A stretch of DNA of 64,000 bases, taken from the NCBI GenBank assembly GCA_028753945.1, contig JAPNXP010000004.1, forward strand, positions 310,001-374,000, in the 5' to 3' direction. The notes under the pieces were generated by a model that was not told where the DNA came from, ran no database searches, and was given only the letters and a program-made list of their open reading frames with translations. The DNA is from Hexactinellida sp. DTS-2022. Its lineage: Eukaryota > Porifera > Hexactinellida. The position numbers were made by a program, and so were the translations under genes. Within the stretch, counting starts at the first letter, position 1. Each line of letters starts with the position of its first letter. This document shows positions 1-64,000 of this stretch, piece after piece.

Positions 1-312
1 ACTTGGTTCAATGTCATTGAAGATTACTCGTAACATTTCAAACAGAATCGGATTATCGGGAATAGAGTACTGACTGCGAAATTGTTTTATAAAATTGACT
101 AATAATGCGATCGAGAAAACATGTTCTTCCAATACTTGATAACCGCTTGGGGAAATATAACCGGAGTCAAAGCATTTGTTGTCTAAAATATTATCTTCCA
201 CCATTGCTCCTTCAAATTCTTGATTTGCGATGAACTTATCGATTTCATCAATTTGTTGTTGAATAGATTCTCGGCTCACCGGGCTCACCGGGCTCACTAA
301 GTAATTTCCCAT
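1..312 (-). CDS. 5' end of an unrecognised gene, cut by the window edge
   Basis: An open frame starts at ATG 312-310 and stays open to base 1 (104 codons) with no stop. The protein begins MGNYLVSPVSPVSRES, then a polar helix-like stretch (QQQIDEIDKFIANQEFEGA), and ends with a hydrophobic/amphipathic part containing HVFSIALLVNFIKQF and FEMLRVIFND. The SPV-SPV-S part comes from a tandem 9-bp repeat (gtgagcccg). I do not recognise the family, and no catalytic motif is visible. It lies downstream of, and on the same strand as, the ABCA gene, 545 bp from its stop codon. Open reading and codon-like composition support coding, but the frame is short and a splice site inside it cannot be excluded. 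Confidence 0.55.
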   Translation of the reverse strand, partial: MGNYLVSPVSPVSRESIQQQIDEIDKFIANQEFEGAMVEDNILDNKCFDSGYISPSGYQVLEEHVFSIALLVNFIKQFRSQYSIPDNPILFEMLRVIFNDIEPS

Positions 313-857
313 CTTGTTAAAATGAATTTGAGCTAAAATTTAGGTTGTATTAATGAATCCTCACATAATATTATATATAGGTTTACTTTACAGTAATATA
401 TGTTTAAACCTGATTGGAAGCTATTTTTATTGTAGCCAGAATTTTCTAGAAAAGAGTTAAATAGAAAATGTATAGTGTTGAGGTAATGCTTGTAGATTCC
501 TTTGAATGGAATTTTTGTGAGTTTAACTAACCAAATAATTGAATACCACAACAACATATTTCTGCATTATACATTGACTATAGGTTATAACATTAGCTTG
601 CATATTTGGAAGGGGTAATTTTAAGTCACTAACAAATGTAGTCTACTTTGTTTAACAATATATTTAGGGTAATTTTCAGAAAATTTGGGGGAAACACTTT
701 TAATGATAAACACTATTACATAATACCTGAAATTAAAAAGCATAAAAAATACCTTACAATTCTCAATATAATGTTTTAGAATTGTTATAATGGAGTATTA
801 TACAGTATAATAGTAGTACAAACATAACAAATAGTTGTAAAAGTATGAAAAAGTCCG
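313..857. other. Intergenic, AT-rich
   Basis: Between the ABCA stop codon and the start of the edge gene. It must hold the ABCA 3' UTR and the promoter of the edge gene. I see no convincing ORF, RNA gene or inverted-repeat element. Confidence 0.5.
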
Positions 858-3800
858 TTACTTGGTATCTTCAGTTACTTGTTTCTTGGCGAAGTTTACA
901 AAAACTTGATCAAGGGAAGTTTGGCTAACTCCGTAATCAAGAATACCCAATCTCTCTTTATTTCCTTCTAACTCTTTAAATATAAACGAACAAGGTGTAT
1001 CTTTTGATGATAAACGGTATTCCAATAATACACTATGTATTTCCACTAACTTCGCGCCTTCAAATGTAGTAGAAATAAACTGTTGAATGTTACTAATAAT
1101 AGATTCACTTTCATTCTGTTCACCACTCCTGAATCGAATTGACAGAGTATACTCATCACCAAATCTGTTCTTTAAATGCTGAGTACTCCCAAGACATTTG
1201 AACTCTCCATTAACCATAATAGCTAGGTTCGTACATAGAGCTTCACACTCCTCCATTGAATGTGAACTAATTACAATACAACGTCCCTCTTGAATAAGAC
1301 TATGCAACACATCCCAGAAAAAACGTTTCGCAGATGGATCCATGCCCGTAGTAGGCTCATCTAGCAATAAAATAGGTGCGTTTCCAATAAGTGAACATGC
1401 AGCACTCAATTTACGTCGATTTCCGCCGCTATACTTTTCGCATTGAACATTCGCGTACTTTGTTAAACCCATTCTTTCGATTTCTAACTGTACCGTCTCA
1501 TTTATTTTACAACTCGGGACACCACGAATACGTGCGTACATTGATAACAGCTGTGTTCCACTCAAATAAGGCTGTAAAGCATCGAACTGTGGACAATATC
1601 CAACGATTTGTCGGACTTTCCGTAGATTCTTGCGTATATCAAATCCGGCTACAAAAGCAGTTCCACTACTACAACGTAGGTTCCCAGCTAACATTTCAAA
1701 AGTTGTTGTTTTCCCAGCGCCATTAACGCCCAACAAGCCGAAACATTCCCCATAAGAAATCCCTAAACATATTTGGTTAACGGCTAATTTCGCTTTGCGT
1801 CTACGTAGGACGTTCCCTGGATATACTTTTGAAAGGTTTTGTATAAATACAGCTTCAGTATTCGTTTCAGATCTCGAAACTCGATTTCTCTCAACAGCTA
1901 CATCATGGTCTTCATCTTTAAATTCATTATATTTGCCTTTCCTATGAAAGAATATTTCTAAGAATAGTTTGTCTAGCTTGAATGATTCCATTAGGAGTGT
2001 AAGCACGAAACATACAATTCCCATTCCAATTGGGACAAGGATATAAATGAGAACACCAGGTTTCTCAAATGTAAAGAGATTCTCACTTACTTCAAAACCC
2101 ATTTCGCGACATGTTTCAAGGTTTGGTGTTATAGCCTGACAAGCCTCAAGGTAAACTGAATTGTTATACATTTGGTTGATACCATTCGCGAATGCGTAAT
2201 TTGGGAAAATCGCAAATATGAAACTCAACAAATCCGCAGTAGCTGAGTCTCTCCCTACGAATCTAACTACAAATATTATAATATTGAGTATTTGGTAAGA
2301 GAAGAACAATGTCAATAGCGAAAGAGCAAATGCTATTAGAGACGATTTGAAAAGAAAACTGAAAAAGTATATCATTGTGAGGCTACCAAATCCATAGGAG
2401 ATTAGTAGTAAGAACACAAGGACTAAATTCCAACCAGAGAAAGCTGAAATATTAAAACAAGGAAAGGGAATGAATACTAAAGTACACGCAACCAACGTTA
2501 TTAGCATATCCCATAGGAAAATGCCAAGCCAATATGTCAAAGGATTAAGTCCAGATACGAATTGTAGAAATTTAGATCTGTTACTCTTTTCTTGTAAAGG
2601 AAATATAATGAAACTGCTAGTCAAAAATGCAAGACCGAAAGTTAGAAAAACGACAAGACCAAAACCTGTTGTTAAATCTGGGTACGTATTAGTTATAGTC
2701 GATTTAGGCAAAGGATGGTTATTAACCACGATCTGAGGTGGAATTCCATTCAGCCCATTCTGTATCCAAGCATTATAGAACATATAATTATGTAGTACAC
2801 CTAAAGCAGATGCAGGTGTGTGATAAGCTTGGTTATTGTACCAAAGTGTAATGCGTTCTGGCCTATAAGTTGTATTTGGAAATAGTATGCCTACACCTGG
2901 GTTTACACAGTAATTATTCGGATTTTGTTCTATCCTACAAAAACTAGAATTATTGGTTGTAATAGACCCATTTGTAACTTTTTCAGAACAACATAAACAT
3001 TTTTCTGTGGATTTAGGAGGGTCGATTTTGTTGGTTGTAATACCGAGTAAATAGGCTGTATAAAACACACGGATATTCTTGGACATTTCTCTAAGTAAAT
3101 ACTCGTTTATATAAACTGTATTAACTGTCAATGGACCTGATGACATTCCTGTGTTACCTTTTGGTTGCGTAGGATCGTAAGCGATTGGTGGGGGGTTTGG
3201 ACAACTTCTGTAAGACATATCACATGCCAAACACGCTTTACAGTTGCCATAACCGAAGTTAGGATTCGCATTACAATAATCAACAGCTTTGAAATCTCTT
3301 GCTATTCGGTGTGCGCAGAATTGATCTAAAATTTGATTTTCGTAATTACAACATTGTGATGTATCATTGTAATTCTGTATTGAATTTATTATTTTTGTGT
3401 ACTCATTTAAAATGTTATTTTGCATAGCAAATGAGTAAAGCTGAGTGAAATTAGAAATGTGATTCAATGTGAAATCATTTGGGAGAGATTGATTAATTCC
3501 TGGTACTTTCATATGGAACATGGATACTCTATTGGTGTCCGGGAATGTATCTTCTATTGTTAACCTACGATTAGGTTGTTGACTTGGATCACTAGAATCA
3601 GTTTTAATAAGGGTGAGACCAAGCACTGTGAATAATACCGGTAGTAAAACTTGTAATATTATAAACCCATAACGACGGAAACTGTATAATGCTTTTTTAA
3701 TTAACATAGCCCATAATTGTTGGAACCATAATACAATTCCTTGATTCAGCTTGAAATGCGAATATTTATTATTCCGGTTAATTTCTATCGAATTTGAGTC

Positions 3801-6800
3801 CATTTCAATAATCGGTTCACTTGATTGAGAGAGAGATGCTCTTGGTATACGTTTTGGAATTGATTCCATTTGTAAATTATCGGAAATATCTCCATTTGAA
3901 ATAATTGTATTGTTTTCAGTACCAACAGAATCGCTAACTTTTCGAAACACATCTTCCATTGTAGTATGGGAAATCCCATAACTTTCAATGCCTAATTCTT
4001 GTAAATTAGCCTCTAGCATTTGAAATAATTCCGAAAATTTTCCTGTGTCATAAGATGGAATTATATACGAAATCTCAGCACTAATGTCATGCTTTACAAA
4101 CGCATTTGGTAAGTAATTATGAATAGTTTGTGTTACCCTTCTCTTGTCAAATCTGCTTGCCTTCACCATTGTAAGATAATAACCAACTCCAAACCTCTGT
4201 TTAAGGAACAGAGATGAACCACAAGACTTGAGAACGCCCTCAGAAAGAATAGCTATTCTATCTCCGAGTATATCCGCTTCGTCCATATGGTGAGTTGTGA
4301 GTAGAATGGTGCGGTCGCGTTTGTACTTCAGGAGCAGGTCCCAGGTCGTGCGACGCGCGTAAGGGTCAACACCTGTGTTAGGAGGGACTTTGATAATGCT
4401 ATTCATTTGTAAATAGGGAGAATATCGAGCAATATACGTACTATGGATATAATATATAGCATATCACAGTCTTCAAAATGCGTTCGCCTTACCCAGAATT
4501 CGTATTAAGCAATATAATTTGTATTGGTTGGCTTTGAAGGGGACTGAAATAGATTCGTATCAACCGGAATTTCATATTAACCGTATTCGTACTAACGAGG
4601 TTCTACTATGTATTATAAAACAAAAGGAGAAATTAATTATATATCTGCCACCATTGTTAATGTAACTTTCAGGCACTGGCAAGTTCATTTTTTAATTTTT
4701 TTTTTAACATAAAATTCACAATTGCGCCGGGTTTTAATTGAAAAATATGTTGGTCATATAAGTAAGCCCTTTCACGGTAAGCCTTAAAAGTGTAAATTTT
4801 TCTCTAAACAAATTAATGAACTTTTTCAAAATATCGACATAAAAAGCGCAATATTACAGATAACTAACTAACCTGAAGTTGGTTCATCTAGAATAATAAC
4901 TTTGGTGTCCCCAATCAGAGCTAAGCCAACAGATAATCTCCTTTTCATTCCACCAGACAATTGAATAGATAGCGTATTAACCTTATCTTCTAGCTTTGTA
5001 TCAACCAACATTTTGTGAACTTGTTTACTAGCCTGGGACCAATTCCAAATGCCTTTGAGACGAATGAAGAAATGAAGATGTTCCTTAACTGTCATTCTGT
5101 CGATGAGAATATTGGACTGTGGACATATGCCAAGATGGTTTCTTATGCTGTCCATATTATTGTGTATACCCATACCGTCAATTTGTGCATTGCCTAGAAA
5201 ACAGTAGATTGTCAATAATATACGACTTAATTTCCAATAGTTAGGATTTAAATGAATTTTAAACTTAAAGCTGTATAAATATAATATTTGGAATTTCGTA
5301 TTGACTGTGTAATTTGTATTGAAAAGGCTTTGAATTGGACTGAAATAGTGTTCGAACTAACCAAAAATTTCGTTCGTACTAGCGAGGTTCTACTGTATAC
5401 AAGGTTTTATACTATAATTGTAATTTTGGACTACGGATACAGTGAAATAATTTTTCTTTTTTAAACATAACAATAAAAGTGTATATCTCGCTTACCTTTA
5501 GTAGGAGGAATTAGTCCAGTGAGTATAGAAATAAGTGTACTCTTTCCAGCACCATTATGTCCTAGCAAAACTGTTATCTGACTTTTGTACATATTAAGTG
5601 TTAAACCATCCAATGCTAACTTCCCACGCGTGTACTTCTTAGTTAGATTCTGAATCCCGATTCCAATTTCCTGATTAGTTGGTTCAGTTTCAAATGCGTC
5701 GATTGATGAAACATTAACTATGGGGTCTGTGGATTTCGCAGAATAACCGAACCAGTAGGAGGGAGTTAATGGGAAATAAAATGGTTTCCGAAGTCCGTAT
5801 TTTTTAGGTAGAACTTCATCTAAATACCAAGTCAATACTAATTGTATTATTATGACTAGAATTAACATTGCGAATACATGCAGTAAGTTGAATGGATCTA
5901 TTGCAGTTGTGTTATTACCAATATTATCAAATTGAATTCCGATATTTTCTATTTCCCGAGAAAGGAATATGTTAAGAGACATCCCCATACAAGTATTGCC
6001 GAGTAGACAGGCTAATAGCTTATAATGCAATGCCGTGGTACTGTAGTTCTCTAAGATAAAGAAATACGGGAAAAACGACAAAAACCAAACTAGGAATGTG
6101 ACTAACATTGCGAGACGTGCCGAAGTGAAAAACGTACTTATTAGGAAAGATAGCGAAATCATATAGCAAATATAGAGAGTCAACCACGTAAGGATTATCA
6201 GGATATTCGAAAAATATAGGAGTCCACCATACTTAATTTCCAAAGATAAACAAACGATAACAAATGACATAAATATGAATTGTTTTGCAAACCATGCAAG
6301 CCAATTTACCCAATTTATTAAACCCATCATTCTCATTGATTCTTTCAGACGACTTTGTTTATCAATTACGATTTCCTTTGTAATCGTACCAGAAGTGTAA
6401 ATAAAACTGAACACTAAAATCAATGGCAAAAATACACTTACGATAAATAGGAAATCGTCACGTGATTGTTTCGGATAAGGAAACTGTCTAATATCAATGG
6501 GCACCAAATCATGCCTACTTGTATTTCCACTTTTTACACTGATTTTGTTATCAATTATAGACTGTACAATTGCATCTTGTAAAGTTAAAAAACCTTCTCT
6601 ATAATATTTTCTTGAGGAACGAGGGACATTTAGCCTATAATTAGGCTCAACTTCGCTTGTTCTCCAAAAGGTATCTCGGAGACGAATCGTTACTTCTATT
6701 TCAGAGTTTGTTTGGGAAAATATCAAGCCAGCCACAATAGGACGGTATATACTATAAATAGAATACAGTTATACTATAAATAGAATACAGTTATACTATA

Positions 6801-7855
6801 AATAGAATACGGTATATACTATAAATAGAATACAGTATATACTATAAATAGAATAATACAGTAAGAGTGCAGTTCAAACGTAATGTACAGTTGAAACCGG
6901 TTTTTCTACCCAATTATTTGCATGGAAATAAAGTAGGAAAATCCGATAGTTAGAATAAACCGATTTAAAATAAAAATAAAATAAAATTTCTTATACATTT
7001 ATAATAGCTAGCTAGTTAGAAAAAACCGGTTTCGACTATAAGTTTATAACGCAATATTCAAAGACAATTAGACACCCCTCCCTATGTCACGCTTTTTGGA
7101 CCATTTTTCAAACCGAATAAGGATTGTGAATTGTCTGTCACACATAATGGTTGACCCCCTCCCCCTTGGAAGCGTTATGTAACGAATGAATGGCCAAGTT
7201 TACTTATCAATACAGTAGAACCTCGTTAGTACGAACACGATTAATACGAACACTATTTAGTTCCCATCAAAGTTTTTAAATACAAATAATATTGGTTAAT
7301 ACCGGATAAGGCGAACTCATTATGACGTTCCCTGGTTCGTAATAACGAGGTTATACTGTACATATAAATATGAACTTACCTGTAAGATCTCAATTGATTG
7401 CTGCAGTAATTGGTGTTTGTATCCGAATCATTTAGAATAACAGCTGACAATCTCTCTATTTCCTGTTCACTGCTAGCAGGTACGAATTCAGTATTAATGT
7501 ATGGGAGAGAAAGTATTCCTTTCGTTCTGTTGAGAATCGCGGCTATTTCCGGCGTATTTGGAGTGTAGAAATATGTGAAGTTACAATTCGCATTTTTGGT
7601 GAAAACCAGTGCGTACAAACTAGTCACAACTGTAGCTGATAAAGTTGATATATCGAACTGTAAACTATTCGCATCAAAAGTGCTGAAACAATGTTGTGTT
7701 GGAATCCGGAAACTCACATACAATAGTATTACAACTGCCGTGCCGAATAATGGTATTAAAATCTCCGAGATTGTACCGAATGGTCTACGGAATTGTAGAA
7801 GGAAATTCTTCCACAAAAGAAGGAAGAATTGAAGCAGAATTCTTTTCAAATTCAT
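858..7855 (-). CDS. ABCA-subfamily full ABC transporter (ABCA3-like lipid exporter/flippase)
   Basis: Four exons: 7855-7380, 6751-5496, 5193-4873 and 4372-858. They total 5568 nt (1855 aa) with matching phases 2/1/1 and GT-AG introns. The layout is TM1 (about residues 27-48), an extracellular loop, five or six more TM helices, NBD1, then a second TM1, a Cys-rich ectodomain 2, TM helices and NBD2. NBD1 has Walker A GHNGAGKST, signature LSGGMKRRLS and Walker B IILDEPTSGVDP. Exon boundaries fall just after Walker A and inside the DEPTSG Walker B motif. NBD2 has GVNGAGKTT, signature YSGGNRRKLS and LLLDEPTTGMDP. ABCA proteins move phospholipids or sterols across or out of membranes in an ATP-dependent way. 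The length is close to ABCA3 (about 1700 aa) and shorter than ABCA1 (about 2260 aa), so the ABCA3 branch is preferred. Both ATPase sites look intact. Intron 1 abuts a minisatellite at its acceptor. Confidence 0.93.
4471..4612. repeat. Family A MITE, truncated copy (ABCA intron 3)
   Basis: Only the right part is well preserved, ending cgaggttctacta-tgta. The internal ggactgaaatag and cgttcgcctta blocks match the other family A copies. Confidence 0.6.
4655..4790. repeat. Dispersed repeat family I copy (ABCA intron 3)
   Basis: Shares the blocks ttcaggcactggcaag, aaaattcac, gccgggtttt and attgaaaa..tgttgg..taagtaagccct with copies near 22.7, 32.8, 34.3, 43.3 and 52.9 kb. Confidence 0.6.
5290..5396. 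repeat. Family A MITE, truncated copy (ABCA intron 2)
   Basis: The right half is retained (ggactgaaatagtgttcg ... gcgaggttctactgta); the left terminus is missing. Confidence 0.6.
6746..6866. repeat. Minisatellite, 5 copies of a 22-23 bp unit at the ABCA exon 2 acceptor
   Basis: The core actataaatagaata starts at 6751, 6773, 6795, 6818 and 6841. On the minus strand each unit reads tattctatttatag, so every unit contains a possible 3' splice acceptor. The acceptor that keeps frame (AG at 6753-6752) is the innermost copy. Confidence 0.85.
7046..7195. repeat. Dispersed repeat family H copy (ABCA intron 1)
   Basis: Contains gacacccctccctatgtcac, a gaccatttt block, gtctgtcacaca and ccttggaagcgttatgtaacg, shared with copies at 35.3, 36.7, 39.1 and 63.3 kb. 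Confidence 0.6.
7211..7360. repeat. Family A MITE, full-length copy (ABCA intron 1)
   Basis: Runs from ta-cagtagaacctcgttag to aacgaggttatactg-ta. The termini are inverted repeats and TA flanks both ends, as in Tc1/mariner/pogo insertions. Confidence 0.8.
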
Positions 7856-8039
7856 TTTCTTTATTTTTGTCTGATTGAATCCAGAATCTATTCACATATA
7901 ATGTTTTCCTAATTGTGGAAAATGGTACAATTAAAGGGAATATGCAAATACAGAAGTTTAGTAGTAATAATTATGCATTAAACTTGTTTTAAGTTATTTA
8001 TTATCAATCAGAGGATGGAAAATACTTGTTCTTTAGATA

Positions 8040-8230
8040 TACAGTAATATCTCGTTAGTAAGAACACGGTTAATACGAAATTCCGGTTAATTAATACGAA
8101 CGCTATTTCAGTTCCCTTCAAAGCCATTTCAATACTAATTTTATTGGTTAAAACACGAATTCCGGATAAGGCGAACACAATTTTACGGTCCCCTGGTACA
8201 TGGTGTTTCTACTAACGAGGTTCTACTGTA
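8040..8230. repeat. Family A MITE
   Basis: ta-cagtaatatctcgttag ... aacgaggttctactg-ta, with internal aattccggataaggcgaac and cagttcccttcaaagcc blocks typical of the family. Confidence 0.8.
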
Positions 8231-8556
8231 ATTAACTTATTACTAACCAGCTCTATTTATACACCTGATATATTTGATAACACCGTCAATACTTAACATT
8301 TGTCCTTGTACGTAAGTGGTTTCATTGAAAGGACAATAAGTCAAGAAATATATTTCCCCTTACAGTTACGCGTTTAGTTAATGGCATGGACACATTAATC
8401 TCTTTAGTTTCTAACTTTCTATACTAGTATAGACTAAGAACATTAATGTGTCCACGTTAATAAGGACAGCCCAGTTTAAATCCAATTTACGTAGTTTGAA
8501 TTCCTGAAAATCCACATTATGACAAGCGCTACCATGGTGATGGTATATCTCTTAAA

Positions 8557-8924
8557 TAGGGCTGAAACGAATATACCGAATATTCGTTCGAAATGATTGA
8601 ACGAATATTCGTTTGAACTAATATTATATTGAAACGAATATTCGTTTTCTACTTTTCGACAACATGATTTTTGTTTAGATTGGAAGATCGTAAATATAAA
8701 TTCCTACCTAAACTAGCTGGTTAATAACTAACATGTGTATAATATACTTTATAGCTATGACTAAACCATTGAACATTAACAAAAAACTATTTCCCACTGT
8801 ATTTTGAATTTTATTTAATAAAACTGCTTAGTCATCAAAACGAACGAATATTCGAATATTCGTTCGTTTAGATTCTTTAGAATATGGTTCGCTCGTTACA
8901 TATCAAATATTCGTTTCAGCCCTA
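8557..8924. repeat. hAT-like MITE, tagggctgaaacgaatat termini
   Basis: The left end tagggctgaaacgaatat mirrors the right end atattcgtttcagccct-a. The inside is rich in palindromic cgaatattcg. The TAGGGCTG terminus resembles hAT nonautonomous elements; I could not define an 8-bp target duplication. A truncated second copy is at about 28300-28442. Confidence 0.65.
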
Positions 8925-10042
8925 GTCAGGCTAGTCTTAATTAAGTGTAGATTTCTAAATAAAGTTACCTTAAAACAAAATTGGAATTTATTATACATTT
9001 AGAATAAATAGTTAGTAAAAAACCCGATTAATCAGAAAAACCCGGTTTCGACTGTACTTTATCGGTCTGGGGAATATGAATAACTTAATTCTAACTTCTA
9101 AGCGGGTATTTCGTTATATCCGACTTCTTTATAACGGGAGTTTACAACTTTACACATGTATTTTAAATTCTAATGCAGAATAATTTCTATTTGTAACAAA
9201 AGTGCAACACATCCCAAGGCACTTTATCTAGCTGGCCGTTATATCTAATGATGTTGGTAATGACTCAATAGATAGCAAATTGCGTATATAAATGTATCTA
9301 GAGTTAATTTCATTGAAAGGATTGAATTGTATTGAAAATACATCTCCCTCTTTGCTAATATGATGTAATACAATACCGTCATTGCTTAGATCGTGGACAC
9401 ATTATTAAGAGAATAATTAAATTGCCAGACCACTATTGCTATTGCAAACAACTATGCTAATACAAATTTCCATAGGATTAGGATAAACTAAAACAATTAA
9501 AAATCTTACTGGACAGTTAGATAATATTAAACAATGAACCTTGATGCAATAAAACAAGAATGTGTTCTATACAAGATCTATTATTTATTGAATACATACG
9601 TAAATAAACGTAAGCTTATGACTTCCTAATTTCTTTAAAAAGATATAGTTGCTTCGAGCATAAAAGTACATTATTTAAATAAATTTATAAATAATATAAT
9701 TGATTAAATTATTTTTTAAAGCCATACTACACAAAGGAATTAAATTAACTCAACTAGACCACAAAGATGCTTATCGGTATATTCTTAAAAAAAGTGTATT
9801 TTTGTGTAAAGGCAAGTTGAATTTACACAAAATAGTTTGCTATTATAACTTACTACTATGCAACCCCCATTGTAATAATAATCTAAACAATGTTTAATTA
9901 ATATATTAAATGCAAATTTTTAATATTTATTTAGCAGCTATTAGATAAATCATAGGAAATTAGGAAAAGGAACAACTAGTTACAATACTTGAGCAGAGCA
10001 TTATACTATTACAGTTAATACTATTCCTGTTAACTGTAGTAG

Positions 10043-13000
10043 TTAGACAGAAGATTCTGAATGTGCATATTCTTTTTCTCTAAGTAAGGATTGAGGGATT
10101 GCACTATTGGTAAAGCCACTCAATCTTGAATGTCTCGTCTTAGATTGTATTGTCATCTTTAGTTGTCGAATTTGTTGTTTAAATTGTTCCAAATTAGCAT
10201 TTTGCTTCTCAATCATATTTGATATATCGTCTAGCTTTCCATCTGAGGCTAATTACAGATTTGAAACAAATAAAAACAAATAGTACAGTGGTATTTTCCT
10301 AATAGAAATCACTCTAATAAAAATATTGCTCTATTGATAAGTTACTTTTTAATGTTAATTGTGCTCCTCTAATACCAAGTTTACCTAGTACAATCGACTC
10401 CGCTTAATAGAGTCACCTCGGGACCAGGTCGATTTGACCCGATTAAGCGGAGAAATCTTCTAACCGAAAATCTTCTAGCCAAAATGTAATTCCATCCTAT
10501 AAATCCTGTGAAATTTTGACCCGATTAAGCAGTGAAATATATTAACCGGTGGCTTTATAAAGCGGAGTTGACTGTAATACCTTTACCTAGTATTTGCAAG
10601 CAAATTTCATACGAAATTCAACTTGTGCTATTACATAAAGTAACAATTTAGCTCACAATAATAACCTACTTTTTTGATAAGCTTTCCATTGATTGCTCTT
10701 AATGACTACCTCAGGATGGTAGCTCCTACGGCGAATGCATCCTATGGCATTACGTGTAACACGTACGATATACTTCAATCTGTATAAAGCAACGATTCGT
10801 TCTGACTTGCTTTTGGTAGTTGCATAGGTATCACTCACCTACAAGGAGTTATAAATTTAATCATTTGGTTTAACATACAATCTTATTTACATTATGATTG
10901 CTTATTGTGAACCCAGAGAGCAATAAATGTATGTACAGTCAACTCTCGTTATAACGAATTGCTTGAGACCTGTAAATTCCTTCGTTATATCCGGATATTC
11001 GTTATAAGCGGATAATAATTAATGCATTTAGTGCTCTGGGAGAAAATCTCCATTTCGTTATATCCGACTTGGTTATAACGGGAGTTTACTGTATATTAAT
11101 GATAATAGAAATCTTATGGAAACTTTAAAATTTGAATCAGAGGATTTGCCTATTAACAAGTGATTTTTAAATACAATAATTCAGTTCCTTTAATAATATG
11201 CATATTTGTTGAAAATATAAAATAACAAAAGCGATTTGCTAAATAGCTTACCTGAGCAATGAATATGTTCAGTAGGATGACAATAATAAGTCCCATCGCG
11301 AACAAGTATATAATCGCATCCAACCAATTCAAATTGTTGAATAGGTAGTTACCTTCTAGAATATTCTCTCCTTGTAACAGCACGCGTAGCATGAAAAGTA
11401 GAGTCCAATGGAAATGGTCGTATAACCCTTGTACTCCGATATCATTTGCACTTACATTAGTTAATACCCCAGGGCCATACCCAGGTGCACGTAATGCAAT
11501 GAAAAACGATTCTGATATGGCGAGAATAATCGTAAAGCTGACTATACAGAATTTTGGCACATCATTCAATGTTATAAGCCCAATTGTATGTACGTACGTA
11601 CCAAATCCAGGCAAAAGTCGCACAACTTTAATAAACCTCATGAATTGTATGAAAATTGTTAGTGTTGCGAATATCCATTGTACTGGACTGTTTACCAAAC
11701 GAAGTGGAAATACAAGGAAAAGAACAACAATGCCTAGGATATCAAAATAATTAAAAATGTCCATGAAATATAACTTTAGCACGCCACGTAATACCATTCC
11801 TACAAGCGATTCAATTTCTTTCTGTTTTTCTCTAACTATGTTTAACTCTTTGTAGTAAATACGTATGAAATCAGTCACAATTTCCATTATTTCCGCAACT
11901 AAATTGTTGAACCATAAAATTGCAACAATTACCTCGAAAACGGCTCGAGCATAATCGAGACTGTTTGTATACTGTAGCGGATTTGGTTCAATAGCAGCCG
12001 TCGTGAATATGAAAAACAGCGAAAATAGGAAGAATAACAGAAACAACATCTCACTTATTAAATAATAATATCCCAAATTCCTCATTTTATTATCAACAAT
12101 TACCCTAACTGGTGCGAAATACGCAAATTCATCATCATTTGTATCTGCGAGCATTTGTAGTGGAGTTATGCACTTTGCACTGAATTCATGGCTGTCTGGT
12201 GTAAAACCATCGTAGGATGACTCGAGATACTTTGAACATATAATAACTATAAATAGTAATATTAATAATTATGGGGCTTATTTATAAATGGCTAACACCT
12301 TTTTAATTAATTAACTAACACAACGAATACTTGAATATAACTCAGTTTTTTCTAATAGCAAAATAGCCAGGGTTACTTTATAAAAGTTACCTTTAAAACT
12401 AAGTGCCTAAATTTAGTATATCACGAAAACTGAGCTCTATATAAGTTATCTCTTAATAGAAAACCCCGGCTTTGTAAAAATGTAATTTCTTGATGTTAAA
12501 AATTAATGATAATGATTCGTTGACTTTGACTCTCGTTAGTCGGAAAAACAAATTTCAATATTTTTTTGCTAAATGAATTATTATAACAAACTTTTTACTA
12601 AAACCCTTACCTTTTCTGGCCCTCAATTCTGGCACTCTACTTAGCAAAGAAAGAATAGCTTCTTTTAAATGAATTTTTTCAAATTTTGAAAGTAAATCAT
12701 GCAAATGAGCAAGTGCTGTTGCTTTTGATTCGTTATTAAGCATCATAGAGAGCACTTGATCGAAAATCTGTTCATCTTGAATAGACTTCTCATTAACTCG
12801 GAGTGCATAATCTAATGCATTTAATCCCTTTTTATCACGTGTGAACATGTGAGCTCCACTTTCTAATAATATTTTCATTGTCTGTGAAAATCCATTTTTG
12901 GTTGCAACAATTAAAGGTGTTTCTCCCGTTATATCCGTCATTTCAATACTACCTTCTTGATTAATCAAAAGAGCAATTATGTTATGCCAACCTTCTTCTG

Positions 13001-14629
13001 CTGCGCAAAATAATGGAGTTCGTCCTATAATACAGATAAAATAAACTACAGTTTTTGTATATATGTAGTCTAAATTATATTTTCCCAAAGATCTTGTCTC
13101 TTTTTTAATTATTTTTTTAACTCCTTTTTTCAAACCTAATATCCAAGATTCGACTGTTATGAAATATTTGCACTGATGTTAAATATCATAATTCAGGTTA
13201 AACAAACTTAAATGTTACAATAAATGTTTGAGACAAGATTAAGAGGAAAAATTTAGAGGAAAATATAATTCTGTAAATTTTTACAGTTTTAAATGCAATA
13301 CTGTTTCATTCAACATTAACTTCACAATAAATTTATACACATAGCACAACAGAAACTTTATAATATTACCTTTGTTATCCTTGAGAGCTAAGAGATAGCT
13401 TTCTTGTATCAAATCTTGCACTATTTCTACTGACACACCATTCAATGCAGCTACGTGTAACGGAGTGCATCCTACAGCATTCGGTATTTCACTGTTTGCT
13501 CCGTTCTTTAGCAATAGAGTTGTAGCCGCAGCATGTCCTACATATTATAAGATAATTATGTAAACCGTTTAGAAGTAAGGTTAAGATAGGATTCTTAATT
13601 TGGGGTAAAATTAATTATCTCCTTTCACTCAACATAATCAATAAAATAGTTCGAAAAGTGCAATTTTGCAAAATCAATTGATTTAAGTGACTTGTACATA
13701 CAGTACTTTCCATTTTCCATATCCCATATATAATTAGTCAGGGGTAAATTGATTTTGCTCACTAGGCCAAGGGGTAAACGTAAATTCACTTACAACTAGA
13801 GCAATCTTGTTATTAGGGAAATTTATATTATGTAAACCCAATGTATTTAATTAGCTCTAACCATTCTCAATAGCTAAGTGTAACGGAGTGTTGTTAAGCA
13901 CTATAATCTCTTCATAGTCGTTGTATTGCTTGGTTTGTATGTTGATATCCACCTCAGAATATTCTAGAAGCAAATTCAGTTGGTCACATCTCCCTTCGGC
14001 TGCCGCTGTGTGGAGAGGAGTTACCCAACTAGAAACGATATTTTCCATTTCTTTAGAAATATTTCCAACACCTCTTCTGCGAAAACTAGAACTTTGCATG
14101 CTGCTAATGCTTTCCTGACTCTCTACCATATCATCACTTGGCTAAAATTCGAAATTTATAGCGAATGTCATATTAAATATTTGGAAGTACTTACATGTTT
14201 AAATACAGTGAACTTCCGTTATAACGAAGTCGGATATAACGAAAAAACCACTTTTAACTAAATTCACATTTCCCTCAGAGCACTAAATGTATTAATTATT
14301 AACCGCTTTTAACGAATATCCGGATATAACGAAGGAATTTTCAAGTCCCAAGTACTTCGTTATAACGAGAATTCACTGTATGAATTATCAAAAGGTTGTG
14401 AAATACATTTTACGTATTTTGATATCACAGCAGTTGCATGCAACACTCAAACTGCACTCTTTTTATAATTCCAAAGAAAAAATATACAGAAAAATAAATT
14501 GCTTAAACTCACCACTTTTTTCCGTTTCAGCATTTGCATTTGCGCATTTTTCCGATCACTTTTCCCATATCTTTCCGAAGAAGAAGGCTTGCCAGGATCT
14601 AAGTACTTACTAGCTGGTTTATTATTCAT
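10043..14629 (-). CDS. Ankyrin-repeat TRP-type cation channel
   Basis: Seven exons: 14629-14513, 14141-13862, 13537-13370, 13024-12611, 12246-11252, 10838-10670 and 10248-10043. They total 2349 nt (782 aa), with phases agreeing at every junction. After a basic N-terminal tail come about five to six ankyrin repeats (roughly residues 73-275; TPLHTAAAEGR, TPLHLAIENGH, TPLHVAALNG, TPLFCAAEEG, TPLIVATKNG). A six-helix ion-transport domain follows (about 355-640), with basic S4 (FMRFIKVVRLLPG), a pore loop (HWTLLFMLRVLLQGEN) and S6 ending LLNIFIAQ. The reading continues VSDTYATTKSKSERIV, an S6-proximal linker, then a coiled-coil-like C-terminus (IEKQNANLEQFKQQIRQL). Ankyrin count and length are like TRPV, but the S6/linker wording is unlike vertebrate TRPV or TRPA1, so I do not assign a subfamily. 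It should sit in a membrane and pass cations. Confidence 0.88.
10389..10576. repeat. Family C MITE (TRP-like gene, last intron)
   Basis: ta-caatcgactccgcttaatagag ... aaagcggagttgactg-ta, with internal tgacccgattaagcgg blocks repeated in both orientations. Confidence 0.8.
10934..11093. repeat. Family B MITE (TRP-like gene intron)
   Basis: ta-cagtcaactctcgttataacg ... ggttataacgggagtttactg-ta; internal ccggatattcgttataagcgg. Confidence 0.8.
14214..14380. repeat. Family B MITE (TRP-like gene intron 1)
   Basis: ta-cagtgaacttccgttataacg ... cgttataacgagaattcactg-ta, inserted between the first and second coding exons. Confidence 0.8.
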
Positions 14630-16024
14630 TCCAACAAGTACAATTATTCAAATATACACTAAACATTCTCATTTATATCTTCCAATATGAATCATTATTG
14701 GTGTTTTGATCAAGGTTTCATCCCACAATAAGACTATTTAAGTAGGAATTCTTATATGTGGCCGAACTAACTCGTGGCCTTTGATATCACTAATAATTTT
14801 ATTTGAATTAGCATATCTTCTTATAATGTAATATAAGTTATACAATAATAATTAATTTTTATAGTATCTCAATTTCACATTACTATTTAAAAAAGTCGTT
14901 TATCGGAAGGTTTTTAATTAAGACACTTTTGCCTAGGCAAAGCCGGTGATTTTCCCTAATATACTTTTTGCCAAATAGGGTACTTTCTAAAAATCCACAC
15001 TATAAGGACGCTTAGGTTTTGTAAACTATAAACGAATTGAGCGGAGTTTTCCTGAAAAAAGGTTTGCCTGATTTGAATTTGAGTTCGCTTTTTAGAACCC
15101 GAACCGAAAATGTACAATTACTGACACATATTTAGGCTAGCTCTAATTAAGAGCAAATTCCTCCAACCTAAGTAACAGTTCCTTATTTATAATAATAATC
15201 AGATATTGTGATTAATTTATTAAGAATAATGTTAGAGAGAATTGATCCCCTATAATATCGTTCCAGGAATCATGTAGTTATTTAAATAACAACGATGAAC
15301 TTAGATATTGAGCTACGTTTTAATAATATTACCTATGTTAAATTATAGATTCACTATAAAAGGATCTGTTCCGATTCCGATTTTTGTTGAACTGTGTATT
15401 GTTGAATTGTATTGCTTTTTGTTGTTGAACTGTATTGCTGTATTGTAAACTGTATTGAACTGTATATTTTGCAATATTTTGTTGGAAATATACTATCACG
15501 TATTTGAGAATGTTTACTATTTGTAGTATGTATGAGCTAACTAGGTCAATTTTAAATCTGGCAGATTTAACTTTTTACTGAATTAACTAATCTATAAGAA
15601 TCTGTCCCCTACAACAAAGCCCTTCTTTTGTGGAGAAAGTCTAATAAAAATAAACCATTCAAATAATTACTTTTGTAGACTGAAGGAAACAGTAGAATGT
15701 AGTGATCGACAATCTACTTTTTCGCATACCCGGCTTAACAACTGACTTTGAAAAATCAAGTTTACGAAGACTCTAATATTAACTATTTGTGTTTAAGAAA
15801 ACCGTGAAAAATGCAAGCTCTTATCATTAATGAATGAACTCAATACACGTATTAGAGGAATCTATTCATAAAATATGTATGAATAAATATACGAATAATT
15901 CCTTTATTGGATTTCCATGTCATAGATCCCGAGTAATATCCTCAATTAAATACAGAATCACTAAAATACAACTGATAAATAACATAGTTAAGACGTAACA
16001 TTAATATTATGGGATAATATAGTG
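14630..16024. other. Intergenic between the TRP-like gene and ACSBG A
   Basis: It holds the TRP-like promoter and the ACSBG A 3' UTR; a minus-strand AATAAA lies at 15908-15903. A run near 15388-15470 repeats ttgttgaactgtattg several times. No supported gene is visible. Confidence 0.5.
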
Positions 16025-19000
16025 TTAATTATTAGAGTACATCTTCTTGATTATGCCAGCATATTTCTCAACAACAAATATTCTCCTTAGTTTAGCAGTA
16101 GGAGTGAGTTCTCCAGTGTTGATGGTAAAGTTGAGTGGAAGAATTGCGAAATCCTAAAAATGAAAGCTAAAAATACAGTGAACGAAGTCGAAGGGACCCT
16201 TTATTGATTTAAATCAGTTACTTTATCCATTTGGGGAATACTATACAGTAGAACCTCGTTAGTATGAACACGGTTAATAAGAAACTCCGGTTAATACGAA
16301 CGAACACTATTTTAGTCCCCTTCAAATATTTTCAATACAAATGACACTGGTGCCATTTGTATTGAAAATATTTGAAGGGGACTAAAATAGTGTTCGTTCG
16401 TATTAACCGGATGTTCGTACTAGAGGTTCTACTGTATATAACTTCGTTATAAGCGGGTATTTCGTTATTACCGACTTCGTTATAACGGGAGTTTACAGAA
16501 TACACATCATAACATTAACATAGTAACTATTAATAACCTTTATGATACACTGATGGTTCATGGCTCTCTCATTAGCTCTGCTAATCCCTTCCTGAATGTA
16601 CTTCCTGACGACAGGACTCTCCATCACCTCACTCACCTTACTCAACTCAACTCCCAGACTCTTGCAAATGCCTACAGCTTCTTCGTCTAGCTCGTCTGTG
16701 GGAGTTCCCTCTGCACTCAGTTTGCACTTCACAGTCACTAACATATTGAAATACTCCCTCGCTTCTCCCACTACAACGCAGAAGGCACACAGTTTCAGTT
16801 CTTTCTTCATTTCATCCTCGATTGGCATTGGGATCACGTTTTGCCCTGAGGAGTGAATCAGTATCTCTTTGATTCGGCTAGTAATCGAAACGATTCCTAT
16901 ATGCAGTCATAGATAACTACCAATATTAGTCATTAGAATAGACATATTTTGAGCATCGTAATCTGATTATAGATCCCTTTAGAAACTAGGATAGAAATCG
17001 GAATTTGATCGAAGATTTTCTAGCAAACGATCTCGATTCCTTTTTCTGATTAACACAGCCTTTTTTACATCAAATTTATATCATTTTCTTCTTAATCAAT
17101 AAAGCACACAACATTTATATCAATAATTTACAATCATTAATTTTTTTGCATTAATTAGTGCATAAGACGACCACTTTTGGCTCAAATATATAGCAACAAA
17201 CTACTATATTATCTCAATATCTGCCTGATTGAAATATCAAAGGATCGTAAAAATGATCATAGATTCTTATATAAACTACCTTATTATAGGAAATTATCGC
17301 GCCATGAAATTATCGCGAAGGAAATTAACGCGATTTGGAGAAATTCGCGATTTCATGGCGTTAATTTCCTATAATAAGGTAGTATAAATCATGATTTCAC
17401 CTAGGATTGGCATCGGAATCTCGATCTTTTTCACGATCGCCTAAAGGCCTATTTATACTACTGACCTTCTGAATCAACACGACCAATATCTTCAGTATGA
17501 AACCAGTTATCATCATCAATAGCTTGAGCTGTTTTCCCGACATTTCTCAAATAACCCATAAATATGTGTCTACCTCGAATGCAAATCTCTCCTTCTCCTT
17601 GGCTATAAATAGCAGATATATTGTGAAATTAAAGCGGCATTATATATGGATTTTCAGATCACTTATGAATGTTTAATTATAGTAGAATCTCGTTAGTACG
17701 AACACGGTTAATAAGAATTTCCGGATAAGACGAACAAACAGTTCCATAAAGTCAGGTCCCTACAATGGCTATTCAATGGGTATTACTCCGGTTAATACGA
17801 ACACCGGATAAATCGAACAAATGTTTACCGTCCGTTGGTGTTCGTTTTAACGAGGTTCTACTGTATATGGTTTTAATAGATAGTCTTTCTCACCTATTCG
17901 GTTGATGAATTTTTAACTCTGCACCTTCCATTATCTTACCAACAGCTCCATACTTGTTAGAATCCGCGAGAGAGAATGTACAAGGGCCTGTTGTCTCGGT
18001 ACAACCATAGGCATTGCTTATTGGCAAATTCGCACTGTCAAAGAACTCAAGAACTGACACATTACAATGTGATGATCCTGTTAACTGATTATACATAAGT
18101 TAATAAACAATCAATTTAAATGATCATATTATTACCAGAATATTTGTGTTCTTAAAACCCAATTTGTTTCTAACATCTTCCAGTTTGATTCTATACAAAT
18201 AGAATTTGGATAATACTAGAATAATAAGTATGTATGTACTACATTTAACCCGCTGTACGTATATACTAATTAATATATTCTATTTTTTATAGTATGGTAA
18301 TTTCCATAGGGTAATTTCCATAAGTAGTAAATTTATACAAATCCTATGGGTAATGTGTTTTTTGAGTTTAAAAATGTTGTAACCCATCTGAAAATTTGAA
18401 CACAGTCAAATTTATGCTTATTTATTACTTTTCATTATATAACTATAACCATTCGTAAATTTACCAAATTATTATTGGCTGCAACATAAATATTGCAATA
18501 ATCTTTCATTAAGAATTCTGAGTTTATTAAATTAATACTTATGTGAAATTTACTATATTTAATTTGAAAATACATACTCTCCTGATTTGACAGCTGGCTC
18601 AATTTTGGTGTACATCCCAAGCAATATGGCAGGCAAACCTAAGAAAATATCCGGCTCAACTTCCTACATGAAAAAAGATTAATTATATTGCAAAGTAGCA
18701 AAAAGGGTAAGGTAGTAAACCCAAACGGATTAAATTAGTGATTAATAGCTTTAATAGTAAGATTGTGTTAGCAACATATTTGTTTAATATACGAATTGCA
18801 AATAGTCAAATCAAAATGATAATTAAATACCAAAGTTGAAACCGATTCAACTAATACTGATTTTACCAAATAGCTATCCAACCAAAAAGTTGTTTTACTA
18901 AATAGTTGTTCAACCAAATAACGAATACATACTAATATTCGGTATTAACAGAATAAAACTATTTGGCTAATACTATTGGTTCAACTGGATATCTAACTAT

Positions 19001-20316
19001 TATACGGTTGCAAGTTGCAACCTTATTAAATACCTTAATAGTTTGGGCTAGAGTCCCAACCATAGCATCTCTATCAGCAAAATATGTAATACATCCAGAG
19101 ATGAGTGGACAGTAAATATCCTAAAAACTTATATAAATTCAAACCAGAAAATGGTATTGCATTTATACTTACACATAACTGTCCTCCAATATGACTGAGT
19201 GGAAGATAGCTTATTGATGTATAGCCCTATGAAAGCACTTACTCTGGATAAAACATAGATATTACTATTGTTGCCTTCAAATGGTCTTACCTATATTATA
19301 TTTTTTGTTATTAAAATGCAGCAAAGTTTGTATACATATATCGTGAGTTAACATTATTCTGTTACTGTAGTATTAATATTTACACCTATATAGCAACGTA
19401 CCTGTTTGTATTTATACGAATTTGTGAATACAGTTGTGAGGTAGATGAGGCTATCATGACTTAACATCACACCCTATTTAGTATTCACATTTGAAACAAG
19501 AAAGTACAATGCATATTCAGCGATTTATTTGTACCTTTGGCATGCCAGTAGTCCCTGACGTGTATATGAGAGTACTACAGTGTCCAGGTTTCTGAGCACT
19601 CATAATAGCTTCTATTTCCTCTGTCTTCACGTCCTATGTAGAGAGAGAGAGAGAGAGAATAAACAGAGACTGAGATTAGAATTGGTGCACAGACTACCTT
19701 TCCTTTCTGTAGGAACTCATCCCAGCTGATGACACCTTCCTTCCTGAGAGACTCCTCCACAGGGCCCGGTGAGTACTGCACTAACTTCAGCCCTGGTATA
19801 CCCCTCCCGGCTTCCAGCAGCTTTCTCAGGATCAGAGAGTGCTCTCCTATCGCAATGCGACTACGGGAATTCTCCAGGATAAACCTTGTCGTCTCCACAT
19901 TGTTAGTTGTGTAGATGCCAGTGGCTAGTCCCCCTGCCATAATGGTTCCGAGATCTGCCATCATCCACTCGGGGGAATTGTACCCCATAATGCTGACTCC
20001 CTCAAACCGCTTCAGCCCAACAGCCACCAGTGACTTGGCTACTCGCATACACTGATCATACCACTCAGAGAATGTAGTTGTCTCCCATTTACCATCTCGC
20101 TTCACACTAAGTGCTTTGTTGGATCCGAATTTGGAGCAACTCTCTTTGAACACATCAGGAATGGTGCGAGCTGGGATTGCACTCAATCCTTCTTTTCCAA
20201 CCTTAAAGTGAGAAAGTATTTACTGAAGTATAATTAATTCAATAAACCATTTAACTAACCTTGATGGATATCTCTCCATCTGGTTCAGTTATCCAGTTAG
20301 TTAAAGACCCAGCCAT
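16025..20316 (-). CDS. Bubblegum-type long-chain acyl-CoA synthetase, paralogue A
   Basis: Twelve exons: 20316-20260, 20201-19698, 19633-19535, 19473-19402, 19226-19173, 19120-19034, 18663-18578, 18190-18136, 18084-17894, 17602-17466, 16896-16538 and 16153-16025. They total 1830 nt (609 aa). It belongs to the ANL superfamily, whose members activate fatty acids to acyl-AMP and then acyl-CoA. Visible motifs are the P-loop YTSGTTGMPK (exon 3 into 4), SYLPLSHIGGQ, EVEPDIFLGLPAI and YGCTETTGP. The A7/A8 region is altered: C has YKTGD where A has FHTED, C has ITGRIKE where A has ITSRIKE, and C has TSGGEN where A has HSSGQN. The C-terminal lysine region (LTPTAKL) is kept. Exon 2, intron 2 and much of exon 11 are almost identical to paralogues B or C. 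Catalytic activity is therefore uncertain, although the frame is intact. Confidence 0.9.
16174..16497. repeat. Family B-related MITE split by a family A MITE (ACSBG A intron 11)
   Basis: The left end ta-cagtgaacgaagtcg and the right end cgttataacgggagtttacag are parts of one element. They are separated by the family A copy at 16244-16436, which has its own TA flanks. The order of insertion is thus B-type first, A-type later. Confidence 0.7.
16244..16436. repeat. Family A MITE with a perfect 57-bp hairpin
   Basis: ta-cagtagaacctcgttag ... agaggttctactg-ta. Bases 16287-16343 and 16354-16410 are perfect reverse complements (57 bp each) around the 10-base spacer acactggtgc. Confidence 0.9.
16962..17274. 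repeat. Dispersed repeat family J copy (ACSBG A intron 10)
   Basis: Contains tttgatcgaagattttctag, a cctttttctgat block, a gtgcataagacga block and a gagctcaaat-like block. The same order of blocks occurs at about 42400-42650 in a WDR5 intron. Confidence 0.55.
17275..17384. repeat. Long imperfect palindrome (ACSBG A intron 10)
   Basis: The left arm actaccttattataggaaat-ta returns as its reverse complement at the right end. Inner blocks cgccatgaaat and atttcatggcg also pair, interrupted by tcgcga-rich sequence. It looks like a small palindromic MITE. Confidence 0.75.
17678..17865. repeat. Family A MITE, subfamily with gataagacgaacaaacag (ACSBG A intron 9)
   Basis: Shares the inner block gtccctacaatggctatt and the ending ccgtccgttggtgttcg with the copy at 28463-28610 in intron 9 of paralogue C. 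The two are in opposite orientation relative to their genes. Confidence 0.75.
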
Positions 20317-20708
20317 CTCTAATCAACTTATAATTAATATCTCTAAGATTCTAACTTCCTAAAATAGCAAAATTTCTTTTGATAAGGCACTTATAGAGAA
20401 AATAAGTATAAAGGAACAATTCTAAAACTGTAAAGCAATTTTACATATCATAATTATTTTTGTGCACCAGATGTTCATTCAGCTATGTATGTATCATGTT
20501 AAATTGTAAAATGGTTTAACCGTTATATGAAAAATCTAAAATTACAGGTGTGCAGAGTTTTGTTAAATTATGTGATCTACATAAGTGAAAGACCGAACTC
20601 CTCTTAAATAGAATCTTGGTTAAATAAGGGTATATACTACCATTTACTACAATGGTTAATTCGAAAAAATAAACTAATTAGGATTGTTTAGTTAGATTCG
20701 AAAAAATA
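20317..20708. other. Intergenic, ACSBG B 3' side to ACSBG A start
   Basis: 392 bp of AT-rich DNA. It should contain the ACSBG A promoter and the ACSBG B 3' UTR. No clear motif is recognised. Confidence 0.5.
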
Positions 20709-23700
20709 TTAAGAATACATCTTATCGATGATGTCTGCATATTTCTTAACAATAATGCCTCTCTTCAGTTTAACAGTAGGAGTGAGCTCTCTTGTGTTGA
20801 TGGTAAAGTTAAGTGGAAGAATCGCGAAATCCTAAAAACGAAATATTAGCACACACATCATAACAAAGTAACTTATTAATAACCTTTATGGTGCACTGAT
20901 GGTTCATGGCTCTCTCATTAGCTCTGCTAATCCCTTCCTGAATGTACTTCCTGACGACAGGACTCTCCATCACCTCACTCACCTTACTCAACTCAGCTCC
21001 CAGACTCTTGCAAATGCCTACAGCTTCTTCGTCTAGCTCGTCTGTGGGAGTTCCCTCTGCACTCAGTTTGCACTTCACAGTCACTAACATATTGAAATAC
21101 TCCCTCGCTTCTCCCACTACAACGCAGAAGGCACACAGTTTCAGTTCTTTCTTCATTTCCATCTCTATCGGCACTGGCGCTACATTCTGTTCGGATCCTA
21201 TCACCAACATCTCCTTTATGCGACCAGTTATCCACAGAAAACCTTAAAAAATCATACACTTATTGTTATTTTTGTATACTAGAGTAGATACCAGATATAA
21301 GTACACCGGTTATAAGAACATGCCAGATAAAAGAACATTCTACTGGAAAAAACGGTTGGAAAACGATTATACTCCTACATAATTTATGTCGGTGATAATA
21401 AAATTATATGCAGTCCCCACGATGTTATTATAACCGGCATCCACTGTCATATAAAGCACATTAAATATAAATATATTTTCTCGGTCTTGAGGTATTCTTA
21501 TACGATATACACTGTTCAACCTCGAGAGCATTACAAAGCGCACTGTAAGTATACTACAGTAAACCTTCAGAAAGTAAACACCCTGGGGACCAGCCAAAAT
21601 GTTCACTTTTGAGAGGTGTTCGCTTTTCATGAATTATCATAACGTGTGTCTAAAGTAAAAAAAGGGGAAATTTTGGGACCGAGAAAAAGTGTTCAGATTT
21701 TAGAGTTGTTCATTCCTTGAAGGTGTTTACTTTTGGAAGTTTTACTGTATATTTTTATTGCTAAATTGCTAATTCTAGTCAGAAAAGTATTTTTTCATCT
21801 AAAATTCATGCTCTTTAGATTTTATATTGCACTAGTCTATGGGTAATAATTCATTTAAGAAGCTCTTAACATTATGCTACCTTCTGAATCAATGCTTCCG
21901 AAATCTCCTGTCTGATAAAATCCATCTGAATTCATAACTTCGGCTGTTTTCTCAGAATTTCGGAGATATCCCATAAACATGTACCTTCCTCTAATCAAGA
22001 TGTGACCCTCCCCATCACTACAGTAGATTGCAATATATAAATACAGTGGTGTTCGCGTTATAGCAAGTCGCATTTTGCACGAAATTTTTTGCTAATGGCG
22101 AACTTGCTATTAGGGTAACAAAATTAACATTAAATGCTCGCTTTGGTACTGAAAATAACTTGTTAATAGAGCAAATATTGCTATTAGAGCAATTTCTATT
22201 AGGCGAACACCACTATATAGGATTGTAGTTTGAATTAAATAAAAATAACATCACCTATTCGGTTTGTCTATAATTACTTCGCAGCCTTCTATGGGTTTTC
22301 CAACAGAACCGTATTTATTATATTTTGGGACACACATTGAAATCGGCCCACAGACCTCTGTACAACCGTAGAGGTTGTAAATTGGGAGTTTCGCACTGTC
22401 GAATAACTTGAATAATGCAAGCGGAGTAATTGCACCAGCAGTTAACTAATTGGAAATAATAATATTTAGTTGTATTTATTCGATAAAATATATCAAAATG
22501 AACAATATTTCTAATTTCTAATATTTATTTGTATTATATCTGACACCAATTGTTGTTGTTGTTGTTGTCTAGTGTAGTTATTTTCTGTAAAACTTACCAA
22601 ACTTTCTGATTTGCTAAGTCCAATAGATTTTGCAACATCTTTAAGGAGCAATCTTAACAAAAATATTAACTCAATAATACGTATAACAATTTCTAAACTT
22701 TAAAAGCACTTTTCTAAATATAATTTCAGGTAATTGCATGGTCATTTTCTTTAACATCAAAGATTCACCTTGCAATGCCTGGTTTTGATATAAAAAGGTG
22801 TTGGTCATTAAATAAGTAAGCCTGACAATATTTAGATTTGTAACTAACGTACTTTCCATTCCTGATTTCGGGTTCCACTTTCTCAAAGAGTATCTCCCAA
22901 ACCCGTGGGACTCCCAAGAATATATTCGGTTCTACTTCCTATGAAATTAATAAATAATAACAAACTATATTTTGGGAAAAATGCACAAATAGAATTAGAA
23001 ATTGCATCAAACTTGCCTTCAGTGAATCTAATAGTGAACCACTTAACACATCAGGTTGTGCAAAGTACACTTCACATCCAATTAACAGTGGAATGTAGAA
23101 ATCCTATATTTATCATAGTAATATTTTTTGTTACTAATTATATTCAAATTTCACTCTTAACTTGAATAGTAATAGCAGTTGCTTTAATTGCAATTTGTTA
23201 AATAGCATAATATTAATCCCTAAGCGAGCATTTAATTTAATTATATTCCTCTAATTGCAAGTTTGCACATTAACAAAGAAATTTATTGCAAATATAACTT
23301 GCTATAATGCAACTCAACTGTATTAAAAACTAAGTATTATGTGCTATTAGAATCTGCAGCTAACATGTTAAATTACTCAACCCTACCTTTTCCTAAACTT
23401 ACTAATATATGTCCTAGCACGTGACTGAAAGGGAGATAGCTCAAAAGACGTTGTCCCTAAGGCGATACAGTAAACACAGTCTTAATTCGTAAAAAATAAC
23501 TTACCTGTTTGAAACCGCATCCCACGATCATAACCATTACTATCCAAATCATGTTGTCATGACTCAACATAGTACCCTATTGGAAAACAAATGAGAATCT
23601 CAAAAGTAAAATATGTGACTTATTACATAAATCTACAGTCGACTCCGCTTAATCGGAACAAATCTTAGGAAACAAAATGTTACAATTAGAGTCTCGAATG

Positions 23701-24827
23701 TATTTTAATTCATTATAAAGCAAAAAACCTTTGGCATGCCAGTTGTCCCTGATGTGTACACCAATGTACTACATTGTCCAGGTTTCTGAGCTCTCATAAT
23801 AGCTTCTATTTCCTCTGTCTTCACGTCCTATGGAGAGAGAGAGAATAAACAGGAATCAACAAATAAACAAAATGTTTTGTGTGCATAGGTTTAGTATGAA
23901 CTCGCTTACAAGCCACTGAATTACTAATTATTATGTATATGGGAGCATCTCTCGAATTTGACAATCCTAAAAGTTTCCTTTCAAATTTATGCCTTGCTAG
24001 AAGTTGCTAATATGCAATATTATAGGCAATATTACAGACTACCTTTCCTTTCTGTAGGAACTCATCCCAGCTGATGACACCTTCCTTCCTGAGAGACTCC
24101 TCCACAGGGCCCGGTGAGTACTGCACTAACTTCAGCCCTGGTATACCCCTCCCGGCTTCCAGCAGCTTTCTCAGGATCAGAGAGTTCTCTCCTATCGCAA
24201 TGCGACTACGGGAATTCTCCAGGATAAACCTTGTCGTCTCCACATTGTTAGTTGTGTAGATGCCAGTGGCTAGTCCACCTGCCATAATGGTTCCGAGATC
24301 TGCCATCATCCACTCGGGGGAATTGAACCCCATAATGCTGACTCCCTCAAACCGCTTCAGTCCAACAGCCACCAGTGACTTGGCTACTCGCATGCACTGA
24401 TCATACAGTTCTAGTGTTGTAATGAACTCCCATTTTCCTTCTCGCTTTACATTTAACATTTTGTTAGACCCGAATTTGGAACAACTCTCTTTTAACAGTT
24501 CAGGAATGGTGCGAGCTGGGATTGCACTTAAGCCTTCTTTTCCAACCTATAAAGAATATTATGAAGATACAAATTCATATTTGTTAATTCTTACAATACA
24601 AACTAGTCAACTCTCGTTATAACGAAGTGCTTGGAACCTGTAAATTCCTTCGTTTTATTCGGATATTCTTTATAAGTAGATAACAATTAATAATTATTGC
24701 ATTAGTGCTCTGGAGGAAATCTCCATTTCGTTATATCCGACTTCGTTATAAGGGAGTTCACTGTACAAACCTTCACTATGATTTCTTCATTCGGTTCACA
24801 AACCCAATTCTTTAAATTTTCAGCCAT
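20709..24827 (-). CDS. Bubblegum-type long-chain acyl-CoA synthetase, paralogue B
   Basis: Twelve exons: 24827-24771, 24546-24043, 23827-23729, 23576-23505, 23456-23403, 23103-23017, 22938-22853, 22652-22598, 22445-22255, 22017-21881, 21242-20884 and 20831-20709. They total 1824 nt (607 aa). Exon lengths equal those of A and C except the last, which is 6 nt shorter. Motifs are YTSGTTGMPK, SYLPFSHVLGH, EVEPNIFLGVPRVWE, YGCTEVCGP, YQTGD, ITGRIKE, and LTPTVKLKR at the C-terminus. The SGGEN position reads GSEQN. Intron 6 uses a GC donor (AAG|GCAAGT at 23016), the only non-GT donor I found. Intron 11 is only 52 bp. Exon 4 (IVMVMIVGCGFKQ) is the most deviant stretch. The frame is intact and it is probably an active enzyme. 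Confidence 0.91.
21281..21447. repeat. Family D MITE (ACSBG B intron 10)
   Basis: Begins near gtagataccagatataagta and ends cttataaccggcatccactg-like; the internal caccggttataagaacat is diagnostic of the family. Confidence 0.65.
21555..21749. repeat. Family E MITE (ACSBG B intron 10)
   Basis: ta-cagtaaaccttcagaaagt ... acttttggaagttttactg-ta; shares ggggaccagccaaaatgttc with the copy at 25488-25684. Confidence 0.8.
22042..22217. repeat. Family G MITE (ACSBG B intron 9)
   Basis: ta-cagtggtgttcgcgttata ... attaggcgaacaccactata, with inner gcaagtcgcattttgcac. Fragments occur near 23.2, 28.0, 29.5 and 63.4 kb. Confidence 0.75.
22715..22825. repeat. Dispersed repeat family I copy (ACSBG B intron 7)
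   Basis: Contains catcaaagattcacctt, gcctggttttgatat and aaaaggtgttggtcatt..aagtaagcc. Confidence 0.55.
23172..23326. repeat. Degenerate family G MITE (ACSBG B intron 5)
   Basis: Shows the ccctaagcgagcattta, tcctctaattgcaagttt and cttgctataatgca blocks of family G, but the left terminus is decayed. Confidence 0.5.
24602..24765. repeat. Family B MITE (ACSBG B intron 1)
   Basis: agtcaactctcgttataacg ... cgttataagggagttcactg-ta. The right end lies 5 bp from the exon 1 donor at 24770. Confidence 0.75.
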
Positions 24828-25419
24828 CTATAGAAGAATCTGTTCCGAAATATAAAGAGATAACACAGTAGATATTATCCACTTAAGTACAGAAGGAATC
24901 CTAACTTCAATCCTTGTTACACTAATAAGCTGATTATTCCTAAATTAGTGAATTTTTCAAATAATTTGAATTATTCAGTGACTTTGAATTAATTATTTCC
25001 AGATGGATAATTATTAATACTCCTTCATTGTAATCTTTTCCCCCCAAATAACCTGATCTTTGCAGATGCCATACAGTATGTATTGATTCTAATAACTATA
25101 GCACTATATATATCTTGCAAGTAATTTTACCTGTTTGGAGATCAGATAACAAAACTGTCGATGAGTATAAATTTGAAATATTATGCGTAAACCAGAACCC
25201 AACAATATATACTGTATAATAAATATTCCCTAATGCATATTTCGGAGGACTGAAACTATGCAAGTTTGCGTCATTTTCGGAAACTCATAATTTCACCCTA
25301 AATTTATTACGCATGTTTATATAAAAAGCGACCATGATTTTGCCTGTTAAATCACTGTTTATAACTTTATATCCTCTTCAGTCACCTATTTACTCTTTAT
25401 TATTTCTAGCAAACTAAAG
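24828..25419. promoter_or_regulatory. Divergent promoter interval between ACSBG B and ACSBG C
   Basis: The two start codons lie 592 bp apart, pointing away from each other, so the interval must carry both promoters or one bidirectional promoter. It is AT-rich and, unlike most gaps here, free of the CAGT-type elements. No specific transcription-factor site is claimed. Confidence 0.5.
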
Positions 25420-28400
25420 ATGGCTGAGAAATCTGCGTTATATGCGAGCAGTCCGCAAGACGAAGTACACATCAAGGTAAACAAATTTACAGTTAAACCT
25501 TCAGAAAGTGAACTCCCTGGGGAGTGGGGACCAGCCAAAATGTTCTCTATTAATTAAGAGGTGTCACTTTTCATAATTTATCATAACTTGTGTCTAAAGC
25601 AATGGGGAAAATTTGGGACAGATAAAAAGTGTTCATATTTTGGAGTTGTTCGTTTCGGTGTTCACTTTTGGAGGTTTTACTGTATTATTATGGATAATAG
25701 ATTAACATATCGATCTGAAATATATTTTTTAACAGTATTTTCTTGTATTCTTCCGCGGAAAATCCATCGCCAAAATTTTCAACTTATGTACTTTCATATA
25801 ATTCTAATTTGCTCTAAAGTTTTCATTCAACATTAAAATTCATTCGGTTCGGTCTATTTAAGACCTACCATATGCTGTAATAAATTTAAAAAATTTCACA
25901 GGTTGGGAAAGAAGGCTTGAGTGCAATCCCAGCTCGCACCATTCCTGATGTGTTCAAAGAGAGTTGTTCCAAATTCGGATCCAACAAAGCACTTAGTGTG
26001 AAGCGAGATGGTAATTGGGAGACAACTACATTCTCGGAGTGGTATGATCAGTGCATGCGAGTAGCCAAGTCACTGGTGGCTGTTGGGCTGAAGCGGTTTG
26101 AGGGAGTCAGCATTATGGGGTTCAATTCCCCCGAATGGATGATGGCAGATCTCGGAACCATTATGGCAGGGGGACTAGCCACTGGCATCTACACAACTAA
26201 CAATGTGGAGACGACAAGGTTTATCCTGGAGAATTCCCGTAGTCGCATTGCGATAGGAGAGCACTCTCTGATCCTGAGAAAGCTGCTGGAAGCCGGGAGG
26301 GGTATACCAGGGCTGAAGTTAGTACAGTACTCACCGGGCCCTGTGGAGGAGTCTCTCAGGAAGGAAGGTGTCATCAGCTGGGATGAGTTCTTACAGAAAG
26401 GAAAGGTAGTCTGTGCACCAATTCTAATCTCAGTCTCTGTTTATTCTCTCTCTCTCCATAGGACGTGAAGACAGAGGAAATAGAAGCTATTATGAATGCT
26501 CAGAAGCCTGGACAATGTAGTACTCTCATATACACATCAGGGACAACTGGCATGCCAAAGGTACCGTATATACAGTGTATATACTGGCATTTGTAAATAC
26601 GCTCCTTATTCTGGTCTGATTCAATTTCCATTGGCCTAAATCACAAATTAATGCTACGGTATAGGAGAAAATTCCAAATTTTGGCGCTCCTGATTAAATT
26701 TTTTCAAAAATCATACTCCAAAAGGAGCGTCTCGCGCTCCTGGATAATTCCTTGCGTGTATAATTTATTTTAACATTTTACAAGTGTTTTTTTTGTTGTA
26801 CATACATAGGGAGTCATGCTATCTCATGATAATCTCGTTTGGACAACAAATGCGCTACAAGAAACCTACAATTTCAAAGTGGTTAGTTTTATAGAAACAA
26901 CAACTTTATCATTTGGATGTTTGTAACAATTATGCCATAACTTTCCTATAGGGTACTCCTATTGTTAGCTATCTCCCTTTGAGTCATATTGCAGGGCAAA
27001 TAGTGGTATGTTAATTTTTGCAAATTATTAATTGTTATTTACTTGTATTATTATTTATTATTTATTTCTGTGTGTAGGATATAATGATACCTATAAAAGT
27101 TGGTTGTCATGTTAACTTCGCTCAACCAGATGCTTTGAAGGGCACCTTAGTAGAAACAATAAAGGTAAGAATTAAAATCAATAATTTAGTTTAATTATAT
27201 TTATTTGAAATTATCGTAGTATCAGTTACTTATTGTTTGCTTTTTATTTTATCACTTTGTTTGATACTTATTTTTTTGTAGGAAGTTGAGCCTACTGTCT
27301 TCTTGGGAGTTCCACGAGTTTGGGAGAAAATGATGGAAAAACTTGAGCCAGCAGTGAAAGCAAAAAAGTATGCTACAAATGCAAATATCCAAAATATAAT
27401 GATATTTGTTATAACTATAGTTCATATTACATAACAAATTTTTCGGTTTAGTTAAAATTTCATTTTTCAACATTTGTATAATTTATCTACAGACTCCCAT
27501 TGGAAGCTATTAAATCACAATTAGGACTTGCAAAAGGAGAATTATACGTGAGTTTGTAAATTATTGAGTGGAATTAACAGTGAAGGACAGAGTAGTATAA
27601 AATTGAACAAATATTCATATTTCGCGATCATTACTTTACTTGAACTGAACATACAAAAGGTTTCCTGATAAAATAACGCTTTAAATATAGTATAATTCAT
27701 TCAACATTTATTTGACCTTAATAGTACATTATTTTCTGATTTATTCAGTTAACGGCTTCCGCTCCAACTCCCATTACAGTTCTTGAATTCTTTGAAAGAG
27801 CTAATATCAGATTACACAATATATACGGCTGTAGTGAGAACTCTGGTCCGGCTACTGTATCACTGCCCGGGAAAAACGTTCGTGGGGCAGTAGGGCAGGT
27901 TATGGCGGGTACTGAAGCAAGGCTAGATAAGCCAAATAGGTATGTTGTTATTTACAGTGGCCTTACTTTTATAGAATTTATTATGTCAAAAATTCAAGAA
28001 CGAGGAAAAATTAATTGAGGTTTGAGTAATAGCAAGTCGCATTTGGCACAAATTTGCTTGCTAATAGGCGAAATTGCTATAAATATTAATATTCACACTA
28101 CTGAATAATAAATACAGTAGACTCCACTGAGTCTTAATTAATAGATCCACTGGTCACATTTCACAAGATTTATAGAACGGAATTATAATTACTTACAATA
28201 TTTTCGGTTAATTTTAACTGGCCTCATATCAAGTGACCCAATTAAACGGATTTGACTGTATATTTATTAATTTAAGTACACACATAAATATAATCGTATT
28301 GTGCACAACTAACTTGTGTCTAATACACTTGTAATTAGACTAAACTATTGTTCATTTACAATCTTAGTCATCAGAATGAACGAATATTCGTTCGTTTAGA

Positions 28401-29852
28401 AAAAGGTTCGTTTGTTACATTTCGAATATTCGTTTCAGCCCTAATTATAATACCAACATAAGTACAGTAGAACCTCGTTAGTTATAATACATTTAATACG
28501 AATTTCCGGATAAGACGAACAAACAGATCCACAAAATCAAGTCCCTACAATGGCTATTGAATGGGTATTTTACCGTCCGTTGGTGTTCGTATTAACGAGG
28601 TTCTACTGTAAGTATATAATTGTATTGTGTACATAGTGATGGAGAGGGAGAGTTGTGTCTGAAAGGCAGACACATATTTATGGGGTACCTAAATAATAAG
28701 GAGAAAACCCAGGAAGTTATGACCAAAGATGGCTTTTACAAGACCGGAGATTTGGCTAAGATTGACTCAGAAGGTAACATTAGTTTCTAGTTATACCGAC
28801 TCAATTAAATTAGTTTATAATTTGTGAAAAAGTACATGTGTAGTATTTTCATAGGGTTTGTATACAGTCATGTTATTGTGAACAATTTTCGTCTGCTTTA
28901 TTAATATGAATTTTTTTTCTTATACATGTATACCAAAATATTTTTTGACAATTTTTTGTATTATTTTTGTAATAAGTTGAATTCGCTTTTTTTCATAACC
29001 AAAATTTTACTCCCTTGAGTATTCATAATAATAGCACCTGACTGTTTTTATTGTTTGTGGTTCAATTCAGGTTTCGTGTGGATAACTGGTCGCATAAAGG
29101 AGCTGATTATTACCTCGGGCGGTGAGAATATCGCCCCGGTGCCGATAGAGATGGAAATGAAGAAAGAACTTCTGTTATGCGCCTACTGTGTTGTAGTAGG
29201 AGATGCGAAGAATTACTTAAATATGCTAGTGACTGTGAAGTGCAAACTGAGTGCAGAGGGAACTCCCACAGACGAGCTAGACGAAGAAGCTGTAGGCATT
29301 TGCAAGAGTCTGGGAGTTGAGTTGAGTAAGGTGAGTGAGGTGATGGAGAGTCCTGTCGTTAAGAAGTACATTCAGGAAGGGATTAGCAGAGCTAATGAGA
29401 GAGCCATTTCTAATGCAGCAAGAGTGCAGGTAAGCTCCTATTCGATTAGAGTAATGCTAGGAAATTCGGGTATAATGGAGTGGCCGAAGTAAAATTGAGT
29501 AAATTGCTGAATATTATACAGTTGTGTTGGCCTATTAGCAATTTAGCAAGTAATTTTCAGTCCCCAAGCGAGCATTTTCATTAATTTTGTTCCTCTAATA
29601 GCAAGTTTGCCTATTAGCAAGCAAATTTAATGCAAAATACGGCTTACTATTATACGAACAATGTAGTTTAAATATACCTGCATACATATACCTGTGCATA
29701 AATTAAACTATTTTATTATTTAGAAATTCGCCATTCTCCCCCGGGATTTCTCCATTGCTGGAGACGAGCTAACTCCGACTGCTAAACTGAAGCGAAGCTT
29801 TGTAGCGAAGAAGTATGCTGATGAGATCAACAAGTTATACGCTTTAACTTAA
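25420..29852 (+). CDS. Bubblegum-type long-chain acyl-CoA synthetase, paralogue C
   Basis: Twelve exons: 25420-25476, 25902-26405, 26462-26560, 26810-26881, 26952-27005, 27078-27164, 27282-27367, 27493-27547, 27749-27939, 28637-28773, 29071-29429 and 29724-29852. They total 1830 nt (609 aa) with intron phases identical to A and B. This copy is the most canonical: P-loop YTSGTTGMPKG, YLPLSHIAGQ, FAQPDALKGTL, FLGVPRVWEKM, YGCSENSGP, YKTGD, ITGRIKELIITSGGEN, and C-terminal LTPTAKLKR with the expected lysine. The family converts long- and very-long-chain fatty acids, ATP and CoA to acyl-CoA. Compared with my memory of vertebrate ACSBG (about 660-720 aa), about 40 residues between the VPRVWEK block and the YG-S/T-E block are absent, as in A and B. 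Exon 2 differs from that of A at only two residues. Confidence 0.93.
25488..25684. repeat. Family E MITE (ACSBG C intron 1)
   Basis: ta-cagttaaaccttcagaaag ... cttttggaggttttactg-ta, sitting 11 bp after the exon 1 donor. Confidence 0.8.
26590..26755. repeat. Dispersed repeat family N copy (ACSBG C intron 3)
   Basis: Contains aaatacgctcctta, ggcgctcctgatt, tccaaaaggagcgtctcgcg and ctggataattcc. The reverse complement of this block order is present at about 44262-44425. Confidence 0.6.
28113..28260. repeat. Family C MITE (ACSBG C intron 9)
   Basis: ta-cagtagactccactgagtc ... aattaaacggatttgactg-ta. Confidence 0.7.
28300..28442. repeat. Truncated hAT-like MITE copy (ACSBG C intron 9)
   Basis: The right part of the 8557-8924 element is repeated here: catcagaatgaacgaatatt, then cgaatattcgtttcagccct. 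Confidence 0.65.
28463..28610. repeat. Family A MITE (ACSBG C intron 9)
   Basis: ta-cagtagaacctcgttag ... aacgaggttctactg-ta; same subfamily as the copy at 17678-17865. Confidence 0.8.
28863..29045. repeat. Family F MITE, degenerate (ACSBG C intron 10)
   Basis: ta-cagtcatgttattgtgaac, tcgtctgctttattaatatg and ttgagtattcataataata blocks match the better copies at 38.4 and 47.9 kb. Confidence 0.6.
29517..29664. repeat. Family G MITE, degenerate (ACSBG C intron 11)
   Basis: cagttgtgttggcctattag ... aaaatacggcttactattat; inner ccccaagcgagcatttt is shared with the other family G copies. Confidence 0.55.
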
Positions 29853-32390
29853 AACTTGACTAGTGTGACTCGATAGGAATATCTAATATTCTAGCTTTAC
29901 CCTATAGTATATAACATTATATTTATTAGGACTTTTGCATAGTCGAGTATAGGTTTATATTTATTTAGATTATCAACGCTTTTATTTTAGGCCATATGTT
30001 TTTATTTTGTCAGATTTTTGTGTTAATTATTTCTATTTATTTTGAACATTATATTTATCTGGGTTCCATACTTACTGGATTATCCGATATTTTCAAACAC
30101 TTATTTACAGTTTAAATTTGTTGTTTTCTACTGTTCATGAGCGAACTCCAAGTACGTATTTGAAATATTTAATTTTAATATTGTAATAAATATAAGATTA
30201 AGGATTTTCCATAGAAAAGTCTTCAATTCAATTTTCAATTAATTAAATTATTAATACCAACGTAATTTCTGTATTTAAGTCAATTTAATTTAAAAGGTAT
30301 GATCTTCTACATGTGCTAATTAAACAAAATGTGATCAGATCATTTCAGGAATCAATAAATACATTTAATTTATCCGCTCTCAAATTTAGTGTCCGCCCTA
30401 AATTGATCTCATGCAGGGAGGTTCAAATTTAAACAAAAACCTTTGCTTTAATTAGAACCTCCCATCTCAGATTATTTCACAATATTTGAGATATAAATTC
30501 TGGAAATTGATAATTATATCATGTTATAGTTCTTAGTACCAGTTTAATTAATAACTGAATTAATAGATTTAATCACTAATATTAAATTTCTTTCCTCCTA
30601 CAATATTAACTCACATGATATTTCTTTTAGCGATAACCCATCAAAGGGCATGAAAATGTTAAATTCCAATAATCTACTCCAGTTGTTATGTCCACTAAAG
30701 TATAGAATTGACTCTTAACAAATTCTTTTATGAATCATGCATAAAATTAGATGAAGCCAAACCATTAAACTCTTTATTATAAATGTTTTAAAATCCAATG
30801 AATATTTTAAATTATTCGTCTGTCTATTGTCAGATATACATTTGAAATGACTTGATTGTGTTACATATAGTTAGTATAATGTTGAAAAATTGTCTTTAAA
30901 TTTGCATATTATATAATTGAGTGTATTATCTGAAAAAATAACATTCAGAAAGTATTTATACGAATAGTTTGTATGTTATAGACTTTTTGTCTCGGCCCTA
31001 CGCTTTACAGATTGTATATAAACGAGCTCATTGAGAGCTCACCATTTCTTTTGTATATCTATCTTTTTGACTGATCTTTTGAATAGCTGTAACTATTGGG
31101 TTAATAATTATATTATTAAATGTAGTGTTATATACCACCGTTTGTGATGCAATACGTACTAAACCAATTCATTGATTCATATAAATTACTGTGGAATATT
31201 AATTGGATAATACCAAGAAATTCCTGAATTATTTGTGAGAAATTGAAATAGCAAGTGATCTTATACTGTAACTCAATCCCTTTAATGGTAGTTATACTAG
31301 TAATCGTATTTGAAGGAAATGCCACTGGCAAATTTTTTGGAATTTCGCATCAAATAAAATTTACTTATAAATTCAGCACAAATTTATTGAGCGTAGTGAA
31401 TTACTAAAGTAACTGAAATAATTATTAATTAATTAGTGAATTGTATTATAAGTTAACTTATAGAATGCTATGGTTAACTATATCTATATCAAATTTCTAT
31501 TATAAAGTTGTTATTCATTTATTTTATTATATTCTAACAAGCAATATAAAATCTATATTAATTAACTTAAAAACTTTATTGTTTATTAAACTTTGATTTA
31601 ATTAATCTAAATAACTGTCTATTGTACTTTTAAATGGGAAAATCACATTTTTATTCAATGTGTCTACTATAGCTAATTATTTGCATTTTAATGGTTTAAA
31701 TTGGATATATATTTATTTATAATTCTATTATTGTTCAGGAATGTTTCAACATAGTATGGCATCTTTATGTACATATTTACCATAGGAATATGCATAAGTC
31801 GAAGTTTGCATAGTATTTATTCAACAAATCGAATTTTTATTCAATTTTTCGACTCACAACGGATTATACAAAACTTCCATTTCAAATTAAATAGTATGCT
31901 TTCTTGAGGAACTATGGGGCCAGTTATGAAATAACTGCTTTGGTTAGTTACTATTTACAGTGCGAAAATGTATTTTGAATATATCTGTGTTCGTTTATTA
32001 TGGAGTATGGAAAACCCTCTGACATTTATTTCACAATTTCCATGAACATTATTGGTCCAATGATATACAAACCTTATGATAATAATTAGTATTTTAACTA
32101 ATCAAATTATAATCCATTGTACTAATACATTACGTATACCTATTAATTAACAAAGTTGCATTTTAACATTTGAGCTGTAATAAATACTCGATTTCCTTTT
32201 ATTCGAATAATCTGTCAATGATATCAACATTATAACTCCTACATCAATTAATTAATTAAATTTGCGTTTCCTATATCCGTTGTAAATATATATTGTAGAC
32301 AATAGATTGTTCTAATTTATTTCCTGTCGATATATTTTCAACTTCCTTTCTAATTCCTTTATATAATGCTTAGCTGTATACAATCTAGCC
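29853..32390. other. Large AT-rich intergenic region without a gene
   Basis: 2.5 kb between the ACSBG C stop and the G-alpha start. No ORF with codon-like composition, no RNA gene and, unusually for this window, no CAGT-type MITE was found. Polyadenylation-like AATAAA motifs for ACSBG C occur only about 330 bp or more past its stop (near 30185 and 30350). Confidence 0.5.
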
Positions 32391-35300
32391 ATGTCAGGTG
32401 GAATGTGTTGTATTACAAATGGAGAAAACATTGAAGGCAATGAGGAACAGAGTAAGCAAAGAGAACAGAAAAGAAAACACAAACAAATCTCACAAGATCT
32501 CAAAATAGAAAAAGCTAGATATGATAGAACGCATCGTCTCCTATTGTTAGGAGCTGGTGAATCAGGAAAAAGTACCATAGTTAAACAGATGGAATTAGCG
32601 TTTCTAAACGGATTCAGCGATGAATACAGACTTGAATTTGTAAGTGGTTGAATAGAAATCTTAAAAATAAATACTAACTTTTGTTTATCTAAAGAATTCT
32701 TTTCTATCTATACAAGAAACCATTTTAGGTAGCTGTTTAGCTTATACATATTTGGTCATGAAAGAGGGGTAATGGTTGTTAGTACAGTAATTTTAGTGCA
32801 TTTGTTTATACGAGCCTTTTCCTGATGTAATTTTCAGGGACTAGCAAGGTCATTTTTAACATCAAATATTCACTTTTGCGAAGCCGGGTTTTATATTGAA
32901 AACTTGTTTGCTGATAATATAATACAGCTATAATAGAGCTAAGACAGCTAATAAAACGCAATTTGTAAGAATTGACAGAACAACAATTTGTTTACTTATC
33001 TCTGATAAGACGAACTAGAAATTATATTATTTTATTATTCTGTATATACACTTTATTTAGGCTGAAATAATTCGCCGGAATCTACTTGATGCCGTACAAA
33101 CAATACTGAATGTGATGCCTAAGTTCTCAATATCTCTCAATGACAGAAACCTAGAAGCGCACAGGGAATACATTCTAACTATTACACAGAATGGATCTCA
33201 TCTTCCAGCAAGATTTTACGATAGTTGTCGTAAGATAGCTTTAGACCCAGCTATTCTAAAGTGCCTCAAAAGGAATAACGAATATCAGAGCTTGGACAGT
33301 GCTTCATACTTTTTAGAGCCAAATAAGATTTGTGAGATTGCTAGAGAGAACTATACACCAAATGATATGGATATTCTAAGAAGTAGGTAAGATGCGATTA
33401 ATGATAATAATAATAATAATATATATTTACAGTCAACTCTCGTTATAACGAAGTGCTTGGGACCTGTAATTCTTTCGTTGTATCCGGATATTCGTTATAA
33501 GCGGATAATAATTTATGCATTTAGTGCTCTGGGAGAAATTTCCATTAATTATATCCGACTTAGTTATAACGGGTGTTTACTATGACATTGCAGTATAATT
33601 TTGTTAGTACGAAAATCTAAAATTACAGCTGTGCAGACAGCATTTTATCGTGGAGGAACTATTAGTAATTAAACCACCAAATATATTGCCTCCAAATGAA
33701 AATGCAGTCGGCACAGCTTTAATTTTAGATTTTTTGTTTTTCTTTGCCATTTATTTTACATTTTACAGGGCCACTATACTATGGTATAGTCGGCACAGCT
33801 GTAATTTTAGATTTTTTACTGGTCCACTATATACTATAGTCGGCACAGCTGTAATTTTAGATTTACTGGGCCACTATACTATACTATAGTCGGCACAGTA
33901 AATATTACATTTATAGATGCTTGTTAATTCCATTGCTTAAAATATATAGGAAGAGAACCGAGGGAATATTCGAGACTAAATTCGAGATGGAAGGCGAGTA
34001 TTTCCACATATTCGATGTAGGAGGACAGCGAGAGGAACGTAAGAAATGGATCCAATGTTTTAATGACGTCACAGCTATAATATTCGTAGTAGAAAGCTCA
34101 GGTTATGACTGTGTTATTAGAGAAAATGATGAGACAAATCGTTTGGAAGAGTCATTGAGACTTTTTGAGAATATTTGGAAAAATCATTGGTTGAAGAATA
34201 TTTCGATTATATTATTTCTGAATAAACAAGATGTCCTTGAGTTGAAGGTAATACATAATGGCTTACTTATATCGGCTAACACCTTTTCTAATGTAATTTT
34301 AAAGCACTGACAAGGTCATTTTTGACATTAAAAATTCACCTTTTCGAAGCTGGGTTTTTATATTGAAAGGTGTTGACCGATAAATGTATAAGTAGCCCAG
34401 TAATAATTATTGTTTTATTTAATGTAATGTATCAAACAATGTAGTAGTATTATACTTATTTAATTGTACTGAAATATTGAAAGTCGTAATTACTCTTCGA
34501 AAAAAGTATTTTTCGCGCCACTGAAATCAACAGAGAAAAATGGATGTTTGAGTGTATCCAAAGCTGACATTCTTGTTTGTGGATTTAATTCTAACATTGA
34601 TTTTAACAAATCATAAACAGAATCCGGATATTGATCAGCTGGTTTAATTTCCTTCTCTTCATTAACAGAAATATCTGAACTAATTTCCTTGCTTTTAAGT
34701 CTATTACTTCTACGTGGTGTTATTTCATGCTGACTCGTGTTCATTAAATCTGTATCCGATTTTGTTCTCGGCGATTTTAAAGTTTCGTTCGCTTTGTACT
34801 CTACAGCTACAACTCCTCTTAGGGTCCTACATAGACTGGTTAGCTCAAACCCTTTGATATACGGCTGGCATGTCATTTCCTTATGCATTGCCCTAGCTGC
34901 GGTTTGTACCGCGTCAGTACCGAAAATAGTCGCCATATGTCCCAGAGCAGTTAGGTCATCTTGCGACTTGAAGAATGGGTATCGGCCGGTTAGGATCGAG
35001 AATAGGATTATGCCAGATGCCCATATGTCGATCTCTACTGTGTGCGGAGAGTACTTCATTAGGACCTACAAATACAAATACAAATATAGTAAAACCTGTT
35101 AATAATTACAGCCAAAGGGACTGGCCAAAAATTGGCTGCTATGTACAGGTGACTGCTACTTATGGTTCGATTGCTCTTTGTTGAGATCAAAAATATATTC
35201 TAGTCGAAATTCTTAAAAATTTACTTATTCTATCATCAAAATTGGTGTTTGGGGCATTCAAACGTTACGTACGCAAAATTCCAAGAAAATTATATGACAG

Positions 35301-37408
35301 TTCCTTATATCACACATTTTGACTTTTTTGTAATACATAAAGGATGGTCTATCACACATTGATTGACCTCCCCCCTTGTAAGCGTTGCATAACGTTTAAA
35401 CGTCCCTTTTCTAATACAGTAGATGTCGGGTATAAGCACGTTGGAAAATGGTTGCCATATACCCCATATAATTTATGTCGGTTATAAGAACATGCCGGTT
35501 ATAAGCACATTAAGTGCAGTTCCCGACGATGTGCTTATAACCGGCATCCACTGTATTAAACTTTGAGATTCTACGTACCTCTGGAGCTCTGAACCCTGGT
35601 GTTCCAGCTCGCGACACCTGTTGACTCGGTCTTCCCACACAGATATTACAAATCTCATTTGGCGCATGTCTCTTCTCACAACCAACTATGTCTCCTAATT
35701 TCTTTGTGTTAATCGATTCTTTGAATCTGCTTAGAGAAGCACAGCTTTTCCTCACATCTTCTGGTGTATCATTCGAAATACCTAAATACTGTGCTAAGCC
35801 AAAATCCACGAGTTTGCAATGTCCGCTAATACAATTGTATAGGAAATTGCTTGGTTTTATATCCCTGTGTATTATGTTGTATTTGTGTACATGTATGATT
35901 GCTTCTAATAGAGAACGCATGTATTTCTGTGTTTCGTGTGGTGTCAAGGTGTGAAAAAACGTTTGAAACTTTTGATGAGGGAAATGTGGCATAACTAGGA
36001 TATAAATATCATTATGTCGCATGCATGTTAGTAGAGTAATCACATTTCGTTCCCCATTTAACACTCGTAACATTTGTATTTCTTTCTCAACTCGATCTGG
36101 TCCTGATGTTGGTACAAGCACTTTGAATGCTAAACTGAAATTATTTTCATTTATATACAAACCCTGGTAAACAGTGCTAAATGTTCCTTCTCCTATGCGA
36201 GTGAATTTATGGAAATTATCCTTGATTTGTGGGAAATTATTGAAGATATTTGAAAGCTTTTCTTGTTCATCTGCGATCGTTGGTGCGGTTGCCATTGCAA
36301 TTAGTATATTTACAAGTTGAGAGTTTTTTGTCGAGAAATCTTTATTTTATTCGAATTTGGTTGTTTTTTAACTCGAATATACAAAGTGAACTCTCGTTTG
36401 TAACTTTGTACATGAGACTTTATAACAGTAGATCGCACGGTTAATTATTCAGAAATTTGGTTCCTTCAGAACATTTCGAGTTAATTTTGCCATATAACAA
36501 ACTTATGTACTGTGTTTATTCTATAGTTATCCACTAACCATATACTTTATAATAATAAATTAATAATAATAATATAAAGGTCGTTCAAACATTACATAAC
36601 ACTTTCAAGAGGAGGGAGGGTGTTAATATTAATCGATGTGTGAAAGACAATTCTTTTTGTATTACAAGATGGCGAATAAGATGGTATAATTTCGGGAATT
36701 TTCTTTACTTAAAGAGTTCAACCGCTACGTTACGCAAAATACCAGGAAAATTAGACACCGACACCTCCCTAAATCACGCTTTTTGACCTGTTTTTATTAC
36801 AAAAAGATGGTCTGTTACACAATGGTCCCCCCTTGAAAGCGTTACTTAACGCCCCTCATGGTGTTACAGTGGATACCGGATATAAGAACACCGGTTATAG
36901 GAACATACCGGATATAAGAACATTATACTGGAAAACTATTGCCATATAACCCTATATAATTTATGTCGGATATATGAACATTCTACTGGAAACGGTTGCC
37001 ATATACCCCATATATTTATGCCGGTTATAAGAACATTATATGCAGTTCCCGACGATATTCTTATAATCGGCATCCATCCACTGTACAGTATTTTATATCC
37101 TATTGCATTAGATTCTACAAGGCCGTAAGATAGAGCCATACTTCCCTGCAATAGAGGCCTACACACCTCCAGACGACACAGACTCGCCTCCTGAGAGAGA
37201 AGATATCGATCTTCGCTTTCACACAGCTCGCTGGTTTATTCGCGAACAATTCGTGCGAATAAGTGCTTATAGCACTACTAATGATGTACGGCGTTTGTAT
37301 CCACATTTCACAACAGCGATTGATACTGATAATATAAGGAAAGTGTTTTCTGATTGCAAAAGAATAGTTAATCTTATTAATTTGAGGGATTTTCATATGC
37401 TGAGTTAA
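32391..37408 (+). CDS. Heterotrimeric G protein alpha subunit, Gs-like
   Basis: Four exons: 32391-32639, 33061-33386, 33950-34247 and 37112-37408. They total 1170 nt (389 aa; human Gs is 394 aa). The nucleotide site is complete: P-loop GAGESGKST (about 54-62), switch I with the GTPase arginine R192 and T195 (SRKRTEGIF), DVGGQ with Q218, NKQD, and a TTAID in the position of TCA-x-D. Gs-like wording includes [28 protein letters not shown] and [16 protein letters not shown]. The protein begins MSGGMCC: no Gly2 for myristoylation, but two adjacent cysteines for possible palmitoylation. Translation could also start at the second ATG (32403). The receptor-contacting C-terminus reads [10 protein letters not shown], unlike the usual Gs ending. 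AATAAA lies 11 nt after the stop (37419-37424). Intron 3 (2.9 kb) contains the antisense CDC7 gene. Confidence 0.93.
32818..32925. repeat. Dispersed repeat family I copy (G-alpha intron 1)
   Basis: Contains tgtaattttcagggactagc, aaggtcatttttaacatc, ttcacttttgcgaagccggg and attgaaaa. Confidence 0.6.
33428..33582. repeat. Family B MITE (G-alpha intron 2)
   Basis: ta-cagtcaactctcgttataacg ... ttataacgggtgtttacta; internal ggatattcgttataagcgg. Confidence 0.75.
33611..33898. repeat. Tandem repeat of a cggcacagctgtaattttag unit (G-alpha intron 2)
   Basis: The block gtcggcacagctgtaatttt followed by agat and ggccactatactata recurs near 33706, 33790, 33838 and 33889, with a related block at about 33624. 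Unit spacing varies from about 50 to 85 bp. Confidence 0.7.
34265..34402. repeat. Dispersed repeat family I, most complete copy (G-alpha intron 3)
   Basis: atcggctaacacctttt at the left mirrors aaaggtgttgaccgat at the right, so this family has inverted ends. The inner part has the shared aaggtcatttttgacatt and ttcaccttttcgaagctggg blocks. Confidence 0.7.
34490..36295 (-). CDS. CDC7: CDC7-type serine/threonine kinase (DDK catalytic subunit), nested in the G-alpha intron
   Basis: Two exons, 36295-35579 and 35065-34490, total 1293 nt (430 aa) with a phase-0 intron. Visible are the glycine loop [13 protein letters not shown]-like lysine K58 (AFKVL), catalytic [10 protein letters not shown] (D145) and VDFGLAQ (D164). 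The CDC7-specific insert has Cys/His-rich [17 protein letters not shown], followed by [14 protein letters not shown]. The C-lobe is split by a second insert rich in charged residues (about 320-365) before the final helices ([19 protein letters not shown]). In animals and yeast CDC7, with its DBF4 partner, phosphorylates MCM proteins to fire replication origins. At 430 aa it is shorter than human CDC7 (574 aa), mostly through shorter inserts. Both exons lie in intron 3 of the G-alpha gene on the other strand. A minus-strand AATAAA is at 34419-34414. Confidence 0.94.
35255..35404. repeat. Dispersed repeat family H copy (CDC7 intron)
   Basis: ttcaaacgttacgtacgc ... gcgttgcataacgtttaaacg gives inverted ends; inner ggatggtctatcacacattg. 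Confidence 0.65.
35415..35555. repeat. Family D MITE (CDC7 intron)
   Basis: ta-cagtagatgtcgggtataag ... cttataaccggcatccactg-ta. Confidence 0.8.
36573..36858. repeat. Two adjacent family H copies (G-alpha intron 3)
   Basis: A first part at about 36573-36680 (gttcaaacattacataacac, ggagggaggg, gtgtgaaagacaa) is followed by a second copy from 36715 to 36858 (gttcaaccgctacgttacgc ... cttgaaagcgttacttaacg). Confidence 0.6.
36865..37085. repeat. Family D MITE, internally duplicated (G-alpha intron 3)
   Basis: ta-cagtggataccggatataag ... tcggcatccatccactg-ta. The block gaacattatactggaaa..tgccatata..cc is present twice. It ends 26 bp before G-alpha exon 4. Confidence 0.8.
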
Positions 37409-38427
37409 TTGTCAGATGAATAAACCATTTTAATTTTGTCTAATTTCACTAGAAGATGTGTTTCATTGATGTCTGCATGTATTTTATACATGTTTGTTAG
37501 GTTCTCACTTTGCTCTTCATCAAGCTGATACACCCTTTGTGTTTTTGTTTATTTATGCCTGCCTGTGATCTGTAAACATTCTCTAAACATTCTTTTGTTT
37601 GTTTTGCTTGGTTTTTGTACAGTGTTTGATTAGAATATTTCATACATTATTAAAAGAAATAATATACTGTATATGACACCCGCTATCTCGAACGAATTTG
37701 AATTTTCCTCGTTTTAGTTTTAGGATTTGTATAGAAACACTTTGCTATTTAGAACGATTTCCTGTCCCTCCAAAAATTACAGCCCTATAACTTGTTTTAT
37801 CAAATTTTCGAACTATATTGAGTGAACAAAGACAAAACATCTTTATTTAATATTTGTAAATCTGTTTAGGTTCGTTTTCAGCCTATGTCACCACAGCATT
37901 CAATAAAATGTGGGCATATAAAACAAATTGGGGAGAAAAACTTAGTTTTTGTTCAGTTTTCTACAAATTGCTTTGAACTAACATTTGTGTTACATCAAAT
38001 GGGAGTCCAGGGTTTCATCTAGGCGTACGCGAAATTTTTCTAGGCGCTCGAAAATCGAGAGATGCTCCCATAGATGTAATACAAATTGAGTATTTTAGGC
38101 GCGTGTGAGCGAGCTCAAACTTAATCTAGGCGCGCCGAAAATTTTGCCTGGATGAAAGCCTGAATGAGATCATGCGAATTTCGAACATATTTTGATTTCC
38201 CCGGAGGGTTGAGATAGGGATGTTAACTATATTTAGACTAATAAATTTTATTTTGTTTATGTTACAAATTGGTTAGCTCATCTAACGAAATCTGCGAAGT
38301 GTTAGACTGGATTGGATTATCGCATATGGACTTTTCGCGAATTGACCAAATTCCCAATGGGCTGTTACTTTTATACTCGGTGGTTGCCTAATAGCCAAAT
38401 TGCCCTACGAGAAGATTAGTTTATGTA

Positions 38428-38629
38428 TACAGTCACGTCTGCTTATCGTGAACAACTTTTCGTCTGCTAAATAATATGAATTTTTTTAAATTATGAACAA
38501 GCCCTCTGGTCCCAAATTATCGACTAACATAGGGATTATATTAAGTTGAGTTCGCTTTTTATAAAGTCTCTCTATTATGAACACAATTTTTGGTCCCTTG
38601 AATGTTCATAATAAAATAACTTGACTGTA
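38428..38629. repeat. Family F MITE
   Basis: ta-cagtcacgtctgcttatcg ... cataataaaataacttgactg-ta; inner ggtcccaaattatcgac and ttaagttgagttcgctt. Confidence 0.8.
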
Positions 38630-38673
38630 GTATACATGATCTTATCAGTCAATTATTTATTTGTATAACAATA

Positions 38674-38880
38674 TAGAGTAGAACCTCGTTAGTACGAACA
38701 CCAGAGGCACATCAAAATACGTTGGCCTTTCCGGAATTTGTATTAATTAAGTTTACTATTAAGTATTAACCAATGTCATTTGTATTAAAAGGCTTTGAAG
38801 AGGACTGAAAATTCTGAAATAGTGTTCGTAATAACAGGAATTTTGTAGTAACCGTGTTCGTCTAACCAGGTTCTATTATA
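38674..38880. repeat. Family A MITE upstream of WDR5
   Basis: ta-gagtagaacctcgttagtac ... ccgtgttcg, then aaccaggttctatta-ta. It ends 74 bp before the WDR5 start codon. Confidence 0.75.
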
Positions 38881-38954
38881 TTTAGGAGGCTATATAGATA
38901 ATTTGACTGGTATTACCATTCGTTTCGTAGCATTATTTGAGGTTACCAGTTAGA

Positions 38955-52785
<13,831 letters not shown>

Positions 52786-52939
52786 AGTACGTAATTTCCA
52801 ACTCTTATTGAAAATTTAATAAATTACATATCATTTACAATTACAGTTTTGATAATACTTCATTAATTATATTTGTTATTACTTATATTGATAATTGACT
52901 GATAATTCAATTGTTATACAAACATCTAATTTACTAATT

Positions 52940-53075
52940 ATTTAATTTGAGAAAGCGTAATTTCAGGCACTAGAAAGGTATTATTTTTTCATCAAAAATT
53001 CAGTTTTGCCAAGCTGGGTTATTCTATTGAAAAGTTGTTGGCTAATATATTATAGTAAGCCCTTATTTAGTTAGT
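52940..53075. repeat. Dispersed repeat family I copy between WDR5 and ATE1
   Basis: cgtaatttcaggcactagaa, catcaaaaattcag, gccaagctgggtta and attgaaaagttgttggctaa..taagccct. Confidence 0.6.
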
Positions 53076-53178
53076 TTTCTACAGTATATAATTTTCTCAA
53101 TTATCTATTTATGTGGTAAGAGGCTTGTACTTACATTAAATATTGTGTTAAGCAATCAGGGATAATTTAATTAGAGAA

Positions 53179-54633
53179 ATGGCCTTTATGAACCTTGGGT
53201 GTGTTCAAGTTTTATCTGACATCAATGGAGCAGAAAAATGTGGCTATTGTAAGAAAAGTGATACACATTATTTAGAGGGTGGAATTTGGACATATAATTT
53301 CAGCCCACAACATGAAGAATACTTGTTAAATTACGGTTGGAGGCGTTGTGGTAATTTTATATATGTTATTGATAAATATAAGAATTGTTGTCCGCTTTAT
53401 ATGATACGTTGTGATGCGGAAAACTTCAAAATATCACACTCACAAAAGAAAGTTCTGCGAAAAATAACAAATTATTTAAAAGGGCCTTCTACAAAAACAA
53501 ATATTGTTAAAAAACTTGAAAAAGTTGTAATAAAAAAGGAAAATAGTCCAATTGAAGGTGCTTTTAATATCGTTGGACTTAAAACTGAAACTTTTTCACA
53601 AATAACAGAAGAAGAAAAAGCTTTAGGAGCTACACCACTTAAAAAGCAACCTCGAAAAGGAACTGGATTCGACCCAAGTAAAAGTAAGGCACCTTGTTTG
53701 AAAGCGAAAGAACGAAGGAAACTCAAAAACAAACAATTAATCGCAGAGAAACAAAGCGAATCGAACCCAGAAATTCCAACTAAAATGGATATTTCCTACA
53801 CACACAAAACAAACATTGCTAAAACAGTAGAAGATTACTTAAACGATCAAAAATACACTGAAAAATTTGCACATAAACTAGAAACAAGACTCATATTAGT
53901 AAACCCTGAATCTCCCGAATACAAATCTACAGAAATGGAATCACATCGAATTTACCAAGCTTACCAACAGAAAGTTCACGAAGATCCGCTAGATAAAACT
54001 ACACTTGACCAATACAAACGATTCCTTGTAACCTCAAAAGTTACTCCTTTGGAAGGAAAAGGTTTTACATACGGTTGTTATCATCAACAGTATTTTATTG
54101 ATGGGAAACTATTTATGGTTGGTGTATTAGATATTCTACCCAACTATATTTCTTCTGTTTACACATTTTACGATCCTGAATTCATGTTTTTATCTCCTGG
54201 AGTTTTTTCTGCACTCAATGAAATTGCATTGACGCGAAAACTACAAATTGATTGTGAATCTAAAATGTGGTATTGTATGGGTTTTTATATACATAATAAT
54301 CAGAAAATGCGGTATAAAGGAGAATACACTCCTTCGTATTTAAACTGTCCATTCACTCATAATTGGATTGATTATGAACAATGTTTGCCTCTTCTCGAAA
54401 CTGGAAAATACCAACGACTTGATACAACTGATAGAGAACCGATTCCAACAGATAGTTATCTGAAATCTGCTATTATATTTCACTCCGGTGATTTAATGCC
54501 TTATTCATTAGTTCTTGAAAGAGACCCTACTGCGAATATACATGAAGAAGTTATTGAAAAGTATTGTCGACTCGTGGGCCCCGAATTCTGTCAAAATACT
54601 ATCGCTATTTTTGATTTTTTCGCGAATAACTAG
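53179..54633 (+). CDS. ATE1: Arginyl-tRNA--protein transferase
   Basis: Single exon, 484 aa. The N-terminal domain has the conserved cysteines C21-x-x-C24 (KCGYCKK) and C70-C71 (NCCPLYMIRCD), which in ATE1 proteins are reported to bind an Fe-S cluster. The N-domain wording HYLEGGIWTYN and YGWRRCGNFIY follows the family. A basic, poorly conserved linker (about 95-200) leads to the C-terminal GNAT-like domain with YGCYHQQYFIDGKLFMVGVLDILP, SSVYTFYDPEF, LSPGVFSALNEIALTR, YYMGFYIH-like WYCMGFYIHNN and MRYKGEYTPS. The enzyme transfers Arg from Arg-tRNA to N-terminal Asp, Glu or oxidised Cys, marking proteins for the N-degron pathway. Length is close to vertebrate ATE1 (about 518 aa). The start lies 394 bp after the WDR5 stop codon on the same strand. 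Vertebrate ATE1 is intron-rich; this copy has none. Confidence 0.95.
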   Translation: MAFMNLGCVQVLSDINGAEKCGYCKKSDTHYLEGGIWTYNFSPQHEEYLLNYGWRRCGNFIYVIDKYKNCCPLYMIRCDAENFKISHSQKKVLRKITNYLKGPSTKTNIVKKLEKVVIKKENSPIEGAFNIVGLKTETFSQITEEEKALGATPLKKQPRKGTGFDPSKSKAPCLKAKERRKLKNKQLIAEKQSESNPEIPTKMDISYTHKTNIAKTVEDYLNDQKYTEKFAHKLETRLILVNPESPEYKSTEMESHRIYQAYQQKVHEDPLDKTTLDQYKRFLVTSKVTPLEGKGFTYGCYHQQYFIDGKLFMVGVLDILPNYISSVYTFYDPEFMFLSPGVFSALNEIALTRKLQIDCESKMWYCMGFYIHNNQKMRYKGEYTPSYLNCPFTHNWIDYEQCLPLLETGKYQRLDTTDREPIPTDSYLKSAIIFHSGDLMPYSLVLERDPTANIHEEVIEKYCRLVGPEFCQNTIAIFDFFANN

Positions 54634-55750
54634 TTGATTATAATTTACTATTATTTCTGAATGAGATAATTCTTAGTTATTTATGATTATGCTTCTATAA
54701 TTCTTCTAGACTCGATACATTATTTTTACACTCCGTTGATAGATTGTATTCTTTATTAATTTTTGTAATGATTGCTATTTTGTTATCCTTTTGCTTACCC
54801 ATTTACCAACTAAAGAATTAATCGTATTATATCTTATAATAAGGGTACTCGGCTAAATATCAAAATCGCCAATTAAAATAAATAGGATATTTGAGAAATC
54901 GGGTAACTGCCTGATTAATCAATAACTGAATTAGTCCCTTATTATTCCCATATTTGATTATTAAATGAATGGAAATACTTTTGGCATTACTTGATTTACT
55001 TTATGCCGATTATTACTTAGTGGGCCGGTTCTAAAATCACTGCCTTGGTTATTTTCCCTCTGTTTTTATATGTAATGCAATATATAGTTCGAATTATTGG
55101 AAATATTGTTAGATAATAGTACTCTTAAAATCGATCTAAACTAATGACAGTTCAACAAATTTGAGCAATAACATCAAAAATTCGAACGTTGCTCGTTTAT
55201 AGCTAATTAATTTGAATATTTGATAAATAAAATGTTTTTTGTTTTTTAATATGAATAATTGTGTTGTATATGAATGATAAAATAGGTAACCTATGTTATT
55301 TACGCTTTACTTGCACCTTAGTAGAGATTATACTTTAGTTTAAGAGTACTACTTTGTTATTATAACTTGTCTCATTTTCTTTGAAGAAATGAATTGATTT
55401 ATTGTAATTAGGTTTCCTTTAGTTAATAACAGCTATTGTTTTCAGCATTACACAAGTTGTTATCTAACTACATCAATTTTAATATTTTATGATTAATTGA
55501 ATCGACTTTGTTAACATTAGATCAATGGTTTCATGATTGTATGGTAAATTATCAAAATAATGTGCAATCAAATGTAAAGACTTTGTTAGTACGTACACCA
55601 TAGGGTTTCTAATTTGTTCTTAAAGAAATCATTAACCGAATTGTTTATAACAAACCTCATTTATTTGTGTTCTAAAATTCGGAAATTATTATTAATAAAT
55701 TAATAAATATTGTAATAGTATACTAATAAAGAAATCTAACTAATAACAAA
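54634..55750. other. Intergenic between convergent ATE1 and GLB1L-type gene
   Basis: 1.1 kb holding both 3' UTRs. A minus-strand AATAAA for the galactosidase gene is at 55665-55660. Otherwise AT-rich with no element or gene recognised. Confidence 0.5.
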
Positions 55751-57661
55751 TTAAAGTTTTGGTTTATCAACAAAATTAATTGTAGGTAGTCCAAGTATAT
55801 TAGTAGGTAACTCTGTTTCGAATATCATTATTTTATTTATCCCCAATCTGAGTACATTTGACGGAACAAATAGAGTTTGTTGCGGTCCAATATTCCAATA
55901 TCTTCCAAGGTTAAATTGGTTGATAAATAGAATACCTTTCCCCCAATTAGACATGTCAGCAAAAGTATCTTTTGGTATTCCTTTTATTTCAATTGTTCCT
56001 TTAATAAACATTGGCGTTCGTTCTTTTGCCGGCATTCTCTTCCAAATTCCACCTGTCTCAGCGGTTGTCAAGAAGTTTGGTAGAAATTCAATTGGATAAA
56101 TTACCCAATTAAGATCACTTTCATCATCGATAAAAATTGGGCCGATTAACTTTTGTCTTTGATAATCAAGTCTGTTTCCATAATTGACTCTACCAGGCCC
56201 TTCATACAGTATGTCAATAACATACTCGTTTTCTTCTATCAACGGTAGATTAATAGTCATTTTATTATAGGTACTCAAAGCATGTAAATATTTGTTGTTA
56301 ACCATTATGAGACCAGTTTGGTTTTGAAGACAATTATGGATTGAAATTTTTGTTGATTCTTTTTTCGCTCGCGTGCGATAAAGCATATACCCGAATTTCT
56401 GACCGCTATTTTTGTTTATAGGTAGTTGTTCCATTGATAAAAGTTTGTTTGTATTGATTTGGTTACGTAAATACACGACTGTATATAGTAACGGGAGATA
56501 TAAATGCATTGTAGCTTCACCATAATAAGCAGTTGTAATGTTTTCTGGTTCAATTGGCAACTTTCTACCGAAAGAATACCCGCTTAAAACCGACCTAAAT
56601 AGTCGGTATTTTTCTGTAATATCTCCATTTTCAGTTAAGGGTGCATCGTAATCGTAACTTGTGATTAAAGATGAATAAAATTCCGAATGAAATGCGCCAT
56701 TTGTGAACCCAAAGTTAGTTCCACCGTGGAACATGTATAAGTTAATAGAAAACCCTTTTTCAAGAAGTTTCGCGAGAATAGTAGTCAATTCTTTCGAATT
56801 CCGCGTTTCCTTATTTTCCGCACCCCATACTGTGTACCAACCAACCCATAATTCTGTTATCATTAATGGATATTCAGAATTAATTCCAGCTTTATAAGAT
56901 TTAATAAAATTTTCATTTATATTCGCTCCATTAATAGTAGTTAATACATCTGTATGTGGAATTGGTGTTACCCATAGACCATCTTCATTATCACTTGTTA
57001 TAAGCAGCTCGCTTATTCCCCTCTTACGAAAACCATCATATAGGTACTTCATATAATTAGCATCATTCCCATAAGATCCGTATTCGTTCTCGATTTGAAA
57101 AGCGATTATTGGCCCACCTCTATTTGCTTGTAATTTCGCAAGCATTGGTAGTAATGTATCGAAGTATTTATCAACAGCTGTTAAAAATGGTTTGTACATT
57201 GAACGTACTTTCATGTTTTCATCTCGAAGTAACCAACTTGGTAAACCTCCGAAATCCAATTCCGCACAAATATACGGACCAGGACGAACAATAACATTTA
57301 AGTCCAAACGCTTTGCCTCCAGGATAAACTTAGTGACGTCATACATTTCTCGGAAATTAAATTTACCAGGTGATGACTCGTGTAAATTCCAAGGTACATA
57401 AGTCATCACTGTGTTAAGTCCCATTGCTTTTGCTTTCATAAGTCGATCAGTCCAATATTTATGTGGAACGCGAAAATAATGAATTGACCCAGAAAGTATT
57501 CGTATCGGCCGACCGTGCATCCAAAATTCGCGACCTTTAAGTTTTAAGGTTGGGACCATGTTGGGTTTGTTCGCTTTATAGATTGTGTAGTATAGAATAG
57601 CACTGAGTAGTGTTAGAAATAGAATAAACGCGATCCGCTTTCGACTATACCGTCTGACCAT
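55751..57661 (-). CDS. GH35 beta-galactosidase, GLB1L2/GLB1L3-like
   Basis: Single exon, 636 aa, the same length as I recall for human GLB1L2. A basic start (MVRRYSRKR) followed by a hydrophobic helix (about residues 10-28) looks like a signal anchor, so the enzyme should face the lumen or outside. The GH35 TIM barrel shows SGSIHYFRVP, NTVMTYVPWNLHE, RPGPYICAELDFGGLP, QIENEYGSY with acid/base E193, and the nucleophile E270 in ITELWVGWYTVWG. FHGGTNFGFTNGA and YDYDAPLTENGD follow. The C-terminal beta domains end with GKGILFINQFNLGRYWNIGPQQTLFVP, typical of the family. It should release terminal beta-galactose; natural substrate unknown. All key residues are present. The gene is convergent with ATE1. 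Confidence 0.95.
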   Translation of the reverse strand: MVRRYSRKRIAFILFLTLLSAILYYTIYKANKPNMVPTLKLKGREFWMHGRPIRILSGSIHYFRVPHKYWTDRLMKAKAMGLNTVMTYVPWNLHESSPGKFNFREMYDVTKFILEAKRLDLNVIVRPGPYICAELDFGGLPSWLLRDENMKVRSMYKPFLTAVDKYFDTLLPMLAKLQANRGGPIIAFQIENEYGSYGNDANYMKYLYDGFRKRGISELLITSDNEDGLWVTPIPHTDVLTTINGANINENFIKSYKAGINSEYPLMITELWVGWYTVWGAENKETRNSKELTTILAKLLEKGFSINLYMFHGGTNFGFTNGAFHSEFYSSLITSYDYDAPLTENGDITEKYRLFRSVLSGYSFGRKLPIEPENITTAYYGEATMHLYLPLLYTVVYLRNQINTNKLLSMEQLPINKNSGQKFGYMLYRTRAKKESTKISIHNCLQNQTGLIMVNNKYLHALSTYNKMTINLPLIEENEYVIDILYEGPGRVNYGNRLDYQRQKLIGPIFIDDESDLNWVIYPIEFLPNFLTTAETGGIWKRMPAKERTPMFIKGTIEIKGIPKDTFADMSNWGKGILFINQFNLGRYWNIGPQQTLFVPSNVLRLGINKIMIFETELPTNILGLPTINFVDKPKL

Positions 57662-57714
57662 TATGTGCCTTTAGTTTGTGGGATAAAACAACTAAAAACA
57701 AGAAAATTCGTGTG

Positions 57715-58094
57715 TATAGTGAACTCCCGTTATAATGAAGTCCAAGGGGCCATATTTTCATTTCATTATAAGCGGTGTTTGTTATAACCGGAGTTCGTTA
57801 AAAGCGGAGTTCGATCTTAAATGAGTTCATTACAAGTTGAATTTAATCAGAGTTCATTATAACCGGAGTAAAATCAATAGATTAGAGGCTATATGGGATT
57901 TAAATGACTTCGTAATAAGCGGAATTTCGTTATATCCAATTAGTTGTAACCGAAGTTTTAATAATGTAATAAGTAGGAAGGATTTACGGACCATTGAATG
58001 ACTTCGTTATATCCGACTTGGTTATAACGGGAGTTGACTGTACATTATCCATCGGGGAATATAAATAACTTCGTTATAATGGGAGTTTACTGTA
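57715..58094. repeat. Composite family B MITE
   Basis: Starts ta-tagtgaactcccgttata. A first right terminus lies near 58030 (ataacgggagttgactg-ta), and a second part ends ataatgggagtttactg-ta at 58094. The block cggagttcgtt/cgttataagc recurs several times. Confidence 0.7.
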
Positions 58095-58848
58095 CATAGA
58101 ATTGGAAATAATATTTGTCACTAACATTATTTTGGGAGGGCATTATTGCTATTAGACGAATCACGATGTTTATTATTGATTCATTGTGTTATAAACATTT
58201 ATTGTAGACATGACACATGTACAAATGTCACGTAAAGTTTCGAACAATTCTATCAGTTGAACCTAACAATTGGCCCTGTATACTACTACCAAATTGGTCT
58301 ATTTTACCCCAAACAAACTACTCCTATACAGAGACAATTAAGTCTGTAATTTCTAATCTACAATGATTAGCATAGGTTGATCTCAATGGTTCATGACTTA
58401 AAATAAAAATTAAGGTTTCTTCTATTAGCACTTACCCCACTAAAGTTAGCATCTATGTTTCATGATAAATCGTTAAACTAAGAAGCTTAATATTTGCGTT
58501 AAAAAGTTCGAAAGATCCCATAATAATGAAGAGATAACATATTTGCTTACTTGATTAGATAGGAGTATCTCCCTATTTGGAAACTTTTGTGTTTACAATG
58601 TTATAAGGAAAATTATCAGAAACTGTGTTACTTTCTGCCTGAGAGCACGTTTTATCAAGTTGCAATACTTAGCTGCTAAATAGATTGTAGTTTTCAAGGA
58701 TTCATTCTGATCTTTCACATATTCATAAACATTCCTTTTGTCAATCTAGGAAATTTATGGCTATCATTATACTTGTTAGATTAACATTTATGAAAATCAA
58801 TTAAATACTAGATAGTAGACTCCAGTAGAGCAAAATATCTGAGAATTA

Positions 58849-59040
58849 AAAACAGTAGACACCCGTTAATATGAATACGTACAAGGGGAAATACGTATCG
58901 ATTAAGGAATACAGTTACTAAGATTCATTCCCATAGCTTATACAAATGCATGTAAGCAACTCCTGTTAATACCAATTTCAGGATAATAAGAACCAATTTC
59001 GACGGTCTCTTGGTGTTCGTATTAACGAGAGTACACTTTA
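58849..59040. repeat. Degenerate family A MITE upstream of CHFR
   Basis: cagtagacacccgttaatat ... tggtgttcgtattaacgag. Confidence 0.65.
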
Positions 59041-59457
59041 TGAACAACTTCGGTTAATAGGTATCTCTGATGAAAAGTACAAATTAGAATGTACCCTGTA
59101 CTTGTAAGTACTAACGAATTATACTGTGTATTTAACACAATTGGGAATATCGAATTCAGACAATATTTGGGATTTTATTTAAGCTACATTTGTTCTTACA
59201 GAATATATGAATTTAATCGAGTACAACCACCAATAATTCTGGTAATAGCTGTTTCTAAAACATTCTTTTCCTTGGAATTTGGATCCTAAAGTTGGTATAA
59301 GCATGGTTTATCAGGGCTATATCAATTTTAATTAAAATCCTTTTATCATGTCAAAGGGATTTTATGTCCCTCAAACAGTTTTAATGCTATTATTAACCCA
59401 ATTATACACTTTTCAAGAATTGTATTAACTGACTAGTCGCAAATCTAATTAGCTATA

Positions 59458-61143
59458 ATGGCTACTGCTCTCTCTGTTAACGAATGGGGAAAATTAGATG
59501 TGATAAAGAATGATGTAAAGTTCGATGAAATAATTCTCAATAAAAAAGACTTTACAATTGGCCGTAAAACAACTTGTGACTATTCTATCACAGATAATCC
59601 TTATCTGAGTGGTGTACACGCTCGTTTTAGTTTTGAAACAGAATCAGATTCTACTTTCCTAACAGATTTGAGTGCAAATGGAATTCTCCTTAATGCAGTT
59701 CGTATTGAGAAGAACACTAATGTTGTTTTACAAGATGGAGACAAAATAACGCTTGTACTAAAAGGAACGTCTCATTTGCTAAATTTATATTTGAAATTAT
59801 ATCTACCCGTTGGTGATAAAACTGAACGTAAATACAAAGAACGTTCAATTGAAGATGAAGTTTCATCAAAAATTGCTGATGAATTTGTGAGAGAAAAACC
59901 AACTAGTTGTGATGATGACACAACATTATCTCTTATTGACTCAAGTAAGAAATCTGAAGTTATAAACAACAAACAAATTGAGGTTTTGAAGAAAGCAGGA
60001 TACAAAGAAATTCCTGATTTGAGCAAATCTGAATCTTTCGAGGAACAACTGCTTTGTGGCGTCTGTCAGGAGATAATGCATATGGCTGTAAGCTTACAAC
60101 CGTGTTTGCATAGTTATTGTGCAGGCTGCTATTCGGAATGGATGGACATTTCGCGAGATTGTCCCGCATGCAGATCAGTTGTTGACAGAATCGCGAAAAA
60201 CCATTTAATCAATAATCTAATTGAATCATACTTAAAAGCAAATCCTGAAAAACGTCGCAGTGCGGCTAATTTAGCTGAACTTGATAAGAAAAACAAAATA
60301 ACCGAAGATATGCTATACCCACCGAAAAAACGCTTGTATTCATCGTACATAGAAGATGACGATTACTACAGCCCTTCTGATGAAGAGTGTTTATCAGTGC
60401 CTCCTTTCTTCCCTACTCTTTCAGCTGCGCATCCTATTCCACTATCAACATCTCTATTCTCTCTGCCCTGTATATTCACAAAATGTCGTCAATGTCCTGG
60501 TTTCGCTACAATAGGAACATCACTGTCTACTACTACACCAGCTCCCTATACCTGTCTATTAACAGCACCTATTCACCTAATGTGTATGTGTTGCGGTCAA
60601 CCTATGCCAGACAGGAGTACATGCACTGATTTATCAGTACCACCTCAACATTGCGATGTGTGTAAAAGCCCGTTTTGTAATATGTACTGGGGTTGTCTTG
60701 GTATTAATTGCAAAGGCTGTCTTAATGAATTTAGGAATTTCACATTCGATTCTGCGGTAATCACAAGTATGGTGAATAACAACCTTTTCGAATCAGAGAT
60801 ACTCAATAACTATCTCATCAAAAACAGCATTAGCATCAAAGATATGCTACAAACTTGTCTAGAAAAACTCGATAAAAACGAGTACAAATGCACTGATAGT
60901 CGATCAACACTAATCTCAGGGAAAACTAGAATTTGCTATAATTGTGCGGTAAAGAATTTTCGCGATTTGGCATTTCTATACCGAAAGGACATTCCACTAG
61001 AAGAGTTACCGGATGAAATTACGGCGAGACCTGTATGTTATTACGGCCGCTCTTGTAAAACTCAGTTCCACAAACCGACACATGCGAAAAAACTGAATCA
61101 TGTTTGTGAACAGACAAGATTCTCAATAGAACATTGCTTATAA
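59458..61143 (+). CDS. CHFR: CHFR-type E3 ubiquitin ligase (mitotic checkpoint)
   Basis: Single exon, 561 aa (human CHFR 664 aa). The N-terminal FHA domain (about 12-105) keeps G35-R36, S51-x-x-H54 and N74-G75, the phosphothreonine-binding positions. A RING finger (201-239) reads CGVCQE...CLHSYCAGCYSEW...CPACR, a C3HC4 pattern. A Cys-rich region (about 375-425; CMCCGQPMPDR, CDVCKSPFCNMYWGCLGINC) matches the CHFR C-terminal region. The end (about 524-552) has VCYYGRSC followed by spaced histidines, a PBZ-like poly(ADP-ribose)-binding zinc finger whose second-Cys-to-His spacing seems a little longer than usual. CHFR delays mitotic entry under microtubule stress and is recruited by poly(ADP-ribose). 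The likely poly(A) signal (61242-61247) lies in the end of an inserted element. No intron is present. Confidence 0.95.
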   Translation: MATALSVNEWGKLDVIKNDVKFDEIILNKKDFTIGRKTTCDYSITDNPYLSGVHARFSFETESDSTFLTDLSANGILLNAVRIEKNTNVVLQDGDKITLVLKGTSHLLNLYLKLYLPVGDKTERKYKERSIEDEVSSKIADEFVREKPTSCDDDTTLSLIDSSKKSEVINNKQIEVLKKAGYKEIPDLSKSESFEEQLLCGVCQEIMHMAVSLQPCLHSYCAGCYSEWMDISRDCPACRSVVDRIAKNHLINNLIESYLKANPEKRRSAANLAELDKKNKITEDMLYPPKKRLYSSYIEDDDYYSPSDEECLSVPPFFPTLSAAHPIPLSTSLFSLPCIFTKCRQCPGFATIGTSLSTTTPAPYTCLLTAPIHLMCMCCGQPMPDRSTCTDLSVPPQHCDVCKSPFCNMYWGCLGINCKGCLNEFRNFTFDSAVITSMVNNNLFESEILNNYLIKNSISIKDMLQTCLEKLDKNEYKCTDSRSTLISGKTRICYNCAVKNFRDLAFLYRKDIPLEELPDEITARPVCYYGRSCKTQFHKPTHAKKLNHVCEQTRFSIEHCL

Positions 61144-61656
61144 CTATTGTGTATTAACATGCTATTTGGGACTAGTATATTGTTCTATAGTATCTATAAT
61201 GTCAACATCATAATACAGGTATGTACAGGTATTGTATTTACAATAAACTCTCGTTAGTACGTATACCAGGGGGCCTTGTGTCTAAATTTTCAGGATTAAT
61301 AAATTAAAATTGTTTATTTTTTATAAGTTTTGGGAATTGAAATTTGAATCATTGGAGTTTCATTTATGTGTTCTACTAACGAGAGTAATTGGTATTATTT
61401 CTTTATAATAATGTAGCAATAAATGTAATTAATTAATCAAAACAACTATACCTGTAGATGGGATCTATAAATTGAGATATAAACAAATACAATTGAACCT
61501 TTGGGAGTTTTATTTCATAAGTCCATTGGACAAAAAGTCAATTAATACTTTTGGTTGTAGATAAATTAATCAGTCAACTATAATTACACAAACATACTCA
61601 AGGTTCATTACATATTTACGAATCAACTCTTCAACAAGCAATTTAGCCAGTACATA
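61144..61656. other. Short intergenic between CHFR and the vinculin-like gene
   Basis: Contains a family A-like element at 61239-61394 and must hold the promoter of the next gene. No other feature seen. Confidence 0.5.
61239..61394. repeat. Degenerate family A MITE after CHFR
   Basis: ta-caataaactctcgttagtac ... tctactaacgagagtaattg. The left terminus cagtaa has become caataaa, giving an AATAAA hexamer. Confidence 0.65.
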
Positions 61657-63217
61657 ATGCCTATAACAGAGGGTTTGTTACTGAAGAGCTTAAGTTCGCT
61701 ACAACATAGACAGCTGGAAATTCTGTTGTCACCATTAGCGGCACAGGTGGCACAGTTGGTAATGTTGGTAGAAAAAACACAGGCAAAGAAGAAAACGGCA
61801 AGTGAATTGAGGGAATTGTTCCCGAATCTAACAAGACATGCAAGTGTATTAGTCAGCGCTGCTGAAAGATTAGCTGCAGAGGTAATTGTGAATAACTGTA
61901 TTAAACATTCTAGAATATTCGTATAGACATGTAGAGATACTTTTAGGAAATAGAATATTCTAGAATACAACCAAATTAGAATATTTCCACTGCAAACTCC
62001 ACTGATTTCCAATTTGCTAATATTTAAGTATACAGTCAGGTCTGCTTATTGTGAGCAATTTTTCGTATGTTTAATATGAAAAACCTATTATTATGGGCAA
62101 GCACAACAATTTACATAGGGTTTGTAATAAGTTGATTTTTCTTATTATGAATTCTCTCTATTATGAAGAACAAAAATTTGGTCCGTTGATTGTTCATAAC
62201 AAAAGAACTTAATATTTCATTACGCCATCTCCTAGATTACAATGCATTTTATAATTTCCCAATTATGTTGAGATATTTACAATATCATAGGGATTCACAT
62301 TTATAATTAGTACAAGCCAGAGAAATCGCTCAATATTAGGGCCCCCTTCGGGAAATCCTGGATCTACCTCTGTTGAAAACACAGCAATACTTTTACGAAT
62401 ATATCTGTTAATATTTTAATTTGAAAATGTAGATATTTATTAGCATTTGTGGTTCCGAATACAATCTACAGTCAACTCCGCTTAATAGAGCCACCGGTTA
62501 ATCAGTTTCTCCGCTTAATTGGGTCAAAATTTCACAGGATTTATAGGACAGAATTACAGTTTGGCTTACAATATTTTCGGTTAATCGGTTTCTCCGCTTA
62601 ATCGGGTCAAAACAATCCGGTCCCGAGGTGACTCTATTAAGCGGAGTCCGAATAATTGGAACTGGCTAATAAACATACTACTAATCGCTCTTCGATTTTT
62701 GGAGCGCGTTCCTTTAATGTTTTTCTAATCTTACTAATCTATGGAAATAACTTGTCCCAATTAATCGTCAAAACATTTTTATGGTTAATTATATAATGTA
62801 AGAATTACCTTTACAGTTGAAACGTGTGCCAGAATTGACAAAATTACTTACAAGCTAATGATGTATTATGTGCATCTTCTATAAAACATAATTATTGCTT
62901 ACTTGCTAATAACCTAAAATTTAGTTTATCCTTCTATACGCTATAGGCAAATCATAATTGTTCTATCGTATCAATTGCGATTAATTATGTAAGTTGGTTA
63001 ACTAATTACAATACAATTTAGATCCAGACGTTTACGCTGTGTAGTGAACACACTACGATACCAGATGAAGGCATTTCCCTTAAAGAGACCGTAGCTAATG
63101 GCAAGGATAAGCTCATAAGAGCTGCTAATGGCATTAACGATGCGATACAGCGTATTAATGTTAGCGAGCAGCTAGGAGAACAAACAGACTTCTTTGAAAA
63201 TTGTGATAAACTCGTTG
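61657..63217 (+). CDS. Vinculin/alpha-catenin-family protein, N-terminal part (runs beyond the visible exons)
   Basis: Two exons are supported: 61657-61881 (75 codons, phase 0) and 63022-63217 (phase 1 donor CTCGTTG|GTAAGT). The gene continues past the window. The first 140 residues are helical: LEILLSPLAAQVAQLVMLVE, then TASELRELFPNLTRHASVLVSAAERLAAE, then GKDKLIRAANGINDAI. The wording LLSPLAAQVAQLV resembles the first helices of alpha-catenin, catulin and vinculin (LLEPLVTQVTTLV in alpha-catenin from memory). Those proteins link adhesion complexes to actin. The match is short, so a different helical-bundle protein such as a talin-like one remains possible. The intron at 61882-63021 carries family F and C MITEs. 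Confidence 0.5.
62031..62212. repeat. Family F MITE, degenerate right end
   Basis: ta-cagtcaggtctgcttattg ... gttgattgttcataacaaaa. Confidence 0.7.
62467..62650. repeat. Family C MITE, right terminus truncated
   Basis: ta-cagtcaactccgcttaatag ... ggtgactctattaagcggagtc; the final ctgta is missing. Confidence 0.75.
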
Positions 63218-64000
63218 GTAAGTTATTATCTCAGCAAGTTAAGTATTTGGAAAATTGAAATAGTTAAGAGTTAAGAGTAATTAATATAGGAAGATTTACA
63301 AAATTTAGACACTCCCCTCCCTATGTCACGTTTATTGACCATTTTGTAAAAATACAGAAGGATTGTCTGTCACACATTGCCCCTTTACGTAACTTTTGAA
63401 AAGTAACTTGCTAATAGAGCAATTGATATTAGGCAAACACCATTTTATTCGGAAAATTTCTTATATACGTACTAGAACATTTTCTAGATCGAATATAATT
63501 TGTCAGTTTTTGTCAGTCTCAATTAATTACACTAATAGCAAAAGTTTGAGAACACCTGCCCTTTTAACCGTTATAGACTGGATGCATTTTAATAAATTAA
63601 AATTCTTCTAAGTCATTCAAGACGAGTGATTATGCATTAATTGAAAAATACTAAGAAAACCGTAATCTATGAGGAATTTATTTTGAATTATTTCTACTCG
63701 GATGACATTTGGTCTGCAACAATACAAGATAACTTAAAAATGTTTTTTAGCTGTGTTATGGTTTCCTATTAAATTTTACAATACCCATTGATAAGAAGCG
63801 TTTTCTCATCAAACATTAAAATTTAATGTTAGATAATACATTTAGGTGTCAATGTAAGTTTATAGTGGATAACGAGATAACATTTGTCCGAATCACCCTG
63901 TTCTATTATATAAGACTTCTCTTTATTCTACAAATTAAGAAGGGTTCCTTATGTAATATATTTGTGTTACAACACATGACATCCGTTATAATATTACCGA
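63218..64000. other. Intron of the vinculin-like gene to the window end
   Basis: Starts with a good donor. Contains a family H fragment (about 63290-63400; cactcccctccctatgtcac, gtctgtcacacattg) and a family G fragment (about 63400-63445). No further exon is convincing. Confidence 0.5.

Follow-up and report, generated by a model that had tools for sequence, protein, structure and literature searches.

Three linked acyl-CoA synthetase genes of a hexactinellid sponge are nearly identical in two short tracts and strongly diverged between them. We are confident that repeated ectopic gene conversion among the linked copies is the best explanation for this pattern, and we regard the array as a new and clean case of a known process. 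A first-pass annotation of the DNA had described the similarity as a mosaic across a shared exon structure and had proposed gene conversion. The profile of synonymous divergence bears out the mosaic, with two low-divergence islands in otherwise diverged genes, and uniform synonymous divergence, named in that annotation as a result that would speak against conversion, was not seen: islands and core differ sharply.

Organization of the array

The window, as the term is used here, is the whole 64,000-nucleotide stretch C13:310001-374000 of a genome assembly of 112.4 Mb in 18 contigs. Within 14 kb, at positions 16025-29852, it holds three intact ACSBG-like genes, A, B, and C (Table 1), whose models have the same plan of 12 exons, matching intron positions, open frames, and GT/AG splice sites, save for a single GC donor in intron 6 of B. 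A and B stand in tandem on the minus strand, and C lies on the plus strand, head-to-head with B, with 592 bp between their start codons; the orientation was given correctly in the earlier annotation (A and B direct, C inverted). Exon 2 (504 bp) and exon 11 (359 bp) are the sole exons longer than 200 bp, and the others measure 54-191 bp.

Assignment to the AMP-binding family rests on a Pfam run for C, with A and B assigned by alignment with C. Both matches of C lie above their cut-offs: PF00501 (AMP-binding) at 240 bits, cut-off 29.9, and PF23562 (C-terminal domain) at 36.1 bits, cut-off 20.8. This family architecture is common to C and the ACSBG (bubblegum) acyl-CoA synthetases. None of the best 25 of 103 NCBIfam matches names ACSBG, and the best among those listed is FadD11, at 286 bits against a cut-off of 950. 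The name ACSBG is our assumption, taken over from the first-pass annotation and from sequence motifs. The three genes and their paralogue D appear to be without a stretch between exons 7 and 9 that we take to be present in vertebrate ACSBG.

Outside the array, contig C1 harbours gene D (about 7.0425-7.0471 Mb), an unlinked fourth paralogue with the same 12 exons. A more distant relative, gene E, lies on contig C16, and contig C3 carries a decayed fragment made up of exon 1, part of exon 2, and part of exon 3.

Table 1. Genes, low-divergence islands, and diverged cores of the array (positions in the window)
Feature	Position	Strand	Description and basis
Gene A, ACSBG-like acyl-CoA synthetase	16025..20316	-	12 exons, intact 609-aa frame from start to stop; gene model
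Gene B, ACSBG-like	20709..24827	-	12 exons as in A, intact 607-aa frame; gene model
Gene C, ACSBG-like	25420..29852	+	12 exons as in A, 609 aa; gene model and Pfam
Island 1 in A: exon 2, intron 2, exon 3	19531..20203	-	98% over 557 nt and 95% over 120 nt with C
Island 1 in C: exon 2, intron 2, exon 3	25900..26564	+	alignment with A, synonymous differences
Island 1 in B, piece 1: last ~120 codons of exon 2	24034..24406	-	98% with C (373 nt), 99% with A (300 nt)
Island 1 in B, piece 2: last 25 nt of intron 2 and exon 3	23727..23852	-	94% with C
Exons 4-10 of A, diverged core, not homogenised	17466..19473	-	four-fold differences AB 28/43, AC 36/48
Exons 4-10 of B, diverged core	21881..23576	-	four-fold differences, dS, introns
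Exons 4-10 of C, diverged core	26810..28773	+	four-fold differences, dS, introns
Island 2 in A: exon 11 from ~25th-29th codon	16538..16827	-	97% with B over 300 nt (16528-16827)
Island 2 in B: exon 11 from ~25th-29th codon	20884..21173	-	alignment with A, site patterns
Island 2 in C: exon 11	29125..29407	+	92% with B over 283 nt

Two islands of near-identity

The first island comprises exons 2 and 3. Exon 2, whose earlier coordinates in A (19698-20201) and C (25902-26405), 504 nt each, were reproduced, differs between these two genes at 10 of 504 nucleotides and, as had been reported, at exactly two residues. B joins the identity in the later part of the exon only, entering at about codon 67, and the first part of its exon 2 is not homogenised: codons 25-66 hold 27 sites at which A and C match and B differs, and over codons 70-187 all three nearly agree. 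Four-fold degenerate sites in codons 70-187 differ at 2/61 (AB), 1/60 (AC), and 3/60 (BC). For exon 2 as a whole, dS (NG86, own code) is 0.15, 0.07, and 0.16 for the same pairs, against 1.85-2.36 in comparisons with D. In a comparison aimed at the donor of the transfer, the decayed C3 fragment was scored at 28 sites where A and C are the same and B differs: it matches B at 13, A and C at 10, and neither state at 5.

This island does not stop at the exon border. Intron 2 is 64 bp long in A and 56 bp in C and had been called the same apart from a CT run; the difference in CT length stands, but one further base beside the acceptor had been overlooked. Of intron 2 in B, the first 9 nt and the last 25 nt match C, the last 25 identically, and the middle is specific to B, another point absent from the earlier annotation. 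Intron 2 alignments score above shuffled sequence, with A/C the best. Exon 3 (99 bp), also overlooked, belongs to the island as well.

The second island lies in exon 11, and its limits are much as first described. Near-identity of A and B sets in about 28 codons into the exon, and C is near-identical to both solely from codon 501 (VTVKCKL) to about codon 559. Four-fold differences in codons 501-546 number 0/20 (AB), 1/21 (AC), and 1/20 (BC), with P values of 3e-7, 3e-8, and 4e-7, respectively. In codons 481-500, and once more from codon 560 on into exon 12, A and B match each other but not C. Two features had escaped the earlier annotation. A weaker A/B similarity continues into the start of intron 11, of which the first ~36 nt in A give an above-shuffle alignment with B (whose intron 11 is only 52 bp), and into exon 12 (123-129 bp, dS 0.43). 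In addition, B and C are closer than the other pairs at the start of exon 11, where a silent run spans codons 448-467 (P 0.018, without D) and which may be an older B-C patch.

A diverged core and an unlinked control

Exons 4-10 are strongly diverged, as had been noted, mostly near or at synonymous saturation. Four-fold sites differ at 28/43 (AB), 36/48 (AC), and 34/48 (BC), and the contrast with island 1 is marked (Fisher P 2e-12, 4e-17, and 1e-13). Values of dS for the array pairs (NG86, own code) run mostly from ~1 to saturation, with exceptions in two very short exons, exon 8 (0.45-0.82) and, for BC, exon 5 (0.62). The introns have diverged too. For introns 1, 3-8, and 10, none of the array pairs aligned better than 20 shuffles did. 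In intron 9 there are short above-shuffle matches in A/C and B/C. The intron 9s of A and C hold a dispersed repeat.

Within the array, amino acid identity is lowest in this core, the 19-residue exon 1 of A/C and B/C excepted: 106/228 for AB, 111/228 for AC, and 115/228 for BC (46-50%). Identity to D over the same exons is 108/228 (AD), 113/228 (BD), and 125/228 (CD), or 47-55%. Because A, B, and C are no closer to each other here than to D, D serves as a control of similar divergence that differs in linkage.

This control bears on the proposal that exons 2 and 11 owe their likeness to purifying selection, codon constraint, an overlapping functional element, or a mutation cold spot, a proposal to which the location of the islands mainly in coding exons lends some support. 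At four-fold sites, the island 1 codons have diverged from D as far as the core has: 29/43 and 40/51 for A (P 0.25), 27/43 and 39/53 for B (P 0.28), and 30/43 and 47/62 for C (P 0.51). The identity also includes intron 2 of A and C. Such constraint is thus refuted by D unless it arose only in the array, and we give it almost no credence. On the amino acid level, comparison of the sequences suggests that conservation may contribute at island 1, which is somewhat better conserved against D than the core is (62% identity in exon 2 codons 70-187, 70-73% in exon 3). No such contribution is suggested at island 2, which has 54-57% identity to D and does not exceed exon 10 (54-59%).

Base composition also sets the islands apart. 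GC3 in islands and exons 4-10 is 0.59 and 0.31 in A, 0.59 and 0.36 in B, and 0.57 and 0.35 in C (P 8e-6 to 1e-8), compared with 0.66 and 0.57 in the same regions of D (P 0.04). This contrast could reflect GC-biased conversion or ancestral GC kept in the islands.

Statistical support for exchange

Runs of matching silent sites were evaluated with our own GENECONV-like code, not the GENECONV program, using 5,000 permutations. With D included, AB gave P=0.0002 (codons 476-559) and 0.0016 (codons 110-206), and AC gave P=0.0002 (codons 45-96). BC was not significant in this test (P=0.13), but it was significant in the two others: in the run test on all nucleotides, D included, each of the three pairs reached 0.0002, and in a window scan of degenerate codons with shared residues (10,000 permutations) the three pairs gave P=0.0001 at 100 codons, 0.0001-0.0003 at 60, and 0.015-0.027 at 30. 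The conversion reading of the first-pass annotation is upheld by these results taken together. Leaving out D weakened the silent-run test (AB P 0.010, AC 0.013, BC 0.018) because sites common to A, B, and C then become invariant.

No pair with D was significant in the window scan at 30, 60, or 100 codons (AD, BD, and CD P 0.15-0.90 at 100), and A-D and B-D runs were not significant in the run tests. A contrary hint comes from C and D, which share a run of 5 silent sites (codons 394-406, P 0.0088) and a nucleotide run of 8 sites (P 0.023).

In topology tests, exons 11-12 (codons 478-609) show a strong preference for (A,B),C, and the best tree of the core is rejected there (AU 4e-6). Exons 4-10 reject only one of nine trees in the AU test and retain the winner from exons 11-12 (AU 0.23). 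As the segment trees are without formal conflict, tree conflict was dropped as evidence.

Probable gene conversion in genomic DNA

The near-identical tracts are bounded by sharply higher synonymous divergence, the unconverted relative D argues against constraint as the cause of their identity, and they contain intron sequence (intron 2 in A/C, the start of intron 11 in A/B). Because the islands cross intron 2 and reach intron 11 in these pairs, the exchange took place in genomic DNA, in line with the earlier statement that the shared tract is genomic and not cDNA-derived. Copying from cDNA would account for islands centred on exons, but it is refuted for both of these introns, and we hardly consider it credible for the array. 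An assembly artefact, in the form of a collapsed, chimeric, or haplotypic duplication, is also very unlikely: the genes differ throughout the core and in nearly all introns, scattered differences occur within the islands too, as in exon 2 of A and C, and B has its own sequence in the middle of intron 2.

In the mechanism that we propose for gene conversion, breaks in one of three old paralogues lying within 14 kb would be repaired with a neighbour as template, and short genomic tracts would thereby be copied between A, B, and C. Such exchange has recurred, between every two of the three genes and probably on separate occasions. We infer that the tracts moved by repair synthesis and not by double crossing-over.

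What may limit conversion to two islands

One possibility, which we put forward tentatively, is that exon-intron architecture gates conversion, such that after decay of the introns only exons longer than ~200 bp and their close neighbours still exchange. With nearly all introns diverged beyond alignment, only exons 2 and 11 would offer enough unbroken homology. According to one review, the length for efficient processing is ~200 bp in yeast and mouse, with shorter lengths not excluded, identity above about 80% is usual for conversion, and rates are higher within a chromosome and at short distance (PMC3924818). Conversion would then persist round exons 2 and 11 as the sole exons above a pairing need of ~200 bp, and exons of 54-191 bp between unalignable introns would mostly have dropped out and diverged. 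Exon 3 may join through the short intron 2 and exon 12 of A/B perhaps through intron 11. The idea is a hypothesis drawn from a single array of 12 exons.

Exon 3 (99 bp) and exon 12 of A/B (123-129 bp) are short yet partly homogenised, an observation that runs against a strict role for exon length.

It is also conceivable, though we doubt it, that selection for divergence guards the core, so that converted cores are selected against in genes that would otherwise be homogenised throughout. The premise is that exons 4-10 hold the fatty-acid pocket and that this pocket differs between the copies, which we assume. The low amino acid identity of the core fits such selection, and published accounts describe a selection-protected divergence peak for opsins (PMC3924837) and discuss a protected peak for GOT1 in Tigriopus (PMC3728101). 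In the opsins, however, introns stay homogenised and one exon diverges, whereas here introns 1, 3-8, and 10 can no longer be aligned either. Since the introns have diverged as well, loss of homology, not selection on codons, is the simpler limit. The intron pattern, opposite to that of opsins, favours a homology limit over selection, although both could act. The ratio dN/dS is of no use for the core because synonymous sites are near saturation.

Other linked pairs and known systems

Linked paralogues elsewhere in the genome were sampled in 10 regions, nine with 11 of 31 listed P450 matches and one with 2 of 14 AMP-binding matches. They yielded 13 long open reading frames and 5 closely linked pairs, three of them from one tandem array. 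One of the five, an inverted head-to-head P450 pair (C14:223841-227539) of an apparently single-exon gene, is mosaic; the other four are similar throughout. The P450 pair is 93% identical over 587 nt at its 3' end. Four-fold differences number 11/74 in the last 176 aligned codons and 31/52 in the first 300, a region in which stretches of 60 codons have 42-57% protein identity. No long match followed directly downstream (the best local alignment is 22 nt, without a shuffle control). Near the 5' end a 205-nt stretch is 78% alike, so the sequence outside the island is not featureless. Because this gene is homogenised in its last ~590 nt only, exon length is not the sole limit; conversion with sharp limits is not unique to the A/B/C array.

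Among more widely spaced copies, L043 and L044, on different contigs, are similar throughout. L045 and L046, 1.2 Mb apart on one contig, are uneven, with four-fold differences at 46/177 overall and from 1/19 to 10/21 per 60 codons. Carboxylesterase (3 matches listed) and aldehyde dehydrogenase (15) were judged unsuitable as multi-exon clusters.

Among the titles listed in keyword searches of one literature library (20 of 191 papers and 15 of 226), none suggested conversion in ACSBG genes or in an array of sponge genes, although two papers of the first set contain all three terms searched. Similar mosaics are known from other systems. In Tigriopus californicus, GOT1p1/GOT1p2 and GOT1Sd/GOT1Sr show a mosaic of low and high divergence with GENECONV-supported conversion (PMC3728101). 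The likeness to A, B, and C lies in this divergence mosaic with conversion between paralogues and, for the GOT1S pair, in conversion that is largely in exons, with a third intron that is mostly unalignable. The GOT1 work follows two-gene pairs across populations, whereas the array has three genes, inverted copies, a near-saturated core, and an unlinked control. The red and green opsins of primates likewise have a divergence peak inside otherwise converting genes (PMC3924837). In the opsins, homogenisation extends to the introns, with selection protecting one exon; in the array, long exons are homogenised and nearly all introns have diverged. Conversion confined to coding sequence after decay of non-coding homology, as in the array, is described for yeast whole-genome-duplication paralogues in the same source, which cites a personal communication (PMC3924837). 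Compared with that account, the limit in the array falls inside one gene, between long and short exons.

Overall, the array is an unusually clean natural experiment, in which three linked copies exchange sequence and an unlinked, similarly diverged copy with the same exon plan does not. Its value lies in this built-in control and in the exon-length idea, which points to a testable relation between the length of exons and their concerted evolution. If the idea is true, exon length would decide which domains evolve in concert, here the N-terminal and C-terminal parts, and a core encoded in short exons would be left free to diverge. The array also carries a warning that whole coding sequences of such paralogues are unsafe for dating or for trees.

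Paralogues elsewhere in the genome

A mosaic of the same kind as that in the ACSBG-like array is seen in an inverted, head-to-head cytochrome P450 pair on contig C14. These two genes are 93% identical over the last ~590 nt and strongly diverged across most of the remainder. Divergence at four-fold sites is uneven along the P450 genes L045 and L046, which lie on contig C1 with 1.2 Mb between them (46/177 overall; from 1/19 to 10/21 per 60 codons), and this pair might represent a further case of exchange. The P450 genes L043 and L044, on contigs C1 and C17, respectively, show 97% protein identity, and their loci have 2.4 kb of sequence in common at 96%; they are probably a recent interchromosomal duplicate. 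Contig C3 carries a decayed fragment of the same family as A, B, and C, in which introns are retained. It comprises exon 1 together with portions of exons 2 and 3, the exon 2 portion being interrupted by stops.

Repeats and gene A

Several copies of the dispersed short repeats listed in the table lie in introns of A, B, and C; by appearance only, these repeats resemble small inverted-repeat transposons. Intron 11 measures 384 bp in A compared with 52 bp in B, and that of A holds an inverted repeat (arms 93% identical) that looks like a mobile-element insertion. Just outside the window are two direct repeats of about 1.1 kb each, 7.3 kb apart, which may be the ends of an element or may stem from a segmental duplication.

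Only gene A has lost the GVPRVWE stretch, which B, C, and the unlinked paralogue D retain, and S replaces G in its TGRIKE motif. The enzyme encoded by A may be altered despite an intact frame.

Positions of the features discussed (window numbering unless another region is named)
Feature	Position
P450 pair (L041)	C14:223000-228500
Decayed fragment, contig C3	L035, about 2290-3002
Dispersed short repeat, first set	10937-11023, 14269-14380, 24605-24691, 33430-33516
Dispersed short repeat, second set	16244-16306, 17674-17784, 28459-28569
A intron 11	16154-16537
Inverted-repeat arms, A intron 11	16275-16347, 16350-16422
A exon 7 (GVPRVWE stretch lost)	18578-18663
A exon 11 (TGRIKE motif)	16538-16896
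Direct repeats (L038, window-based)	about 65480-66750, 72830-74000
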